64,000 nucleotides of DNA from the IMG/VR virus record IMGVR_UViG_3300035459_000118, positions 1 to 64,000 of that record. One strand, written 5' to 3'. Below, piece by piece: positions 1-64,000 of the stretch (position 1 is the stretch's first letter; the number at the start of each line of letters is the position of its first letter). The notes beneath the pieces were generated by a model. The model searched no databases. It had not been told where the DNA came from and saw only the letters and a program-made list of their open reading frames with translations. The DNA comes from a virus. The position numbers and the translations under genes were made by a program.

Positions 1-399
1 GACCTCAAGCCGACCCAGGTTTTCAGCAGGAGACCCTGCCTGGCTCCGGTAATAAACCGCTCCATCCTTCGCAGGAGTCCCTTCAAGGACCTGAACAGTC
101 AGGTAGCCTCTGACCAGGACGTCTGCGATCTTGGTGGGATCGGGAGTGGCTTCTCCGAGACCCTCGCTGGCGGTCATCTGGCTCGGGAACGGCCGAATGA
201 GGAATCCATAGGGCTGAACTTCATCTCCAGCCGCCATGGGACGGATCTTTCCGGAGACCATCTTTACCGGGATGCCGAAGGCCTCGCAAGGGTAGTCCTC
301 GTCGAATTGCTGCGGTTCGATAACTGCATGCTCCCGGCGAGTAACGTCGCCTGCGATTCCCGCAGGCATTCTGTAGATGAACGCATTGGACACTGTCAT
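1..399 (-). CDS. Structural (capsid) cement protein, 3' part missing
   Basis: The gene runs off the left edge of the window, and 133 residues are visible. The N-terminus MTVSNAFIYRMPAGIAGDV followed by a conserved patch on keeping and varying surface properties (VKMVSGKIRPM, then VLVRGYLTVQVL) resembles the Gp24-type structural cement proteins that lie between prohead protease and major capsid protein in P22-like phages. I chose the ATG at 399 because GGAGG at 412-416 is 9 nt upstream; the ATG at 405 would be too close. Position after the protease-scaffold gene fits a head-decorating role. The major capsid gene would be expected just beyond the left edge. Confidence 0.65.
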   Translation of the reverse strand, partial: MTVSNAFIYRMPAGIAGDVTRREHAVIEPQQFDEDYPCEAFGIPVKMVSGKIRPMAAGDEVQPYGFLIRPFPSQMTASEGLGEATPDPTKIADVLVRGYLTVQVLEGTPAKDGAVYYRSQAGSPAENLGRLEV

Positions 400-453
400 A
401 ATCATTTACCTCCGTTTATTTTTATTGTTACGACTTCCTCTCAGGAGCCTTTT

Positions 454-1248
454 TTACTTCCTGGTATGGAACTCTTTGTTAACCTGATTGATCTTTGCCG
501 CCGTTGTTGAAGCCTGCCCATCAGACGTTAATGCCTTCTGGGAAGCTGTTCTCTGAATCTTGCCGTTCCGAAGGCTCCCGACCAGTACCGAGGCAGCCAG
601 GATCGCCGTATTAAGAGAATCGGTCGTCATGACCTTGGGGTCTTTCCAGGCGAATATCTTCTCGATTTCCTTACCGTACTCATCATTTGCCGTAGACTGG
701 ATGAGCACCGCAGCCTTGAGGGAATCCATCGTCTTCTTGTGATCCTTGGTAGGCTTCTCCAGCTTCACGCCGGGAACGAGGATGTCGGCATGGGAGATGA
801 AATCGGGCCATGCATCTTCGGTCTCCTTCTTCTCCTCTTTTTCTTTCTCCTCTTCCTTTTTGGTTTCGGCCTCCTCGGCATCCTTGGTTTTCTTCTCGGC
901 CTCTTCCTTCTCTTTGGCCTCGGCTTCCTCGCGGAGCTTCTTCTCCTCCTCGGTCTCGTCAGCGTCTTCGGTTTCCATCTCCTCGAAGATTTCGCCAAGG
1001 ATCTCCTTGATCATCGCCTTAAGCTCGGCCCTGTTCTCTTCGGCATCCTTGGTGGCCTTTTCTTTGGCTTCGGCCTCTTCTTTCTCGCGCTTGGCCTTCT
1101 CCTCCGGAGTCTCCTCAGCATCATTGGCTTTGGCCTCTTCGGCAAGTCGCTTTGCCTTTTCCTCTTCCGTCTCATCAGCATCCCTTACGCCAAGGCTATC
1201 GAGAAACCGAAGAACCTTTACCGCCATACTGACTTTCTTCTCGGCCAT
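454..1248 (-). CDS. Nested in-frame scaffold product (alternative start)
   Basis: Inside the protease-scaffold gene an ATG at 1248 (reading MAEKKVSMAVKVLRF) is preceded by a perfect AGGAGG at 1257-1262, 8 nt away. It lies just after the Cys knot, exactly at the junction of protease and coiled-coil scaffold. Translation from here would give 264 residues of scaffold without protease. Many phages make scaffold this way, for example lambda C/Nu3. That this start is used is my inference from site strength and position. Confidence 0.55.
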   Translation of the reverse strand: MAEKKVSMAVKVLRFLDSLGVRDADETEEEKAKRLAEEAKANDAEETPEEKAKREKEEAEAKEKATKDAEENRAELKAMIKEILGEIFEEMETEDADETEEEKKLREEAEAKEKEEAEKKTKDAEEAETKKEEEKEKEEKKETEDAWPDFISHADILVPGVKLEKPTKDHKKTMDSLKAAVLIQSTANDEYGKEIEKIFAWKDPKVMTTDSLNTAILAASVLVGSLRNGKIQRTASQKALTSDGQASTTAAKINQVNKEFHTRK

Positions 1249-2001
1249 ATCTTCTTCCTCCTGTTGACTGTCCGTCGTTTTTTTATTCTTTCCACAAGTG
1301 CATTTCCCGCAGCCTGTGCATGGTGCTTGATCTTGAATTTTGCAACGATCTCCCGCACGACCCTTGGCAACAAGGGCAACGTGATTGCCAATAATGCCCA
1401 TCTGTTTCCCAAGTCCCGGTTGAATCTGGGCGTATTCGGCATCATATCCGCACGAAAGCTCTCTCTGACCAGACTTGATAAGATTGATCGCCTCCTCAGT
1501 TGTGACCAGAATATCGGCAAGCATCAAATCTCTCTGCTCTCCGATTCCTCGATGAACATTCTGAATCGTCCCATGGGCCAAATTGCTCCAATTTTCGGGA
1601 CCGACAAATCCTTTGGGATGATTCAATGTCAAGGGCTTACCCTCAAAGGACTTCAGTGCAATCTCATTGAATACATCAGTCTCATCACGCTGAATCCGAA
1701 TCATCCCATCTGGGGTTGCTTCTACTATCGGTTTCCCGTCATTTCCAATAAGATCGTTCGCCCTGTAAAGAAATTCCCCGATACGCGTAATGGGGACATC
1801 CGTACAAAGAAGATACTTTTCAGGTGTCTCAGCAATATGCTCAGAAAGCTGCTCGGTTACATAAAACCTTATTGCCTCATCAACCCCAGTAATTTTGCCG
1901 GCATTCTTGGAGGCATAGAAGACCTCTTTTGCCTTCTCTTCAGAACCGTATTCTTTGATCATGTTTTCCATGATCAATTTTCCTTTTTCGGTAAGGGGCA
2001 T
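454..2001 (-). CDS. Prohead protease (DUF2213) fused to scaffold
   Basis: The 515-residue product has three parts. Residues about 30-210 match the DUF2213 phage prohead protease family (patches LTLNHPKGFVGPENW, RELSCGYDAEY and IGNHVALVAKGRAG, a His/Ser-containing core). A Cys-rich knot CTGCGKCTCGK follows. Residues about 250-400 are an almost uninterrupted Glu/Lys/Ala helix, as in scaffolds, and a folded tail of about 110 residues closes the protein. Start is ATG at 2001 with AAGGA 7 nt upstream; the longer frame to 2043 lies inside the preceding gene's end. The family cleaves the scaffold and head proteins during capsid maturation. A strong internal start at 1248 may give scaffold alone. Confidence 0.8.
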   Translation of the reverse strand: MPLTEKGKLIMENMIKEYGSEEKAKEVFYASKNAGKITGVDEAIRFYVTEQLSEHIAETPEKYLLCTDVPITRIGEFLYRANDLIGNDGKPIVEATPDGMIRIQRDETDVFNEIALKSFEGKPLTLNHPKGFVGPENWSNLAHGTIQNVHRGIGEQRDLMLADILVTTEEAINLIKSGQRELSCGYDAEYAQIQPGLGKQMGIIGNHVALVAKGRAGDRCKIQDQAPCTGCGKCTCGKNKKTTDSQQEEEDMAEKKVSMAVKVLRFLDSLGVRDADETEEEKAKRLAEEAKANDAEETPEEKAKREKEEAEAKEKATKDAEENRAELKAMIKEILGEIFEEMETEDADETEEEKKLREEAEAKEKEEAEKKTKDAEEAETKKEEEKEKEEKKETEDAWPDFISHADILVPGVKLEKPTKDHKKTMDSLKAAVLIQSTANDEYGKEIEKIFAWKDPKVMTTDSLNTAILAASVLVGSLRNGKIQRTASQKALTSDGQASTTAAKINQVNKEFHTRK

Positions 2002-2005
2002 TAAC

Positions 2006-3157
2006 TTATCCTTGATTTTTCTTTTTCTCTCTATTCTTATCAAAACGGGCCAATCGTTTTCTGAGGGCTTCTTGTAATTGCTCAGGAGTTTTACTCTTTC
2101 GATAATTTAACCCCTTTGACGGGGTTAAGTGCCCCTTCTTCCCCGACCCTTCGCCGCCGTCGATAGTTGCTTTTTCGTGTTTGTCATTTCTTTTGTCACA
2201 TTCAACTTGAGCCATAATACCAGAAGGAAATGGCCCTGTTTCATCTCCGCCTTCAGGATCTTCGACATAATATTTCTCATTGGCATACTTTTCAACATGG
2301 TAATAACGACCGCCATCCTTCGTGGGCTTTTCTGCACCAGATTCCATCTTCTGGAGTCTGGTATAATAATCAGGAATCTCCGCAAGGTGATCCAGGGCTA
2401 TCCGTCTGGCGATAATGGGATTGTCAGTGTGCTCCCTCTCAACCTTATCTCCCATAGCAAGTTCTTTCTGGTCGATCTTGGTTATGTCTCCCTGGGTTGC
2501 GAATTTGCCATTGGAAAAGAAAGACTGCAACAGGGCATAAGAGACATCCTCCAGCTCGGAAGGCTCAATGCCCAAAGCCTTGGCTATCGAATGGATGTCC
2601 CGATGGTCCTCAATCTTCTTATCAGAGGAGAACAGCGCGATAAGCTGCTTTACCTTATCGTCAATGACAAGGCCGGAGAAGGGGGCGATCTTCTGGGCTT
2701 CCTCGGAAGATAAAGAGGAATCTTTGGACGACTTTGTTAATTTTGCTTTAGCTGCTTTTTCCCTTCGTTCTCTTTGCTTCGCCTCAAATTTTCTTCTAAA
2801 AGCAAGAAAACCGGCAGTAGAATGTCCCTTCTGCCCAGAGCCAGGACCGCCATCCTTTGTCCCCGAACAATCCTTCGCTTCCTTCTCAGTCACTTCCAGA
2901 AGAGGGTCAAGCGCACCGCCGAACAGTTCAGAGAGGGCGGAATCTTTAGCCTTGCTCTTTTCTACTGCCTTTTGAACTTCATCCATTTCCTTAGCAGTTA
3001 AATCAAAAGATTGCGATACTTTACTCATCGCATCATCAAATCCAGAACCATTTTTCATCATTGTAATGATCCTGTTTGCTGCATTAACAATATCGACACT
3101 CGCATCCTTCCCGATAATCCTTCCGTCTTTCACTTCTTTGATATCGCAAGTAAGCAT
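2006..3157 (-). CDS. DUF5661-domain virion-associated protein
   Basis: Product of 383 residues. The C-terminal half contains ELAMGDKVEREHTDNP..ARRIALDHLAEIPDYYTRL, the signature of DUF5661, a domain of unknown function common in phage head operons. Two copies of a glycine linker, DGGPGSGQKGH and DGGEGSGKKGH, flank it. The start at 3157 has AAGGAG six nt upstream and lies downstream of promoter P1. A longer frame begins at 3202, inside the promoter's -10 element, so it is rejected. It is the first gene of a leftward transcript reading into protease and cement genes. A processed or packaged internal head protein is possible; function unknown. Confidence 0.7.
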   Translation of the reverse strand: MLTCDIKEVKDGRIIGKDASVDIVNAANRIITMMKNGSGFDDAMSKVSQSFDLTAKEMDEVQKAVEKSKAKDSALSELFGGALDPLLEVTEKEAKDCSGTKDGGPGSGQKGHSTAGFLAFRRKFEAKQRERREKAAKAKLTKSSKDSSLSSEEAQKIAPFSGLVIDDKVKQLIALFSSDKKIEDHRDIHSIAKALGIEPSELEDVSYALLQSFFSNGKFATQGDITKIDQKELAMGDKVEREHTDNPIIARRIALDHLAEIPDYYTRLQKMESGAEKPTKDGGRYYHVEKYANEKYYVEDPEGGDETGPFPSGIMAQVECDKRNDKHEKATIDGGEGSGKKGHLTPSKGLNYRKSKTPEQLQEALRKRLARFDKNREKKKNQG

Positions 3158-3201
3158 CGTTTTCTCCTTGCCGGAAATCGGCTCAGCAAAAAGTTCTTCC
3201 A

Positions 3202-3244
3202 TTTATATAAATGGAAAATAGGGGTCTCTAAAAATTTTATTTTC
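3202..3244 (-). promoter_or_regulatory. Phage promoter P1 (ATAAAATTTTTAGA-N16-TTATATAAA)
   Basis: On the minus strand an upstream box AAAATAAAATTTTTAGA is followed after exactly 16 nt by TTATATAAA. The same two blocks with the same spacing occur at four other places in this window. It sits 45 bp before the DUF5661 gene, so it should drive that gene, the protease-scaffold and the cement protein. Confidence 0.7.
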
Positions 3245-3282
3245 GCATATTCATTTAAAGCCGGTTATAATTAAAAGATGCA

Positions 3283-4095
3283 CTATCCTTCTGGAAGCTG
3301 GACATCAGGCCAGCAACGGCAACGCCATATTGCTCCAGCATGGTGAGCAATCATATTTGGCTTCTTATCTGAACCCTCATTAATCAATGGAGGATTATCC
3401 CAACGACAGAAAACCCCATTCATTTTCCTGTGGGACCTACGCACAACCAAATCCCCCACCGTCCTCCAGACATACCCCTCAGACCCTACATAAGTCGCCC
3501 TCGCCTGAGTCAAAGCGACCCCAGCCTTACTCACCTCGGTAGAAGCAATATTCTCCGCCCTGGACTTCGCCACCGATTCGCTGGCCATTATCATCTTGGC
3601 TATGTCATCAGCCCTGTTACTCTGCGACATATTCAAAAGAATCAGCTTATGCACTCTCTCGGCAGCCTGGGTGGGGATTGACTTTATCAGAGTGACATTT
3701 TGTTGCATTATTTCCTTGAGAACATCTCCTGTTGGCGCGTTCTGGATCTCATCCCTCAAGGCAGAAGCCATTTGCGCCGTGTGCTGTCTCCAGGCAAACT
3801 TGTCCTGATTGTCAACCGAACGGAAGACGTTATTGCAGACATGAAGAGCCCAAGGACCCAAAATATCAGAATATGCTCTCAATGCCCTTGTCAGGGAATC
3901 TTCAAGGTCAGGGTTCAGAGGGTCGTCAGCCATATAGCCCTTTACTAGCTTGCCTACCTCGCGAGCAACTCCCCGCAGAATTCGCTCATAGGTATTGGAA
4001 ATCCCCCTGCTCTTATTGGCAAATGGAGAATCCTGGCCTTTCCTCTTTATGGGAGGAGGTAGTGGCTTTTTTGTTGAGGCGTCGAAGGTGTACAT
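3283..4095 (-). CDS. Phage head morphogenesis protein (SPP1 gp7 / Mu F family)
   Basis: 270 residues. The C-terminal half has the Mu F pattern: RAENIASTEVSKAGVALTQA, then YVWRTVGDLVVRRSHRKMNG, and the ending HHAGAIWRCRCWPDV with paired cysteines. Members are minor head proteins packaged near the portal and needed for infectious heads. It follows a 41-residue acidic gene that follows the portal gene, the usual portal/Mu F order. TAA of the upstream gene abuts its ATG, so translation is probably coupled. Unlike many Mu F proteins it carries no extra toxin domain. Confidence 0.85.
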   Translation of the reverse strand: MYTFDASTKKPLPPPIKRKGQDSPFANKSRGISNTYERILRGVAREVGKLVKGYMADDPLNPDLEDSLTRALRAYSDILGPWALHVCNNVFRSVDNQDKFAWRQHTAQMASALRDEIQNAPTGDVLKEIMQQNVTLIKSIPTQAAERVHKLILLNMSQSNRADDIAKMIMASESVAKSRAENIASTEVSKAGVALTQARATYVGSEGYVWRTVGDLVVRRSHRKMNGVFCRWDNPPLINEGSDKKPNMIAHHAGAIWRCRCWPDVQLPEG

Positions 4096-4221
4096 TTATC
4101 CCTTGATCTCTGTTTCTTTTTTTGCTGGATCAAAACCCAGAATCTCTATTACATCTTTGGGAGTCTCAACCATTTCCTCGTCGTCAGGATCTTCGATGTC
4201 TTCTTTCTGTTCTTCGCTCAT
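4096..4221 (-). CDS. Small acidic protein between portal and Mu F genes
   Basis: 41 residues, starting MSEEQKEDIEDPDDEEMVE and ending DPAKKETEIKG, very acidic at the N-terminus. Its ATG overlaps the portal TGA (ATGA), and its TAA directly abuts the Mu F ATG, so three genes are translationally linked. GAGAGGG lies about 9 nt upstream. No family is recognised. A small portal- or Mu F-associated factor is conceivable. Confidence 0.6.
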   Translation of the reverse strand: MSEEQKEDIEDPDDEEMVETPKDVIEILGFDPAKKETEIKG

Positions 4222-6665
4222 GCTCGTATTCCCTCTCTCCAAGATGAAAACACCCTTGGATCTATGTAGGCTTGAAGCGCCACAACGGGAGTATTTCCTA
4301 ATCTCTGACTGACCCCCTTGGCGATCAGCATTACCTTTTTCTTATATTCTTGAAAAGTGCTCGGAGGTTTCTCGTTCTTGAGTAATTCAATAGCTGTCGA
4401 AGTCCCAACGTGAGTACGGAAATCCTTCGTCTTGAACTCTTTGCCATCAAGAGAATGCGAATATTCAGAAAGCTTATCGGCACTGGTATTGAAAATTCTC
4501 CCTTCATTCCCAACCTTCTTCTTACGTTTCAAAAGCATTTTCGCAATCGCAGGATCGCTGACAGGGATATTTAAATCAACCCCCTTTTTGCCAACATACC
4601 GCAGAAAAATATCTCCATCTTCTTCTACAATATGGCGACCCTCCAATGTTGTAGCCCCATACGCCTTCTTCTTAGCATGATTATCTTTATCACTTCCGGG
4701 ACGGATACCAGTTTTCATTATCAGGGCAAGGCAAGCAGCCCTCTCGTCTTTATTTACCTTGCTGGCATTTTCTTTCCAGACAACATCAAACTGCTTACGA
4801 AGCGAAGTAATTCTTTGATATTTCTTTTTCGCATTTTCATCCAAATCTTCATATATCAATTCTGTCTGTGACTTTTTCTTTTCTCCTGCCTCGCTGGCGC
4901 CTTTCTTTACAAACTCGCCACCATGCTCACCAGAATTGGCACGAGGATGTTCTTCTTCTTTAAAATCAGCATCCAGATATTTTCTCGCCAACTTTCTCAG
5001 GGCATCCTTAAAACGAATTTTCTTTTTGACAGAATCCTGTGTTTTCGGAATATCCCCTTTCTCTTTTCCTTTTTCATTTAAAAGATCTGGATTCTGACCA
5101 CCCAAAGGCTCATTGCCATCAGGATTCTCGGGAACCTCACCTCCTCCACCTCCAGCTCCCGGACCTCCACCCATTCCATTCAACATTGCTTCCAGGTCCC
5201 CAGGAGGAGGCTCATCCTCGGCATCTTTAATCTCCTCGGCAGTGATATTGGTGAACCTACCAGTGATTTCGCTCTGCTGCCTCAATTCCTTGAGAGCTGT
5301 CGCCTTAGTAGTCACCCCTGAACCAAAAGTCGTCGACTGGGTCTGAGCATCCTGTGTAGCAATCTGAGACTTCTCCATCTCCGAAAGCTGCCACAAAGGT
5401 TTGAACGAAAACTGAAAATCTTCGGGAAGGTTCTTACCCGACCTTGACTTCTCCATTACGGCAATGAGCTTACCGAGCTGAGGACGAACCTGATTCTCTT
5501 GGTCCTTCTTGATACGATCGTAATAATTCCTCAAGTCAGATTCGCCAGTAGAATTCAATCCTGCCGGCGACTGACCGAACAACCGTACCAACGGGATCCC
5601 CGTAGCACCGGAAACCTGCATCCCGAATTGCTGAATAAGGTCAGGAATACCGGAAAACGTATACTGATGAGTATCAAACTCGTCCTCTCCGTCAAGGACC
5701 GTTATTCCCTCCAACCCCTGGAGCATGTTGATATAGTTCACATGCTTGATAATCGCTTGCTCGTCCCTGCCGCTGTTAGCCAAGGCCTGCCTCAACCCCT
5801 TGAACTTGATTACCCGCAGGTAAGCCTTATAGAGCAACTGCGCACCGCCCTGGGTAGCAGAGTCAAAGGCAATAAGCCTATCCAGCATCCGTTCGACGAC
5901 GGAGAGCCCCCAAAGGTTCTCGAAGAGCTTCTGGAAATATGGGAGCTCGATCCCATCAAACCGAATTACCCTCGTATAATGAATCTTCTGTTCCGGGAAA
6001 ACCGTGACCCCTCCGAAGGTTTCGTAGAACTTGGGCTTCCCCATATCCTTGCAAACTTCGGTTACCAACTCGCCCATACTCGGCTGAATCATCCAGCGAT
6101 CCAGAACGACCAGCCCCTTGAACTGATCCTTGCGAATCTTCTCCACGTCAAGTGGCTTTGAATAATCCGCACCGTCTATGAGCATAACGGCAATGGCACC
6201 GCCGTAAAGTCTTGCCCATTTGATCGTCGAACATAAAGATTGCCAAATGTCGAATTCATTGATGGAAACCTGGAGCTTCTCTATATCGTCAGGTTTCATC
6301 TCCGAATGCATGGATATTCCCTCTCTGGTCATATCCTCTCCAACCACATCCACCACCTGCCCAACCAGCCACGAAGAACGATACATGGCTTCCAGCTCTA
6401 TATGATTCCTGGAAATGAACGGCCCAAGATTGTAATAACTATGAGAGATTTGATTCCGTTGATCCTGATTCCCGAGTCGAGCTACCATGTTACCGAAAGA
6501 ATCCTCTGTCTGAAGGCTTTTTGTGGATGACATTGGTTGCTGCACAGGAGTCGGAGGGCCCTGCATGGAAAGGAGTCTCCCTGGCGTCATGGGAATGCTG
6601 TCTGCCTTCGCTTGCTGCTGCGCCTTCTGCTGCTGTGTTATACTCTTGTTGCCGTGCTTAGACAT
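4218..6665 (-). CDS. Portal protein fused to a type IB topoisomerase domain
   Basis: 815 residues. The first about 480 match DUF1073-type portals (the Pfam family now also named after Acb1): FISRNHIELEAMYRSSWLVGQVVD, WARLYGGAIAVMLIDG and GIPLVRLFGQSPAGLNSTGE. A glycine-rich linker (about 500-540) and an EEHPRANSGEHGGEF motif lead into residues 620-815, which match topoisomerase IB: TGIRPGS (Arg655), YGATTLEGRHI, GKKG (Lys693/694), KDFRTHVGT (Arg750), LGNTP and AYIDP (Tyr800). The Arg-Lys-Arg-Asn/His-Tyr catalytic set therefore looks intact. The portal forms the DNA channel at the capsid vertex. A topoisomerase there could relax or nick DNA during packaging or ejection, or be an injected effector. 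Both halves are in one frame without stop. Confidence 0.85.
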   Translation of the reverse strand: MSKHGNKSITQQQKAQQQAKADSIPMTPGRLLSMQGPPTPVQQPMSSTKSLQTEDSFGNMVARLGNQDQRNQISHSYYNLGPFISRNHIELEAMYRSSWLVGQVVDVVGEDMTREGISMHSEMKPDDIEKLQVSINEFDIWQSLCSTIKWARLYGGAIAVMLIDGADYSKPLDVEKIRKDQFKGLVVLDRWMIQPSMGELVTEVCKDMGKPKFYETFGGVTVFPEQKIHYTRVIRFDGIELPYFQKLFENLWGLSVVERMLDRLIAFDSATQGGAQLLYKAYLRVIKFKGLRQALANSGRDEQAIIKHVNYINMLQGLEGITVLDGEDEFDTHQYTFSGIPDLIQQFGMQVSGATGIPLVRLFGQSPAGLNSTGESDLRNYYDRIKKDQENQVRPQLGKLIAVMEKSRSGKNLPEDFQFSFKPLWQLSEMEKSQIATQDAQTQSTTFGSGVTTKATALKELRQQSEITGRFTNITAEEIKDAEDEPPPGDLEAMLNGMGGGPGAGGGGGEVPENPDGNEPLGGQNPDLLNEKGKEKGDIPKTQDSVKKKIRFKDALRKLARKYLDADFKEEEHPRANSGEHGGEFVKKGASEAGEKKKSQTELIYEDLDENAKKKYQRITSLRKQFDVVWKENASKVNKDERAACLALIMKTGIRPGSDKDNHAKKKAYGATTLEGRHIVEEDGDIFLRYVGKKGVDLNIPVSDPAIAKMLLKRKKKVGNEGRIFNTSADKLSEYSHSLDGKEFKTKDFRTHVGTSTAIELLKNEKPPSTFQEYKKKVMLIAKGVSQRLGNTPVVALQAYIDPRVFSSWREGIRA

Positions 6666-6677
6666 TTGTCGGCTCCT

Positions 6678-6806
6678 TTATTTCTTCAATCTACGATTGC
6701 GTTCTTCAAAATCAACTATATCTCCAGAAGGGATCATTTTAAACTTGCCGTTCCCCAACGGATCAGCACCATAATCTCCCTTTTTGTTTAAATCGATATG
6801 CTCCAC
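6678..6806 (-). CDS. Small conserved-looking protein before portal
   Basis: 42 residues from a GTG start at 6806: a short polar start, then GADPLGNGKFKMIPSGDIVD and a basic end. AAGG lies 7 nt upstream, overlapping the end of the previous gene. The frame is continuous with that gene after its stop codon. The compact Gly/Pro pattern looks like a real peptide rather than chance. No function is known. TTG at 6809 is an alternative start. Confidence 0.5.
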   Translation of the reverse strand: MEHIDLNKKGDYGADPLGNGKFKMIPSGDIVDFEERNRRLKK

Positions 6807-6815
6807 CAAGGAGCC

Positions 6816-7922
6816 TTATTTTTGTTGAACAGCTTTAATCTTTTCCCATTCATAGCCAAATATCTTATGATTTGTATCTGCATCACCAACCCTTGTTCCC
6901 TTCTTATGACTCTTGATTGCCTTCTTGAAATCCTCAATGGTCATTTTATCAATCGGGCCAAGATGAGAAGCATCATCATAGTGAGCGAGGAAGGCATTGC
7001 GAGCATGGAGCTCGTCTGAGAAACCGAGAAAACACTTGTCCTCGTCATATTTTCCATCCACTTTTTCACGAACAATAAAAACAAACGGGGCATCATTAAC
7101 AGGGCCAACAAAGCAATCAATAGGATCTCCATCAACACCTTCGGTTCCAAGGATTTCGCCATAGGGGTAGAACATCTTGACTTCAAATTGCTCACCATGA
7201 CTGTCCTCCCCTTTGCGAATGGAACCTTGGGGATTTTCTATATGAATCTTGAGTCCTTGGAAATCAATGTTGGATTCGGAATCGGAGGTTGAAACAACTT
7301 TACTAGGCAATAATAATTCAGATTCATTGATCCCAACGTACCCTGAATTTACCCAAGGAATATCGTTTTTATGAACAGTGAATTTTTTAACAACCCCATG
7401 TTTCCCTGCGAATCCTTTCGCAATATTCTTATCAAAAGAAAAACTGTCGTATTTACCTGGTTTTGAATTGCTGGAAGTATCTCCTCTATACACTGTTAAA
7501 AGATCAGGGACATCACTCCATGTCTTATATCTCTTCGACTCTAAAGAAGTAAGAATTCTGTTCTGCCTCGCAGCTTCAAAAGTATTTGGTAAATCCATTT
7601 CAAAATTCTCAAGCTCTTCGAAAAACTTAGCAAAAATCTTTTGTTTATCTCCTTCTCCACGGAAGATATCTTCAGCAGCATCATCTATCTTATCAGTAAG
7701 CCGTTCTACTTTATCGTAATGAAAATTGACACCAGAAGCAAACCAGTCCTTACCTTTACGATTATATTCGGTAAGCCTCTCTTCTTTTTTAGATAGCCCA
7801 CTTACTTCGGCAAACTTTCCATCCTCTTCTCTGGGATGCTCACTTTCAACAAATGCCTCCGCATCCCTCGTCTGAAGGTATTTGCTTTCTTTCATATCTT
7901 TCACGATGTCGTAGAGAAGCAT
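6816..7922 (-). CDS. ADP-ribosyltransferase / InPase two-domain phage protein
   Basis: 368 residues. After an EHPREEDGKFAEV tether motif (about 28-40) the middle shows an ADP-ribosyltransferase layout: VYRGDTSS (first Arg), a Ser-rich FSF strand with FAGKHG, and ESELLLP giving the E-x-E end of the active site. The C-terminal 150 residues, IENPQGSIRKGEDSHG to DGDPIDCFVGPVND and KCFLGFSDELHARNAFL, match the inorganic-pyrophosphatase-like InPase domain described in polyvalent proteins. It sits beside the portal gene, typical of proteins packaged and injected to modify host targets. The substrate is unknown. AGGGG precedes the ATG by 7 nt. Confidence 0.75.
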   Translation of the reverse strand: MLLYDIVKDMKESKYLQTRDAEAFVESEHPREEDGKFAEVSGLSKKEERLTEYNRKGKDWFASGVNFHYDKVERLTDKIDDAAEDIFRGEGDKQKIFAKFFEELENFEMDLPNTFEAARQNRILTSLESKRYKTWSDVPDLLTVYRGDTSSNSKPGKYDSFSFDKNIAKGFAGKHGVVKKFTVHKNDIPWVNSGYVGINESELLLPSKVVSTSDSESNIDFQGLKIHIENPQGSIRKGEDSHGEQFEVKMFYPYGEILGTEGVDGDPIDCFVGPVNDAPFVFIVREKVDGKYDEDKCFLGFSDELHARNAFLAHYDDASHLGPIDKMTIEDFKKAIKSHKKGTRVGDADTNHKIFGYEWEKIKAVQQK

Positions 7923-7926
7923 CTTA

Positions 7927-8253
7927 TTACCCCTTTATTTTCTGTTCAAGAATGGCCTTATCTTTTTTAAGAAGCTCAACATCCTCATAAATATCCTTGT
8001 CCTTGGGATACTGCCTTTGCTGAATCTTGGCCTTCATCAAAGTGTCGTTGACTTGATTCAGCCGGTTGATATTGCGATCAAGCTCCATGCTTTTCTTGAA
8101 TTCCTGGATCTTACCATCGACCTTGGTTTCAAGAGACTTCATATCAGCCGGAGTCACAATATAAGTCGGCAAAGCAAGAATCCCGCCGATGATCGCAACT
8201 ATGCCAACAATTGACGCGACACTCTTCCAACATCTTGATAGAAAACTGATCAT
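7927..8253 (-). CDS. Membrane-anchored coiled-coil protein
   Basis: 108 residues. Residues about 12-33 (VASIVGIVAIIGGILALPTY) form one membrane segment, followed by a charged helix to the end. This is the shape of an inner-membrane spanin or of a phage membrane anchor. It overlaps the upstream gene by ATGA and is followed within 5 bases by the ADP-ribosyltransferase gene. The nearest lipoprotein, a possible outer spanin partner, is 1 kb upstream. The spanin role is a guess. Confidence 0.6.
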   Translation of the reverse strand: MISFLSRCWKSVASIVGIVAIIGGILALPTYIVTPADMKSLETKVDGKIQEFKKSMELDRNINRLNQVNDTLMKAKIQQRQYPKDKDIYEDVELLKKDKAILEQKIKG

Positions 8254-8654
8254 AATGGTTTCCTTGTTATCCTCACCCCGGAATCTGCCTCTGAATCCAA
8301 GGTCTGATCGGGCGTATTTAACGCAGGCACGTCTTTCTTTTCGGTACTGGCTAAACCTTCAGGGCATTCCTTTTGAATGCCGTCTGACCTTCCCTGGCGA
8401 AGCTTTTGCAACCAGGCAATCAATTTAACCACCCACTGGAATGTAAAGAGCTGCTGAAAATAAGTTATGATCTTATCATCGACCACGCTCTTGCTTTTGA
8501 GAGCTTGAACCTTGGCACATCCCAAGAAGATTGTTATTACTCCGATGGTCTTTACGTTCTCCACTGACCAACGGAGAATGTCCTGCAAGGCATACAGAAC
8601 AAAAGCCATTGCCAGATCAACATATGGATCAGTATTGGGAATGTGCCAGTTCAT
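8250..8654 (-). CDS. Membrane protein, holin-like candidate
   Basis: 134 residues with hydrophobic stretches at about 10-27, 36-48 and 72-83, then a polar, Pro/Ser-rich tail. AAGGA lies 5 nt before the ATG. Size, several membrane segments and position among lysis-type genes are compatible with a holin, but no family match is evident. It overlaps the next gene by ATGA. Confidence 0.5.
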   Translation of the reverse strand: MNWHIPNTDPYVDLAMAFVLYALQDILRWSVENVKTIGVITIFLGCAKVQALKSKSVVDDKIITYFQQLFTFQWVVKLIAWLQKLRQGRSDGIQKECPEGLASTEKKDVPALNTPDQTLDSEADSGVRITRKPL

Positions 8655-8666
8655 AAAAAGTCCTTT

Positions 8667-9194
8667 CTACTTAGGATCACACAAACACTGAAAATGATCC
8701 GCAACCTTCATCCTGTGAAACGACGAATCCCCACAAGCACGCACAGCCCAATACATCGGCTGATATGTTCCCCATGTATATGTGTGAACAAGCTCTTGCG
8801 TATTTGGGTCAACCGACATCCGGTCACGTAAGGTGATCCGGAACCACCAGTCAGCATCCTCCTTGGCAATGGGATCTTTGCGGATGATATATTTCGGATC
8901 AATGTACCCCAGAGTATTTGCATTGATGACAGGATCACAGATCGTCAGAACAAAAGAATCCTGCCTGTATCCGAAGTCGTGCCAGAATGCTTCCCGGTGA
9001 GCCTTATCTCCCCAAGCGTCATATATCAATGGCAACCGAGGAACACTCGCCCCATCAGATTCAAAATCGATCGGCATCTCTCCTCGGCGACAGTCATGAA
9101 CCCAGATCAAAGGCTCTTCGATGATCTTACGGACGAGTCTTCCTTCAAAATACCCGCAATCTTCAGAATGAACCTGATTCAAGAACTTTGCCAT
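8667..9194 (-). CDS. DUF1353 family protein
   Basis: 175 residues. The motif ESDGASVPRLP followed by AHREAFWHDFGYR is typical of DUF1353, a small phage family of unknown function often found near lysis and tail genes. The conserved His/Asp residues suggest a metal or catalytic site. ATG at 9194 has GAGGAG 7 nt upstream. A longer open frame to 9263 would overlap the lipoprotein gene and has no ribosome site. Confidence 0.75.
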   Translation of the reverse strand: MAKFLNQVHSEDCGYFEGRLVRKIIEEPLIWVHDCRRGEMPIDFESDGASVPRLPLIYDAWGDKAHREAFWHDFGYRQDSFVLTICDPVINANTLGYIDPKYIIRKDPIAKEDADWWFRITLRDRMSVDPNTQELVHTYTWGTYQPMYWAVRACGDSSFHRMKVADHFQCLCDPK

Positions 9195-9259
9195 AATCAT
9201 TCTCCTCAGAAAAGAATTTGCCAGAAGGGAGGTGCCCGCTCCCTTCCAGTAAATCATTT

Positions 9260-9646
9260 TCACCCAGGGATGGTACTGGCGAGCAGGAGGAACTTGTCAA
9301 TTTCCACAAGGATGGCCTGCTTATACGCAGCGGACATGGGGATCAAAGTAACCGAAATCGGCTTGTCCGTCGCTATGTATCCACTGACGATGACTCCAAT
9401 AGCAGCAGCATCTCCCGGGAACTGTTTTGCGATCTCCGCCATGAGCTGATCGTACGTCAGCGACCCGGACAAGGCGACCTTGACGGCATTCAAGCCCTGC
9501 ACGACGACCGGCTTGTACTGGGGGTTGTTCTTGAGGGTCAGGTAAAATGCTGTATCCACAGCAATATTCACCGGCGCATTGGCTGTAATCCCCGCACAAC
9601 CGATCAGAAAAACCAACATCAACAACGAAACGATAATCTTCTTCAT
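9260..9646 (-). CDS. Lipoprotein
   Basis: 128 residues. The N-terminus MKKIIVSLLMLVFLIGCAG is a lipoprotein signal peptide with lipobox LIGC; the mature part begins at the cysteine. The rest is a small helical domain of unknown family. AAGGAG is 7 nt before the ATG. Beside an M15 peptidase gene it could be an outer-membrane spanin subunit or a superinfection-exclusion lipoprotein; neither can be decided here. Confidence 0.75.
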   Translation of the reverse strand: MKKIIVSLLMLVFLIGCAGITANAPVNIAVDTAFYLTLKNNPQYKPVVVQGLNAVKVALSGSLTYDQLMAEIAKQFPGDAAAIGVIVSGYIATDKPISVTLIPMSAAYKQAILVEIDKFLLLASTIPG

Positions 9647-9675
9647 CTTCTTTCTCCTTTCTTGTTGTCTTTGTT

Positions 9676-10002
9676 TTAACAAGTTTTAATCTCTCCCTTG
9701 GTGATATATCCATGCCACTCACAACCCTCGCCGTTAATCTTGATTCTCAAAATACTCGGGGTGAGTGTCAGCGTCTCGAACGTATCTCCTTCCCTCTTCC
9801 ATAAAGTGCGACCATTGCCAATGGGTGCTCCACCATCAAGGGGATTCTTGAAGCAGACAAACAGCGGATGATCAGGTCCACACAACGGACAATCAAGTCC
9901 TATACCTACCCCATGACGTTCAGGCACAGGATTATGGTCAGCATCAAAAACTCCTTCCCCACCAGCGCCTACCCAATGAGGATTTAGATCAGTCAGTTTC
10001 AT
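9676..10002 (-). CDS. DUF6527 family protein
   Basis: 108 residues. HWVGAGGEGV near the start, a CPLCG pair, NPLDGG, then LTLTPSI and CEWHGYITKGEI at the end match the small DUF6527 phage family. Cys and His residues suggest zinc binding. Function unknown. The product of this gene is commonly seen near phage cell-wall hydrolase genes, as here, where the M15 peptidase gene lies just upstream. Confidence 0.7.
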   Translation of the reverse strand: MKLTDLNPHWVGAGGEGVFDADHNPVPERHGVGIGLDCPLCGPDHPLFVCFKNPLDGGAPIGNGRTLWKREGDTFETLTLTPSILRIKINGEGCEWHGYITKGEIKTC

Positions 10003-10011
10003 ATTTCTCTC

Positions 10012-10479
10012 CTACGGTATAAACACGTGAATTCTTTTCACATTGGGACCTAGGACCTCACAATCAATATGGGTCCACGAACTTGTCGGAGGATTCGCCT
10101 CCATCCGGGTAATCTTCAACAGCCGAGGATCATCCTGATACTGCAATATCAATTTCTGAATATCGCCGGCATTAAATCCCTTAACCTTCGCATCAACAGC
10201 ATTGCCCAGTTTATGCTCGCTTTTAGGAGCTCCTGTTTTCGTAGCAGGAATACGATAGCCAGACTCTGTCAAGGGATTCACCTTCACCCAAAGCCAGTTG
10301 TTAATTGTTATGACAATATGGTCTTTCTCCGTATTCAGCTTCTCATGAAGAAACTCAGACAGGCCATCGATGGAGTCAATCAAATCGGAAGATAAGTGAT
10401 TCCAGGCATTCTCACCTTCAGATTTGAATATCTCTGGAGGAACCAATTCTTCAAGCCGAAAATACTTGCTCTTTTTCAT
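10012..10479 (-). CDS. Peptidase M15-type endolysin
   Basis: 155 residues. SEHKLGNAVDAKV (S-x-H-x3-G-x-A-x-D) and WTHIDCE supply the zinc ligands His, Asp and His of M15 D-Ala-D-Ala carboxypeptidases, which phages use as endolysins cutting peptidoglycan cross-links. No signal peptide or wall-binding domain is visible, so release would need a holin. It overlaps a 47-residue Cys-rich gene by 29 bases. Confidence 0.8.
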   Translation of the reverse strand: MKKSKYFRLEELVPPEIFKSEGENAWNHLSSDLIDSIDGLSEFLHEKLNTEKDHIVITINNWLWVKVNPLTESGYRIPATKTGAPKSEHKLGNAVDAKVKGFNAGDIQKLILQYQDDPRLLKITRMEANPPTSSWTHIDCEVLGPNVKRIHVFIP

Positions 10480-10594
10480 TTTCTTCCTCTTTCAAATCGT
10501 TTCTTTCCAATCTATTTTCACACACTTCCTGACAGTGCTTACATGGCCACCAATATTCTTTGCACCAAGGGAACTGGAGGATTATCCGCTCCAT
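10451..10594 (-). CDS. Small Cys/Trp-rich protein
   Basis: 47 residues. The N-terminal half FPWCKEYWWPCKHCQEVC has four cysteines in a C-x6-C-x2-C-x4-C pattern, suggesting a zinc or redox knuckle. Its ATG abuts the stop of the preceding collagen-like gene (TAAATG), and its end overlaps the endolysin gene. No family recognised. Confidence 0.5.
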   Translation of the reverse strand: MERIILQFPWCKEYWWPCKHCQEVCENRLERNDLKEEENEKEQVFSA

Positions 10595-11206
10595 TTATTT
10601 TCCCCAAAAGTTCTTACCTGGAACTCCCTGAATTCCCCTTTCTCCTCGATCCCCTTTCTTACCTTGCTTTCCTGAAAGATTCACCTCATCATTTATTATC
10701 TTGAATTGTTCAGTTTGGGTACAGACCGTCACTTCTCTAATCGGATTGACCGGATATGTCACACTCCATAACAACGTGTATTCTCCGGGATCAACATAAT
10801 GAGGGATCTTGACAAATATCTGATCACAATCGACTCCAACCGGAGCAACTGCATCAGAATCAACCAGGTCAATTTTATAATGATTCATCAACTTTCGGGT
10901 TAACTTTCCTTTAAGATTCATTCTTTTGCTGTAACAAACCTCATAAACCAAGGAGCCACCCGTATGAACTATCTTCCCAGTATTTATTATCTTCAATGGG
11001 GAAGATACTCTTAATGGCTCATACGGATAGAATAACCACCAAGCAATCAAAAACGAATAACATATGATCCCAATAATTGCAAAAGAGATCATGATCTCCT
11101 TGACATCGTTGCAAATGATCTTGAAAAATTCCCAGTCTATCGGAGTGTTCCAATAAATCCAGAAACGTGATATTTTATTGGTTAACAATTCTATTATCCT
11201 TATCAT
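10595..11206 (-). CDS. Membrane protein with collagen-like C-terminus
   Basis: 203 residues. One or two membrane segments occupy about 38-60 (IMISFAIIGIICYSFLIAWW). A beta-rich domain with several cysteines follows. The C-terminal 25 residues are Gly-X-Y repeats (GKKGDRGERGIQGVPGK), a collagen-like stretch. Collagen-like repeats in phages usually trimerise fibres. Here the protein looks membrane-anchored instead, which is unusual. The start overlaps the upstream stop by ATGA. Confidence 0.6.
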   Translation of the reverse strand: MIRIIELLTNKISRFWIYWNTPIDWEFFKIICNDVKEIMISFAIIGIICYSFLIAWWLFYPYEPLRVSSPLKIINTGKIVHTGGSLVYEVCYSKRMNLKGKLTRKLMNHYKIDLVDSDAVAPVGVDCDQIFVKIPHYVDPGEYTLLWSVTYPVNPIREVTVCTQTEQFKIINDEVNLSGKQGKKGDRGERGIQGVPGKNFWGK

Positions 11207-11514
11207 CTTACGACCTCCCCAGCAGTACCAGAGTTAGCATGGACATGTATTTTCTTTTCTATTTCTTCGTGGATTGTTTCACATGTCACAATCAAAGTTC
11301 TTTCGGCTATTTCTTCTTTCAACTCGTTCTTTACTTTATCGGCCTCAGACTTGAGATCATACACTGCCTGGGCCAGGTCTTTCTTTAAGGCTGCATTCGA
11401 TTCTTTGATTTCATTACGAAGAGCCTTATTGTCATCTCTCTGGATGCTGTAGAAATAAGCCATCACACCCAAAAGGAAGGAATTGATTCCCCATAGTATT
11501 TGCCAAGTCTCCAT
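11203..11514 (-). CDS. Small membrane-anchored coiled-coil protein
   Basis: 103 residues. A membrane segment at about 5-23 is followed by a long Lys/Glu/Ala helix (about 28-85) and a short tail. A strong GGAGGAAGG site precedes the ATG. Resembles phage proteins of the holin/spanin neighbourhood; also similar in layout to the product at 7927-8253. Function unknown. Confidence 0.6.
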   Translation of the reverse strand: METWQILWGINSFLLGVMAYFYSIQRDDNKALRNEIKESNAALKKDLAQAVYDLKSEADKVKNELKEEIAERTLIVTCETIHEEIEKKIHVHANSGTAGEVVR

Positions 11515-11533
11515 GCTGCCTTCCCTCCTTTTG

Positions 11534-11818
11534 CTAGAAAAATATATTCGGCCACTCGGCTTTTATGAATTCTCGTATTGCATAAGGTCTGCCTTCGACC
11601 ACTTCCTGCCGACCTTCGGTGCATGTTGCATTGTCGATCCATATATCCTTACCGTCTATTGAAACAACCGCCTGACAATGGTCATGCCCATCTGCATCCT
11701 TGCCCCCAAAAATGTAAGAGCTATACTTCTCTCCGAGGGCAAGAGCATTCCTCAACGCATTATGGCGGCACTGAGGAGGGGCGTCGATCTTCTTCTTGAG
11801 GAAGTCCCAAAAGGCCAT
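11534..11818 (-). CDS. Small transglutaminase/cysteine-protease-like protein (uncertain)
   Basis: 94 residues from ATG at 11818, just after the upstream stop, with GGAG 9 nt away. The order QCRHNALRNALALGEKY, then GHDHCQAVVSIDG and IWIDNAT gives a Cys...His...Asp series like transglutaminase-type cysteine peptidases, though the fold would be minimal. The open frame extends 144 bases further upstream inside the fibre gene; that part is not supported. Function unproven. Confidence 0.5.
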   Translation of the reverse strand: MAFWDFLKKKIDAPPQCRHNALRNALALGEKYSSYIFGGKDADGHDHCQAVVSIDGKDIWIDNATCTEGRQEVVEGRPYAIREFIKAEWPNIFF

Positions 11819-11819
11819 C

Positions 11820-13982
11820 TCACATATCTCCCAAGTACAGCACCTTGTAAGTGCTTGCCGCATTCGGATCAAATCCCGCTTCCTTGACCAAGTATCCCCT
11901 GCTCCCGCCCTTGGTGGAGAGGAGGAGTGCACCTGTGGCGGCTGGCATGGTGACTGGTTCAAGTTTCCAGTTGTCCATGGTAGCGTTTACAGCAGCACTA
12001 TTTCTTTTAATAACCGCCGTAGAATTCTTGCAAGTAAAATACCCTGCTTGACTTGCTCCTATACTTGAATAAATTTTCCCTGTTGAGGCTCCTGCTATAT
12101 TATCGCCAGCTAAAAAAGTACCGGTTATTGCACTAATATCAAGCGTAGTCCGATAAAGAGTACCTATCGTTAAAACACTCTTTTGTATTCCGATTGCTGT
12201 ACCGTCGGAAACCAAGTGCATGTTACCGGCAGGATTTTGTTCTGTATAATTGTTCCCATCAAGAACACCATACTGGCTCCATCCGGTAGGCAACGATCCT
12301 GTCCAAGCCGTAAAATCATTTCCCACATCTGCTCCCACCGCCAGCCCACTCGGAGCCGTACTTGATATATACCCCGCTGCCATCCCCGTAGCCTGATAGA
12401 AGGCGATCATGTACCTGCCATCCTGATATGGGGAGAGATCAACTCCCACCGGAGCAGCGAAAGCGTTGCTCACAGTGGTGTCCATCAGGGCATTGCCTGC
12501 TGTGATGGAGCCAGTGGCTACGATGGGAGCGTTCAGCACCTTGAAGAGTTGGTAGGTGTAGCCACTTGGGTCATTGTAGTTGAACACCGCATCCTTGGCA
12601 GACCAGTTGTAGAGAGTGCCACCCTTGAGAGAGGTGATGGTGGAGCCGGAAGTGGAGGGGGTGAGGACTTGAGCTACGCTCATCCCAGGAAATGTAGCAG
12701 TCAAGGGGCTGATTGCAGTAATTCCTGTGCTTGTTGCTCCAGCCGTAACAGCGGTATGATACTCGGTATGAGTTGCTGCATCCGTAAAGGTAGCACTTGC
12801 AGTACCATCTCTTCTAATTGCCCAAGTTCCAGAAGTTAGACTATCGCATGTAACTGATGATTTTAACAGTTTACCCTGTACGGATAAAAGTTGCGCTGTT
12901 CTTGTCGCAGCAAGAGCGGCGGCAGCGGCTGCCTTCCCAGCCGCAACCAACCAGCCCGTATCTTGTGTTGTCCATTTCGAGGTATCGTCAAACGTGGGAT
13001 CGAGTAAAAGTTCTGTGCTTGTCTCCCCCGTCCCCACGCTCCTCGTGAATCCCTGTATCGCCCTGCCAGCAGAGTCACGAACGACGAGGAGATGGCCCTG
13101 GTGATTGGTCAGAGGGGTAACGCTGAATATCTCATACGTCACTCCACCTGAGTAGTTGGGATCGAACGTGGCATCCTGGTAGGCCCAGGACTGAGTCGCA
13201 CCGCCAGAAGTGGAGTAGATTTTGGCTCCAGTGGTGGCGAGGTCGGTGACACGTTGGACTGAAATAGATGTAACATCCGTCTGCCCACCTGTAGCTCGTA
13301 CCTCAATAGTGCCCGAAGCTACAGTACTTGTTGCATACTTATTCCCCCCCCCCAAAGTGGCAAAGATTATAGAATCAGTCTGGTTATCTCTTATACTAGG
13401 ATTCGTACCAGTTGAAGCTCCCACAAAGGATGATTTGTATAAGGCGTAACGGGTTAAAATAGAGGTTTTCTTAACACCACCAAAATCAGTACAGCTAAAA
13501 GAATCAGTATCAATTATCGTTGTTGTTCCTACCGTTCCCCACCCACTGGTAAAATTAAAAGTAGCAAACGGATTTGTATCTAACGCCTCCCCCCCTGCCG
13601 CTCCAATATACCCCTCAATCCTCAGCCCATTACTCCTGACCCTGATCTTCTTCCCGATGTGAGCAGACAGATCGACCCCCACCAGTTCAAGGAGAGCACC
13701 GGCAGCAACCGTAGCAATCCGGGTGTTTATTGCCGTTACCGTACCAGAAGCGACGGGTGTAAGATCATTGACTGTTGTAGCAACAAAATCAGCGAATGCC
13801 CCACCGGAGGCAGTCCCTTCTCCATTTGTGGCGGAGATCTTCATGTTCTGTTGACTGACGGTTCCAGAGGCTACAAGTATCTTGGATACGGTATCATCCT
13901 CTTCCCCACCAGCCCACGCGGTCTGGAAGGGGAGAACGACCAGAGACAGGCAAAGGAGGTATGCGAGAAATCGTTTAAACAT
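11820..13982 (-). CDS. Secreted fibre/adhesin-like protein with signal peptide
   Basis: 720 residues. The first 25 form a clear Sec signal peptide (basic start, hydrophobic core LLCLSLVVLPF, cleavage after QTAWA). The rest is Thr/Ser/Gly/Ala-rich beta sequence with repeated blocks, for example VGVDLSAHIGKKI versus VGVDLSPYQDGRY, and FDDTSKWTTQDTGW versus NDFTAWTGSLPTGW, which resemble carbohydrate-binding jelly-roll modules. A signal peptide is unusual for a tail fibre. The protein may be exported to the host surface or periplasm. AAAGGAG lies 7 nt before the ATG. Confidence 0.6.
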   Translation of the reverse strand: MFKRFLAYLLCLSLVVLPFQTAWAGGEEDDTVSKILVASGTVSQQNMKISATNGEGTASGGAFADFVATTVNDLTPVASGTVTAINTRIATVAAGALLELVGVDLSAHIGKKIRVRSNGLRIEGYIGAAGGEALDTNPFATFNFTSGWGTVGTTTIIDTDSFSCTDFGGVKKTSILTRYALYKSSFVGASTGTNPSIRDNQTDSIIFATLGGGNKYATSTVASGTIEVRATGGQTDVTSISVQRVTDLATTGAKIYSTSGGATQSWAYQDATFDPNYSGGVTYEIFSVTPLTNHQGHLLVVRDSAGRAIQGFTRSVGTGETSTELLLDPTFDDTSKWTTQDTGWLVAAGKAAAAAALAATRTAQLLSVQGKLLKSSVTCDSLTSGTWAIRRDGTASATFTDAATHTEYHTAVTAGATSTGITAISPLTATFPGMSVAQVLTPSTSGSTITSLKGGTLYNWSAKDAVFNYNDPSGYTYQLFKVLNAPIVATGSITAGNALMDTTVSNAFAAPVGVDLSPYQDGRYMIAFYQATGMAAGYISSTAPSGLAVGADVGNDFTAWTGSLPTGWSQYGVLDGNNYTEQNPAGNMHLVSDGTAIGIQKSVLTIGTLYRTTLDISAITGTFLAGDNIAGASTGKIYSSIGASQAGYFTCKNSTAVIKRNSAAVNATMDNWKLEPVTMPAATGALLLSTKGGSRGYLVKEAGFDPNAASTYKVLYLGDM

Positions 13983-13986
13983 GGAA

Positions 13987-14226
13987 TTACTCCTTTACTA
14001 TACCTTTTTGATCAGCCAATCCAAGAGATACTGCCGCAGAAGACTGGGAGAGGATCGCATCCTTCTCCTCATCAGGGAGGGCAATGAAGGCATTAATTCG
14101 ATCTGACCTTTCCTTCTCCTTCTTCTGATTCAACCGATCATCAGCCAGTGCCTCGGCATATCCCTGGATTTCGTCTTTGATAATTTCTGCTTGTTCATCC
14201 GTCAAGGTAATTGTGATGTCTGCCAT
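13987..14226 (-). CDS. Small helical protein
   Basis: 79 residues, charged and helical, starting MADITITLTDEQAEIIKDEI. It lies between two fibre-like genes, four bases before the 720-residue protein, with GGAGGAG upstream. It could be a fibre chaperone or assembly helper, by position only. No family recognised. Confidence 0.6.
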   Translation of the reverse strand: MADITITLTDEQAEIIKDEIQGYAEALADDRLNQKKEKERSDRINAFIALPDEEKDAILSQSSAAVSLGLADQKGIVKE

Positions 14227-14228
14227 GA

Positions 14229-15761
14229 TTAAGCTCCTCCATCAATAAATAATCCAACACCTGTTGATTTACATTCGTAATATCCCGTCACAACACACTT
14301 GCACCTTATCGACGCACGGATAGTCCCATCCGAAGTAGCCTTATTACCGGCAGCCAGAGCGGTTCCATTCAGGTAGATGACATCCGTTCCAGTTACTACA
14401 TCCACGCTGAACACCGTCGCAGTTGTCGCCATCACCTCAACATTACGACCAATAACAGCCGTCGGAAGCGAGGCAATGTATGCTCCTGTAACAAGGGCTG
14501 TCTGACCTGTTGTCTCATTGATGGTCAAATTGCGGGTAGAAGAAACCGTAACCACCTGGGTGTCTCCAAGAAGTCGGCCATCCCCCTTACGATAAGAATA
14601 ACACAACCAATTCCCGGAACCCAAAGATTCAAACACTGCTGTATCACCAACAGCAGTTGTGATTGTTCTGGCTCCTGGGAGAATAAATGACGTCACATTG
14701 TATGTCAGATCCCGAGCGACTGTGAAACGCAAATAAAAGATGTATCCCGCAGGGACCGTACCGAACGTGGAAATGGCTGTCGCATCAGTTGTAATATCCA
14801 AAACATCTCCGGTAGCTGTTGATAAATCTACCGTCGCGCCGGCAAAGTCAGCACCCTTACCTCGAATCTGGCCGGTCCCATAGTGACCTGGGCCGTAGAG
14901 TTGCAGACTAGCGTTATTCCCGACAGTAGCAACGGAAAGGAACTTGCCGACAATCTGCAAACCATTTCCAACTGCCGTACTGTTTGTTTGACCGCTATCC
15001 CTACACCTTCCGGCTGTTCCGGTGCCAACAACAGCAAGATTTCCAATCACGGGAGTATTGTCAGCTACACAATTTACAATTCCCCTTGTGGCTACTTCAA
15101 GAGATTGACCTGAAGTCTTGGTGGAAATGGCAACACCCAAAATACCTACGTCACCAACAACAGCAGTTACCACATTCCCCGTATTATCAATCTTCACAAG
15201 AAGATTTGCAGTCGTTCCAGTTGTGCCGGCAGTCTTGGTTGTGCTTAGGTATGAAGACCCAAGAGTGGATGGAGCTGTTCCTTTGATGAATCCAGCCCCA
15301 GTTGTAGAGGTTGTATAATCGGTCCCTGCGCCTGCAGCAGAAATCGCTCCAGCTCCGTTTGCTTTCACAATCCCGTTCACGGCACCGACTACAGGATCTG
15401 TCTCGGTAATTACCCCGCCGCTACATTCACCATATACGAGAGACCCATCAGATCCGGCAACCTTGATGCAATATCCAACAGTAGCCGTACCGGTAACAAT
15501 CGTTGATATGGGGATACCGTTTATAATTGACCCGTCAGGCATCATATATTTAGCTGCCTGGACGGGCATGGTGCTGTACTGACGTGCTCGTGCGGCACTA
15601 GCTGGGGCAACCGTAGTAGCATTTACGATCGACACAATGCGGCCGTCGGGCAAGAGGACTTTGTCCGCAATGGGAGGATAATTGTCATATGAAGGCGTTG
15701 CCGCTAATGCCGAAAGCGAAAGCAGCAAAATCATCATTACTATAGAAAATATCTTTTTCAT
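14229..15761 (-). CDS. Secreted beta-rich fibre-like protein
   Basis: 510 residues from ATG at 15761 with GGAGGT 7 nt upstream. Residues 1-21 are a signal peptide (MKKIFSIVMMILLLSLSALA). The remainder is low in charge and rich in Thr, Gly, Val and Ala, with tail-fibre-like stretches such as TLGSSYLSTTKTAGTTGT and a capsid-cement-like segment (VEVATRGIVNC type). It forms a pair with the downstream signal-peptide protein and lies directly after terminase. An open frame to 15902 overlaps terminase and has no ribosome site. Confidence 0.6.
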   Translation of the reverse strand: MKKIFSIVMMILLLSLSALAATPSYDNYPPIADKVLLPDGRIVSIVNATTVAPASAARARQYSTMPVQAAKYMMPDGSIINGIPISTIVTGTATVGYCIKVAGSDGSLVYGECSGGVITETDPVVGAVNGIVKANGAGAISAAGAGTDYTTSTTGAGFIKGTAPSTLGSSYLSTTKTAGTTGTTANLLVKIDNTGNVVTAVVGDVGILGVAISTKTSGQSLEVATRGIVNCVADNTPVIGNLAVVGTGTAGRCRDSGQTNSTAVGNGLQIVGKFLSVATVGNNASLQLYGPGHYGTGQIRGKGADFAGATVDLSTATGDVLDITTDATAISTFGTVPAGYIFYLRFTVARDLTYNVTSFILPGARTITTAVGDTAVFESLGSGNWLCYSYRKGDGRLLGDTQVVTVSSTRNLTINETTGQTALVTGAYIASLPTAVIGRNVEVMATTATVFSVDVVTGTDVIYLNGTALAAGNKATSDGTIRASIRCKCVVTGYYECKSTGVGLFIDGGA

Positions 15762-15780
15762 CTGCGTTACCTCCAGAATT

Positions 15781-17055
15781 TCAAACAAAATCTGCGAACG
15801 AAAGAGCCTTTGCCAATTGAAGTTCCGTAAATCCCCAAACCAGGGCATCCATCCTATTCGGGCTTCTCTCTCCTGGCGTCCAGAGACACATCTCGTCCTC
15901 AAGATATCCGAACGTTCCTACATGGTGACCGCGACCTTGCTCATACACGATTGAGACAGGTTCTGCCCTTGTTCGCTTTGACTTAGAGGCGGAAACCAGG
16001 ACGACCTTTACCTGCCGATCTACCTGGGCTATGACCTGAGCGATCATCTCTCCGCCGTTATTCTTCTCGGCTACTATATACATTGCGCCAGACTGGTAAA
16101 GAGCAGCAACAGCAGCCTTAGCCCAAACAAGTGGAGTGCCTTGAATCGAATCATCACGAAATACATACCCATGATTCTTGCATTTTCCGCACGTTATGAT
16201 CCCGCACTCATCGCCAGTGGAGGAAACCGAAGGGTCAATTGCCACAATGATCTTCTCCATTTTGGGAAGATCGGAGAAGACCCTGGTCTTCTCTATCGTA
16301 TCTCTCCTCCAGAGGGCACCAGGAACCTCATCAACATCCTCGGCCAGAATCTCCATCCTGTACGCGACCGAGGTCATATCCTGAGTAATCTCGCTCAGAG
16401 CAGCTTTACTGAGATGAGGATTGTCCATCGAAGTAAAATGGAAGGCTGCATAACGAGCAGGATTCAGCTTCTGTTGTTCAGATATCTTTTTAAAGAGCTT
16501 TGCTGCATGCTGAGGATCGCTCGCCTTTGTCTTGAGAGCCGACCTCGTCCGCAGCGACGGAGGGGTATATATGAATATCGCATCTCCGTCTGTATCCAGA
16601 AGCATGGGGGCTCCAACCAACCCCCATGCATCTTCATTCATCAACTGCCATTCATCAAGGATTAGGACATCCGCATAATCTCCCCGAAGGGAATCCGCGT
16701 TCCAGGCTGTCTTTGCCTTGATACGCTGCTCGGTCCCTGGGACCTCAATGTAATGCTCCGATTCGTTTTTATAAAGAACCTTCGCTTTAATCGGCTCATC
16801 AAGTGCTCTTGTTACTGTCGCCCAGAATCTGCCGATCTGCTCCATCGTAGGAGCTGCGTAGAGAACCCGCTTTTGCTTTAAGAATACCTCGGTACCAAGT
16901 ATCCCGACTCCTACTGTCTTGCCTCCCCGTCGGCCTGCCTTGATCATCTTGCGCTTTGCAGGAGAATCAATGAACTCTCTCTGCTTGGGGGTAGGCCTTG
17001 GTAATCTTACCTTATAAGTACGTGCCTCTTGTTGGGACGATGATGCCTCCTGCAT
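15781..17055 (-). CDS. terL: Terminase large subunit
   Basis: 424 residues. The ATPase half carries Walker A GRRGGKT at about 42 and Walker B VLILDEW at about 131. The nuclease half carries AIDPSVSSTGDECG, VAEKNNGG and SPNRMDALVWG, giving the three acidic metal ligands of the RNase H-like nuclease. It pumps DNA through the portal and cuts the concatemer. The ATG shares its A with the small-subunit TGA. Confidence 0.93.
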   Translation of the reverse strand: MQEASSSQQEARTYKVRLPRPTPKQREFIDSPAKRKMIKAGRRGGKTVGVGILGTEVFLKQKRVLYAAPTMEQIGRFWATVTRALDEPIKAKVLYKNESEHYIEVPGTEQRIKAKTAWNADSLRGDYADVLILDEWQLMNEDAWGLVGAPMLLDTDGDAIFIYTPPSLRTRSALKTKASDPQHAAKLFKKISEQQKLNPARYAAFHFTSMDNPHLSKAALSEITQDMTSVAYRMEILAEDVDEVPGALWRRDTIEKTRVFSDLPKMEKIIVAIDPSVSSTGDECGIITCGKCKNHGYVFRDDSIQGTPLVWAKAAVAALYQSGAMYIVAEKNNGGEMIAQVIAQVDRQVKVVLVSASKSKRTRAEPVSIVYEQGRGHHVGTFGYLEDEMCLWTPGERSPNRMDALVWGFTELQLAKALSFADFV

Positions 17056-17804
17056 CAGACAGTATCCCCTTCCTGTTGTACGGGTTTATCGGTATATTCC
17101 ACCAAGAGTTTGACAGGAGTATTAAGATCGATCTCGTGCTTATCCTTAAATATCCCGATCTCCTGACCCATCTTTATCAATGCCCCCGGCTTATCGTAAA
17201 GCTCGAATTCAATACGCTCGTCGATTATCTCATCGCCAGGATTTCCATCTATCGACTTCCTGACGAGAACACGGCGCGTCCTGTTTATTCTAATCTTCTT
17301 GATTGCCTTGCTTGCCTGAAATGGTAGGTCCTTAAGATTGGTAATCTTAATGTCTCCTTCTGGAGTAAGATAATCGGCAATATCAGAGTGTGCGAGAATG
17401 GACATCTCCTTGAGCACTTTGGCTTTATCATTGATATACCGGGTGGAAATGTCCTTCTCTTTTGCTGTGATTGCCTCTTGTACTTTAATACTACTTAAAA
17501 CCTGAGAAGCCCTGACAGCAGCAGACTCATCTGAAGAAACATTAAAGCTCTTACAACGGAGTACAGCTTGCATCCCATTGTAATCCTTTGTATATTCACG
17601 AACAAACTCGCGCTGCTTACTAGTAAGACCAAAAGGATCAGTATCTAATCTCCCATTCTTGCTCACTGTGCTTTTCTTCTTCTTGGGAGGAAGAAATCTT
17701 GAATTATTAAATCTCCTACTACCTGCACCATAGAATACTTGTTTCTGGGAGGTTTGATCTTTTGGTTGAGGTATGTTGAATCGGCTGGTCATATTGGTTT
17801 CCAT
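17055..17804 (-). CDS. terS: Terminase small subunit
   Basis: 249 residues. LTSKQREFVREYTKDYNGMQAVLR is the Terminase_2-type DNA-binding helix-turn-helix region. A helical centre and a beta C-terminus follow. It recognises the packaging site and stimulates the large subunit, whose gene overlaps by one base. The N-terminus SRFNIPQP carries a peptide motif shared with several other proteins of this phage. ATG at 17792 (MTSRFN) is an alternative start. Neither start has a strong ribosome site, and promoter P2 lies just upstream. Confidence 0.85.
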   Translation of the reverse strand: METNMTSRFNIPQPKDQTSQKQVFYGAGSRRFNNSRFLPPKKKKSTVSKNGRLDTDPFGLTSKQREFVREYTKDYNGMQAVLRCKSFNVSSDESAAVRASQVLSSIKVQEAITAKEKDISTRYINDKAKVLKEMSILAHSDIADYLTPEGDIKITNLKDLPFQASKAIKKIRINRTRRVLVRKSIDGNPGDEIIDERIEFELYDKPGALIKMGQEIGIFKDKHEIDLNTPVKLLVEYTDKPVQQEGDTV

Positions 17805-17829
17805 TTCAATAAATAGACTGATACATCTA

Positions 17830-17873
17830 TTTATATAAATGGAAATTGGGGGTCTCTAAAAATTTTATTTTCA
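17830..17873 (-). promoter_or_regulatory. Phage promoter P2
   Basis: Minus strand: GAAAATAAAATTTTTAGAGAC, then CCATTTATATAAATAG, with 16 nt between TTTTTAGA and TTATATAAA. It is almost identical to P1 over 40 bases. It lies 26 bp upstream of the small terminase gene and should start the packaging and structural transcript. Confidence 0.75.
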
Positions 17874-17874
17874 T

Positions 17875-18095
17875 CGGAAGATTGCTAGAAACACAAATGC
17901 AGAAAGGTGATTGGTTATCCTTTCTGCATTTGCTGACCTGGGTTTCTATATTGGCAACCCTTGTCTATGCTTTCAGGCGTGAAAGCTTTGGCATAGTGCT
18001 CCGATGATGGAGCAAGCGGAGATTCTCAGGCTAACCTACGGCCACAACGTAGTGCCTGTTATGTGTAAACATGAAGGAAGCTTCCGAGGTCCTCC
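17875..18095 (-). ncRNA. Structured intergenic RNA or terminator complex
   Basis: No gene fits these about 220 bases. They hold a perfect 13-bp stem (17895-17907 with 17919-17931) enclosed by an outer TAGAAAC/GTTTCTA pair, a nested CTATGC/GCATAG hairpin around 17970-18000, and TGCTCC/GGAGCA at 17997-18016. The block ends the leftward accessory operon and precedes P2. It could be a strong terminator with RNA structure, a packaging site, or a small RNA. No U-run follows the stem, so the terminator role is uncertain. Confidence 0.45.
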
Positions 18096-18098
18096 TTT

Positions 18099-18347
18099 CT
18101 ATTCTTTGACATTTATACCTGTTATTTCTTTCATGGGAATCAGATCATCAGGACAATGCCAGATTACAATCTTACCATCGGGCAATTTGTATTTTTTGGG
18201 AACAATCATTTCCAGGTCGACGATCTTCTTGATTAGTTCTGCTTTTTCGTTGGCAAGAGCAACAATACATTCACGTGCAGTTCCGCCAGAATTTAGAAGA
18301 TTATACACAGTGGGATCATTTACAAAAACTTCATCGAATGTTTTCAT
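18099..18347 (-). CDS. Small hypothetical protein
   Basis: 82 residues beginning MKTFDEVFVNDPTVYNLL, with a helical centre and a short beta end (KLPDGKIVIWHCPDDLIP). The ATG overlaps the upstream TGA (ATGA), and AGGG is 6 nt upstream. Last gene of the leftward accessory group. No family recognised. Confidence 0.6.
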   Translation of the reverse strand: MKTFDEVFVNDPTVYNLLNSGGTARECIVALANEKAELIKKIVDLEMIVPKKYKLPDGKIVIWHCPDDLIPMKEITGINVKE

Positions 18348-18805
18348 TTCAAGCCCTTTCTTAACCAATCAAACCATAATTGGCTTGTCTCATCTGAAGC
18401 AAATTTCAGAGAAAATAACAATGCATCCATCTCCCACCATTGGATAGTATAATATTTTATAATGCTTCTTTTATAATCGGAAACAAAATCTTCCCCAAAC
18501 GCATCGAACGATACCTCTCTAATATTTCTTTTCCCTTTTTCCCACTGAACATGGTGCCGCCATTCATGGGCGATTGCATTGACCATGTAACCATCATCGT
18601 TTGAATACCGCAAACTTAAAACTATCAAACCTCGATTAGTCAAATCGCAATATCTTTCGCCAACCAAGATTTCTCCTCTTTGCTTATGCACATATCCTGC
18701 GCCCATTGGAAGATCCTCCAGCATGATTTCAGGAAGAGGAATAGATCTGTCGAATTTGCGCAGCCAATTCAATTCTATCCATTTACGTGCAGAAGAAGCA
18801 CTCAT
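18344..18805 (-). CDS. HExxH putative metallopeptidase
   Basis: 153 residues. AIAHEWRHHVQW contains the zinc-binding HExxH helix of zincin-type peptidases, and acidic residues downstream could supply the third ligand. There is no signal peptide, so it would act inside the cell. A second HExxH protein, of the phage metallopeptidase family, is encoded at 58691-59248. Target unknown. Confidence 0.6.
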   Translation of the reverse strand: MSASSARKWIELNWLRKFDRSIPLPEIMLEDLPMGAGYVHKQRGEILVGERYCDLTNRGLIVLSLRYSNDDGYMVNAIAHEWRHHVQWEKGKRNIREVSFDAFGEDFVSDYKRSIIKYYTIQWWEMDALLFSLKFASDETSQLWFDWLRKGLK

Positions 18806-19015
18806 TTAAATTCCTTGTGAAAATTCAAGAACTATTTTATCCATACGATCGAGTTCTTCTTGCGTCAATTCCCGACACTGCGGATTATGCTGGCATGACC
18901 AGATAGAGAAATGGCCCTTCTGAAAATTATCTTTCAAGATCTTTTTGAGATTCTCCATGGCTACTTCAGATTCGAGAGCTTTAACTATGCTGCAATAGAT
19001 AATTGGAGTAGACAT
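18806..19015 (-). CDS. Small hypothetical protein
   Basis: 69 residues. A hydrophobic start (TPIIYCSIVKALES) leads to a helical end (ELTQEELDRMDKIVLEFS), with a Cys-His-Cys cluster in the middle (WSCQHNPQCREL). GGGAG lies about 10 nt upstream. It directly precedes the HExxH gene. No family recognised. Confidence 0.5.
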   Translation of the reverse strand: MSTPIIYCSIVKALESEVAMENLKKILKDNFQKGHFSIWSCQHNPQCRELTQEELDRMDKIVLEFSQGI

Positions 19016-19032
19016 AGCTCAGTTCTCCCAAA

Positions 19033-19362
19033 CTATTTATTGATCGTATTCCACCACGTGACAGCATCCGCTTCATTTTTAAGATGAGGACCTTCCTTAC
19101 CGCAAGAAGGACAAAAAACCCAACATCGGTTTTCTCTTCGGACCATAACACTTGATTTACAATTGCTACAAAATACGAGACCATGCGACTGTTGTTCTTC
19201 TCTGTTTATATATCCCAGCATTTCAAGAATCGCAATAGTATTAAAAACATTGGAAGAAAGAAGATATCCAGATTCTTTTTCTAATTCTCCCATTTTTACT
19301 GTAACTTCTTCCTCAATCGCTTTTCTTTTAGAAAAAGAAAAACCTAATTTTTCCTTATCCAT
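19033..19362 (-). CDS. Zinc-ribbon protein, Lar-like end
   Basis: 109 residues. Two CxxC pairs (FCSNCKSS and FCPSCGKEGP) are followed by AVTWWNT. This matches the restriction-alleviation Lar style zinc ribbon, C-P-x-C-G-x-x-G-P...A-x-x-W-N, found in many phages. Lar proteins moderate type I restriction. Here that role is only suggested by the motif. TAA of the upstream gene abuts the ATG. Confidence 0.55.
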   Translation of the reverse strand: MDKEKLGFSFSKRKAIEEEVTVKMGELEKESGYLLSSNVFNTIAILEMLGYINREEQQSHGLVFCSNCKSSVMVRRENRCWVFCPSCGKEGPHLKNEADAVTWWNTINK

Positions 19363-19728
19363 TTAAAGAACCTCCTCCAGCCTATCCATATCTTCAACAA
19401 TAACCAAATATCGACAGTCTTTCTTTTCCATAGAAGGAATGCTTACGAGAATACTTTTTTTCTGATAATCAATAGACTCAACTATTCCATCTGTTGGCTG
19501 GATCGAGAATCCAATAAAATCCTTGAGACGGACCCTGTCGCCAACACGGAAAGGACATAACCATGTAGTAGCAATTTTAGACTCAACAAGACGAATTATC
19601 GCGCATTCAACGATTCTCTCGACAAAGGTCGCAACATCAATATAGTCTGGGATACGAATATTCGCACGTTCAAACATCTTCTGCAAGCGTTGCGTGGCTT
19701 CCTTTCTCAACTCCTGATACTTATCCAT
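19363..19728 (-). CDS. Hypothetical protein
   Basis: 121 residues from ATG at 19728, with GGAG 9 nt upstream. A helical first half (about 1-55) is followed by a small beta-barrel-like half: FRVGDRVRLKDFIGFSI, GIVESIDYQ, ILVSIPSM, resembling a KOW or SH3 fold. No family assigned. A longer frame to 19770 overlaps the previous gene. Confidence 0.6.
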   Translation of the reverse strand: MDKYQELRKEATQRLQKMFERANIRIPDYIDVATFVERIVECAIIRLVESKIATTWLCPFRVGDRVRLKDFIGFSIQPTDGIVESIDYQKKSILVSIPSMEKKDCRYLVIVEDMDRLEEVL

Positions 19729-19730
19729 CT

Positions 19731-20333
19731 CTATATTCTCCTTTCGAAAACACTTTTCAGGTCTTTCCATGCATCTTCTATCGTCATCCTGGGAAAAGCA
19801 TACTGAAAATAAATTGGATTCTCTTTCATGTATCTCTCAAAGCCAGACTTCGATCCGCGATCCATACTGACTGATCTTTCTGCTTGTTGTTCAGGAGTGA
19901 AAAGTATTCTGGACTTTTGGACGAGGATGTTTTCCTCAGAACAGGGCAAAAGCAATCTCTCTGGTACTGCAACAGCAAGATCATTCTGAAAATTCTGGAT
20001 TGTTTCTGAAAAAGATGGTTTTTCTTTTGGAATTCTTTTCTTGATGTTTGGATTACGCCTTCTCGCATCCTCAGCGTTCCGGTTGACTCGCTTGTGCTGG
20101 CACTCCTCGTTGCTGCAATACTTACGTGGCTTGAAATCCTTTTGCTGAATAATCTCTCCACAAGCAGCACAAATGAAGGATGGATATTGGGTAACTTTTC
20201 TCTCTTTCTTGGCTCTTCTTCTGGCAATCTCAATCCCAAGAGCCTTCTCACATTCTCTTGTATGACAATACTTGCGGGGACGATACTTTGAATACCCAAC
20301 CTCGTTGGTACATCCGGGTCTCTGACAGATCAT
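19731..20333 (-). CDS. Double zinc-finger protein
   Basis: 200 residues. Two related fingers, CQRPGCTNEVGYSKYRPRKYC and CAACGEIIQQKDFKPRKYCSN, each end in PRKYC, followed by a basic linker. This is the ribbon style seen in phage DNA-binding and homing proteins. The C-terminal half is helical (RMTIEDAWKDLKSVFERR). Function unknown; DNA or RNA binding is likely. Confidence 0.6.
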   Translation of the reverse strand: MICQRPGCTNEVGYSKYRPRKYCHTRECEKALGIEIARRRAKKERKVTQYPSFICAACGEIIQQKDFKPRKYCSNEECQHKRVNRNAEDARRRNPNIKKRIPKEKPSFSETIQNFQNDLAVAVPERLLLPCSEENILVQKSRILFTPEQQAERSVSMDRGSKSGFERYMKENPIYFQYAFPRMTIEDAWKDLKSVFERRI

Positions 20334-20782
20334 TGAGGCTTCCTTTCCATATCTCTAAGAATTTTTATGAATGATTCTCTATAAAATTCCTTTGATTCGT
20401 TAAGTCCTTTCCACTGGTCCATTGGAACAACAACAAAACCATGTTTATTCAAGATGCCTGCCAATTCAATAATATCGAATACGGCATGGCCTTCCTGATC
20501 ATGCTGGATATGGACATTGGAAAATGACGAGAATGGAATGTCTCCGTTAATTCTGGGCTGTGGGGAACAACCGATAATCAAATACAAAAATACAAGAACA
20601 GCAAGAACAAGCAAACAACAATCGAAAACAAGTTTCCGCTTAGTTAATGATTCCGATAATGATTCCGAACCCAAATTAGAAGGTTTAACATCTTCTCTTT
20701 TTAAGAAGAACTCATTGTGGCTACCATACCTGGAAGCTAATTCCAGATCTTTCTTTTCTTCTTCGGAAAGATGGCATTTCAT
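20330..20782 (-). CDS. Single-pass membrane protein
   Basis: 150 residues. A cytoplasmic N-terminus of about 50 residues, one membrane segment (LVFDCCLLVLAVLVFLYLII, about 51-70) and a soluble C-terminal domain outside. It starts with a strong AAAGGAG site and overlaps both neighbours by ATGA. Family unknown. Confidence 0.6.
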   Translation of the reverse strand: MKCHLSEEEKKDLELASRYGSHNEFFLKREDVKPSNLGSESLSESLTKRKLVFDCCLLVLAVLVFLYLIIGCSPQPRINGDIPFSSFSNVHIQHDQEGHAVFDIIELAGILNKHGFVVVPMDQWKGLNESKEFYRESFIKILRDMERKPQ

Positions 20783-21063
20783 CTTCTTCTCCTTTTTGAG
20801 TGTAATTCCCGGATGGCTTTCTGATTGGCTTTTTCATGCATTGTGGCAAAAGGATGCCGGCCTCTTTTAAAAGAATTCAAAAAGAGAAAGTCATCTTCCA
20901 GCCTATTTATTTCAACAACGAGACTGCGACAATCTTGTTCCATTCGATCCTGTATAATCAGTCCTTCTTGAATAAAAGAAGTGGCAATCTCATCGCAAAC
21001 ATCATCAATAATAAAAACCCGTTTACCTCTTCCAGAAGTCGAAGTTGCAATCATTATCTTCAT
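20779..21063 (-). CDS. Small basic protein
   Basis: 94 residues, with a compact first half (RVFIIDDVCDEIATSFIQEG) and a strongly basic tail ending KRRRR. Nucleic-acid binding is possible. The start overlaps the upstream stop by ATGA. No family recognised. Confidence 0.55.
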   Translation of the reverse strand: MKIMIATSTSGRGKRVFIIDDVCDEIATSFIQEGLIIQDRMEQDCRSLVVEINRLEDDFLFLNSFKRGRHPFATMHEKANQKAIRELHSKRRRR

Positions 21064-21146
21064 CCTATAAATTCGTTAACCACCTGCAACACAAACCAGG
21101 CAAAAGCCAACACAAAAAGCAAAAAACAAGTTATCCGATCATCCAT
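21060..21146 (-). CDS. Tiny membrane peptide
   Basis: 28 residues that are nearly all one hydrophobic helix, starting MDDRITCFLLFVLAFAW. AGGAAGG is 7 nt before the ATG, and its stop overlaps the next ATG. It overlaps the end of the preceding 55-residue membrane gene in another frame. Small hydrophobic peptides of this type are common among phage lysis or host-takeover genes; role unknown. Confidence 0.45.
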   Translation of the reverse strand: MDDRITCFLLFVLAFAWFVLQVVNEFIG

Positions 21147-21298
21147 ATCAAAACCTTCCTCATCTTTATGAGTGCAAAAATAGAAACAACAGCACCGCCG
21201 AAAACTATAAGTCCCGGCCAGCCCCAAAGACGAATAACAAAAATTAAAAAGATTGCTATACTTGAAAATAAAGAAGCTGCAAAAATGATCTTTTCCAT
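21131..21298 (-). CDS. Small two-helix membrane protein
   Basis: 55 residues with two membrane helices (about 4-22 and 26-45) separated by a short RLWGWPG turn. No strong ribosome site is visible before the ATG at 21298. A class II holin would look like this, but no family match is evident. Confidence 0.45.
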   Translation of the reverse strand: MEKIIFAASLFSSIAIFLIFVIRLWGWPGLIVFGGAVVSIFALIKMRKVLIWMIG

Positions 21299-21317
21299 AA
21301 CCAAAACTTTCTTGAGA

Positions 21318-21370
21318 TAAAAAAGCGGGAGTTGAATAAGGGGTTTCTTCCCGTACATCCAACCCCCGCT
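21318..21370 (-). terminator. Intrinsic terminator after the 116-residue secreted protein
   Basis: Minus strand: AGCGGGGGTTG pairs with CAACTCCCGCT across an internal GGGG/CCCC hairpin and is followed by TTTTTT. It separates the gene at 21406-21756 from the small genes downstream. Confidence 0.7.
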
Positions 21371-21405
21371 TGGGTCAGCGCATTCTTCTGACTGCGGAGC
21401 CTGTC

Positions 21406-21756
21406 TCACGCAGCCAATGATTGACCATCCATTGGATGGGAGATGCCGGCGTTGGCGAGATTAGTCCCGAAATCATTTCCGGAAACGGCGGTACTTACCT
21501 TTTTATAAGTGGTGGCCGTACTGGCCGTGGCGATCTCGGCAATCGTAGAGCCGATGGCGCCGATGGGGTGGAAATCGATCATTGTCATGCTTTCAAAGTT
21601 TGAGGTCACAATGGTATCCACCATATTCGGTGGGACGCCAGAGACGGCCTCCGCCCGACTCGACACAATGACGTTTTCAGCCCCTCCCCAGGTTGGTCCC
21701 GCAAACAATGCGAACAATGCGAGACACAGGAACAACATGAAAATACTTTTCTTCAT
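21406..21756 (-). CDS. Small secreted protein
   Basis: 116 residues. MKKSIFMLFLCLALFALFAG followed by PTWGGA is a signal peptide. The mature part is a low-complexity Ala/Ser/Thr/Ile sequence with IDFHPIGAIGSTIAEIATAS. GGAGGT is 4 nt before the ATG. It has its own promoters upstream and an intrinsic terminator downstream, so it is probably an independently expressed, perhaps abundant, exported protein. Family unknown. Confidence 0.65.
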   Translation of the reverse strand: MKKSIFMLFLCLALFALFAGPTWGGAENVIVSSRAEAVSGVPPNMVDTIVTSNFESMTMIDFHPIGAIGSTIAEIATASTATTYKKVSTAVSGNDFGTNLANAGISHPMDGQSLAA

Positions 21757-21814
21757 TTTTACCTCCTTCTTCTGTCGTTAATCCTGGAATCACCAGTCTT
21801 TCGTTCCCTTCGAA

Positions 21815-21841
21815 CTAATTATACTTTGCTTTAATGAAATC
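21815..21841 (-). promoter_or_regulatory. Promoter M7 (ATTCATTAAAG-N5-TATAAT type)
   Basis: Minus strand: ATTTCATTAAAG, five nt, then TATAAT. The same box and spacing occur at five rightward sites. It reads toward the small secreted protein 60 bp away. Confidence 0.6.
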
Positions 21842-21877
21842 CGCAAAAAATAATTTTATTCGGAGGGAAACCTCACA

Positions 21878-21921
21878 TTTATATAAAGAAAAACCACACC
21901 TTATCAAAAATTTTTATTTTA
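21878..21921 (-). promoter_or_regulatory. Phage promoter P3
   Basis: Minus strand: AAAATAAAAATTTTTGAT, 16 nt, TTATATAAA. This is the most divergent of the five copies (GAT instead of AGA) but keeps the exact spacing. It is in tandem with M7, so the secreted-protein gene may be used both early and late. Confidence 0.6.
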
Positions 21922-22103
21922 AGCGCAAAAAATACCCCTTTAGCGGAGCTGGGTTAGCTAAGTATTTGATCTCAATAGATTATTTTGGTGAAAACTTGAA
22001 TGAGAAACTCGGCTTTTTGGCCTATTTTACTGATTTTTGATAAGGGCAACTAAAAACAAGCTATATAACCCATTGATTTCGTTAATAAATAAAAATTACA
22101 TTT

Positions 22104-22147
22104 TTTATAAAAAAATGCTTTACTTTTCTTTTAAAACAAGTATACTG
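22104..22147 (+). promoter_or_regulatory. Possible sigma70-type promoter for the large RNA
   Basis: TTTACT and TATACT separated by 16 nt, immediately upstream of a 540-base gene-free structured region. The match to the host consensus is moderate. Confidence 0.4.
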
Positions 22148-22149
22148 AA

Positions 22150-22690
22150 CTTGAGTAAAGGTTCTTTTACAACAGAGGGGAGCAGCGAACAAAGGCGAGC
22201 AGATTCCACCCTCAAACGAAAGTCGGAAACTCCCGACAGCGAAATTAAAACCCTGCTGAATGGGTTTAAAATACGGGAAGCAAGGTCTTCTTTCCAACCC
22301 AAACCCAACCCCAGAGCCCACTCCCACTTACAGATGGCAAGCCACTAAGTGGGTTACCCAGGATGAGAACTCCTGGTGACTTCGAGGAAAGACTCGTCGC
22401 CAACCAGCCAAGGCGTGAACCTCGTATGAAAGCAACGAGGATTTCTGGTGCGTAACGGCGCATGAATTCCGAAACGGTAACCCCATACCGAAGAAGGGGC
22501 AGTTTCAAGTGGTTCCTGACTGAACCGATTCTTTGACGAAAGCACTCAGCTGCTAGGTATCGTTACCCCGACGCAAAAATGTTCGGAGGCAATACCACAA
22601 GTGCCTGGTCACGAGAAATATGATCCTGTGGGTCGGTGGAAGCACTGACCCGGCGCAATACAAGTTAAGGATCTGAAATGCGCGTACGAT
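22150..22690 (+). ncRNA. Candidate large structured noncoding RNA
   Basis: No convincing protein frame exists here. Instead many consecutive hairpins occur: GTCGG/CCGAC (22222-22237), CCAGGA/TCCTGG (22358-22376), CGAG/CTCG (22383-22396), CCTCGT/ACGAGG (22420-22440), GGTTC/GAACC (22511-22526), AGGCA/TGCCT (22587-22606) and GGGTC/GACCC (22630-22651). GAAA-type loops are frequent. A promoter-like element precedes it and the first rightward gene follows. Length and density recall the ornate large phage RNAs such as ROOL or GOLLD, but I cannot assign it to either. It may also be partly the leader of the early operon. Confidence 0.55.
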
Positions 22691-22717
22691 CGCCCTTTAA
22701 TATGAAAGGAGAAAATC

Positions 22718-22891
22718 ATGATCAAGCCTGGAGACAAGGTTCAAATCATTCAACTGGGAGACGAATACTACGGCAGGACCGGGAAGGTTCTTTCTGTTTC
22801 ACGGAGCCTCGCCCTGGTAGAATTTCACGATGGGACAACCCGCTACTACAACAATATGAACGGCATCGATATTAAAAAGGAGGAGCCATGA
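22718..22891 (+). CDS. KOW/SH3-like small protein
   Basis: 57 residues. Starts MIKPGDKVQIIQLGDEYYG and continues GRTGKVLSVSRSLALVEF, a KOW-type beta barrel as found in NusG and ribosomal proteins, so RNA or polymerase binding is possible. AAAGGAG lies before the ATG. First gene of the rightward arm, directly after the structured RNA. Its TGA overlaps the next ATG. Confidence 0.65.
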   Translation: MIKPGDKVQIIQLGDEYYGRTGKVLSVSRSLALVEFHDGTTRYYNNMNGIDIKKEEP

Positions 22892-23108
22892 AAATCAACT
22901 ACGGCATCAATAAAGTCGAAATAACAATCCCTCGCAAGCACCGAAAGAAGAAAATCCTGCACGAAAACCATTCGGCGGAAATCCAGCGTTCTCAGGCGAC
23001 GAAAGCTGGGACAAAAACTATGAAGCGATCTCCGCCACAGTGAAGAAAACCGTCGCCGAGAAACACCCCGGATGGGGGTTGACCGGCTTTTGCGAAGCGA
23101 AAAACTAA
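22888..23108 (+). pseudogene. Small gene with apparent -1 frameshift
   Basis: The ATG at 22888 opens a frame (MKINYGINKVEITIPRKHRKK) that becomes unconvincing and stops at 23043. The -1 frame from about 22950 reads ENPARKPFGGNPAFSGDESW, then DKNYEAISATVKKTVAEKHP and GWGLTGFCEAKN, ending at 23108. That stretch has strong protein character but no start codon of its own. Either a base was lost or gained in the A-rich run near 22945-22955, or ribosomes shift there. Confidence 0.5.
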
Positions 23109-23142
23109 CCCGTTTAAAATAGTCCAGAAAGGAGAAAATATC

Positions 23143-23865
23143 ATGAAGGGATGCTTGAGAATAGTAAGAGGCAATGAGGTAAAGCTGACACTCCCCGGTC
23201 CCAGCATCACAATCAAGGCAGACGGTACGCTGTGGTTTGGGCGCAATCCGATGCTGCCGATCCTGGGCTCCGGAGATGGGCCGGATAAGCAGCGCATGGC
23301 CGACCTCGTTAAGGCTGGCAAATACGATCAGATCCCGGCAATCTATTTTACACGCTTGGGCGACAATCCTAACGGACTCTGGACGGGCACTGACGAGGAG
23401 TGGGCCAAGCACCCGGCGAAAGCGGAACAAGATCGTGTCGCGGCGGCAAAGGCGGCTGAGACTGCCAAGCAGGTTAGAATCTATCTGTCTTCGCGCGGGT
23501 GGGGAGATTACTCTGGCTGTGAGTGGATCGGCGACATCACCCGCCCGGATGCTGAGATTTTGGCAGAGTGTAAGCATATCCTGACCACGGGGCATGACGT
23601 TGACCAGCCGAATCAATCGGATAATGAGATTATGAGCCAGATCACCAAGGCCCGCGCTGATTGGGAGTCTGCCCCCGCGCGTAAGGCGGCGAGAGAGGCG
23701 GCGGAAGAAGAGGATATCCGCCGGAAGATCGCATCTGGATATTGCTTTGCATGTGAGAGTTACTGCCACGGCGACTGTGGGAATTACAGCAGCGATCCGC
23801 GCGTGATGTATCGCCGGCAACTCAACGAGGCGACGCGCGAAGCCAATTACGGCATCGAGGATTAA
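23143..23865 (+). CDS. Hypothetical Cys-rich protein
   Basis: 240 residues. The first 100 are globular, with a repeated Gly/Pro pattern (ADGTLWFGRNPMLPILG). The centre is Ala/Lys helical, and near the C-terminus YCFACESYCHGDCGNY gives four cysteines and a His for metal binding. Base composition is visibly richer in G and C than in neighbours, suggesting a separate origin. AAAGGAG precedes the ATG. No family recognised. Confidence 0.6.
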   Translation: MKGCLRIVRGNEVKLTLPGPSITIKADGTLWFGRNPMLPILGSGDGPDKQRMADLVKAGKYDQIPAIYFTRLGDNPNGLWTGTDEEWAKHPAKAEQDRVAAAKAAETAKQVRIYLSSRGWGDYSGCEWIGDITRPDAEILAECKHILTTGHDVDQPNQSDNEIMSQITKARADWESAPARKAAREAAEEEDIRRKIASGYCFACESYCHGDCGNYSSDPRVMYRRQLNEATREANYGIED

Positions 23866-23887
23866 CGCCACGAAAGGAGAAACACCA

Positions 23888-25447
23888 ATGTCAAAAGGAA
23901 TCCAAGATTTACTCTTCATGATCCGCAGCGGATACGCCTTTATCTATGTTGAATCCTCAGAAATCCAGAAAGCCACCGCCGACATCTATAACGGACTATC
24001 CGAAAACTTCAAGGCCACCAACAACGGCGGCATCCAGTACAAGGTCTCCGTCTGGGACCACGAATCCAAAAACGCCCAAGGAGAAAGCCAAGCCAACGAC
24101 CCCAACGACGTTCTTACGCTACTTGAAAACGTCAAGAGCGGCATGGATGAGGTTTCTATCGGCACAGTATTAATCGCTAAGAACTATCAATGGTTTCTCG
24201 GAGACGAGTACGGCAACTGCGATAAGTTCAAGGCTGCCTGGTTACTCAACAGGGCTGGGAGTTTCTCTTCCCCCGAGGGGAGAAAAGTCCTGATCATCAT
24301 CGGGAATATTCCTTTCGAGAAGGCAATTCCCGACATCCTCAAGCGAGACTTTGCCAAGATCGAATTCCCACTTCCCAACGAGAAAGAAATCGAAGACATC
24401 TACAACTTCACCGTAAACTCCGTCAAGGACGATCCCAAGTTCGTCATGCCGACCGACAAAGAAAAGCAGAGAATCATTGCCGGAGCCAAGGGCTTAACCT
24501 ATTCCGAAACCATCAAGGTTTTCTCCTACACTCTCGTCAAAAATAAGGGGATATTTAATCCCGAGACGGTCGAGGAACTCCGTGCAGAGGAAATCAACTC
24601 CACCCCTGGGCTCTCCCTGAGGCATTATGACAAGAAGCTGGAAGACCTCAAAGGGTACGAGATCGCGAAGGAAATCGTCGACGAGTGGATCAACGATCAA
24701 GAAGCAAGAGGGGTCTTAATCCTGGGGCCTGCCGGCGTCGGGAAAACACACTTCTGCCAAGCTCTTGCCTCTCATTACAATCGGCTCCTCATCGAACTGG
24801 AGTTTGCTCAACTCATGGGGGACGGGCTCGTCGGTCAGGCAGAAAAGGCGATGAAACGCGCACTGGATGTTATCGCTGCAAATGCAAATCCCGCAGCCCC
24901 GATCATCGTATTTTGCGACGAAATCGAAAAGGGATTGGCTGGAACCTCAGGAGCAGGAGGGTCAAAAGGGACAAACGATGGAGGGACAACCGATCGTAGT
25001 AATGCTCAATTCCTCAAGTTCCTCAGTGACGCTCGTCCAAAAGGAATTTACATCGTAGCTTCCTGCAACGATATCGAGAAGCTCCCAGCGGCCTATGTAC
25101 GGGCGGAACGATGGGACTGTGCCCCTTTGTTTGTTGATCTCCCCTCTCGCGGTGAACAGGAAGCAATCCTTGCTCATTATCAAGGGGTCTACAAGGTAAC
25201 TGAACGACCGGCCAATATGGCTGGCTGGAGCGGAGCAGAAATTAAAACATGGTGTAAACTTGCCCGGAAGAAAATCGACGTTGGCAAGAAAGCAAACGGC
25301 GCCGACGCTCTCATTGTCCCGGTTTCAAAAACCATGGCAGACGAGATTGATTACCTCCGCACCTGGAAAGAAGGAAGAACGGTACCGGCATCGAGAACGA
25401 CGGCCATCGAAAAGGTCGAAAGCAAGGGAAGGAAACTGGAAATCTAA
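23888..25447 (+). CDS. AAA+ ATPase, Ycf46/FtsH-like
   Basis: 519 residues. The N-terminal 200 residues resemble the Ycf46-type accessory domain (IQDLLFMIRSGYAFIYVES, then VLIAKNYQWFL). The AAA+ core has Walker A GPAGVGKTH at about 280, Walker B IVFCDEIEKG at about 341, a Gly-rich loop and sensor IVASCNDIEKLP. The C-terminal lid ends with GRKLEI. Such ATPases remodel protein complexes. The next genes encode a coiled-coil and a DUF3150-like protein, probably its partners. Confidence 0.8.
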   Translation: MSKGIQDLLFMIRSGYAFIYVESSEIQKATADIYNGLSENFKATNNGGIQYKVSVWDHESKNAQGESQANDPNDVLTLLENVKSGMDEVSIGTVLIAKNYQWFLGDEYGNCDKFKAAWLLNRAGSFSSPEGRKVLIIIGNIPFEKAIPDILKRDFAKIEFPLPNEKEIEDIYNFTVNSVKDDPKFVMPTDKEKQRIIAGAKGLTYSETIKVFSYTLVKNKGIFNPETVEELRAEEINSTPGLSLRHYDKKLEDLKGYEIAKEIVDEWINDQEARGVLILGPAGVGKTHFCQALASHYNRLLIELEFAQLMGDGLVGQAEKAMKRALDVIAANANPAAPIIVFCDEIEKGLAGTSGAGGSKGTNDGGTTDRSNAQFLKFLSDARPKGIYIVASCNDIEKLPAAYVRAERWDCAPLFVDLPSRGEQEAILAHYQGVYKVTERPANMAGWSGAEIKTWCKLARKKIDVGKKANGADALIVPVSKTMADEIDYLRTWKEGRTVPASRTTAIEKVESKGRKLEI

Positions 25448-25493
25448 TCTATCGGCTGTCCTACCGGCCAAACGGGGAGAAAAGAAGAAAAAA

Positions 25494-25844
25494 ATGGCAA
25501 AATTCGACGTGTCTTTTTCCATCAATAAAAAAGGGGGCAGAACGAATTCAATCAAAAGGGAATTGGAAGAGAAGTTGGGAATGAACATTACCATCGTGAA
25601 AAAGAACCCTAACCCTTCCCGAGCAGAACGACTTTCCGAGGCTGAAGATCTAGTCAGTCAGGCCAAAGATATCGTCCAAGAGCTTCAGGATGAGATGCAA
25701 AACTGGAACGACAATATGCCCGAAAATTTGCAGCAAAGCGACAAGGCTCAGCAGGTATCCGATGCGGCCGACAACCTCCAATTGCTTTACGATGATCTGG
25801 ACAATGTTGATTTCAGCATAGTGGAATTTCCTGGCTTATATTAA
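25494..25844 (+). CDS. Small acidic helical protein
   Basis: 116 residues from ATG at 25494: a basic N-terminus (INKKGGRTNSIKREL) and an acidic helical remainder ending NVDFSIVEFPGLY. It lies between the AAA+ and the DUF3150-like genes and is probably part of that module. A longer frame back to 25260 overlaps the ATPase gene and is not supported. Confidence 0.6.
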   Translation: MAKFDVSFSINKKGGRTNSIKRELEEKLGMNITIVKKNPNPSRAERLSEAEDLVSQAKDIVQELQDEMQNWNDNMPENLQQSDKAQQVSDAADNLQLLYDDLDNVDFSIVEFPGLY

Positions 25845-25879
25845 ACCAAATAAACAAATCCAGAAAGGAGAACAAGAAA

Positions 25880-26767
25880 ATGATCAACGAAAGGAATATC
25901 TTCACGAAGGGAATGCTCATCAACCTGACCATGGGTGCCTACTGGGGGCAGAAGAAGCTCTCCAAGGAACAGCTCAAGGACATGCCGACGGAAATCGTCA
26001 GGGGAGTCCATGATCTCTTCGACGAGAAGTTCAAGAACCTGCTCAAAGAAATCGGCGCCCTCGACAACGAGACAAGGGGTCTCGTAAAGAACCAGTCGGT
26101 CCCCTTTCCCATCGACGGAATTTACTTCATCCGCTCCGAACAGATTGAACCGATCATCGAACTCCTGGAACAGCGCAGGGGTCTCCGGGACGAGATGATC
26201 GAAAAGGCCATCGAGAACTACGACCAAGCCATCGTCGACTTCGCCCAGCAATATCCCGAATATTACAATCACGGCAAAAGCAAGTACCTCTCCAAGGAAC
26301 GCTTCGCGGAGCGGTTCTACTTCAAGTACCAGTTCCTCAAGATTTCCGCTCCGGATGAGGAAGACAAGATCATCAGCCCGGAACTCTACAAGAAGGAAAT
26401 GGAAAAGTTCCGGGAGACCATCGACGAGATGAAGAAAGACATTGTCTCAACGATCTACCAGGAACTGCTCAACACCACTGCTCGGCTCAAGAAACAGTGC
26501 GGCGACGGAGGGAAACCCAATCAACGGACACTCAACACTTTGTCGGAATACCTCCGACGGATCAATGACGTATACTCCGATTTCGTCGACCGTGACGACC
26601 TGAAGCGGGCAATCGAAAACGTCAAGCTCTCCATCCTGGGAGTTACCGCCGAGGATTTACGCAGCTCCGAATCCGGCAAGGAGGAATTCCGCCGAGGGAT
26701 TTCCGCCGTGATCAGTGAGATCCAGAATCTGCCGGATATCCCGCTGCGGAGGGCAATCGAACTTTAA
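25880..26767 (+). CDS. DUF3150-like protein
   Basis: 295 residues. INLTMGAYWGQKKLSKEQL, then SVPFPIDGIYFIRSEQI and long charged helices resemble DUF3150, a family that accompanies AAA+ ATPases of the MoxR/CobS type in phages and islands. AAAGGAG lies before the ATG. Together with the ATPase 430 bp upstream it may form a chaperone-like machine. A GC-rich hairpin (26781-26803) follows the gene. Confidence 0.55.
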   Translation: MINERNIFTKGMLINLTMGAYWGQKKLSKEQLKDMPTEIVRGVHDLFDEKFKNLLKEIGALDNETRGLVKNQSVPFPIDGIYFIRSEQIEPIIELLEQRRGLRDEMIEKAIENYDQAIVDFAQQYPEYYNHGKSKYLSKERFAERFYFKYQFLKISAPDEEDKIISPELYKKEMEKFRETIDEMKKDIVSTIYQELLNTTARLKKQCGDGGKPNQRTLNTLSEYLRRINDVYSDFVDRDDLKRAIENVKLSILGVTAEDLRSSESGKEEFRRGISAVISEIQNLPDIPLRRAIEL

Positions 26768-26839
26768 CCTTTCAGTCTTTCCCCGGAACGGAAGAATCCG
26801 GGGATCGGCCGAACGATTAAAACCAGAAAGGAGGAACAG

Positions 26840-27235
26840 ATGAAAACAATTGGAATTATCGGCTCCCGAAGAAGAGATACCAAAGAAGATCTTGAAAAAG
26901 TAATAAATGCATTTGTAAAAATATACGAACCTGGAGATCAAATCTGCTCTGGAGGCTGTAAAAAAGGAGGAGATCGCTTTGCAGAAATTATCGCCGAAGC
27001 GATGGGGATTCCTCTTGTTATTCACCTCCCCGATAAGAACAAACTCAACCCAATTCTTCTCGAAAAAGCTCCGAGAGCAGCCTACCGTGAAATCAACTAC
27101 GCAAGAAATACATTGGTAGCAATGGACAGCAATCCAATAATCGCCTGCGTAGCTCCAGACAGAAAAGGCGGAACCGAAGATACCATCAAAAAGTTCATCA
27201 AATTCCACGGAAAAGAAAATCTAATTCTCGTATGA
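26840..27235 (+). CDS. SLOG-superfamily (DUF2493/YspA-like) protein
   Basis: 131 residues. MKTIGIIGSRRR at the start, then SGGCKKGGDRFAEIIAEAMG and a C-terminal conserved VAPDRKGGTEDTI are the Rossmann-like SLOG pattern, GSR followed by GG-x-GGD. SLOG domains bind nucleotides or NAD derivatives and appear in defence and counter-defence systems. AAAGGAGG precedes the ATG. The exact ligand is unknown. Confidence 0.7.
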   Translation: MKTIGIIGSRRRDTKEDLEKVINAFVKIYEPGDQICSGGCKKGGDRFAEIIAEAMGIPLVIHLPDKNKLNPILLEKAPRAAYREINYARNTLVAMDSNPIIACVAPDRKGGTEDTIKKFIKFHGKENLILV

Positions 27236-27248
27236 AAAGGAGGCCTCA

Positions 27249-27449
27249 ATGGGAGAAGCAAGCCGCAGAAAGAAACTCGGCCTAACATTTAAAGAACGAG
27301 CAGAAGAAGATTGGGAAGATTACGTCCATCCACTCGAAGGGAAACCCGTAAAAACCAATGAAGAACTTGCCGAACTGGCGAGGACAATTCATCAAATTAA
27401 GAAAGGAGAAATGCTATGCCCTGCTACCAAATTCGCACCGTCTCGATAG
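27249..27449 (+). CDS. Small hypothetical protein
   Basis: 66 residues, MGEASRRKKLGLTFKERAEE at the start, charged and helical. The MGEASRRKK start is common in small phage proteins. AAAGGAGG precedes the ATG, and it overlaps the next gene by 34 bases. Function unknown. Confidence 0.55.
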   Translation: MGEASRRKKLGLTFKERAEEDWEDYVHPLEGKPVKTNEELAELARTIHQIKKGEMLCPATKFAPSR

Positions 27450-27757
27450 AATTTCATGTTGGTAATGTTGACCTGCTCAAGAAGGCTCTTGAGGCAGCCG
27501 GATGGAATATCTCAAACATCACAACTGGCGCGATATACGCCAAGAACAACAATCTCAGAAAATCAATACGGATAGGTTTAGATTCTACAAGCACAACAAA
27601 AATTACAAGTCAAGAATTCTCACAAACAGAATTAAACAACCTCAACAATTCCATCAAACGCGCCTACAGCGAGCAGGTAATCGATGAGCTTGCGAAGAAG
27701 CAACGGTGGATCAAGAGGAATATGGGACAGGGGAACTTTCAACTTCAACGATTTTAA
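27416..27757 (+). CDS. DUF1257/Ycf35-like protein
   Basis: 113 residues. Starts MPCYQIRTVSIEFHVGNVDL followed by KKALEAAGWNI, and ends VIDELAKKQRWIKRNM then FQLQRF. This matches the small DUF1257 (Ycf35) phage/cyanobacterial family. Function unknown. AAAGGAG lies before the ATG. Confidence 0.65.
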   Translation: MPCYQIRTVSIEFHVGNVDLLKKALEAAGWNISNITTGAIYAKNNNLRKSIRIGLDSTSTTKITSQEFSQTELNNLNNSIKRAYSEQVIDELAKKQRWIKRNMGQGNFQLQRF

Positions 27758-27778
27758 TTTTTAAAAAGGAGAACGACC

Positions 27779-28015
27779 ATGGAAAAAAGAATCGAAGATT
27801 TTTTGAACATTGATGGAAATGCCATTGCCTTCCATAAAAAGTCGGATGCTGCCAAATTGGAAGAAATAGAAAAATGCTCTTTCGAGGCAGAAATCCCCTG
27901 CTCTACCGGAAAAACAGGAAAAAGAAAAATCATTATATTAAGCCGCAACAAATTTCACTTCCTGGTCGTCAATGCGCGTAAAGGGATTCGGGTCAAGGAA
28001 AGGAAGACCAAATAA
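27779..28015 (+). CDS. Small basic hypothetical protein
   Basis: 78 residues, mixed alpha/beta with a basic C-terminal half (RKIIILSRNKFHFLVVNARK). Last gene of this early group; promoter P4 overlaps its stop codon. No family recognised. Confidence 0.55.
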   Translation: MEKRIEDFLNIDGNAIAFHKKSDAAKLEEIEKCSFEAEIPCSTGKTGKRKIIILSRNKFHFLVVNARKGIRVKERKTK

Positions 28016-28050
28016 AATTTTTAGAAAGACTCCAAAATCATTTATATAAA
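28010..28050 (+). promoter_or_regulatory. Phage promoter P4
   Basis: AAATAAAATTTTTAGA, 16 nt, TTATATAAA, followed at once by a structured RNA with a terminator-like end. It is one of the two rightward copies of this promoter family. Confidence 0.7.
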
Positions 28051-28051
28051 T

Positions 28052-28170
28052 AGAGGCATTCATGTCTGGCCGACGTGAACAAACCATAAATGATCCTGAA
28101 GTCTCCTTCCATCGCGAGGTGGTGGGGTAGCGGCCAGCTACGAATGCAGACTTCAGGATTTTTCTATTTT
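28052..28170 (+). ncRNA. Small structured RNA transcribed from P4
   Basis: Downstream of P4 a 12-bp perfect stem (28093-28104 with 28148-28159) ends in TTTTCTATTTT, a plausible intrinsic terminator. Inside are CCATC-GCGA-GGTGG (28109-28122, a GNRA loop) and GTAGC-GGCCA-GCTAC (28127-28140). Two upstream segments, GCATTC at 28056 and TGGCCG at 28067, can pair with 28142-28147 and 28131-28136, the latter in the loop of that hairpin. This gives a pseudoknot or switch. No reading frame occupies it. Confidence 0.6.
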
Positions 28171-28985
28171 GGAGGGAGAAATGAGCAGATTCAATGTACC
28201 GAAACCTTATGGGATTATTTACAAAATTGAAAATAAAATCAATGGTAGGATTTATATCGGACAAACAAAACAAGATTTAAATAAAAGAATTTTTGAGCAC
28301 GTAAATAATAATGGTAAAATGTATATACAAAATGCGATAAGAAAACACAACATTAAGTCTTTTGTATTTCTTGAAATTGATCGAGCTTATTCAAGAAATG
28401 AATTAAACGAAAAAGAAAAATATTGGATTAAAAAATTAAACTGCAAATATCCAAACGGGTATAACCTTACAAATGGAGGAGAAGGAGGTGCAACTTGGAC
28501 CGGGGGGCACCACACAGAAGAAGCAAAAGAAAAACTTAGAATAGCAAACACAGGGAGAAAACAATCAGAAGAAGAGAAAAAGAAAAGAGCTATTTCCAAT
28601 AGTGGAAAGAAAAGATCAAAAACAACAAAACATAAACAAAGTTTGGCGGCTAAAGGAAAACCAAAATCAAAAGAAAGTATTGCAAAAAGATCAAAAACAA
28701 GATTCGATAAAACAGGACCAAACAAAATAGTCTCCTGTAAAGGTTGCAATAAAATAATGGAATTAAGACCTAATGATAATAGAAAATATTGCAATTGGGA
28801 ATGTAGAGTCTTGCATCAAATAAACCCGATGAAAGGAAAAAAAACGACCCGATTTATCAGAAAGAAATAAACAAAGATCAAAACCAAAACCACCAGCCAA
28901 ATTATGTGAATGTGGTTGTGGAAATTATGCAAATCTAGGAAAAAGATTTATAAACTTTCACTATAAAAGAACAGGAAAGGAGTAA
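28169..28985 (+). pseudogene. GIY-YIG homing endonuclease with NUMOD3 repeats, frameshifted
   Basis: The first 234 codons (28181 on) encode a GIY-YIG nuclease: GIIYKIENKINGRIYIGQT, then the helical Glu region and NUMOD3-type helices (EEAKEKLRIANTGRKQSEEE). A stop at 28868-28870 ends this frame. Removing one A from the 8-A run at 28837-28844 gives GKKRPDLSERNKQRSKPKP followed by LCECGCGNYANLGKRF and a stop near 28985, the normal zinc-finger end of such enzymes. It is a freestanding mobile gene, AT-rich compared with neighbours. The first residues MSRFNVP carry a motif found in other proteins of this phage. Confidence 0.75.
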
Positions 28986-28991
28986 AATCAA

Positions 28992-29234
28992 ATGGATACA
29001 ATTTTAATATCAATCCTGGAGGATGGCACTCTTACCGTCAAGACATCGGAAATTTCGGGTGGGAATCACATGAGTGCCGACGCCCTGATGATCGAACTCG
29101 ACAAGATGATGGGTGGCCAGGTTACGATTCAGCAAAACCCTGAAGCGAAAGGCAAAGCGCACCTGCATCATCACGAGCATGCCTTCGCGGGTGGGCATTC
29201 ACACGACGGAGGAAAATCATTCCATAATCATTAA
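28992..29234 (+). CDS. His-rich small protein
   Basis: 80 residues. A small alpha/beta N-terminal domain (ILEDGTLTVKTSEISGGNHM) is followed by a tail with about a dozen histidines (HLHHHEHAFAGGHSHDGG, FHNH). The tail should bind Ni or Zn. Either metal storage or a metal-dependent interaction is possible. Two such His clusters are unusual in a phage. Confidence 0.6.
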   Translation: MDTILISILEDGTLTVKTSEISGGNHMSADALMIELDKMMGGQVTIQQNPEAKGKAHLHHHEHAFAGGHSHDGGKSFHNH

Positions 29235-29264
29235 CTAACAAAAAAAAGAAAAGGAGAAAAAATC

Positions 29265-29909
29265 ATGAACAAAAAGTTTTCATTTACAAAAGAAACAAAA
29301 GTTGTTTTCGGAATAACCCTTCGAAGAATTAAAGCAAAAATTTCGTTCGGAACAGTTACCAAAGGAGAACTAGGTGGCTGGATAGAAAAAGAAGAAAACA
29401 TTGATGTATCCGGCAACGCTTGGGTATACGGCAACGCTCGGGTATACGGCAACGGTCGGGTATACGGCAACTCTCGGGTATACGGCAACGGTCGGGTATC
29501 CGGCGACGGTCGGGTATCCGGCGACGCTTGGGTATACGGCAACGCTCGGGTATACGGCAACGCTCATGTATCCGACAACGCTCGGGTATACGGCAACGCT
29601 CGGGTATACGGCGACGCTTGGGTATACGGCGACGCTTGGGTATACGGCAACACTTGGGTATACGGCAACGCTCGGGTATCCGGCGACGGTCGGGAAATCT
29701 CTCCTCTATGCATTTATGCAACACCGTGGTCTGTTTCAGTATCTTCCAAGATGACTATTTCCATTGGCTGCAATTGCCTGACTCCAGAACAGTGGGACAA
29801 ACAAGGACCTCAACTAGCCAAACAAAATGGTCTTACAAAAGACCAAATCGCAGAATACAAATTGCACATCGAATTCTGCAAAAAGTGGATGGCTATTTAC
29901 TGCAAATAA
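29265..29909 (+). CDS. Hexapeptide-repeat beta-helix protein
   Basis: 214 residues. After a 45-residue cap (KGELGGWIEKEENIDVSG) come 16 six-residue repeats of the form V-[YS]-G-[ND]-[AGST]-[RWH], a left-handed parallel beta-helix resembling YdcK and acyltransferase repeats. About 70 residues with CNCLTPEQWDK close it. No acyltransferase catalytic His loop is evident. The repeats vary at only a few positions, so it may act as a rigid scaffold or inhibitor mimic. AAAGGAG before the ATG. Confidence 0.7.
   Translation: MNKKFSFTKETKVVFGITLRRIKAKISFGTVTKGELGGWIEKEENIDVSGNAWVYGNARVYGNGRVYGNSRVYGNGRVSGDGRVSGDAWVYGNARVYGNAHVSDNARVYGNARVYGDAWVYGDAWVYGNTWVYGNARVSGDGREISPLCIYATPWSVSVSSKMTISIGCNCLTPEQWDKQGPQLAKQNGLTKDQIAEYKLHIEFCKKWMAIYCK
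29406..29693 (+). repeat. Tandem 18-bp coding repeat, 16 units
   Basis: Sixteen near-identical units with core GTATACGGCAACGCTCGG, in frame within the beta-helix gene. Differences are mostly single-base (TAC/TCC, AAC/GAC, GCT/GGT). Such repeats can expand or contract by slippage without breaking the frame. Confidence 0.9.
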
Positions 29910-29920
29910 ATTTACATGCA

Positions 29921-29968
29921 GAGGATACCCGCTACGGCGGGTATAATGCACAAATCCGGTTCCAAGTC
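29921..29968 (+). other. Tandem RNA hairpins in an intergenic gap
   Basis: ATACCCGC-TACG-GCGGGTAT (29925-29944), a perfect 8-bp stem with a UACG loop, followed by ATCCGG/CCGGAT. No U-run follows, so this is more likely mRNA stabilisation or processing than termination. Confidence 0.5.
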
Positions 29969-29999
29969 CGGATAAACCAATAAACGAAAGGAGAAACAA

Positions 30000-30224
30000 A
30001 TGAGTGAGGATAATCTTTATTCGTTAGCAAAGACCCTAACAGAACAATTCATGCCTTGCAACATGAAAATCGGAGAAATCACAACTCATCCAGATGGAAG
30101 AAAAGTCAAAATAATTAGTGGCCAATATTGGGGAACATATGGCTTAAGCAACTTCTGGTATTGGAGAGAAGTCCTTCAAGACGGGACCTTATCTGAAAAA
30201 ATTGAACATGGATACGGATGGTAA
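30000..30224 (+). CDS. Small hypothetical protein
   Basis: 74 residues. KIISGQYWGTYGLSNFWYWR near the C-terminus is rich in aromatic residues, the style of a small beta domain. AAAGGAG precedes the ATG. Similar short proteins are common in phage early regions. No family assigned. Confidence 0.6.
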   Translation: MSEDNLYSLAKTLTEQFMPCNMKIGEITTHPDGRKVKIISGQYWGTYGLSNFWYWREVLQDGTLSEKIEHGYGW

Positions 30225-30251
30225 ACAGAAAATAAACAAAAGGAGGAAAGA

Positions 30252-30521
30252 ATGGAATTCGAAGACTACATCGCATACAAGTACGTCAGGATCGATACAG
30301 ATGAATTCCGCTTCACAGAGTTGCTGGCAGGAGGGCCATCTCACTGCGATCTCGTAAAAGAAAATGAGAAAGCTTTTTCTGCCGGCATCATTGCAGTCTA
30401 TCCGGAATACTTTTCTCTCTTCAGCACAGGCAGCACAACACTAAAAATTGGATGGTCACACGAAAGCGATTTTCCTTTACTGGAAAAGATTGTCAAAAAG
30501 AAGTTCAAACCCCAAACATAG
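30252..30521 (+). CDS. Small hypothetical protein
   Basis: 89 residues, alpha/beta, starting MEFEDYIAYKYVRIDTDEF and ending in a basic helix (IVKKKFKPQT). AAAAGGAGG precedes the ATG. No family recognised. Confidence 0.6.
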   Translation: MEFEDYIAYKYVRIDTDEFRFTELLAGGPSHCDLVKENEKAFSAGIIAVYPEYFSLFSTGSTTLKIGWSHESDFPLLEKIVKKKFKPQT

Positions 30522-30530
30522 GAGAGGATA

Positions 30531-31013
30531 ATGGCCAACCAATTTTCAGACAAGGAAAACCGAGCCTTATTGAATGATCTTAAAGTCAACAATAACCGAC
30601 TCGACACCAAAAGAATTCAAGACATGGTCGTCCTCTGGCCTGGGCTTTTCCCGGGAACCGAACGAAATGAACGATCACTTTTTGAACAAACCAAGAAAAT
30701 AGCAAAGAAAGAAAACTTACCGTGCCTCGTCATCTCTGCTCCAAAAAGGGATCGAAGCAACTGGACCAAACCCGGAACAGTTTCTCCACGAACAACAAAA
30801 GGAAAGATGTTTGAGCAAATCCTAGCCATCGTCCAGGACGAAATCAGACTCTGCATTCCAAAAGCAGCAAAGAGAATCCTCCGGCTTATCGAAATCCAGG
30901 CCGAAGAAAACATCGAACTGAGAAAAGAACTACGCGATCTAAAGTCGTATCAACAAGGGATCAATCAAAAATATCAAACAGAACTATCCAATAAAGGAGG
31001 AAGTGCATCATGA
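30531..31013 (+). CDS. Hypothetical protein
   Basis: 160 residues, basic, helical at the C-terminus (RLIEIQAEENIELRKELRDL), with a Pro-rich middle (DRSNWTKPGTVSPR). GGAGAGG before the ATG. It overlaps the next start by ATGA. Function unknown. Confidence 0.6.
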   Translation: MANQFSDKENRALLNDLKVNNNRLDTKRIQDMVVLWPGLFPGTERNERSLFEQTKKIAKKENLPCLVISAPKRDRSNWTKPGTVSPRTTKGKMFEQILAIVQDEIRLCIPKAAKRILRLIEIQAEENIELRKELRDLKSYQQGINQKYQTELSNKGGSAS

Positions 31014-31264
31014 ATCCACTGTTCAAACTGATCATGGCTATTTTGGTTTTCTGCCCTCAAATGATGGATGTCTTTTTCAATACCGTATACCAACAGTATT
31101 GGGCTTTGTTGATGACCGGACAAGCATTCGTCGCTCTTGTTCTTTTCCACCAAGCCCTTGACGAATGGCACTCGATTATCCTCAAAAGAAAACTTCAAGG
31201 AAGGAGAGCATCATGGCTTTGCAAATTACGGAGGAGGCTACAAAAAAGACGCCAGACGGGATAA
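31010..31264 (+). CDS. Small membrane protein
   Basis: 84 residues with hydrophobic helices at about 5-20 and 28-48, then a very basic tail (RRASWLCKLRRRLQKRRQTG). GGAGG lies before the ATG. The tail overlaps the next gene by about 50 bases in another frame, which is long for this genome; the true end or an indel is therefore uncertain. Confidence 0.5.
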   Translation: MNPLFKLIMAILVFCPQMMDVFFNTVYQQYWALLMTGQAFVALVLFHQALDEWHSIILKRKLQGRRASWLCKLRRRLQKRRQTG

Positions 31265-31449
31265 TCGAAGTTTCCATCATCCTGAAAAAAGAAGGTTTTA
31301 AAAAACAATATACATACTCCATCCGCTCAGAATACGAGCTGGGACAAGTACGCAAACTAATCCATTGCAGAGCTTACGGAAGGGCATTAAACCTTCTGAA
31401 ACAAAACAACAAACCTTTCACGGATACAGAAGGAGGAAACAAATCATGA
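31213..31449 (+). CDS. Small hypothetical protein
   Basis: 78 residues from ATG at 31213 with AAGGAG 6 nt upstream: MALQITEEATKKTPDG, then helical stretches. Overlaps the next gene by ATGA. No family recognised. Confidence 0.6.
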   Translation: MALQITEEATKKTPDGIIEVSIILKKEGFKKQYTYSIRSEYELGQVRKLIHCRAYGRALNLLKQNNKPFTDTEGGNKS

Positions 31450-31661
31450 AGACCAAAAAGAAAATGGGACGACCCCGATCAACATCAGAAAAGAAAGTAG
31501 TTGTCTCGGGGTACGTACCTATCTCTCATTTCAAGGAGATCGCAAAAGCAGCCCATAACCATGGACGCTCAATTAGCGCAGAACTTGACAACCTGATTGC
31601 TTCTGGATTGAAGCATCTCCCTGGCATCCACGTTACTCCAGCAGAGGAGGAAAAATCATGA
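31446..31661 (+). CDS. Ribbon-helix-helix-like DNA-binding protein
   Basis: 71 residues. An AT-hook-like start (KKKMGRPRSTSEKK) is followed by VVVSGYVPISHFKEIAKAAH and SISAELDNLIASGL, the beta strand plus two helices of Arc/CopG-type repressors. AAGGAGG precedes the ATG. It probably regulates phage promoters, though no operator can be assigned. Confidence 0.6.
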   Translation: MKTKKKMGRPRSTSEKKVVVSGYVPISHFKEIAKAAHNHGRSISAELDNLIASGLKHLPGIHVTPAEEEKS

Positions 31662-31939
31662 GTAGGTTCAATCTCCCGATTCAATCAAAAATCTCAGTCA
31701 GCAGATTTAATAGACCAGCAAATCAAGAGCCAATTCACATCCCAAAATGCTACTGGCCCTGTCCCTGCGGAGGGACGGTCCCCAACGCCCCCGAATTCTG
31801 CAAGAAGAGGAAACGATGGACCGAAAGGGCAGGGTGCTTTTGTGTCGACATCCTCATTTGTGACCAATGTGAGAACCGAATGGAGTGTCCGGCAATAAGG
31901 GAATACAATAAAATCTATCCCATAAAAAAACATCATTAA
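31658..31939 (+). CDS. Cys-rich protein with duplicated SRFN motif
   Basis: 93 residues. It begins MSRFNLPIQ and has a second copy at 14-20 (VSRFNRP). The rest is Cys-rich (CYWPCPCGG, CFCVDILICDQC, CPA), implying one or two zinc sites. The paired motif suggests the protein docks onto the same hub as the other phage proteins carrying it. No known family. Confidence 0.6.
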   Translation: MSRFNLPIQSKISVSRFNRPANQEPIHIPKCYWPCPCGGTVPNAPEFCKKRKRWTERAGCFCVDILICDQCENRMECPAIREYNKIYPIKKHH

Positions 31940-31960
31940 ATCAGAAGGGAGAATCTCAAT

Positions 31961-32368
31961 ATGTCAGGAAACGGAAGGCACATGGACATGTACGCATGGC
32001 TAACGGCATATGTAACGGGAATTGAGGGGATGGTCGAATTCGATGCCCCTGTCCATAGGGATCGAGGGACAACATTAGATCCTGTTAATGTTTTCTTGAT
32101 CGACGACACAGAAACCGAATCCCTTTCTCCCGAAAAAATCCTTATGAAAAGAGAGGCCTACACAAACCTCTCGCAAGAAGCCAAGGAAGTAATAGAAATG
32201 ATCTTCAGGTGCCCACAGGAAATCATGGAATGTTTCATGACTCCGAAATATCACAAAATTAGTAAGAAAAAAATCCTTGAATACCTGATCACAGCTATGG
32301 GCTGGACCCCCAAAAGGGTTTCAAGATGCTTTACGGAGCTGAAAGAATTTTCCTCAAGTTTTGATTAA
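31961..32368 (+). CDS. Putative transcription-associated helical protein
   Basis: 135 residues. The second half, LSQEAKEVIEMIFRCPQEIM then KKKILEYLITAMGWTPKRVS, looks like a helix-turn-helix of sigma region 4 type. Proteins of this shape are frequent in phages. A phage sigma or co-activator for the window's special promoters is a hypothesis only. AGAAGGGAG lies before the ATG; promoter M1 overlaps the stop codon. Confidence 0.5.
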   Translation: MSGNGRHMDMYAWLTAYVTGIEGMVEFDAPVHRDRGTTLDPVNVFLIDDTETESLSPEKILMKREAYTNLSQEAKEVIEMIFRCPQEIMECFMTPKYHKISKKKILEYLITAMGWTPKRVSRCFTELKEFSSSFD

Positions 32369-32385
32369 AGTGGGGTATAATAAAA
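32359..32385 (+). promoter_or_regulatory. Promoter M1
   Basis: TTGATTAAAG, five nt, TATAAT. Drives the helicase, primase and ligase genes. The box directly upstream of the -10 replaces a normal -35. Confidence 0.65.
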
Positions 32386-32387
32386 AA

Positions 32388-32466
32388 GCGGGGAGGGAAA
32401 AGAAAAGATAAGACTGGCACCGCCAAAAGCGGACCCGAAGTCCAGATACTATCGAATCCCTCCCCC
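32388..32466 (+). promoter_or_regulatory. Structured 5' leader of the helicase mRNA
   Basis: Directly after M1, GGGGAGGG (32390-32397) can pair with CCCTCCCC (32458-32465), enclosing CCGC-CAAAA-GCGG and a CTGG/CCAG pair. The stem ends 11 bases before the helicase ATG and no ribosome site is evident, so it may control translation or protect the RNA. Confidence 0.45.
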
Positions 32467-32476
32467 ATTTAAAACT

Positions 32477-33853
32477 ATGAAAATAAAAATCATCGATCCC
32501 GTAATTTGCCAAACCGACTCCCCACAGGTTCTGAAGGAATTCCTATTCACGACCAAGACCTATTGGAAAAAAGGTCAATTCCATCGTGAGAAACTGGAAT
32601 ATCCTCACCCTCTCGTCGATAAAAAAACAGGGGTATTCCTAGCTGGATTTTTACCTCGCGTGCTCAGATCCTGCAAAACACGGGGAATTCCAGTTGAAGT
32701 CGAGGGCGAATTCGAGAAAATAAAATACGACCCGTTATTGATATATCCGTCGATTACCTTATTCCCCGATCAACGAGAACTTGTATCATTGGGGTTTGAA
32801 AAGCAAAGGGGAATCCTCGCCGCACCCACAGGAACCGGGAAAACGGTGCTTTGCTACGCCCTTATCTATCCATTGATGCCATGCAAAGCACTTGTAATCT
32901 GTCCGAGCAAATCCATCCTCACTCAGACCGCAATGGAATTTCAAGACAACTTCAAGATGAAAGTCTCGGTCTATGGAGATGGGAAAAAAGACCTAAGCGG
33001 GGATGTGGTGGTAGCCTTGATCAACAGTCTCAACCAAATGGAACCAGAAGAATATTGCACTCAATTCGATATAGTAATCGTTGATGAAGCACACCATGTT
33101 GCTTCCATCCCGACCGACCGGGAAATCGCCGACGGTAAAATCGGCATGTACTATAAATTCCTGACAGGGTGCCTCTCCCCGATGAGGATAGGACTCACCG
33201 CTACAACCGACAAGGACGGCTCAGAACGAGCCATGGCGGCTGAAGGACTACTTGGCCCGGTGATTGGGCGTTTTACCTTTGAAGACGCTGTAAAAGCTGA
33301 AAGAATAGCGAAACCAAGGGTAAAACTGATAGCAGTCCCAATAAATACCAATATCAGGGAGCTAAGTACATATCACGACATCTACAATATTGGAGTCGTC
33401 TTCAACCGTATACGCAATAACATAGTCACGGATTTCATAGCAGAGCAAGCAAAAGCCGGGAAAACCTCCCTCGCCTTCGTAAAGCTACTGGAGCATGCCG
33501 ATATCCTGGTAAATCTTTTGAAAAACAAAGGGGTGCCCTGCGAATACGTCAGTGGTGAAATCTCCGGAAAGGAAAGGGAAAGGATTAAGCTCCTCCTCGA
33601 ATCCGGAGAAGTCAAATGCGTAGTCGCGACCTCGGCTTGGAGAGAGGGCGTGAACATTCCAAAGCTGGATATGGTTATCAATGTAGCTGGATATTTATCT
33701 GAAAAAACCGCCCTTCAGATGGCAGGTCGGGCACTCAGAGTCTCCGAAGGCAAGGAAGAAGGGGTAATTGTAGATTTCTTAGATTCAGGAAAATACCTTT
33801 CCGAACATTGCGTCCGCAGGCTACTCGTCTATGCCGAACTTGGATGGTTATGA
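32477..33853 (+). CDS. SF2 DNA helicase (UvsW/RecG-type DEAD-like)
   Basis: 458 residues. Motifs in order: a Q-type FPDQRELVSLGF, Walker A APTGTGKT at about 118, DEAH (VIVDEAHHVA) at about 199, GLTATT, and in the second lobe ATSAWREGVNIPKLDM with QMAGRALRVSEG. This resembles UvsW-like branch-migration helicases of phages. It is followed with an ATGA overlap by primase, so it probably serves replication and recombination. Confidence 0.85.
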   Translation: MKIKIIDPVICQTDSPQVLKEFLFTTKTYWKKGQFHREKLEYPHPLVDKKTGVFLAGFLPRVLRSCKTRGIPVEVEGEFEKIKYDPLLIYPSITLFPDQRELVSLGFEKQRGILAAPTGTGKTVLCYALIYPLMPCKALVICPSKSILTQTAMEFQDNFKMKVSVYGDGKKDLSGDVVVALINSLNQMEPEEYCTQFDIVIVDEAHHVASIPTDREIADGKIGMYYKFLTGCLSPMRIGLTATTDKDGSERAMAAEGLLGPVIGRFTFEDAVKAERIAKPRVKLIAVPINTNIRELSTYHDIYNIGVVFNRIRNNIVTDFIAEQAKAGKTSLAFVKLLEHADILVNLLKNKGVPCEYVSGEISGKERERIKLLLESGEVKCVVATSAWREGVNIPKLDMVINVAGYLSEKTALQMAGRALRVSEGKEEGVIVDFLDSGKYLSEHCVRRLLVYAELGWL

Positions 33854-34737
33854 ACTTCGACATCATTAGATTTCTCGAAGAGTATTCCATTCAGCACAGA
33901 ATCCGTGGGCAAAAAACAACCCGAGGCTGGGTCCAGCTTCAAATCTGCCCATTCTGCGCCGGTGATAACTATTATCTTGGAATCAACACCTCAAAATTAT
34001 TTTTTCACTGCTGGCTATGCCACAAGTCCGGAGAAATGGTCTTCCTCGTTAGAAACCTTCTGGGAGTAGACTATCGGCAAGCAAAAGAAATTGTAGAAAA
34101 ATACGGCGGGATTTCTCTCTCAGAAGAAGAACCTATCAAACCTGCCGAACAAGTCGTAATTCCTGGAATGACAGGGCTTCAACCGATTCATCTCAACTAC
34201 CTACGGTCAAGGAACTTCGATCCAGCCTTCCTGGAACGAAGATACAGGATAAACGCCTGCTATACCGGAGGACGCTTCCCGTATAGGATAGTAATTCCAA
34301 TCTATGACAATGGAAGGCTGGTCAATGCCACCTCCAGGGACGTCACCGGCCAACAGCAAGAACGGTATATGTCCCTAAGAAACGAAGAGGCTGTCGTCCC
34401 TCGCAATGAATGCGTCTACAACATAGATTCGGTTGTCGGTGAAAACGTTCTAATTGTCGAAGGGCCGTTCGATGTCTGGAGGATAGGAGGGGCGACGGTA
34501 TCCCTATTGGGGACGGACTCCAGCATGGCCCAAACAATGAGGATCGTCGCGAAATTACCAAAGAACCTTTATATCATCTTCGACAGTGAGGAACAAGCAC
34601 AAAAGCACGCATCAGAATTGGCCTTTTGCTTCGCTCCATTTGTCAAACACGTCGAGATTGTGACCATCCCGGTCAAAGATCCAGCTTCTCTGTCTCCAGA
34701 ACAAGGGTTGGAAATAAGAAACGAATTAAATTTATGA
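33850..34737 (+). CDS. DnaG-type DNA primase
   Basis: 295 residues. The zinc finger CPFCAGDN...FHCWLCHKSGE lies at about 35-65. The TOPRIM half has VLIVEGPFDVWR and IIFDSEEQAQKHA with the acidic metal residues. Shorter than bacterial DnaG: no helicase-binding C-terminal domain. It makes primers for the lagging strand. ATG overlaps the helicase TGA. Confidence 0.85.
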   Translation: MNFDIIRFLEEYSIQHRIRGQKTTRGWVQLQICPFCAGDNYYLGINTSKLFFHCWLCHKSGEMVFLVRNLLGVDYRQAKEIVEKYGGISLSEEEPIKPAEQVVIPGMTGLQPIHLNYLRSRNFDPAFLERRYRINACYTGGRFPYRIVIPIYDNGRLVNATSRDVTGQQQERYMSLRNEEAVVPRNECVYNIDSVVGENVLIVEGPFDVWRIGGATVSLLGTDSSMAQTMRIVAKLPKNLYIIFDSEEQAQKHASELAFCFAPFVKHVEIVTIPVKDPASLSPEQGLEIRNELNL

Positions 34738-34748
34738 AAGGAAAACCC

Positions 34749-36599
34749 ATGGAAATCACCGAATTGAAAGAAAAGATCATCTCTGCATCACAAGATTATT
34801 ACTCGGGAAATCCTCAAATTTCAGACGATGAATTCGATGCATTGATCGAAGAACTCAGAACTACCAACCCGGAGGACGAACTTCTAAAAACCATATCGAC
34901 CGGATACTCTTCAGAATTGGATCATTCTGGCGAAAAAGCCAAGCATAAATACCTGACAGTTGGATCTTTGAGCAAAATCAACTCAACCAACTGCGAGAAG
35001 CACTTTGAAAAAAAACCAGGACAATATGTCATCACCAGCAAGATCGACGGCGGCAGTGTAGTCTGTTACTATGGAGACACCGGAAAATTTGAAAAGGCCG
35101 TCACTCGTGGGGACGGAACAATCGGGATTGACTGCACTGCCAAAATGAAATACATTGTCCCAAAAAATATCGGACTATATGACGTGGCGATTCGTGGCGA
35201 AATCACCATGACAAAAGAGATGTTCAATCTTTTCTATCCTGATGCCGCAAGCCCAAGAAACACGGCAATGGGGTTGCTCTCGAAAGACAATCCTACTCCA
35301 GAAGAGCTGCTTCGTCTTTCTTTTGTCTCGTATAACATCTATGGACCGGCAGGGGACAAAGAAATCCCTCCCTATCATAAGAAATCAAAAGTCATGCAAG
35401 ACCTCCACGAAAACGGATTCACCATTGTTCAATATACAAAACTTTTCGACATGGACCCGAGATTTTTGGAGTCCCTTAAAGGCAAGCTCAGCCCAGAATT
35501 TCCTGCGGACGGACTGGTCATCACCAACGAATTAAATAGATTTGAAGAAATTGCCTATAAATTTGTAGCTGAAACAGCAGAAACAACCGTGACAAAAATC
35601 GAATGGGAGACTTCTCGCCTTGGGAATGTTATCCCTGTTATCTATTTCAATCCGGTAAAACTTTCGGGAGCAACCCTGCAAAAATGCTCCGGATTCAATG
35701 CAAAATGGGTCTGCGATAATCGAATTGGTCCAGGGGTCAAGATTATTGTTCACCGCGCTGGCGAGGTAATTCCGGCAATAAAATCCGTTTTCCCAGAAAT
35801 CCCAGGAAGAAGGCAAACAAATAGACCATCTGAATGCCCAGACTGTTCAACCGTGTTGGAATGGGTAGGTGTTAATCTTTATTGTCCGAACAAAGACTGC
35901 TCTAAAAAAGTTGTTTCAAGACTCCTTCTATGGCTTGAATACATGGCTCCAGTGGATTCGCTCGGAGAAAACATCTTGCTTCCATTCCTGAAGGAAATAC
36001 GATGGACTTCCATTAAGGATATTTACAGTCAACGAAAATGGAATGATTTCATCGATAAATTTATCGCCGGACATACGATGCACGCTTGCGAACTCCTATG
36101 GAAAATGCACGACAAACTCTACCAGGAATCGGTTGATCCAGGAAAATTCTTTGCAGCTTTTGGCCTGCCAAGTGTTGGAGGGACAATATCAAAAAAGATA
36201 TCCGAAGAAATTGGGCTTGACCGGTATTTTGAGTATGGTCCCGATACAGCAATGAACCTCGGCAGAATCACAAAACCGGCATTGAAATCCCTATATGAAA
36301 ATTTCAGTTACATGAAAGAAATATACCAACAAATCAAATCCGCGCAAGGCTTTATCAAGAAAGAAAAAAGCGATGGTATCAAAGTTGCCATTACAGGGAA
36401 ATTGTCAAAGCCAAGAAAAGATCTCATTTCGGAATTTGCAACCCATGAAATCGAGGTTGTTGATTCAGTTTCAAAAGGAGTTGCCTATCTCATTACCGAC
36501 AACCCAAATTCAGGGTCAAGCAAAAATACCTCGGCACAAAAGCTGGGGGTACAAGTAGTTTCTGAAACAGAATTCAGGGTTATTGTTAAAATGACGTAA
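34749..36599 (+). CDS. ligA: NAD-dependent DNA ligase
   Basis: 616 residues from ATG at 34749 with AAAGGA 6 nt upstream. The nucleotidyltransferase domain holds SKIDGGSV (the adenylated Lys of K-x-D-G), TRGDGTIG and RGEITM. An OB fold, a four-Cys zinc finger (CPDC...CPNKDC), helix-hairpin-helix residues and a BRCT end (VAITGKLSKPRKDLISEF) follow. It seals nicks during replication. The domain order equals bacterial LigA, so it is full length. Confidence 0.92.
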   Translation: MEITELKEKIISASQDYYSGNPQISDDEFDALIEELRTTNPEDELLKTISTGYSSELDHSGEKAKHKYLTVGSLSKINSTNCEKHFEKKPGQYVITSKIDGGSVVCYYGDTGKFEKAVTRGDGTIGIDCTAKMKYIVPKNIGLYDVAIRGEITMTKEMFNLFYPDAASPRNTAMGLLSKDNPTPEELLRLSFVSYNIYGPAGDKEIPPYHKKSKVMQDLHENGFTIVQYTKLFDMDPRFLESLKGKLSPEFPADGLVITNELNRFEEIAYKFVAETAETTVTKIEWETSRLGNVIPVIYFNPVKLSGATLQKCSGFNAKWVCDNRIGPGVKIIVHRAGEVIPAIKSVFPEIPGRRQTNRPSECPDCSTVLEWVGVNLYCPNKDCSKKVVSRLLLWLEYMAPVDSLGENILLPFLKEIRWTSIKDIYSQRKWNDFIDKFIAGHTMHACELLWKMHDKLYQESVDPGKFFAAFGLPSVGGTISKKISEEIGLDRYFEYGPDTAMNLGRITKPALKSLYENFSYMKEIYQQIKSAQGFIKKEKSDGIKVAITGKLSKPRKDLISEFATHEIEVVDSVSKGVAYLITDNPNSGSSKNTSAQKLGVQVVSETEFRVIVKMT

Positions 36600-36619
36600 C
36601 CCATTCTAATCATTAAGAA

Positions 36620-36665
36620 ATAAAAATAAAATTTTTAGAAGCGTCACTTTTCCGCTTATATAAAC
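36620..36665 (+). promoter_or_regulatory. Phage promoter P5
   Basis: AAATAAAATTTTTAGA, 16 nt, TTATATAAA, just after the ligase gene and immediately before a terminated small RNA, as with P4. Confidence 0.7.
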
Positions 36666-36667
36666 GA

Positions 36668-36855
36668 AGGGAATAAAAAGGTTGACCGAGGCGGCCTCCC
36701 TCAGAAAGAAAAACACAAGAAATGCGAAGATCCTTTATGTATGGGCTTGAGGTCATCGTCTTTTTAGATGGCCTCGGCCTCGGAAACTGAGTCCTTCGTC
36801 GCTTGTGTTTTGCTTCGATGGCTTTGAGTCCATACATAAAGGATTTTTTATTTTA
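36668..36855 (+). ncRNA. Small structured RNA transcribed from P5
   Basis: A 15-bp perfect stem (36730-36744 with 36830-36844), extendable with G-U pairs, is followed by TTTTTTATTTT. Inside, GGTCATC/GATGGCC (36751-36773) is a hairpin. AAACACAAG (36711) pairs with CTTGTGTTT (36802) across the big stem, and CCGAGGC (36686) can pair with GCCTCGG (36771 or 36777). The layout (promoter P, 5' segments that pair into the loop, long terminator stem) repeats that of the RNA at 28052-28170 although sequences differ. Confidence 0.6.
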
Positions 36856-36859
36856 TGAC

Positions 36860-36975
36860 ATAAAGAGATCCAAAATTATTGGCCCAAAACCAATAATAAG
36901 TTTGGCCGGAACCCAAATTTATTCTATCCCCTCGATCATCCCTTATGATCACTTTAGGTTTTGGATCTCTTTCTT
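36860..36975 (+). ncRNA. Third stem-enclosed RNA element
   Basis: AAAGAGATCCAAAA (36863-36876) pairs perfectly with TTTTGGATCTCTTT (36959-36972), followed by CTTTTC. TTATTGG/CCAATAA, TTTGG/CCAAA and GATCAT/ATGATC hairpins lie inside. It ends right at the ribosome site of the next gene, so it could be a leader terminator or translation switch. Confidence 0.5.
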
Positions 36976-36994
36976 TTCTCCTGGAGGTTTCTCA

Positions 36995-38542
36995 ATGATT
37001 CAGTCTCCCCAACTAGAAGCAAGATATCGCGATGCAGAATTACGATCAAGAAACCAATTTACCCCTTCAAATATAACCATCCCAATAGAAGCAGCAATTA
37101 ATCCTTTCCTGTCAAATACAGAAAAACTACTTTTTGGATGGATTGCAAACACAGCAGCATCAAGCTGGGGATGCCAAGATACAAACGAACGTCTTGCAGA
37201 AAAAATGGGAAAATGCCCTCAAACAATTACTAATTGCATCTCAAAACTAAAACAATTTCAATATATCGATACAATAGACAAAAGAGAAGGATATGATCAT
37301 TCCTCAAGGACTATATTGGTTGACCTTTCATACCCGCAAAGATATATGGAGGCAAAAGTATTTTATTACGACAATTATGGGAGTATAAATCTTAAGGAAT
37401 TAAACGAGAAACTCAAACCAATAATCGAAGCATGTCGACAAAATCAGGGTATAAGAAAATTTATATACTGGCATAATCAGGGTATAAAAAACTTTATACC
37501 AAATAATAGTATTAGTACAAGTATAGTAATGAAACCATTTACAGATAATAAAAAGAAATTATCTGTAAATAGGTTTCATATCCGTCCTACGGACGTGTCT
37601 GTCTCATCAACTGAAAATCTTCCTCCTGGGGATATTCAACTTGATCTTCCATTAGAACAACCAAAACTCCCAGTAAGCAGATTCAATCGTCCAGCAAAGC
37701 TAACTCCCAAACCAGTCACTTCTCCCACCGTCAAGCAAGCCAGCGTTGCGATGGATAAGATGTTCTGCCAGATGGCTAAAGATGAACGCGCCGCCCGTCG
37801 AGAAAAGAAAAAGCAAACTCCATTTCAAAGTATCCCCCAAGAAATCCGCATCATGATGGAATCCTGGAAAAGTCTGGGGTTCAAGATCCCAAATCCAGAA
37901 ACGGCGCCAAATACTTACAACAAAGCCATTCGTGCCCTGAAGAAGATTCAAACCGGAACCCTTATCCCCGGAGAAGAAAGAAAATTCAACCCTGACGACA
38001 TAAACAATGCAATGCTTAAATTCTCACAGATTGTGTTTGACCCGGATTATGGACCCAAACAACCAGTAAAAGACCAGCTTGCCAAGATGAGCCTGGAGGG
38101 TTTTTTATTCAACGCGTATGGTAGAAACATCCGATCTTGGTTCCTCAAGTGTCACGAGGAGGAATTAAAGAAAAAGTCAGAGATGATTGAGGATAAGTGC
38201 CCAGAGGTCACTAACCGACTCAAGGGCTATTACGAGAGATATCCCTTGGCTGGAATGAAGAAGCGATTCACAGAGTCCGAAGAGAACAAGTTCCGCTTTG
38301 CGACGGCACGCATTGTCGAGTTTTATGACAAGAAGAAACACCGAATGAGCGGTATCACAAGGGGATACCACGAGATTGCCGATCTGCTCTGCGAGGCTAT
38401 TAGAAAGCAATATGGTGATAAGGTCACGAACATTCATCCAGGATCATTTGCATCATCATTTGCATTCTCTTGCCTGATAAAGCTCATGAATGAGCAGGGC
38501 TACTTCACCGATTATCAGGCAACAAATGTTGATGGGTATTGA
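36995..38542 (+). CDS. Winged-helix protein, possible replication initiator
   Basis: 515 residues from ATG at 36995 with GGAGG 7 nt upstream. The N-terminal 110 residues (LSNTEKLLFGWIANTAASSW, then ERLAEKMGKCPQTITNCISK) form a winged helix like Rep or helicase-loader proteins. An internal LPVSRFNRPAK motif lies at 226-234. The C-terminal half is basic and helical. Its place between ligase and DnaB-like helicase suggests replication initiation or helicase loading; inferred only. Confidence 0.6.
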   Translation: MIQSPQLEARYRDAELRSRNQFTPSNITIPIEAAINPFLSNTEKLLFGWIANTAASSWGCQDTNERLAEKMGKCPQTITNCISKLKQFQYIDTIDKREGYDHSSRTILVDLSYPQRYMEAKVFYYDNYGSINLKELNEKLKPIIEACRQNQGIRKFIYWHNQGIKNFIPNNSISTSIVMKPFTDNKKKLSVNRFHIRPTDVSVSSTENLPPGDIQLDLPLEQPKLPVSRFNRPAKLTPKPVTSPTVKQASVAMDKMFCQMAKDERAARREKKKQTPFQSIPQEIRIMMESWKSLGFKIPNPETAPNTYNKAIRALKKIQTGTLIPGEERKFNPDDINNAMLKFSQIVFDPDYGPKQPVKDQLAKMSLEGFLFNAYGRNIRSWFLKCHEEELKKKSEMIEDKCPEVTNRLKGYYERYPLAGMKKRFTESEENKFRFATARIVEFYDKKKHRMSGITRGYHEIADLLCEAIRKQYGDKVTNIHPGSFASSFAFSCLIKLMNEQGYFTDYQATNVDGY

Positions 38543-38545
38543 AAT

Positions 38546-38572
38546 TTTTCATTAAAGCCCGGTATAATAAAC
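38546..38572 (+). promoter_or_regulatory. Promoter M2
   Basis: TTCATTAAAG, five nt ending GG, TATAAT, followed by AGAAAGGA and the DnaB-like helicase gene. Confidence 0.65.
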
Positions 38573-38601
38573 CCAGAAGGAACAATCCAGAAAGGAAATA
38601 A

Positions 38602-40173
38602 ATGTCATTATTAAAGCGCAGGGTGGTCGATGTCTCCGCCGAGGAGGATATGTTAACGGGGATGATCGTCAGTGATACTTTTTGTCGCGATGTAGCAAAG
38701 TTGGTCAGTCCATACACTATAGAAACACCATACATCGCACGAATTATCAAATGGTGCCAAGAATATTATTACAAGCATAAAGAAGCTCCTGGGATGCTCA
38801 TCCAGAACATCTTCAATGCTGAAAAGGATAAGATTGATCCAGCCGAACAAGAAGCTATTTCAGGCATCCTCGTCAAATTGTCCGAACAATATGCCACTTC
38901 AGAAATTAACGTCGATTACTTCAAGGATCGTGCAATGGAGCTTATTCGTTCCAGGGCACAAAAATATGCAGCAACACAAATCCTCTCTCTTAATGAGATT
39001 GGCAAAACAAAAGAAGCAGAAATTATCTTCAAGGAATATCACACAATATCAATAGAAACTTCTGGCTGGGAAGACCCATTCAATCCTGCCGTTATTCGAA
39101 ATCACTTTGTTGATGAGCAACTCCGCAAAAGCTATCTTTTCCAACTAAAAGGGGAAGTAGGGAAATTTATTGGCCCTTTTGAACGCAACTGGTTAGTAGC
39201 ATTCATGGCTCCAGTCAAAAGAGGTAAAACATTTTGGCTTATAGAATTGGCACTGCAAGCAGTCTTTATGGGGAGGAGGGTCATTTTCATCTCACTTGAA
39301 ATGAACCTGGAAAGAGTAAGAAGAAGGTTTTACAAACGGTTGACCTCAATGGTCAACGAAACCCTTGATTATATTTTCCCTGTATTTGATTGCTTAAAAA
39401 ATCAGGACAATACTTGTAATAAAAAAGAGAGAGCAATTGATATGAGATTGCTTGATTCAGAAGGTAAAAAACCAATCTACACTAGAGAGCTAAAATACAA
39501 AGCATGTGAAGCTTGCCGAGGAACAAAAGATTTTATCCCAGCTACTTGGTTCACAACCAACAAAGTCGAAAAGATGAAAACCCAGAAAGCAATAAAACTA
39601 CTCGATGCTCAAGCCAAACATTTTGGTTACAATACGAATTTTGGGAGCAACATCAGGACTCTTGCTTATCCGGCATTTTCTGCCAATCTTAGCCGGGTAA
39701 AAAGGGATATAATGAATCTGGTTGAATCCGGACATTTTATTCCAGATGTTATCGTAATCGATTATGCTGACATTCTTGCTCCAGAGGATTCCAGGATTAT
39801 TGGTCGAGAACGAATAGATCAAACCTGGAAATCCTTGAAAGGAATAAGCGATGAAATGCATTGCATGGTTGCAACAGCCAGTCAATCAAACCGTGGTTCT
39901 TTTGAAAAAAAGAACGTGGTTCAGACTGATGCGTCTGAAGATATCCGTAAACTTGCTAATAGCGATTTATTTTTAGCAATAAATCAGACCCCACAAGAAA
40001 AGAAAGACAGCATAACAAGAATCTCAAGAATCGCTTGTCGCGATGAAAATTTTGATCAGTACGAGGGGGCAATCGTGTTGCAACAACTTGCCCTTGGTCA
40101 AATTTGCCTTGATAGTTATATGGATAGGCCTACTACGGTATCGCAAATTTCTTATGAAGATTTTTTTGTATAA
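38602..40173 (+). CDS. Replicative DNA helicase (DnaB family)
   Basis: 523 residues. An N-terminal helical domain (about 1-150) is followed by the RecA-like core: VAFMAPVKRGKTFW (Walker A) at about 205, VIFISLEMN, VIVIDYADIL (Walker B) and an arginine-finger region (DEMHCMVATASQSNR). A 75-residue insertion with cysteines (NTCNKKER...CEACRGT) sits between strands, probably a zinc clip. It unwinds DNA at the fork with the primase encoded nearby. Confidence 0.85.
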   Translation: MSLLKRRVVDVSAEEDMLTGMIVSDTFCRDVAKLVSPYTIETPYIARIIKWCQEYYYKHKEAPGMLIQNIFNAEKDKIDPAEQEAISGILVKLSEQYATSEINVDYFKDRAMELIRSRAQKYAATQILSLNEIGKTKEAEIIFKEYHTISIETSGWEDPFNPAVIRNHFVDEQLRKSYLFQLKGEVGKFIGPFERNWLVAFMAPVKRGKTFWLIELALQAVFMGRRVIFISLEMNLERVRRRFYKRLTSMVNETLDYIFPVFDCLKNQDNTCNKKERAIDMRLLDSEGKKPIYTRELKYKACEACRGTKDFIPATWFTTNKVEKMKTQKAIKLLDAQAKHFGYNTNFGSNIRTLAYPAFSANLSRVKRDIMNLVESGHFIPDVIVIDYADILAPEDSRIIGRERIDQTWKSLKGISDEMHCMVATASQSNRGSFEKKNVVQTDASEDIRKLANSDLFLAINQTPQEKKDSITRISRIACRDENFDQYEGAIVLQQLALGQICLDSYMDRPTTVSQISYEDFFV

Positions 40174-40181
40174 ATCTTCAA

Positions 40182-40208
40182 CAATTCATTAAAGAGGGGT
40201 ATAATCAT
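40182..40208 (+). promoter_or_regulatory. Promoter M3
   Basis: ATTCATTAAAG, five nt, TATAAT, located just after the helicase stop codon; it should drive the 198-residue protein and the clamp operon. Confidence 0.65.
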
Positions 40209-40272
40209 AATACAGAGGATTGGGAGTTACCCAAAATAAAAAATAGAAGAACAAAATGAAAGGAGAAAGAAG

Positions 40273-40869
40273 ATGGAAAAGGCAAGATTGATCGAGGGAG
40301 TTACCACACTGAACGCAGCGGAGTACGAAGTCGATGGGAAGAAACTGCCCATCATTACCGAAAAGATCAAGTACGTCGCCGTCAAGCTGGAAAAGATCGA
40401 AGCGGCATTCAAAGCGGCATGTGAAGGCGTCGCCGGCAAACCCCAGGAGGAATTCGTTCCTCAGCTCGTCGTCGACGTGTACAATGAATTGGTCGAACCC
40501 GCTGCTGCATCTGCCGAGGCCGAAGCAGCTGCTGCCGCCACTACCGAGACAACCGCAACAGAGGCTGCCGGAACCAAAGCCGAGGAAAAGAAGGCAGACA
40601 CCAAGGCAGATGCCAAGAAAAAGGCTCCCCCGGCTCGGGCAAAGGATGCCTTCGGCAACGCCATCGGTTCCATGACCGGTGAAATCGCTGCTGCCCTGGT
40701 CACCGGAGCGAAAAAGGAAGACATCGTCAAAACCCTGATGACCAAATTCGGCCGGACCCAGGAAAAAGCAGAGGCGTACCTCAAGGGATGCCTCAAGTCG
40801 TGGAAGGAACGAGGATTCCAGATCACGGTAAAAGACGAAGTCTACACCATGGCTCTCCCCAAGAAATAA
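40273..40869 (+). CDS. Hypothetical protein with Ala-rich linker
   Basis: 198 residues. A small N-terminal helical domain (about 1-75), an Ala/Glu/Thr linker (about 78-125), and a C-terminal domain with IGSMTGEIAAALVTGAKKED and a WKERGF helix end. The linker explains its easy reading in other frames. AAAGGAG precedes the ATG. First gene after M3, before the clamp; role unknown. Confidence 0.6.
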   Translation: MEKARLIEGVTTLNAAEYEVDGKKLPIITEKIKYVAVKLEKIEAAFKAACEGVAGKPQEEFVPQLVVDVYNELVEPAAASAEAEAAAAATTETTATEAAGTKAEEKKADTKADAKKKAPPARAKDAFGNAIGSMTGEIAAALVTGAKKEDIVKTLMTKFGRTQEKAEAYLKGCLKSWKERGFQITVKDEVYTMALPKK

Positions 40870-40900
40870 CATCACGGGGGACTGGGTTTTTCTATCAACT

Positions 40901-40931
40901 TTCCGGGTCGGGAACCTTCTCCGACCCGGAA
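40901..40931 (+). other. Strong hairpin before the clamp gene
   Basis: TTCCGGGTCGG pairs with CCGACCCGGAA over a 9-base loop. No U-run follows, so it is more likely an RNA-stability or processing element than a terminator. Confidence 0.5.
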
Positions 40932-41021
40932 AAGATAATTCCACTCAGGGGAAATCTGCCCTGTTCAACAGTGTAAAGCAACCTACAACTCAATAAGAGA
41001 AAGAAAGGAGGAATACCACCA

Positions 41022-41771
41022 TTGAAAACCGAAGGGGCAACTATCTCTCACCTTCTGAAGAAGGTTTACCTCGGCGGGATCGTGGAAGAAGCGATCGTAG
41101 ACTTTGGAGCCAACACAGTCCAGGCTGTCGATCCGACCAATTCCGTTTTTCTTAAGGTGTCAGAAAAACCTTCGGGGGACGGCATCGGCAGGGTTGGGAT
41201 TGGAAGCCCAACCCTTTCCATGATCATCAAGCATTTTGATGCAATCAAAGGCGAGATTGCCATCACCCACGAAAACAATCGCCTGGTCGTAGGGGCAAAA
41301 GGTCGAGGAGAGGTAAGGTACCTCACCGTCAAAGAAGAATTCGTAGCCAGTGCTGTCGCTGAGGACAACATTGGCGCACTCGTTGACCCCTGCATACTCA
41401 CAGCCACATTGCCGGCACAGTCCTGCTCCGATTTCATGGCCTACATGGCTTTGGTAAAAACCAAGTCTGCCAAGTTCCGCTATTCCCAAAAAACCAAGAC
41501 CGTTCATATCGAAAGTGGGCTGGAAAGCGAACACCAGTTTAATGTCCCGGTCGGAGCGGCAGAATTACTGACCGATGATAAACCCGAAGACTTCTCTGTT
41601 ATGGTTTACGGCAGCCATATTGACCAGATCTTCGGTGTTCTGGAATGGTCGGAAAAAGAAAAACCAGCCATCCTCATGGCTCCGAACCATCCCTTGCTCA
41701 TCGTTCAGAATGACGAAAACATTTGGGCTTGCCTCCCGTTGACGGAGTCGGCCGAAGAACAACAATCGTAA
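41022..41771 (+). CDS. DNA polymerase sliding clamp
   Basis: 249 residues from a TTG start (GGAGG 10 nt upstream; no ATG is available near it). Two pseudo-repeats with AVDPTNSVFLKV-type strands, EFVASAVAEDNI and a C-terminal acidic tail resemble T4 gp45/PCNA-like clamps rather than bacterial three-domain beta clamps (which are near 370 residues). A trimer is expected. The clamp-loader gene follows 24 bases later. It tethers the polymerase and, in T4, also activates late transcription. Confidence 0.75.
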   Translation: MKTEGATISHLLKKVYLGGIVEEAIVDFGANTVQAVDPTNSVFLKVSEKPSGDGIGRVGIGSPTLSMIIKHFDAIKGEIAITHENNRLVVGAKGRGEVRYLTVKEEFVASAVAEDNIGALVDPCILTATLPAQSCSDFMAYMALVKTKSAKFRYSQKTKTVHIESGLESEHQFNVPVGAAELLTDDKPEDFSVMVYGSHIDQIFGVLEWSEKEKPAILMAPNHPLLIVQNDENIWACLPLTESAEEQQS

Positions 41772-41794
41772 GGAAACCGGCAGGAGCTGAGCGT

Positions 41795-42739
41795 ATGCAA
41801 TCGAATCTCTCGCAGTTTATCTGGTACGAAAAACACCGCCCATCAATGCTGGACGAAATGACTCTTCCCGTCCAGTATCGTCGCGCTTTCGAAGGTTACC
41901 TGAAAGAAGGGAATCTTCCGCACTTGTTGTTTCATGGTCCCCAGGGTAGCGGGAAAACCACGTTGGCCTTCGTTCTCATGAACAACATCGACTGCGTGCG
42001 GATGATTTTGAACGCTTCGTCGAGCGACCGTGGCGTTGAAACCATGCGAGGAAAAGTGAAGCAATTTGCCTCAAGCCGAACAGTTGACGGCTCTCTGAAA
42101 ATCGTGTTTTTTGACGAGAGCGACGGTCTGACTCCTCAGGCACAAGAGGCGCTGCGAAACACTATCGAAACATATGCCCAGACCTGCCGGTTTATTTTCA
42201 CCTGTAACGAGATCGACCGTATCATTGGTCCACTTCAATCTCGTTTTACCATTTTTGAATTCTCGGCGTTTCCACTTGATCAGGTTATTCAACAAGCTGA
42301 AAAGATCTTGGTCAAGGAACGCATCGAATATGATATAGAAAGCGTCAAAAAAATTGTCAACCAGCATTATCCAGATGTAAGAGCAATAATTAATAATCTC
42401 CAGTTATGTTCATCTGGAGGCGATTTAAATCCCGAAACAGTTTCCAAAACAACCGTTGACCCGGCGTTGTTGCTTGATTGCATTGCCAACGGGGAAGTTG
42501 CAAAGATACGGAAAATGCTCGTTGGGATGTCAAACTTCGTATTCGTCTACCGTTACCTGTTTGATACTCTATTGATGTGTGACGACCTCACACAAGAGCA
42601 AAAGATAGAAATAACCCACGCCTTGGCCGAAGGGCTTTACCGTGACGCGCTGGTTGCCAATCGGGAAATCAATTTCATCGACTGTGTTATAAACATTATG
42701 GGGATTATTAAATGCCCCACCATTTCATTTTTGGGATGA
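41795..42739 (+). CDS. Clamp loader ATPase (RFC small subunit / T4 gp44 type)
   Basis: 314 residues. WYEKHRPSMLDEMTLP is the RFC-type start. Walker A HGPQGSGKTT, Walker B VFFDESDGLT, sensor FTCNEIDRI and SRF (arginine finger) follow in order. It opens and loads the clamp. AGGAG is 8 nt upstream of ATG 41795. The open frame back to 41723 overlaps the clamp gene. Confidence 0.88.
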   Translation: MQSNLSQFIWYEKHRPSMLDEMTLPVQYRRAFEGYLKEGNLPHLLFHGPQGSGKTTLAFVLMNNIDCVRMILNASSSDRGVETMRGKVKQFASSRTVDGSLKIVFFDESDGLTPQAQEALRNTIETYAQTCRFIFTCNEIDRIIGPLQSRFTIFEFSAFPLDQVIQQAEKILVKERIEYDIESVKKIVNQHYPDVRAIINNLQLCSSGGDLNPETVSKTTVDPALLLDCIANGEVAKIRKMLVGMSNFVFVYRYLFDTLLMCDDLTQEQKIEITHALAEGLYRDALVANREINFIDCVINIMGIIKCPTISFLG

Positions 42740-42743
42740 ACAA

Positions 42744-43181
42744 ATGCCCCTTGACCTTTTTGGTTTCATAGAAAATTTGTTTTCTAAAAAGCAATTCATA
42801 GATTCCAGGGAGCCGTATAAAGAGACCTATATGGCGATAAAGTTTTTGTCGCTATATCCCGGGACATTTATAATTGCTGCCGTTGCCAACCGGCTTTCCT
42901 CAAAGATACCGGCTTGGGCAACTAATGTCTTTTTATTCAACACGATCAAGAAACAAAGGCCTCCTCATTTTCAGTATCCAAAGGCAGAAGAGAAAGAAAA
43001 ACAGAAATGGCCCAAAGAAGCCATTCAAAAAATATGTAACAAGTTTTGTTGTTCCGAAGAACATGCTATACAAATTTTGCAAATTTTATCAATGAAGGAT
43101 CATCAAATTCTTGAATCTCTTGGCATAGGGCCAGAAGGAGAAAAGAAAAGTGGCAACAAAAAGAATCGAAGAGTTCCTTAG
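42744..43181 (+). CDS. Probable clamp-loader small subunit (gp62-like)
   Basis: 145 residues, helical, MPLDLFGFIENLFSKKQFID at the start and a basic tail. Directly after the gp44-like gene, where T4-type phages carry gp62, which shows little sequence conservation. The assignment is by position and size, not by motif. Confidence 0.5.
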   Translation: MPLDLFGFIENLFSKKQFIDSREPYKETYMAIKFLSLYPGTFIIAAVANRLSSKIPAWATNVFLFNTIKKQRPPHFQYPKAEEKEKQKWPKEAIQKICNKFCCSEEHAIQILQILSMKDHQILESLGIGPEGEKKSGNKKNRRVP

Positions 43182-43638
43182 TAAAGGTGCAAAGCCGGAC
43201 CCGGTCAGGCAATTTGAAAAGCTTTCCGCCGGCAAAAATAAAGAAGAAGTTCGAGAACTGGAAATGGCGATGCTTACTCCAGAACCAATTCCACAATACG
43301 TCGGCGAAGAACAACGGTATATCATGAACAGCGAATTTACCGTGAAAATGGTCTTTGCCTCACAAGAGGACATGGACTTCTTTGGTCGATTCATACCAAT
43401 TGCCAACTATATGGAAAAATCTATAACCGACCTCAAGATCATGTTCGACCTTTTCCGTTCTATAGATGCCGGCAAAATTTCTTATGATAAAAAGACCGGA
43501 GTTTTTCAAATAGAAGCAGAAAAGTCAATAGAGTTACCAAAACTCCCCACCCCTCCATCTGCAAGAACAATTATTGAAGGAGTAAAAATCATTGGAAACG
43601 ACACAACAACACCCATTAAACGATTCTTCCGCCGTTAA
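43150..43638 (+). CDS. Hypothetical protein with PIP-box-like C-terminus
   Basis: 162 residues from a GTG start with AAGGAG 9 nt upstream. An alpha/beta core (AMLTPEPIPQY, SEFTVKMVFASQEDMDFFGR) is followed by a flexible tail ending TTPIKRFFRR. This ending fits the clamp-binding pattern h-x-x-F-F. It overlaps the gp62-like gene and precedes a homing endonuclease. Possibly an accessory replication factor; family unknown. Confidence 0.6.
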   Translation: MATKRIEEFLSKGAKPDPVRQFEKLSAGKNKEEVRELEMAMLTPEPIPQYVGEEQRYIMNSEFTVKMVFASQEDMDFFGRFIPIANYMEKSITDLKIMFDLFRSIDAGKISYDKKTGVFQIEAEKSIELPKLPTPPSARTIIEGVKIIGNDTTTPIKRFFRR

Positions 43639-43656
43639 ATAGAAAAGAATATAAAA

Positions 43657-44538
43657 ATGCCAAGACCCCATAAATATAAGAAAAGACAAAAAGACCTAGG
43701 TGGTCCTTGTCCAATTTGTGGAGAACCAAGGAAACTATATAAAAAGACTTGTTCAAAAGAATGCAGTTCTACCTTGAAGTCTAGAACTTTAAAGAAAATG
43801 TATGATTCTGGAGAATTAGATTTTTTAAAAGATATTCAAAAAATAGTTGGGACTGGGAACCTTGTCGCATTTAACAAAACAGAAAAAGGCAGAGAAAATG
43901 CTTCTGTTGCTTGCATAAAAAGAAATACAATCCATGGGAACCCTACAGAGAAAGAAACAATACGAATAAAGATAAGTTCTTCTAGAAAAGAAGGATTGGC
44001 TTCTGGAAGAATTCAAAATCCAATGTTAGATCCGATAAAAGCCAAAGAAGCTGGGAGAAAAAGAAAAGCTGCCTATGATTCTGGTGAAAAAGTTCACCAT
44101 ATGAAAAACCCCTTAGTGGTAAAAAAAGTAAGCGAATCTCTCAAAAAAGCCTATGCATTAGGGAAAATAACCCCAAATAGTGTTGTTTATCGGTGTCATT
44201 ACCATAGAGGTTGGTATGTTGATAAGAATGGTAATTTCCAATTTTATGCAAGCAATTGGGAATTTTTAAGAATGGAATTTTTAGATAGCTGTACAGATAT
44301 AAAATGGAGAAAAATTAGACAAGAATACCGAATCCCATATATCGATATGACAGGAGTACATAGAACCTATTTTCCGGACTTCGAGGTTCAATTTGGTGAT
44401 AAAATAATTATAGAAGAAATTGGAATTCATACAGAAGAAAAACAACATAAAATAAGATGTGCTAAGGAATATTTTAATAACAAAACAGAAATTTTTGTTG
44501 CTCTTGGAGGAAACCAATTAAATGAAAGAACTTGGTAA
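43657..44538 (+). CDS. Homing-type endonuclease, PD-(D/E)xK-like
   Basis: 293 residues. A zinc finger at the N-terminus (CPICGEPRKLYKKTCSKEC), NUMOD-like basic helices, and a C-terminal nuclease domain with YFPDFEVQFGDKIIIEEIG, where D and E-x-G/K supply metal ligands as in Vsr-like (EDxHD) homing enzymes. AT-rich and inserted between replication genes; its end overlaps the radical SAM gene by 17 bases. Confidence 0.65.
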   Translation: MPRPHKYKKRQKDLGGPCPICGEPRKLYKKTCSKECSSTLKSRTLKKMYDSGELDFLKDIQKIVGTGNLVAFNKTEKGRENASVACIKRNTIHGNPTEKETIRIKISSSRKEGLASGRIQNPMLDPIKAKEAGRKRKAAYDSGEKVHHMKNPLVVKKVSESLKKAYALGKITPNSVVYRCHYHRGWYVDKNGNFQFYASNWEFLRMEFLDSCTDIKWRKIRQEYRIPYIDMTGVHRTYFPDFEVQFGDKIIIEEIGIHTEEKQHKIRCAKEYFNNKTEIFVALGGNQLNERTW

Positions 44539-45967
44539 AGATATTGACCCGCTGGAAATAGAAATCAGAACAACCGCACAACGATGGCTCAATAATAACA
44601 AGAACCTTTTAATTTCTGGAAGTGACTACCAAAGCCCAAGAATTAGCAGTGAAATCCCTGATTGCAGTATGCCGCTCAGCATGGATACGTATAAATTTTG
44701 TTCTCTAAGTTGTTGTTATTGTTTCAGTTTTTTCTTTAAAGCAAATAATCCAGCAATAAAAAATTCTGAAACAGGAATGGATCTTACCAGTATTAATGCA
44801 AAAAAATTTATAGCTGCAATTTCTGGAAAACCTATTGACAGTCGTGGAGCTATGATGCATAAGCTTTTCTATAACCGTAAATTTCTTTTACACATAGGAG
44901 GATTGGCTGATCCCTTCTGTAATTTCGAGGCAAAAAACGGAGTAGGCTATGAAATAATGAATGCTCTGGGTGATTTGAACTACCCCACTTTATTCTCTAC
45001 CAAAGGAGCCAATGTTGCATTAAGCAAAAAGTATACCGACCTCTTCGAAAGGTATGCCAAACAAAACAACTTCGCCTTTCAAGTCAGCATGGTGACCAAT
45101 GATAAAAACATGGCTTCCAGGGTAGAAATTGGAGTCCCATCCCCAGAACAAAGAATCGAATTGATTCGTCGATATAGTGCTATGGGGTATTGGACAATCC
45201 TCCGGTTACGACCTTATATTATTGGTATTACCGACGAGTCAATCGACAGTCTCCTGGAAGATGCTCTGGCAGCTGGCATCAATGCAATCAGCATGGAATT
45301 TTACGCTCTTGATGCAAGGGCTTCAGGGGAAGCCAAAAAACGCTACGATTGGCTCGGAAAGATCGTTGGCGCCAAGAACCTCATGGAATACTTCGCTCGA
45401 CTTTCTCCCGGTGAACGTGGGGGATATCGTCGGTTGAATCGTCTTGTCAAAGAAATCCATGTCAAGAAGGTCTACAAGTTCTGTATCGAACATGGCCTAG
45501 AGTTTGGTTGTTCAGACCCTGATTTCAAGGAACTCACCACGACCGGATCATGTTGCGGGATGCCAGACAAATACGAAAAGAATCATCTTCTGGAAAACTG
45601 GACCCGCCAGCAGATGACATTCCATCTTAAGGAAGCAAGAAGAATCTATCATTTAACCGGCAAATTGAATACTTTCCGGTTTACCCAGGTATACAAAGAC
45701 GAACCATATTTTGACTATCCTGGCCTAAGTCACGATCATGTTTGTGAAACAAGTATGTGCGCAGCCGACCGGGTAAACCTTACTTACCGTAGAATCCTAC
45801 GCAACTATTGGAATAATCTCCGTTCGTATGCTGCTCCCCAAAACTACTTTCATGGGAAAGTCATCGCTTGCGGGATGGATGAAAACAAAGATTTGATCTA
45901 TACGTATAATCCTATGCCGTATGAGAAACATTGGGCTGAAGAGGGGATTGACTTGAAAGGAAAGTAA
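44522..45967 (+). CDS. Radical SAM protein, SplB-like
   Basis: 481 residues. CSLSCCYCF at about 61-68 gives the CxxxCxxC cluster for the 4Fe-4S/SAM centre. LADPFCNFEAKNG and IGLRRYS-type strands of the TIM barrel follow, and further cysteines (TGSCCGMPD, CETSMCAAD) near the end may hold another cluster or zinc. The layout resembles spore photoproduct lyase relatives, which act on thymine in DNA. Located at the head of the modification genes, so it probably alters a modified base. Substrate unknown. Confidence 0.75.
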   Translation: MKELGKDIDPLEIEIRTTAQRWLNNNKNLLISGSDYQSPRISSEIPDCSMPLSMDTYKFCSLSCCYCFSFFFKANNPAIKNSETGMDLTSINAKKFIAAISGKPIDSRGAMMHKLFYNRKFLLHIGGLADPFCNFEAKNGVGYEIMNALGDLNYPTLFSTKGANVALSKKYTDLFERYAKQNNFAFQVSMVTNDKNMASRVEIGVPSPEQRIELIRRYSAMGYWTILRLRPYIIGITDESIDSLLEDALAAGINAISMEFYALDARASGEAKKRYDWLGKIVGAKNLMEYFARLSPGERGGYRRLNRLVKEIHVKKVYKFCIEHGLEFGCSDPDFKELTTTGSCCGMPDKYEKNHLLENWTRQQMTFHLKEARRIYHLTGKLNTFRFTQVYKDEPYFDYPGLSHDHVCETSMCAADRVNLTYRRILRNYWNNLRSYAAPQNYFHGKVIACGMDENKDLIYTYNPMPYEKHWAEEGIDLKGK

Positions 45968-46533
45968 TGAGTAAGTGCATTTTCATCGATACAGAAACTA
46001 CATCCGCCAATCCCGATAGGGGTGGGCTGATTCAACTTTCAGGGATCATTGAAATTGATGGCACAATAGCCGAAGAATTCGATATTCATACCAACATTTT
46101 CAAGAATGACGAAGTGACAGAAGAAGCCCTTCAAACAAATGGATACACATTGGAACAAATCTATGGCTTCTCCCATCCCAACAAGGCTTTTGTCGAATTT
46201 AGAAAGCTCCTCGAAAAATATGTTGACCCGTATAATAAGGCTGACAAATTCATTGCCCTGGCCTATGTTGCGAATTTTGACAATACAGTCCTAAGAGAAT
46301 GGTTTCGTAAAAACGGCTCCCAGTATTTTGGCAGTTATTTTTGGCACCCTTGGATTGATATATTCAATCTTGCGGCCTATTTATATCAAGACCAACGAGC
46401 GCAATTTGAGAATTTCAAAATGAAAACCGTTGCTGCTTATTTGGGAATTGAATGTGATCAAGAGCAATGCCATGGAGCACTTTACGACACGAAAATTGCC
46501 CGGCAAATATACTACAAATTAACGAGTCAATAG
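45967..46533 (+). CDS. DnaQ-type 3'-5' exonuclease
   Basis: 188 residues. FIDTETTSANPDRGG (motif I, DxE), LAYVANFDNTVLREWF (motif II, with Asp) and HGALYDTKIARQIYY (motif III, HxxxxxD) make a DEDDh exonuclease. Since the phage polymerase is DnaE-like and lacks this domain, it is the likely proofreading subunit, encoded separately. Confidence 0.85.
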   Translation: MSKCIFIDTETTSANPDRGGLIQLSGIIEIDGTIAEEFDIHTNIFKNDEVTEEALQTNGYTLEQIYGFSHPNKAFVEFRKLLEKYVDPYNKADKFIALAYVANFDNTVLREWFRKNGSQYFGSYFWHPWIDIFNLAAYLYQDQRAQFENFKMKTVAAYLGIECDQEQCHGALYDTKIARQIYYKLTSQ

Positions 46534-46542
46534 GAGGAGAAA

Positions 46543-47640
46543 ATGGGAAACAAAAAAGTCAGGGTCGCTATCATCGGGGTTGGGAACTGCGCATCGTCAT
46601 TGGTGCAAGGTGTGCACTATTATCGGAATGCCAACGAAAAAGAAACAGTCCCAGGATTGATGCATGTCAACTTGGGAGGGTACCATGTGAACGACATCGA
46701 ATTTGTTGCAGCCATCGACGTTGCCGCAGCCAAAGTAGGCAAAGATCTTAACGAGGCGATCTTTGCCGGCGAGAATAATACGATTTGTTTTGACCAAGGA
46801 CTCGTCAATATCCCAAGCGGAGTTACCGTCCAGAGGGGAATGGTCCATGATGGCATTGGGCAGTATCTCAAGGAGGTCATCCCAATTGCTCCTGGGTCGA
46901 CCGAAGATATCGTTCAGCTGCTGAAAGACACCCATACCGATGTGGTCGTGAACTATTTGCCGGTCGGTTCCGAAGAAGGAACAAAATGGTATGTAGAACA
47001 AATCCTGCAAGCCGGTTGTGCCATGGTCAACTGCATTCCTGTTTTCATCGCCTCGGCACCGTTCTGGTCAAACAGGTTTAAGGCAAAAAATCTTCCCATT
47101 GTGGGGGATGACATCAAATCGCAGGTCGGAGCGACAATTACGCACCGGGTATTATCGTCTCTGTTTCAGGCTCGGGGAGTCCGCCTTGACCAAACATACC
47201 AACTAAACTTTGGTGGCAATACGGATTTCCTCAATATGCTGGAACGTGGCAGGCTGGAGTCAAAGAAGATTTCCAAGACCAGTTCAGTCCAGTCTACTAT
47301 GGAAAAGGAATTGAACTGTAACGATATTCATGTCGGTCCTTCAGACTATGTTCCGTTCCTCACCGACCGTAAGTTCTGTTACATCCTCATGGAAGGAACC
47401 ACGTTCGGCAATGTTCCCCTGAAGCTCGAACTCAAGCTCGAAGTCTGGGACAGCCCCAACAGTGCCGGCGTCGTGATTGATGCCGTCAGGTGTGCAAAAT
47501 TGGCTTTTGACAATGGGGTGTCAGGAGCCTTGAAATTACCCTCGGCCTATTTCATGAAACACCCAGCCGAGCAAATCGAGGATACCATTGCGAAGCTGAA
47601 GCTGGAAGAATGGATCAAAATGATTGGAGAAAAGGAATGA
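46543..47640 (+). CDS. myo-Inositol-1-phosphate synthase
   Basis: 365 residues. [17 protein letters not shown] (NAD-binding), [30 protein letters not shown] and [20 protein letters not shown] match inositol-3-phosphate synthase of the bacterial (actinobacterial-type) branch throughout, with the catalytic Lys/Asp patches kept. It converts glucose 6-phosphate to inositol phosphate. It is very unusual in a phage and sits within the hypermodification genes, suggesting an inositol-derived group for DNA or a nucleotide sugar. GGAGG precedes the ATG. Confidence 0.88.
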
Positions 47641-48341
47641 AAACAATACCAGGATTTGAGTTTCGGGAAGATTCTAATGCAGACATACGAGCCTTTTCCG
47701 AAGCTCGACATGACTGGAAATTGTTTACGTTCCCTGGAGAGGCAAGGGTCTTGGACTTGGGTGCCCATATAGGGATATTTGCCTATTTTGCGGCACCCAA
47801 TTGCCGTAAACTCTTGTGTGTAGAACCATCACGAGAATCGTTCAATATCCTCGAACGCAATGCCAAGCTGATAAAAACCGTATTCCCAGCAGTGGAAATA
47901 GAAACACTTCCCGCTGCAGTGGTTCAAAGCGAATTGAACGGACAAAAAGTCCAGCTTTACCAAAAGAAAAATTCCGAAACCAGCGACACCCTCCTCCCAA
48001 CTAGGGGGAGGGTCGGAAGTTCAACCATGGGGGTAGGCATCCTGGAACTCTGCAAAAGGTTCCTCCCCACCACAATCAAATGTGACATAGAATGTTCCGA
48101 ATACAATGTCATCCCAGAAATCCTGTCATTCTCAAGCATACTGGAAATTGGGATTGAATTCCACCGGCTCCAACAGGGAGACAACTTGGAAAGGGCTAAA
48201 GCCATTTCCGAAGCCATCATCAATAACTGGGGAGGAGGCCATGTTATTATTAAACCTCCTGTTTTTGACAAAAAATATTGGAATACTGTAGCCATATACA
48301 GGCGTAACCTTTCCTCAAGATTCAGGAAGAACAATGGATAA
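47637..48341 (+). CDS. FkbM-like SAM-dependent methyltransferase
   Basis: 234 residues from ATG at 47637, overlapping the MIPS stop (ATGA). [15 protein letters not shown] is SAM motif [15 protein letters not shown] motif II, and [16 protein letters not shown] the FkbM-type acceptor region. FkbM enzymes methylate sugar hydroxyls, so methylation of an inositol or base substituent is plausible. Ends SSRFRKNNG. Confidence 0.75.
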
Positions 48342-49452
48342 ATCCGTCGAAAGCGTCAGGAAAATTGCCGCCGAAGCCGATCAATGGAAGAACTTTGCCG
48401 ATTTTTGTCGACTTGAAATGGCGGTAGGTGGGCCAGACCCTCACATGAAGTTGACCGCAGCAATGTGCAATCTAGATTCGTGTCCCTGGTCAGAAAAGGC
48501 ATGGAGGGGACTTTGTTACCTTGGAGTTTACAATGTTCCCACCGCCGAGCAAATATGGAATGCGTGGCACTTTGAGCGATCTATCATTGAGAGGGAAGAA
48601 TTTCTTCCTTGGTTTACCAAACACTGGCAAGGGATTGCGCTCCGTCGGGAGCGTAAAAGTGCCCGTAGCCCAATCAAGATGGCAAAGTATTTTGAAACCG
48701 CTTCTGCTTGGCTTTCTGAAGCACTCCTTGATAAAAAAGAAGGGATCGGATGGATCGGAGGGATGAAAGATTTATCCCCTTTTGACCGTTACGAATTTGC
48801 CTGGGAGAATGTCCAGCAAATATACTCGATGGGTCGCTACATTGCTTTCAAGTATCTTCAGTATGGGATGCAATATCTTGATTTCCCTATCAATCTGCAA
48901 GATATCCGAGCAAAAGGAGGATGGTCTCCTCGTGCCATGTTGGCAATTCTTTGGCCAGATCAGGCAGTTCCTATCCTGGGAGGGGATTCTCCAGAAGAAA
49001 TTGCAGTTGTTGATACGTATGCTGCGAAAACAAAAGCATATTTATTAGAAGGGTATGGAGTAGACCTCTCTTGGTATAATTTGCAGGTCTTGCTATGCGA
49101 CTACAAACAATGCTATGTTGGGAAAAGGCAATTCCCAGGGAGAAGTCAAGATAGTGAAATTGCCTATGCCAAGAAGATTGAAGATTATTGGGGAGGCGAT
49201 ACAATTATGTGGGAGGCTCGCTCCATGATCTTTCCTCATCAAGCCCTAGGAGAAATGAATGGTTGGTATTCTGTCCGTGAAGAATTAGGCAAGGTCCTTT
49301 ACGACCATGGATATATGTGGTCTGATCTGATTTACGATTACAATCTTTCAAAAACCCGTCTTGCTACTCCAGTGAAACACGGGGAGAAGCCAGGGAAAAG
49401 TCAAAAAACCCTAGCCTGGGAGTCAGGATTCGGGAGGTTTTTTAAAAAGTGA
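48334..49452 (+). CDS. Alpha-glutamyl/putrescinyl thymine pyrophosphorylase-like enzyme
   Basis: 372 residues. The central block YSMGRYIAFKYLQY followed by LDFPINLQDI and GGWSPRAMLAILWP is the signature of the aGPT-Pplase family (clade 2/3), helical DNA-glycosylase-like proteins in thymine-hypermodifying phages. The family is thought to replace the pyrophosphate on 5-hydroxymethyluracil in DNA with an amine or other group. Conserved His/Glu near RSMIFPHQALGEMNGWY fits an active centre. The C-terminus GFGRFFKK resembles a clamp-binding tail. Confidence 0.75.
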   Translation: MDKSVESVRKIAAEADQWKNFADFCRLEMAVGGPDPHMKLTAAMCNLDSCPWSEKAWRGLCYLGVYNVPTAEQIWNAWHFERSIIEREEFLPWFTKHWQGIALRRERKSARSPIKMAKYFETASAWLSEALLDKKEGIGWIGGMKDLSPFDRYEFAWENVQQIYSMGRYIAFKYLQYGMQYLDFPINLQDIRAKGGWSPRAMLAILWPDQAVPILGGDSPEEIAVVDTYAAKTKAYLLEGYGVDLSWYNLQVLLCDYKQCYVGKRQFPGRSQDSEIAYAKKIEDYWGGDTIMWEARSMIFPHQALGEMNGWYSVREELGKVLYDHGYMWSDLIYDYNLSKTRLATPVKHGEKPGKSQKTLAWESGFGRFFKK

Positions 49453-50513
49453 GCACCTTAAAGGTCCATACTATTATTCCCGGAAAACTATACCAGAGAG
49501 GGGAATTTGTTAAACTCTCATTGAAAGAGAAGTTGAGCGAACTACAAAGGCTCAGGGTGAATATCATCGTCAACCTCTGGAATATCCCAGACATTCTTTT
49601 GAAGGATGAAATTCCTTATTATTATCACCTTCCAATCCCAGACAGCACCATAAAAGATAGTCAGTTATTGCTACATACCGTAAAAGAAGTTGCGCAGCTA
49701 ATCAAAAATGGTGGAAATGCTATTGTTCATTGTCATGCTGGAAGAAACAGGAGTGGGTTGTTCAATGCTTTGTTGTGTATGAACTTATTGGGGATGTCGG
49801 GTACCGAGGCAATAGAACATGTCAGAAAACGCAGACCAAATGCGCTGGCGAATGAAAACTTCGTGAAGTTTATTCTTGAACAAGGAGAAAATAAGATGCT
49901 CACGCGTAGAATAATCGCCATTGGTGGAGTCCCAGGAACAGGAAAAACCTGTTTGGTCAGAAAATTAATGGAGCCGGAAGATCAATGGGGTTGTTGCGAA
50001 CTTGCAAAACTCTTGGTTGCCGAATATAACAAAACACTCAATTTATACGTTTTGGGGAAATACGAAAAAGGCGAGGTTTTCGCTGGAACCGATCGGCTTT
50101 CCATGGCCGTCCAGCCAGAAGCACAAAAATGGGTTGAATCAAGTTGTTCCAATATCCTTTTCGAAGGAGACCGGCTTTTCAATGGATCTTTTCTGAGCTT
50201 CCTTTTGACCTTGCCGAATACTGAATTGCTCGTGATTTACCTGAAAGCCTCAGAATTTGAACTGAGGAAAAGATATCAACAACGAGGTTCCGACCAATCC
50301 TTACAATTCCTGAAGGGAAGAGAAACAAAATACGCCAAAATCAGACAAGATATGAGGCTCCGAAAATTCAGTTGCGAGTTTGCCCATGAAACCCCAGAAG
50401 ATACAAAAAAGATCATTGCCACTGTTCAAGCCTTTCTTTCCACTGGAACTTTACCCCCTACATTGCAAACCGCTGCCCCCACAGGAATCATGAGCTTCCT
50501 TAAAAAGAGGTAA
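49449..50513 (+). CDS. Dual-specificity phosphatase fused to 5hmU-DNA-kinase-like P-loop protein
   Basis: 354 residues from GTG (GTGA overlap). Residues 1-140 form a protein-tyrosine/dual-specificity phosphatase with the loop HCHAGRNRSG (Cys and Arg of Cx5R). Residues 155-340 form a P-loop kinase: IGGVPGTGKT, then FAGTDRLSMAVQPEA and LFEGDRLF, typical of 5-hydroxymethyluridine DNA kinases of hypermodifying phages. The kinase would phosphorylate hmU in DNA as the leaving group for the pyrophosphorylase. The fused phosphatase may reverse or edit this. Ends TGIMSFLKKR, clamp-tail-like. Confidence 0.75.
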   Translation: MSTLKVHTIIPGKLYQRGEFVKLSLKEKLSELQRLRVNIIVNLWNIPDILLKDEIPYYYHLPIPDSTIKDSQLLLHTVKEVAQLIKNGGNAIVHCHAGRNRSGLFNALLCMNLLGMSGTEAIEHVRKRRPNALANENFVKFILEQGENKMLTRRIIAIGGVPGTGKTCLVRKLMEPEDQWGCCELAKLLVAEYNKTLNLYVLGKYEKGEVFAGTDRLSMAVQPEAQKWVESSCSNILFEGDRLFNGSFLSFLLTLPNTELLVIYLKASEFELRKRYQQRGSDQSLQFLKGRETKYAKIRQDMRLRKFSCEFAHETPEDTKKIIATVQAFLSTGTLPPTLQTAAPTGIMSFLKKR

Positions 50514-50515
50514 CA

Positions 50516-53500
50516 ATGTTTACACACCTGCATGTCCATAATCACTTCAGCTACCTCGATGGCTTCGGTACCGAAGAAGAATACATCAAAAGAGCCAAAG
50601 AACTCGGAATGACACATCTTGCTATCACAAATCACGGGAACGTGGATGGCAATATCAAATTTCAAAAAGCCTGTAAGAAAGCTGGGATCACCCCCATCCA
50701 TGGGTGCGAACTCTATGTTATTCCTGATGAATATCAAAAACCCAAAGGCGAAAAAAGAGGACATATAATCGTCCTTGTTAAAAACGCGAAGGGATGGCAG
50801 AATCTTTGTCAAATGCTCACCATCGCCCACCTTGAGGGCTTCTACTATAGGCCTCGCATCGGATACAAGAATTTTCTGGAACGGTGCGAAGGGTTGGTCG
50901 TTCTGACAGGCTGTTCTTCTTCGTTTTTAGCAAAAGACACCACCGACAAAGCACTTGATTTCGTTTCCGCATTGTATGACAAAATAGGGTCAGATTTATA
51001 TCTGGAAACAATGCCCCACCGTCTGGAAGAACAAGACAAACAAAACGCTCTGTGCCTCGATTTTCAGGGACAAGTAGGAAATATTAAGCTAGTTGCCACC
51101 AACGACTGTCATTATATCCATCCCGATGAAGCCGAATCCCAAGAAGTTCTTTTGGCAATTCAAACCAAAAAGAAATGGTCAGAAACCGACCGTTATCGCT
51201 TTACTATCAGAGGGCTTTACCTCAAGTCAGAAGAAGAAATGCGCCGAGCATTCAAATTACAAGCAATTCTCTCTGATTCCCAAATCGATCAGGCATTTGC
51301 TTCAACGATGGAAATAGCTGAAAAATGCCAATTTCTGATTCCTAAACAGGACATCTCTCTCCCAAAAGTTCCTGGATATGAAAACGAAGACCCAGGGAAA
51401 TTTATATGGGACCTAGCCGAGAAGAAACTCTTAAAAATCAGCGAAAATTGGTCGACTGAAAAGATCAATATATACTTGGACCGGCTTTCAGAAGAATGGA
51501 AGTTGATAAATTCAAAGAACTTCAGTCAATATTTTATGATCATCTGGGAATTAACTTCTTGGTGCCGTAAGAATAAAATACCCGTTGGCCCTGGCCGTGG
51601 CAGCGTAGGAGGGAGCCTTCTGGCTTATCTTTTGGAAATCACTACGTGTCTAGACCCCATTGAGTATCATCTTTTGTTTTCTCGTTTTATCGCAGAAGAC
51701 CGTATTGATTATCCTGATATCGACTTAGACTTTGCCGATATAGAACGTCTTAGAATTCGCGAACATCTTGAAGCCCTTTATGGGAAAGATCACATTTCCT
51801 CCCTTTCCACATTCACAACAATGAAAGGAAGGGGTTGTGTTCGTGATGTTTGCCGGGTATTTGAAGTTCCAATATACGAAGTCGATGCATTGGCAAAATC
51901 TATTTTTGAAGACCCAGAATCAGATGAAAGTGGCGTTGAAAATGTTTTAAAAAACACCGATTTTGGGAAGGTATTTCTTGAAAAGAACCCCAAGGTATGT
52001 CAGCATATTCTAAAGCTGGAAGGTCAATGCCGTGGAGCCGGCCAACATGCAGCGGCAATAATGATTTCCGGAGAAAGCCTCCGCAACGGGACAAGAGGCA
52101 ACCTTGTCATGCGCTCCGAGGAAACCGTCACCAATTGGGATATGGGGGACTCTGAATACGTAGGATTAATGAAACTCGATGTCCTTGGGTTGAATACCCT
52201 TTCCGTATTAGAAGAAGCCAAACGGCTCATTATCAAAAACTCAGCAAAAACAGGGTTTGATTTCGACTCAATCCCATTGAATGATGAAAAAGTTTACCAG
52301 AGTCTTTATGAAGGAAACACCAATGGAGTTTTTCAGTTTTCAGCTTGGGCGACTACCAATCTTGCCAAACAACTTAAAGCAACCAATATTTTTGAACTCG
52401 CCGACATCATCGCCCTAGTAAGGCCAGGTCCAGCAGACAGCGGACAAACCGACTTGTATATTAAACGAAAGAACGAAGGGTTGGAATGGCAACCAAAGCA
52501 TCAAATTTATGAAGAAATAACTAGGAATACTTTTGGCATCATCGTGTATCAAGAACAAGTAATGGAAGTTATTCATAAGGTCGCTGGATTACCTTATGCT
52601 ACTGCTGATAAGATTCGCAAGATCATTGGTAAAAAAAGAGATGTTAAAGAATTCCAGCCTTATAAGGATGCCTTTATACAAGGTTGCGCAAAGATGAAAA
52701 CCCTCTCCCATAAAGAGGCTGAAGAATTCTGGGAGATGCTTGAAAAACACGCACACTATAGTTTTAACAAATCCCATTCTATCGCCTATGCCCTTATCGG
52801 TTATTGGACTTCTTGGATAAAGGTCCATTTCCCCGTTGAATTCATCTGCGCTTCTCTTACTTACGGTTCAGAAAGCAAGAAAGAAGATCTCCTACAAGAA
52901 GCCTTCGATATGGGGTTGAAAATCATTACCCCCAAAATTGGTATTTCTGATGCAACAGTATGGGTAGCAAAAGACGACTCCCTCTATATCCCATTCAATG
53001 AAATAAAAGGGGTCGGAGATACGACCGCCAAGAAACTGAGTGAGGTTAAAGAAGCCGCAATTCCTATACGCAAGGGCTTCTTTTGGCCAACCAAGCAAAT
53101 TAAAGCTCCTCAAAAATCGGTTAATAAAAAAGTAGACTCATTGCTTGCTCAAATTGCCGAGGCTGAAAATACTTCTAAAGATTTATCGGAATTCTTCTCT
53201 TTCAAAATCCCTTCTGATCGGCAAAAAAATTACGATATTCTGAAAAGAACTATACCTCAATTTGACGGGAACAAAAGATGGTTGAACCTCGATGTCCCTG
53301 AAATTAAAAGCAACCAACCATTAATTTATGAAAAATCTTTTGTCCCAAAACGATCGCTCGGAAGATGTAACGATTGCGAACTGCACAAGGAATGCGACGG
53401 TCCAGTCCCATCTTCGCCAGGAATATTCAATGTCGGAATAATAGGAGAGGCTCCAGGATTTGATGAAAATCAACAAAAGAAAGGTTTTGTTGGTAAGTCT

Positions 53501-53890
53501 GGGAAGATGCTTTGGGATGAACTGATAAAATATGATCTTCGGAGAGAAGACTTCCATGTCGGTAATGCTGCTAAATGTTATCCCGGGATCAACAAAACTC
53601 CATCTGCCGAACAACTGAAAATTTGTTCAGAAAAATGGTTGTTCCCCGAACTAAAAGAAATTGACTGTAAATTGATACTGGCTTTTGGCAATTGTTGCCT
53701 CCAGGCATTTATGGGGAAGAAATCGGGGATAACTCAGATAAGCGGAACCACGGAATGGTGCGAGAAAGCTGGAGCCTGGATATGCTTTTGTGTTCACCCC
53801 GCATTTGTTTTAAGAAGCCCAGAAAATAAAAACCTCTTTAAGTCTGGAATTAAAAACTTCGTCGATAAAATTCGTCTATTAGAAGGGTAA
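50516..53890 (+). CDS. dnaE: DnaE-type DNA polymerase III alpha fused to a UDG family 4-like domain
   Basis: 1124 residues. The PHP domain begins HLHVHNHFSYLDG. The palm has GPGRGSVGGSLLAYLLEIT and PDIDLDFAD (catalytic Asp pair). The fingers have NKSHSIAYALIGYW. The C-terminal 190 residues, after a linker, match iron-sulfur uracil-DNA glycosylases: CNDCELHKECDG, GEAPGFDENQQKKGFVGKSG, NAAKCYPGINKTPSAEQ and HPAFVLRSPE. The polymerase lacks the usual bacterial clamp/tau tail. The glycosylase-like domain may read bases such as uracil or hmU at the fork. A single continuous frame; GAGGT before the ATG. Confidence 0.88.
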   Translation: MFTHLHVHNHFSYLDGFGTEEEYIKRAKELGMTHLAITNHGNVDGNIKFQKACKKAGITPIHGCELYVIPDEYQKPKGEKRGHIIVLVKNAKGWQNLCQMLTIAHLEGFYYRPRIGYKNFLERCEGLVVLTGCSSSFLAKDTTDKALDFVSALYDKIGSDLYLETMPHRLEEQDKQNALCLDFQGQVGNIKLVATNDCHYIHPDEAESQEVLLAIQTKKKWSETDRYRFTIRGLYLKSEEEMRRAFKLQAILSDSQIDQAFASTMEIAEKCQFLIPKQDISLPKVPGYENEDPGKFIWDLAEKKLLKISENWSTEKINIYLDRLSEEWKLINSKNFSQYFMIIWELTSWCRKNKIPVGPGRGSVGGSLLAYLLEITTCLDPIEYHLLFSRFIAEDRIDYPDIDLDFADIERLRIREHLEALYGKDHISSLSTFTTMKGRGCVRDVCRVFEVPIYEVDALAKSIFEDPESDESGVENVLKNTDFGKVFLEKNPKVCQHILKLEGQCRGAGQHAAAIMISGESLRNGTRGNLVMRSEETVTNWDMGDSEYVGLMKLDVLGLNTLSVLEEAKRLIIKNSAKTGFDFDSIPLNDEKVYQSLYEGNTNGVFQFSAWATTNLAKQLKATNIFELADIIALVRPGPADSGQTDLYIKRKNEGLEWQPKHQIYEEITRNTFGIIVYQEQVMEVIHKVAGLPYATADKIRKIIGKKRDVKEFQPYKDAFIQGCAKMKTLSHKEAEEFWEMLEKHAHYSFNKSHSIAYALIGYWTSWIKVHFPVEFICASLTYGSESKKEDLLQEAFDMGLKIITPKIGISDATVWVAKDDSLYIPFNEIKGVGDTTAKKLSEVKEAAIPIRKGFFWPTKQIKAPQKSVNKKVDSLLAQIAEAENTSKDLSEFFSFKIPSDRQKNYDILKRTIPQFDGNKRWLNLDVPEIKSNQPLIYEKSFVPKRSLGRCNDCELHKECDGPVPSSPGIFNVGIIGEAPGFDENQQKKGFVGKSGKMLWDELIKYDLRREDFHVGNAAKCYPGINKTPSAEQLKICSEKWLFPELKEIDCKLILAFGNCCLQAFMGKKSGITQISGTTEWCEKAGAWICFCVHPAFVLRSPENKNLFKSGIKNFVDKIRLLEG

Positions 53891-53898
53891 CTTATTAT

Positions 53899-54711
53899 AT
53901 GATAATTTATAAAATTGAAAATAAAATTAATGGTAAAATTTACATTGGAAAAACAACAAAATTATTAAATCAAAGAATTGCTGGTCATATAAAACAAAAT
54001 CACTCTCGTATTCAAAAAGCCTTAAGAAAATACGGGATTGAATCTTTTATAATTTCTACTATTGATTCCGCAACTTCGCAAGAATCCCTCAATGAAAAAG
54101 AAAAGTATTGGATTAAAACTTTGAATTGTCAACACCCTAATGGATATAATTTTACTATCGGTGGAGATGGGGGACCAACATGGACAGGAGGAAGACACAC
54201 CCAAGAAACAATAAAGAAAATGAAAGAAAGAAAATTTTCAGAAGAACATAAACAAAAATTAAAAGGTCCTAAATCAGAAGAACATAAACAAAAAATTTCA
54301 AAAGCTCTTTCCGGAGAAAGAAATCCTAATTATGGGAAGCCTCTTTCTGAAGAAACAAAATTAAAAAAGAGATTAGCGATGTTAGGGAGAAAAGATTCAG
54401 AAGAAACAAAACTAAAAAAGAAAAATGCAGCGACAGGGAAACATCCTTCTGATGAAACGAGGATTAAACAAAGGGAATCGCATTTAGGGCAAATTTGGAG
54501 CGATGAAGCAAGAGAAAAAAGTCGAAAAGCCCATTTAAATAAATCACATATTTGTAGCGACGAGACAAAAGAAAAAATACGTAAGTCTCGCTTAAACATA
54601 AAGCATTCCAAAGAATCAAAAGAAAAAATGAGTAAAATCAAGAAAGGGAAACCATGGAATCAAGCGAGAAGAGATGCATATAATAAAAAATATCAAAAAC
54701 TTCGTCAATAA
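53899..54711 (+). CDS. GIY-YIG homing endonuclease with NUMOD3 repeats
   Basis: 270 residues. IIYKIENKINGKIYIGKTT (GIY-YIG), a Glu-containing helix (LNEKEKYWIKTLNC), then seven to eight NUMOD3-like helices of the form SEE-x-K-x-K. The N-terminal 90 residues are about as similar to the GIY-YIG at 28169 as relatives would be. It sits between polymerase and recombination genes, AT-rich, freestanding and apparently intact. Confidence 0.85.
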   Translation: MIIYKIENKINGKIYIGKTTKLLNQRIAGHIKQNHSRIQKALRKYGIESFIISTIDSATSQESLNEKEKYWIKTLNCQHPNGYNFTIGGDGGPTWTGGRHTQETIKKMKERKFSEEHKQKLKGPKSEEHKQKISKALSGERNPNYGKPLSEETKLKKRLAMLGRKDSEETKLKKKNAATGKHPSDETRIKQRESHLGQIWSDEAREKSRKAHLNKSHICSDETKEKIRKSRLNIKHSKESKEKMSKIKKGKPWNQARRDAYNKKYQKLRQ

Positions 54712-54735
54712 AATTTATCTGCTGCAAGGGAATTA

Positions 54736-54763
54736 AAATTCATTAAAAAACGGTATAATAAAA
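54736..54763 (+). promoter_or_regulatory. Promoter M4
   Basis: ATTCATTAAAA, five nt ending CGG, TATAAT, followed by GGAGGAG and the KTSC gene; restarts transcription after the mobile element. Confidence 0.65.
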
Positions 54764-54782
54764 ATACGGAGGAGAATATAAA

Positions 54783-55118
54783 ATGGCTTCAAGATTCAAT
54801 ATGTCCAAAGCTCCCGAAAAAGCGGAAGAACCCAAACCGATCCTTATTCCTGTGAAGTCCTCGACGCTTGATGCTATTGGGTATGATCGGGAAAAGGAAG
54901 AATTGACCATCGCATTCAAAGGTGGGTCCCAGTACCTTTATACGAAGGTTCCCGCCAAGACATTCGATACCCTTATGACTCCGCCCGAAGGCTCCTCGCA
55001 TGGGAAGTTCTTCCACTCTAACATCAAAGGGAAATTTGATTTCGTAAAAATCAAGCAGGGCATCAAGAAGGAGAAGAAGGCAGGAGCAATAAATGATAAC
55101 AATAACAACTCCATATAA
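54783..55118 (+). CDS. KTSC domain protein
   Basis: 111 residues. VKSSTLDAIGYDREKEELTI, then FKGGSQYLYTKVPAKTFDTL and SHGKFFHSNIKGKF match the KTSC domain, found in phage and repair-related proteins, whose biochemical role is unknown. It begins MASRFNMSK, sharing the SRFN motif. Overlaps the next gene by 26 bases. Confidence 0.75.
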   Translation: MASRFNMSKAPEKAEEPKPILIPVKSSTLDAIGYDREKEELTIAFKGGSQYLYTKVPAKTFDTLMTPPEGSSHGKFFHSNIKGKFDFVKIKQGIKKEKKAGAINDNNNNSI

Positions 55119-55299
55119 GGAAAAAAGACTCGGAGTTGGGGAATGTGTTACTCTAACATATGAACATGCAAAAGCACTAGAGTCTTTGTTAGCACGTACA
55201 AATTTTGGATATGGCGATCAAATTAAAATCATTAATAGTAAAGTTTTTGTTTTAAATGAACAAGAAGAAGAAACAGATCAAGAAGAAATAGAAATATAG
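55093..55299 (+). CDS. Small hypothetical protein
   Basis: 68 residues. VTLTYEHAKALESLLARTNF and an acidic end (EEETDQEEIEI). No strong ribosome site is evident, so translation is probably coupled to the KTSC gene. Family unknown. Confidence 0.55.
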   Translation: MITITTPYKEKRLGVGECVTLTYEHAKALESLLARTNFGYGDQIKIINSKVFVLNEQEEETDQEEIEI

Positions 55300-55309
55300 G
55301 ACTGTAATA

Positions 55310-55849
55310 ATGTCATTTGAAACTCCCGACCTCAATTATGCCGAAGACATCAAGGTAGACCCATACAACCTTGACCTTGAATGGGCTCAGTTGCCAGGTT
55401 TGCATTCCAAGTGGGCAACCAGGCTTATTGAGGTTGAGAATCAGCGCGACCGGCTCAGGGAACAGATCGAGCTGAAATATGCCGAATTGGATCTGGAAAT
55501 CCGATCCAACCTCGCGCAATACAAACTGGGAGAAGGCTCTCCGGAACGTGCGATTAAATCCACCATCGTAAAGAATGAACAATATAAAACCCTCCAGCAG
55601 CAATACCTGAACGCGAAGTATGCGGCGAAAGTCTTGAGGATCGCCGTTAAGGGAATAAAAGATAAAGAGAAAACCATCGATCGTTTGACCAAGCTCTATC
55701 ATGATCAGTATTACATGAAGCCGTACAAAGGCAAAGAGGAGGGTGAGTTGTCAGAAAGAAAGCCGGAAGATGAGGCAACCGAAAACACGGCAGGGGCAAC
55801 GGCAGCCCTTAATGCCCATATGAACGTAAAAAGGTTTTTCAGGAGATAA
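55310..55849 (+). CDS. UvsY-like recombination mediator (candidate)
   Basis: 179 residues. DPYNLDLEWAQLPGLHSKWA, followed by coiled helices with regularly placed Glu/Arg/Lys, matches the shape of phage UvsY-type proteins, which help RecA-like proteins displace SSB. Located beside SSB and RecA genes. The C-terminus reads HMNVKRFFRR, another clamp-tail-like end. The family call is moderate. Confidence 0.6.
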   Translation: MSFETPDLNYAEDIKVDPYNLDLEWAQLPGLHSKWATRLIEVENQRDRLREQIELKYAELDLEIRSNLAQYKLGEGSPERAIKSTIVKNEQYKTLQQQYLNAKYAAKVLRIAVKGIKDKEKTIDRLTKLYHDQYYMKPYKGKEEGELSERKPEDEATENTAGATAALNAHMNVKRFFRR

Positions 55850-55851
55850 TA

Positions 55852-55989
55852 ATGGACCTTCTAAAGTGGGTCGGAGTAACAATTTTGGCAATAATAGGCG
55901 TCTGGATCTTCGGGAGACTTTTCTGGGGATCTTTGTTCGTCAGTTTTTTTAAGGCAAAAGAAAGATATACAAACAAAAAGGAAGAATAG
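55852..55989 (+). CDS. Small membrane protein
   Basis: 45 residues with one membrane helix (GVTILAIIGVWIFGRLFWG) and a basic end. Starts two bases after the preceding stop with AGGAGA upstream. Its function in a recombination-gene cluster is unclear. Confidence 0.55.
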   Translation: MDLLKWVGVTILAIIGVWIFGRLFWGSLFVSFFKAKERYTNKKEE

Positions 55990-56003
55990 AAAGGAGAAAA
56001 GAA

Positions 56004-56372
56004 ATGAATCAGCAGCAACGAAGTTATGCATTGAATCGAATAAACGAGATTCAAAAAGAGAAGGTGGCCGCGATTAAAGCCCGATTCACCATGCCGGCGA
56101 AGAAATTGGAAGGGGAGGAATTTGTCTCTCTTATCCGGGCCGGAAAAGTGAAGCTAAGGGCCGACGCCCAGTATTATCATGATCTCAACAAGGCATTTGA
56201 TTTCTCGAAATATGAACACGCGGAGCGGTACGACTCGACCAAGGGAGATCCCATCATCTTCAAGGTAGAAAAAGAGGCAGGCAAAGCAAAAGATATCGTC
56301 ATGTTTACCAACGAGGAACCGCGATGTGAGGCGGCAATCGCTAATTTCATCGCACAAATCGATAAGTTATAA
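56004..56372 (+). CDS. Hypothetical protein
   Basis: 122 residues, helical with basic N-terminus (MNQQQRSYALNRINEIQKEK), patches RADAQYYHDLNKAFDF and EEPRCEAAIANF. AAAGGAG precedes the ATG. Lies immediately before SSB; could be a DNA-binding accessory. Family unknown. Confidence 0.6.
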   Translation: MNQQQRSYALNRINEIQKEKVAAIKARFTMPAKKLEGEEFVSLIRAGKVKLRADAQYYHDLNKAFDFSKYEHAERYDSTKGDPIIFKVEKEAGKAKDIVMFTNEEPRCEAAIANFIAQIDKL

Positions 56373-56397
56373 TTAAATCAAAGTGAAAGGAGAAAGT

Positions 56398-57558
56398 ATG
56401 GGAGTTGATCGTGAAAAGATGAAGCAAGACCTGCTCAACAGGACTAAGGAGTCCTATGACAGGAAGGATGGGGAGGCGGGTCAAAACCACTTCGATCCGG
56501 AACTGGAGATCCCGTTCTGGAAACCGGGAACAACCCAGGGAAAGCCTCATATCATTGACACCATACCGTTCCTGGCGGGACCAAATTTTCCCACCAACGT
56601 CCCCAGACCGGTGCGGGAAGGAGACTTTGCCTACGTATTGGACTTATGGGTTCACAAAGCTGTCGGTCCCGGAAAGGCTACTGTCGTTTGCCCGGCACGA
56701 AACTACGGCAAAAGATGCCCAGTCTGCGAAGACGTCGAGAACCTCATGACAACAACAGGTCAGGAATACCTCGACATTCCCCATCACGCAAAGCGTCAGT
56801 GCACCTACAACGTCCTCGTGATGGATGATGCAGTTACTGAGGCCAAAGGTGTTCAGGTCTGGGATGTCAGCCACAAGTATTCCGAAAAGGCCATTGCCTC
56901 CCTAGCGATTTCGGCAAGAGGAGGGGGGTACATTGCCTTCTCCTCCCCGGAAAAGGGCATCGGCAAATCCATTGCCTTTGATGTCGCCAAGGATAAGTAC
57001 AAGACGATCAGTGGGCATCGGTTCGAGGAAAGAAATTACGATATCCCCCAGGAAATACTAGACCAAGCAATTCCCCTTGATACCATCATCAAAATCTACA
57101 CGGCGGAAGAGCTGATCGAGATCCTCTATCCGGATGGAGTTAAGCCTGAGGCGGCAGGCACTGGGAATCCTCCCGTTGAGACTGCCGGCACCGGCGGACT
57201 GCGATCATTGAGAAATCAAGGCGGAGCTCCTGATGCTGGAACGGTAGCCGGTCCAGGTCCCGTCCGTACCTTGAAAGGAACTGCAGGATTAACTCCGAAG
57301 ACGGATACCTGCCCCATCGGCGGAAACTATGCCGACGACCATGATAAGTATGAGGAATGCAAGGCCTGCGAAAAGTTCAAGGCATGTGCCGAAGCCCTCG
57401 ATCTCAAGGATGCCGCTCGATCTCAGAATAAAACGGCCGAGACCACACAGACAACTACGACACAGGCAGCAGCGACCGGAGCTGCCGCAACTACCGCTGG
57501 AGCAGGGACAGTTGCCCCTCCTAGGAGAACGCTACTCCGTCGTCCTCCCGCAGTATAG
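56398..57558 (+). CDS. Single-stranded DNA-binding protein (T4 gp32-like)
   Basis: 386 residues from ATG at 56398 with AAAGGAG 5 nt upstream. The OB-fold core includes NYGKRCPVCED (part of a zinc site) and PHHAKRQCTYNVLVMDD. After about residue 250 the tail is Ala/Gly/Thr-rich, with a second Cys group (CPIGGNYADDHDKYEECKAC) and the end RRTLLRRPPAV instead of an acidic tip. It coats single-stranded DNA in replication and recombination, next to UvsY-like and RecA genes. Confidence 0.75.
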   Translation: MGVDREKMKQDLLNRTKESYDRKDGEAGQNHFDPELEIPFWKPGTTQGKPHIIDTIPFLAGPNFPTNVPRPVREGDFAYVLDLWVHKAVGPGKATVVCPARNYGKRCPVCEDVENLMTTTGQEYLDIPHHAKRQCTYNVLVMDDAVTEAKGVQVWDVSHKYSEKAIASLAISARGGGYIAFSSPEKGIGKSIAFDVAKDKYKTISGHRFEERNYDIPQEILDQAIPLDTIIKIYTAEELIEILYPDGVKPEAAGTGNPPVETAGTGGLRSLRNQGGAPDAGTVAGPGPVRTLKGTAGLTPKTDTCPIGGNYADDHDKYEECKACEKFKACAEALDLKDAARSQNKTAETTQTTTTQAAATGAAATTAGAGTVAPPRRTLLRRPPAV

Positions 57559-57577
57559 TTCGGAAAAGAAAGCACAT

Positions 57578-57601
57578 GGACCGGGAAATTGTCCCCGGTC
57601 C
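57578..57601 (+). other. Hairpin after SSB gene
   Basis: GGACCGGG pairs with CCCGGTCC over an 8-base loop. No U-run follows; a likely mRNA 3'-protecting or processing site between SSB and RecA genes. Confidence 0.5.
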
Positions 57602-57629
57602 TCCGCAATCATAAAAAGAGGAATCTTAC

Positions 57630-58679
57630 ATGCCATTTAATGTCCCGAAGAAAAAGCAGGATACAAAAGAATTAATTTCTGACATCAAAGATACTATCGA
57701 AAACGGGGAACTTACCCCCATTGAACAAAAGCCAATCGAATGGGATAAGGTCCCAATCATAAGCACCGGATCAACTCTTCTTGACCTTACAATAAGCGGA
57801 GGAAAAACCTACGAAGGTGGCATTCCTGCTAGCATTTTCTGCGAAGTTCATGGTCCTCCAGGTTCCGGAAAAACAGCCATTCTTTCTACTGTTGGAGCCA
57901 ATGCTCAGCTCATGGGAGGGGACATGAGGCTTCAGGACCCTGAATCCAGAACTGATCAGGAATATGCCAGAATATATGAAATCGCATTGGACAAAACCAA
58001 TTATTCGCGACCAGCAAGAGTCGAAGATATATTTGAAGTTATCAAAACATGGGATACCCCAAAAAAACCAAAAGTCCTATTGACCGATTCCCTTGCTGCC
58101 TTAACCACTCAGATGGAACAAGACGATAAGGATGGAATGAGTCAACAAAGAGCCAAGCAATTTCATAAAGGATTCAGAACAAATGCAAGGATTATTGCCG
58201 AAATGCTTTGGCTTTGCTCAAACCAGGAAATTGATGGCCCCAAAGGAATGAATACTCCAGGAGGGAATGCTATCAAGTTCTATGCTTCACTTCGTATTCG
58301 TCTCCACCAAGTTGAAAAAATCGAAGTTAAAAAAGAGAACAAATATGGGGTTAAAGTAACCGACATTATTGGTATCGAAAGTGAGTGCTTTGTTACCAAA
58401 AGCACAGTTGACGATCCCTACCGTTCATGTCCTATCTGCATCGTCTTCGGCCTCGGGCTTGACGACGTCCGTGCAAATTTGCAATATTTGAAGGATATGC
58501 AAAAGCTTACTGGATACCCCACTCCTGATGGAAAGAAGTATATGGGAATGGATCAGGCAATTCTTCATATTGAAGAAAATGGGATGCAAAAGGCATTGAG
58601 AGATCAAACCATAATCATGTGGCATGAAATTCAGGAATTGTTCAAATTTAACCGAAGCCGAAAAAAGATTCACTATTAA
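57630..58679 (+). CDS. RecA/UvsX-type recombinase
   Basis: 349 residues. HGPPGSGKTAIL is Walker A at about 74; VLLTDSLAALTT is Walker B; MNTPGGNAIKFYASLRIRL is the L2/DNA-binding region and beta-strand core typical of RecA. It catalyses strand exchange with the UvsY-like and SSB products encoded just upstream. The N-terminus is MPFNVPKKK, close to the SRFN-x-P tag. Confidence 0.85.
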   Translation: MPFNVPKKKQDTKELISDIKDTIENGELTPIEQKPIEWDKVPIISTGSTLLDLTISGGKTYEGGIPASIFCEVHGPPGSGKTAILSTVGANAQLMGGDMRLQDPESRTDQEYARIYEIALDKTNYSRPARVEDIFEVIKTWDTPKKPKVLLTDSLAALTTQMEQDDKDGMSQQRAKQFHKGFRTNARIIAEMLWLCSNQEIDGPKGMNTPGGNAIKFYASLRIRLHQVEKIEVKKENKYGVKVTDIIGIESECFVTKSTVDDPYRSCPICIVFGLGLDDVRANLQYLKDMQKLTGYPTPDGKKYMGMDQAILHIEENGMQKALRDQTIIMWHEIQELFKFNRSRKKIHY

Positions 58680-58690
58680 AGGAGGAAAAT

Positions 58691-59248
58691 ATGTCTACAA
58701 GATTCATCGAAGCCTCAAAAGAGGCGTGTGAAATGACGGTCAAAGTTCAGCAGGAATGGTTCCCACAACTGGAAAAGGCCGTCATCAAATGCCTGTTTGA
58801 CACCAAGATGCGCAAACGGGGGAACAAGGTTGTCCTCGGCAGGATACTCAAGGCCAACGACCTGATCCGTCGGCTTACCGACACCATGGCCGAGGAAGGC
58901 TGCGACTATATCCTTTTCCTGGACGAAGTCGCCTTCACCAATATCCCTGATGCCGACAAAGTTCGGCTAGTGAGGCACGAACTCCGGCACTGCAAAGTCA
59001 CGGGAACCATCGAGAAACCAAAGTATAAGATCATACCCCATGACATTGAGGATTTTGTCATTGAGATCGAACTTAATAAAGACAAAATCAACTGGGCTAC
59101 CGATGCTGCTCGGCTCGTTACCGACATCTACGAGCAGATCGAAGAGACCAAAAATGAAGAAGAACAAAAGAAAGAAACTCAAGAACCTCCGGCACAGCAG
59201 CAAGCGGTTGCCCCCAAAAGCCGATTTGGCTCACCGAGGACTGCATAG
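58691..59248 (+). CDS. Putative phage metallopeptidase
   Basis: 185 residues. VRHELRHCKV with HExxH, preceded by FLDEVAFTNI, matches the putative phage metallopeptidase family found near replication genes. Both ends carry motif-like peptides: MSTRFIEAS and KSRFGSPRTA. GGAGG before the ATG. Cleaved target unknown. Confidence 0.75.
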   Translation: MSTRFIEASKEACEMTVKVQQEWFPQLEKAVIKCLFDTKMRKRGNKVVLGRILKANDLIRRLTDTMAEEGCDYILFLDEVAFTNIPDADKVRLVRHELRHCKVTGTIEKPKYKIIPHDIEDFVIEIELNKDKINWATDAARLVTDIYEQIEETKNEEEQKKETQEPPAQQQAVAPKSRFGSPRTA

Positions 59249-60102
59249 TGCTACTTATTATTGACAGTAATTACGTTTCATGGGTCTGCGCCTATGCCCT
59301 TTCCCGAGGGATGGAGTATAAAGGAGGCAGGACGGAAGTTGTCTTCGGCTTTATGCGTCAACTGTTTTCTCTATTTGAGAACTTCGAGCCGACACAGGTA
59401 GCCTTCTGCTGGGACTCCAGACAAAGCAAGCGTCGGGAAATCTATCCCGAATACAAGGCAAACCGCCACAAAGAAAAAACCGAAGATGAAAAGGAATCCC
59501 AGTCTCTTATTCTTGAACAATTTGAAGAGATAAAAAAGGAAGTCTTGCCATTCTTGGGGTTTGCTAATATCTTTGAGGTTTCCGGGTATGAGTCCGATGA
59601 CCTGATCGCAGTCCTGGTTCAACAAGGGCTTTATCCGGCCGACAAAACCATCGTAATCAGCTCTGATGCCGATCTTTACCAGTTATTAGGCCAATGCTCC
59701 CTTTATTCCATAACGAAGGCGCAAACGACAAATCTGGACGGTTTCCAGAGGAATTACGGAATAACCCCCGACGACTGGGTCAAAGTCAAAGCCATGGCGG
59801 GTTGTTCTTCTGACAATGTAAAAGGCATCAGTGGAATTGGGGAGAAAAAAGCCATCGACTATCTGACAGGCAAACTGAATCATGGCAAGATGTTCTTGAA
59901 AATAAAAGACTCACAGGAAATCATCGACCGCAATCTTCAGTTGGTAGAGCTACCCTTTATTGGGACTCCCATCCCAAAGCTCCGCAGGAACGGTCTTATG
60001 CTGGACTGTTTTACTGTTGTTGCTCAAACCTACGGACTGAAATCCCTGCTTGACAAGAAGAGCCTCTTACGGTGGGAAAAGATTATTCGGAGAATTGATT
60101 AA
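59248..60102 (+). CDS. 5'-3' exonuclease (FEN family)
   Basis: 284 residues from GTG overlapping the preceding TAG. IDSNYVSWVCAYA, FCWDSRQSKRREIYPEYKAN, GYESDDLIAVL and SSDADLYQLL give the acidic residues of the PIN/FEN active site, and VKGISGIGEKKA the H3TH DNA-binding loop. It removes RNA primers and flaps at the lagging strand. Promoter M5 overlaps its 3' end. Confidence 0.88.
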   Translation: MLLIIDSNYVSWVCAYALSRGMEYKGGRTEVVFGFMRQLFSLFENFEPTQVAFCWDSRQSKRREIYPEYKANRHKEKTEDEKESQSLILEQFEEIKKEVLPFLGFANIFEVSGYESDDLIAVLVQQGLYPADKTIVISSDADLYQLLGQCSLYSITKAQTTNLDGFQRNYGITPDDWVKVKAMAGCSSDNVKGISGIGEKKAIDYLTGKLNHGKMFLKIKDSQEIIDRNLQLVELPFIGTPIPKLRRNGLMLDCFTVVAQTYGLKSLLDKKSLLRWEKIIRRID

Positions 60103-60118
60103 AGTGAGGTATAATAAT
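60092..60118 (+). promoter_or_regulatory. Promoter M5
   Basis: AATTGATTAAAG, five nt ending AGG, TATAAT, across the 5'-3' exonuclease stop codon. It reads into the zinc-finger protein and beyond. Confidence 0.65.
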
Positions 60119-60139
60119 TTTAAGGAAGGCAAAGGATTT

Positions 60140-60433
60140 ATTAATATTGATTATGATACTCTTACTGTTAATGGAGTCCCGTTAGAACAAATGGAAGCTG
60201 GAAAAATCAGAACCTGTCGATATTGCGAATATCTCGGAGAAAATGAATGCCCTTATTATCCTATAAGATGGAAATTCCCAAGAAAAGTTGATGACCCTTC
60301 TTGCAGTCAATTTATCGCTCTAAAGGATGTTTCAAGATTCAAAGAACGGGCAAAGATAGATCAAGTTGCTATTGAAAAAAAGAAGATTGCAGACAAGATC
60401 AAAGGACCCCTTAAAAGAAGTATAGAATTATGA
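60140..60433 (+). CDS. Zinc-finger protein, start uncertain
   Basis: The reading frame becomes protein-like from about 60140 (INIDYDTLTVNGVPLEQMEA) and includes CRYCEYLGENECPYYP with further Cys (DPSCSQF), implying zinc binding. No ATG/GTG lies at the natural beginning. ATT at 60140 with AAGGAAGG about 10 nt upstream would be a rare start. The nearest ATG is 60191, which gives 80 residues. Ends GPLKRSIEL. Family unknown. Confidence 0.5.
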   Translation: MNIDYDTLTVNGVPLEQMEAGKIRTCRYCEYLGENECPYYPIRWKFPRKVDDPSCSQFIALKDVSRFKERAKIDQVAIEKKKIADKIKGPLKRSIEL

Positions 60434-60555
60434 AAAACAAAAATGGGTGTTTTATTGAAGCCCGTCTCGAAACACCTGTAGCTAACAGTATGGGATTGAG
60501 AAATTTTCACAGTCCATTATTGGTTAAAACATTTGAGGTGAAAGGAGAAAAGAAA

Positions 60556-60882
60556 ATGGCAAAGAAAACGTATGTTAAACCCATCCCCAAAAGCATTATG
60601 AAGGAACACCTCGAGAATATTCTTCCTACGAAGAAGGTCGGCGAGGTCGTCATCCAGACCAAACAGTACAACATCCTGATGAATACTCTCTCCCGCGCCA
60701 CGAACGAACTGGAAGAAAAACTGGCAGCAGTTCTGCCCATAGAGCGCAAGGAAATCATCGACCGAAGTTCTTCTCCGACAGTCTCAGTGACTCCGCAATC
60801 GATCCAGTTGGAGAGGTTGAACTATCGGCTCAAGGACATAATCGGCCGAATCAACGCAATGAAGAATACCTGCGAACTGTAG
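60556..60882 (+). CDS. Hypothetical helical protein
   Basis: 108 residues from ATG at 60556 with AAAGGAG 8 nt upstream: AKKTYVKPIPKSIMKEHLEN, then helices with Thr/Asn/Glu and C-terminal KDIIGRINAMKNTCEL. The frame also runs back to 60430 without a good start. No family. Directly precedes a structured RNA. Confidence 0.6.
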   Translation: MAKKTYVKPIPKSIMKEHLENILPTKKVGEVVIQTKQYNILMNTLSRATNELEEKLAAVLPIERKEIIDRSSSPTVSVTPQSIQLERLNYRLKDIIGRINAMKNTCEL

Positions 60883-60889
60883 ATCTTTG

Positions 60890-61290
60890 AAAAAAGGGGT
60901 CGGCGGCGTAGTGATGGTTACGCGCAGCTGAGTAGGCAGATGAGGTAACAAATCATGTCAATGAGTGGAAATCCGGGAAAACGTGAACGACAGGCTAGAA
61001 AATGTCATGGACGTGCCCTTTGGTTGAAGGGAACGGGTGTTGCTCCGTTGAAGGTCGGTCACGAACATTTCCGGAGGTTGCTCAAAGCATCAATTTGTGG
61101 CCAATGCCGAAAGGTCAACTTGCAAAAGGTGTCAAGGAGAGCAACAGCAACACCAGCCGGTTAAATCCGGCCCGACCCTGATTAGAACTTGGCCAAGGAG
61201 AGACTGCTGAACGTATATGGGTCAGGCTCAAGCGTTATTAGTGGGGAACGATCGTGAAATCCCTGGGCCAAGTTCTTTTATTTTTATTAT
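60890..61290 (+). ncRNA. Structured RNA closed by long-range stems
   Basis: GGGTCGG (60897) pairs with CCGACCC (61172), enclosing GTTGCTC (61077)/GAGCAAC (61139), GGTGT/ACACC and GCCGG-TTAAAT-CCGGC (61156-61171). A second domain, AGAACTTGGCC (61184) with GGCCAAGTTCT (61266), an 11-bp stem, ends in TTTATTTTTATT, an intrinsic-terminator-like end. Over 400 bases without a convincing gene. One open frame (60955-61164) crosses it but looks incidental. Confidence 0.6.
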
Positions 61291-61295
61291 TTATT

Positions 61296-61386
61296 TCGGG
61301 AGGGACGAAATTTGTGAAGGGGAAACCGAGATTATAACGGCGTGAAAGACGCGACGACGGACTCCTGGCCCTCCCGATTTTTAAAG
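61296..61386 (+). ncRNA. Small stem-enclosed RNA or terminator leader
   Basis: CGGGAGGG (61297-61304) pairs perfectly with CCCTCCCG (61369-61376), followed by ATTTTTAAA. GCGT-GAAAG-ACGC is inside. Outline and outer stem resemble the leader at 32388-32466. It precedes the 61-residue protein gene. Confidence 0.5.
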
Positions 61387-61396
61387 AAAGAAAAAA

Positions 61397-61582
61397 ATGA
61401 AAGTCATTTGTGTTGATAATTTTAACAGAGAAACCAGGAATGATTTCTTAATTGTTGCAAAGGTTGATAAAGAAACAGGAGAACAAATGGTGACCCGTCT
61501 TAATAATGAAGCTGATCCTGACGGACCAAACTTTTACAGGTTAGTTGGGGATGATTATGTCCTTTATGTCTGGGAACCATAA
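61397..61582 (+). CDS. Small hypothetical protein
   Basis: 61 residues, MKVICVDNFNRETRNDFLIV, a compact alpha/beta sequence ending YRLVGDDYVLYVWEP, common in phages without known function. It follows the structured RNA; no strong ribosome site is visible (only AAAGAAAGAAAAAA). Confidence 0.55.
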   Translation: MKVICVDNFNRETRNDFLIVAKVDKETGEQMVTRLNNEADPDGPNFYRLVGDDYVLYVWEP

Positions 61583-61596
61583 GAAAGGAAACTACC

Positions 61597-62205
61597 ATGA
61601 ACTACAATGACATGTTCCTGAAACTCAAGTGTTCGACTGATGTTCTGAATGCAGTATATCCCCTTACTCGGCCTCGCAAGGAAATCTCCGAATCGATGGC
61701 TATCATCCAGAAAATCAAGGGATTGATCCTAAAGTATCCCGGAAGATTCAATATTATCGACCTTTGCGCAGGCAATGCACTGACCTCAATCATCGCTGCT
61801 CACCTGCTTTCGATCACGGACGCCAAGGCGGTAGACGTCAGAGTAAATCCACGCGATCTTACGGGTGTGAAAAAGTTCACATACTGCAACCTGGATATCC
61901 TGAACCAGATAAAGAGCTTCGGAGTCAATTCCATCGTAATCTCTTCCCATCCGTGCAAACTTGCGACGAAGATCATCGAATTGTATAATCTGTCAAAGTC
62001 TCCGGCGATCTGTATAATTCCTTGCTGTTTTGGGGAATGGGATCTGCCCAACCGGCACTTTTTACAGAACTTCGCGCCGAACTATGATCTTTGGAGCTAT
62101 TATCTTTCTACGTTGATCAAAGATTCCGAAGTCCGGGTTGTTAAGGACCATAGAATTCTGAGTCCCTGCAATGATGTGATCTATGCGGAAAGGACAATCA
62201 AATGA
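61597..62205 (+). CDS. Rossmann-fold methyltransferase-like protein
   Basis: 202 residues. NIIDLCAGNALTSIIAAHLL is SAM motif I, VDVRVNPRD motif II, and SHPCKLATKIIELYN then IIPCCFGEWDLP fit a tRNA methyltransferase TRM13-like class I fold with Cys pair. RNA or nucleotide methylation is possible. AAAGGAAA precedes the ATG; overlaps the HD gene by ATGA. Confidence 0.65.
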   Translation: MNYNDMFLKLKCSTDVLNAVYPLTRPRKEISESMAIIQKIKGLILKYPGRFNIIDLCAGNALTSIIAAHLLSITDAKAVDVRVNPRDLTGVKKFTYCNLDILNQIKSFGVNSIVISSHPCKLATKIIELYNLSKSPAICIIPCCFGEWDLPNRHFLQNFAPNYDLWSYYLSTLIKDSEVRVVKDHRILSPCNDVIYAERTIK

Positions 62206-62750
62206 ATGGAAATTGGGTCCTGACATTTACAGGCAAGGCGTTTCCTCTAATTAATATTGATCCTGAAAAGATAGATATTCAAGATATTGCGCATTCTCTT
62301 TCTAATCAATGCAGATGGAACGGACATTGTCGACAATTTTATTCAGTTGCTGAACATTGCATTGAAATGTCGTTGATGGAAGGTATCAATCCTTTGGTTG
62401 GGTTACTTCATGATGCAGCAGAAGCATATATCGGGGACATCGTTTCCCCTTTGAAAAGAATTTTAAAAGGAGGATTTCAACCTCCATCATTAGGGTTGAT
62501 CGAAGACAAATTGAACAGGACAATCGAAAAGAAATTTTCTTTACCTTTTTACAGTATAAATTCTCCATCCATAGAACATGCCGACTGGATTCTCGTCGCG
62601 ACCGAAAAGAGAGATATTGTTTCTCCTTGTGAGGCCGAATGGGGAATAGGTTTGCCGGCTCCCATGGAAAAGAAAATCGTCCCGGTTTTGGTTCCGCCAC
62701 TCATTGAATTAAATTTCCTGGATAGGTTCAGAAAATTGACGGAGAAATAA
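62202..62750 (+). CDS. HD-domain phosphohydrolase (YfbR-like)
   Basis: 182 residues. QFYSVAEHCIEMSL and LLHDAAEAYIGDI give the His, His-Asp and further ligands of the HD superfamily; IEHADWILVATEKRDI completes the fold. Relatives dephosphorylate deoxynucleoside monophosphates. Next to a dNMP kinase and ThyX it fits nucleotide-pool remodelling, for example removing a normal dNMP so a modified one enters DNA. Confidence 0.8.
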   Translation: MNGNWVLTFTGKAFPLINIDPEKIDIQDIAHSLSNQCRWNGHCRQFYSVAEHCIEMSLMEGINPLVGLLHDAAEAYIGDIVSPLKRILKGGFQPPSLGLIEDKLNRTIEKKFSLPFYSINSPSIEHADWILVATEKRDIVSPCEAEWGIGLPAPMEKKIVPVLVPPLIELNFLDRFRKLTEK

Positions 62751-62751
62751 A

Positions 62752-63015
62752 ATGGCTGAAAACGGAGAATATAGAGTCGTTTCAAATGGTTTCGTTTTCC
62801 TCGTTGAGCAATATGTAAAGAAACGATTTTTATTTTTTAGTTGGGGAAAATGGTATCTTTTGCATTCAATGTCACCAGATGGAGATTTCGATCAACCAAA
62901 AGAATTCAATACAGAAAAAGAAGCACGAGATAGAATTAAAGAACTCAAAAAACAAGATGAGGCAGAAAGTAAAAAACACCCGTTCGTTGAGGTTCCAGAA
63001 TGGCCGAGAGCCTAG
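62752..63015 (+). CDS. Hypothetical protein
   Basis: 87 residues, a small beta domain (YRVVSNGFVFLVEQYVKKRF, LFFSWGKWYLLHSM) then a charged helix. Starts two bases after the HD gene and overlaps the next gene by 16 bases. No family. Confidence 0.55.
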   Translation: MAENGEYRVVSNGFVFLVEQYVKKRFLFFSWGKWYLLHSMSPDGDFDQPKEFNTEKEARDRIKELKKQDEAESKKHPFVEVPEWPRA

Positions 63016-63185
63016 GGCAAATCCCTTTTGGGAATACACATAAAGGAAAAGACATTGAAGATTGTCCGACTGATTATCTGACTTGGCTCAAAGGCGAAAA
63101 ATGGTTCCAGGATAAGTATCCTGCATTGCGCAAGAATATACTTGCGGAATTGAAATACAGAGAAAGATTTGGTGACCCGGAATGA
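63000..63185 (+). CDS. DUF3820-like protein
   Basis: 61 residues. IPFGNTHKGKDIEDCPTDYL, then TWLKGEKWF match DUF3820 (PFG-x3-GK...P-x2-YL-x-WL), a small domain often attached to exonucleases. Function unknown. Overlaps the dNMP kinase by ATGA. Confidence 0.7.
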   Translation: MAESLGQIPFGNTHKGKDIEDCPTDYLTWLKGEKWFQDKYPALRKNILAELKYRERFGDPE

Positions 63186-63811
63186 AAATCATAGGCATTA
63201 TAGGCAAAAAGGGATCGGGTAAAACAACCTTTGCTAATTACCTTCAAGCTGAGTTTGAAAAGGCTCCCAAGGAACTTGCTCTCCGATTTTCATTCGGGAA
63301 ACCCCTGAAACAGATGATCGAACAAGCCGAAATTTGTTCACATAAAGAACTCTATGAAGAAAAAACGGCATTTTCGCGCCTGATGATGCAAAAGATCGGA
63401 ACGGAGATTATTCGTCGTATTGATCCTGATTATTTTTGCAAGCAAATGTGGAATGGCTTACATACAGCCTTTTCACACGAACCAACCTCTATTATCATTA
63501 TTGATGATGTCCGTTTTAAAAACGAAGCCCAGCTTATCCGGTCATTGGGAGGAATTTTAATCAAAATAGAAAGAGAGATTCAAAAGCAAGAAGATAATCA
63601 TACCTCAGAAATTGAACAAGATACGATTCGTTATCATCTTCTTTACCAAAATAATGTCTCATTAGAAAACCTCCAGAAACAAGCACAATATTTTTGTTCA
63701 TGGTCCTCAGAAGAAAACGCTAACTGTATGCCAACCCGAAAAGAACATTTCCGAAAGGAGAATACAAAATCATGGAGATCATTCGTCCCTCGTTCCAGAT
63801 ACTCGCTATGA
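63182..63811 (+). CDS. Deoxynucleoside monophosphate kinase
   Basis: 209 residues. MKIIGIIGKKGSGKTTFANY is the P-loop; RFSFGKPLKQMIEQ, LMMQKIGTEIIRRIDPDYF and IIIIDDVRFKNEAQLI match phage dNMP kinases of T4 gp1/T5 type. It would activate modified dNMPs for polymerisation. The last 25 residues continue through the ThyX ribosome site and overlap its start by 40 bases, so a small indel near the end is possible. Confidence 0.8.
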   Translation: MKIIGIIGKKGSGKTTFANYLQAEFEKAPKELALRFSFGKPLKQMIEQAEICSHKELYEEKTAFSRLMMQKIGTEIIRRIDPDYFCKQMWNGLHTAFSHEPTSIIIIDDVRFKNEAQLIRSLGGILIKIEREIQKQEDNHTSEIEQDTIRYHLLYQNNVSLENLQKQAQYFCSWSSEENANCMPTRKEHFRKENTKSWRSFVPRSRYSL

Positions 63812-64000
63812 CCGGTCACCCGGAGCTTCCGTATCAATATCAGCCAAACCCGGAACTGTTGATCGAAGCTGCCGGGAGAACCTGTTACAAATCCGAAGAC
63901 AAGATCACCGAAGGGTCGGCAAAGGATTTCGTTGCAATGGCCCAGGAAAAGAAACACCTAACTGTCCTGGAACATTCCTGGGAGGTGAGAAGGTATCCAA
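63772..64000 (+). CDS. thyX: Flavin-dependent thymidylate synthase-like (ThyX), 5' part
   Basis: 76 residues visible before the right edge. LLIEAAGRTCYKSEDKI, then SAKDFVAMAQEKKHLTVLEH match the N-terminal half of ThyX. AAAGGAG precedes the ATG. In an hmU-type phage it may methylate or hydroxymethylate dUMP. The RHR flavin motif would be downstream and is not visible. Confidence 0.75.
   Translation, partial: MEIIRPSFQILAMTGHPELPYQYQPNPELLIEAAGRTCYKSEDKITEGSAKDFVAMAQEKKHLTVLEHSWEVRRYP

Follow-up and report, generated by a model that had tools for sequence, protein, structure and literature searches.

A phage family C DNA polymerase bearing a C-terminal family 4 uracil-DNA glycosylase domain that may clear uracil at the replication fork

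The window, the 64,000-nucleotide stretch of viral DNA analyzed here, contains at 50516-53890 an open reading frame (ORF) that is assigned, from its sequence, to the family C (DnaE) polymerases and that carries a family 4 uracil-DNA glycosylase (UDG) at residues 947-1120. In the preferred reading, held at a probability of roughly 0.6, this phage replicase carries a family 4 UDG, catalytically competent and specific for uracil, that would remove this base at the fork; the activity, the substrate, the strand and the repair that follows are what we infer. The features of the fusion gene are listed below, where Tth stands for Thermus thermophilus UDGa.

50516..53890, plus strand: DnaE-UDG fusion gene, 1124 aa (ORF, domain profiles and model)
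50516..53066, plus strand: DnaE core, with PHP 4-167, palm/thumb, fingers 561-726 and a weak HhH 800-850
53156..53182, plus strand: KDLSEFFSF, a [YLF]F-x-F motif after the HhH, conserved in the alignment
53183..53353, plus strand: linker (residues about 890-946), modeled with low confidence
53354..53875, plus strand: family 4 UDG domain, residues 947-1120 (PDB sequence matches, AlphaFold, Foldseek)
53366..53377, plus strand: predicted cluster cysteines C951 and C954 (CNDC), invariant in 40/40 distinct DnaE-UDG sequences
53444..53458, plus strand: motif A, GEAPG 977-981, with E978 aligned to Tth E41
53564..53578, plus strand: N1017 (aligned to Tth N80) and predicted cluster cysteine C1021
53624..53626, plus strand: predicted fourth cluster cysteine C1037 (alignment)
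53795..53806, plus strand: motif B, HPAF 1094-1097, with H1094 aligned to Tth H155

Pfam recognized PHP (4-167), DNA_pol3_alpha (307-558), fingers (561-726) and UDG (973-1107; E = 5.8e-18) domains in the ORF, while residues 2-873 matched DNA polymerase III alpha, both as a profile (TIGR00594; 755 bits versus a cut-off of 434) and in the 2hpi and E. coli alpha structures. The catalytic aspartate motifs PDIDLDF (400-406) and KLD (553-555) are present, with D401, D403, D405 and D555 being invariant in a 24-row alignment. As such, the PHP, palm/NTPase and fingers regions and the catalytic aspartates of a family C polymerase were all found by Pfam, alignment and NCBIfam. Matches to cellular DnaE profiles and structures end near residue 850-873, the C-terminus being occupied by the UDG, and the C-terminal OB and tau-binding domains of the cellular type were detected neither here nor in the phage DnaE proteins of the L112 type. 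The protein is, on these profiles, classed as a family C polymerase and not as a full cellular-type DnaE. The [YLF]F-x-F motif is a possible clamp-binding peptide. The full-length model (pLDDT 86.7; pTM 0.73) comprises two folded regions with a linker of low confidence between them (pLDDT < 50 at residues 902-932) and does not resolve the interdomain geometry; its best fold match is Pol III alpha 2hpi (E 1.3e-60), with the C-terminal domain matching 1ui1.

The initial annotation had read the ORF as a family C polymerase with a fused UDG-like domain of family 4, a reading borne out by Pfam, NCBIfam, PDB matches and the predicted fold. In NCBIfam, UDG_fam4 (TIGR00758) was matched at 951-1113 (E 8.4e-25) and UdgX more weakly (1.8e-20), with the UDG_fam4 score of 87.5 bits falling under the curated whole-protein cut-off of 125.3 and UdgX likewise falling under its own. 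A PDB sequence search matched residues 947-1120 to family 4 UDGs, the best being 1ui0 (1.8e-22 for the domain alone). The AlphaFold model of the domain (mean pLDDT 91.3) was closest in Foldseek to 1ui1 (E 4.5e-15; TM 0.75-0.83), the top matches being Thermus and Thermotoga family 4 UDGs. The domain is accordingly described, at the level of sequence, as a divergent family 4 member. Both the catalytic residues and the fold, on which the annotation had made its assignment depend, are present. The cysteine group and GEAPG that it listed were likewise found at C951, C954, C1021 and C1037, the four positions expected of a 4Fe-4S cluster (itself a prediction), and at 977-981, whereas HPAF, listed as an end, lies 27 residues short of the C-terminus. 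GEAPG and HPAF conform to the family 4 motifs GE(A/G)PG and HP(S/A).

The Thermus enzyme (1ui0/1ui1) and the window domain have in common the fold, the pocket and the cluster cysteines. They differ in that the former is a stand-alone protein, with 28% identity to the window domain in a structural alignment, and in that Tth KCRPP is replaced by KCYPG and Tth FHPA by VHPA, with two cysteines before it. Tth UDGa binds uracil through E41, G42, E47, F54, N80 and H155, with a water positioned by N89 (PMC5387724). According to the alignment, all of the uracil-pocket residues so named are present in the window UDG: besides those listed above, A979 occupies the position of G42, E984 and F991, just downstream of motif A, correspond to E47 and F54, and N1026 is the counterpart of N89. 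Because E47 blocks thymine in the Thermus enzyme (PMC5387724), retention of E984 leads one to expect specificity for uracil only, such that 5-substituted uracils should be excluded. Family 4 UDGs act on both single- and double-stranded uracil-containing DNA, with narrow specificity (PMC5387724). Covalent trapping of the UdgX type was considered and rejected, since despite the common family 4-like fold, the KRRIH R-loop with its nucleophilic histidine is absent from the alignments, and motif A reads GEAPG rather than GEQPG (PMC10359453). That the domain is a dead relic was also rejected, given the conservation of its residues. The window UDG is thus, most likely, an active, uracil-specific glycosylase tethered to a replicase.

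Three scans of IMG/VR, using a UDG alignment, a DnaE alignment and a subclade UDG alignment, yielded 45 DnaE-UDG loci, counted as 41 distinct contigs, together with 65 PolA-UDG loci. The fusion is hence found in at least 41 viral contigs besides the window phage, a recurrence that argues against an assembly accident. Among the best 80 bacterial UDG loci of a bacterial genome scan, none was fused to DnaE. Scans of viral contigs with single proteins (UDG, the whole protein, ADDT) had returned no relatives, apparently because patterns taken from a single sequence did not coincide with those that are conserved, whereas the alignment-based scans succeeded. UDG genes in faecal 'Bacteriophage sp.' scaffolds were rejected as fusions, being stand-alone. 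In L042:1967-5377, a stand-alone UDG gene lies directly upstream of an unfused dnaE, such that both functions are adjacent yet separate.

Mean column identity of the UDG among relatives is only 40%. Still, counting the window, all 40 distinct DnaE-UDG sequences keep the four cysteines and 37 of them keep all five catalytic features, although some search patterns included motif A, which biases the E978, A979 and E984 counts from those scans. In the 11 distinct relatives recovered through DnaE motifs alone, a route free of bias toward UDG motifs, the four cysteines, the equivalents of N80 and H155, and an accepted motif A doublet were found in 11/11. In L028 and L109, motif A reads GQDPG, a natural match to the laboratory double mutant E41Q-G42D of Tth UDGa, in which activity is restored to within 5-fold of wild type, as opposed to the roughly three orders of magnitude lost with E41Q alone (PMC5387724). 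Since both lie within one seven-row clade, the change may represent one event.

In the proposed mechanism, a family C replicase would hold the UDG on a flexible C-terminal tether. Uracil arising from cytosine deamination or dUMP misincorporation, in the single-stranded template or the nascent duplex, would be flipped out at the fork, and the glycosidic bond then cut. The abasic site would pass to host AP endonuclease together with phage 5'-3' exonuclease and NAD ligase, or to phage RecA. Because of the tether, uracil would be removed only where phage DNA is being replicated, in a genome for which no dUTPase was detected, and the position of the UDG, just after the putative clamp-binding motif, would place it near the clamp and the nascent duplex. 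With such placement, post-replicative removal is easier to square with a moving fork than is excision in front of it, which could be harmful, since an abasic site in the template can stall the polymerase. Removal would thus take place at or just behind the fork. The conserved catalytic residues argue against a purely structural role, and the pocket chemistry and distribution against reading of hydroxymethyluracil (hmU).

A structural role nonetheless has a viral precedent. The D4 protein of vaccinia virus is a family 1-type enzyme. D4 works as a UDG inside a viral replicase, doubling as a processivity factor, although it is a separate subunit (PMC10253040). The domain studied here could similarly be mainly a DNA-gripping or processivity module with excision secondary, a reading we consider unlikely but the best of the alternatives. 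In its favor are RHEph10, SPO1L1, PMBT14, Serbin and LysYB1, where the domain is kept despite lost catalytic residues, implying a non-catalytic use there, and a search of one candidate ORF (41022-41771) for a sliding clamp, which gave nothing convincing. Against this, the DnaE clade retains the catalytic residues almost without exception, the doublet in L028 and L109 is a correlated change of an activity-preserving kind, and the window encodes a clamp loader-like AAA gene, implying a clamp. This gene and others of the neighborhood are as follows.

41723-42739: clamp loader-like AAA gene (profile)
44522-50513: possible base-modification cluster directly upstream of dnaE-UDG (profiles)
45967..46533, plus strand: separate DnaQ-like 3'-5' exonuclease (RNase_T 5.4e-14; phrog_192 2.8e-26)
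48334..49452, plus strand: ADDT-like (amino acid:DNA transferase) gene (Pfam 8.1e-11)
49449..50513, plus strand: fusion of a dual-specificity phosphatase (DSP) and a P-loop kinase, 2 bp upstream of dnaE-UDG
55310..60102, plus strand: orf179, gp32-like SSB, RecA and 5'-3' exonuclease, downstream replication genes

The genome carries an exact 123-bp terminal repeat, pointing to an assembly that is complete and either circular or terminally redundant, such that the genome is probably complete. Homologues of orf179, SSB, RecA and the exonuclease follow dnaE-UDG in relatives as well. The DnaQ-like exonuclease is the likely proofreader. Between 44522 and 50513, profiles identified radical SAM, DnaQ-like exonuclease, inositol-3-phosphate synthase, FkbM methyltransferase, ADDT-like and DSP phosphatase-P-loop kinase genes, an assembly that suggests a base-modification, hypermodification-like cluster.

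This cluster bears on the proposal, made in the initial annotation, that the UDG domain screens hmU or hypermodified thymine in the template or anchors the polymerase on modified DNA. The ADDT-like, kinase, radical SAM and FkbM genes directly upstream speak for such a role, as do the thymidylate-synthase-family genes of SPO1-type and some other polymerase-UDG phages, as well as the hmU content of SPO1 DNA (PMC5977210). The proposal fared poorly all the same, and we regard it as improbable, more so than a processivity role. The fusion occurs in relatives without a detected ADDT: a direct protein search that picked up the window's own copy found none in 13 DnaE-UDG contigs, and the Pfam model, used without a positive control, found none across 15 fused records. 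Nor did any P-loop kinase reach its cut-off in DnaE-UDG relatives. E984 is retained, the counterpart of a residue that excludes thymine. Finally, ThyA-family PF00303 gave no match in the probably complete window genome, although controls rang, queries with divergent phage thymidylate synthases and hydroxymethylases found nothing there better than E 0.05, and no ThyA-family gene was seen flanking another 39 DnaE-UDG loci. As to the earlier supposition that the phage alters thymine, the upstream cluster agrees with it, whereas the want of a detectable ThyA-type hydroxymethylase in an apparently complete genome does not. A link between the UDG and thymine modification is thus faint, although the cluster makes one specific to this phage conceivable.

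The sole thymidylate synthase family found in the genome is ThyX (PF02511), and PF00692 dUTPase was not detected in it. As markers, both were rejected: ThyX is no guide to whether a phage has the fusion, and dUTPase was not found in unfused relatives either. A T4 gp1-like dNMP kinase, followed by the overlapping ThyX reading frame, lies at 63182-64899.

Thymidylate synthases reappear where polymerase-fused UDG sites are degenerate. A PF00303 member was found in 5/5 such phages (SPO1L1, LysYB1, PMBT14, Serbin and RHEph10), perhaps three independent cases, with flanks only partly covered; the RHEph10 gene looks like an ordinary ThyA. Listed by locus, the degenerate polymerase-fused UDGs (L017, L018, L020, L025 and L026) all co-occur with thymidylate-synthase-family genes. 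A rule tying decay of the UDG to hmU production by the phage fitted well with PF00303 but was weakened by more sensitive queries. With these, thymidylate-synthase-like genes were seen flanking 10/56 intact IMG/VR PolA-UDG loci, all 10 with intact sites, and MW202455 likewise pairs an intact site with such a gene, so that these genes do not force decay. The association, noticed after the fact, is a weak lead. More broadly, and quite tentatively, a large group of uncultured phages may replicate with a family C polymerase able to cut uracil out at the very fork it drives, such that one polypeptide would catalyze both replication and base excision, with the domain having decayed in some lineages to a non-catalytic reader or grip, possibly along with modified thymine.

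Defenses based on dCTP deaminases exist, and a fused UDG handling the dU pools that they create in the host, or damaging uracil-containing DNA of competitors, would suit a phage lacking a detectable dUTPase, yet nothing else favors such a role, no direct genomic link was found, and many excisions would fragment the phage's own DNA, making this a very remote prospect.

The history of the fusion was considered in a polymerase-core tree (quick maximum likelihood, 72 rows, SH-aLRT only), where L269, L027 and L107 form a group with the window (support 100). UDG presence and absence changes 5 times on this tree, once at L291 and once in the uncertain RHEph10/Troll4 region, where two long branches meet. 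The domain is cleanly absent from L112/L114-L117 and L121/L122, at least two nested sublineages, and no UDG was found elsewhere on their contigs, some of which are fragments; it is hence not essential everywhere. The polymerases of L112 and L114-L117 end near residue 896, right after the [YLF]F-x-F motif (SYFIF*). Change counts cannot separate gain from loss, although loss is the simpler reading, since UDG-less rows are nested inside UDG-bearing ones. In L291, the C-terminal part of the UDG lies in a separate 120-aa ORF beside dnaE, be it through a frameshift, an assembly error or a true split. In L029, L031, L033, L113, L118 and L120, an extra conserved segment of ~110 aa separates the FxF motif from the UDG; this is possibly a relic OB fold, although Pfam is silent on an OB domain there.

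The closest known systems are PolA-UDG fusions of the SPO1 type, of the PaBG group, where they have been described (PMC7412058), and of phiLo (PDB 9qhs, a 2026 entry titled 'phiLo family-A DNA polymerase with modified template'). These likewise join a replicative phage polymerase to a family 4-like UDG, yet the polymerase is of family A and the UDG N-terminal. The initial annotation was right that SPO1 joins a UDG-like domain to an unrelated polymerase; as this is PolA, joined at the other end, the fusions look independent. Functionally, the parallel is poor, the SPO1L1 domain having lost its cysteines and the equivalents of N80 and F54. Catalytic residues are also lost in PMBT14, Serbin and LysYB1 but kept in most IMG/VR PolA-UDG examples examined, with motif A counts biased by retrieval partly through motif A. 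Seven Rhizobium phage records have a homologous C-terminal extension on DnaE. In RHEph10 (NC_034248 gp048), the one sequence read, the deposited record notes 'uracil-DNA glycosylase-like', but the active site is degenerate, with motif A TDAPN, alanine at the N80 position, asparagine for H155 and no cluster cysteines. A broad survey of phage polymerases makes no mention of UDG or uracil (PMC11348598), and no description of a DnaE-UDG fusion was found in the open-access literature, to which the search was confined. DnaE-UDG is a distinct, little-noticed counterpart of the PolA-UDG fusions, for which we claim no priority.

To our knowledge, cells assign replication and the repair of uracil to different proteins, and archaeal polymerases do no more than stall when the template presents uracil. 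Here, DNA copying and uracil clearing may be combined in one protein, useful for biochemistry given its two predicted activities, and a replicase with an intact predicted glycosylase offers a system in which to ask if excision can be coupled to synthesis without fork collapse. Natural absences, decayed sites and the Gln-Asp doublet provide matched comparisons.

Two further observations concern the remainder of the genome. A GIY-YIG homing endonuclease gene (53899-54711) begins 8 bp after the dnaE-UDG stop codon, and another two such genes lie close to the capsid gene, where the genome ends. On the minus strand, an 815-aa ORF (4218-6665) combines a phage portal (residues 90-442; 3.1e-113) with a type IB topoisomerase core (residues 612-795; 9.8e-18), for which the phage collection yielded a single match, in Bacteroides phage BS162P1, to a gene whose annotation reads topoisomerase.
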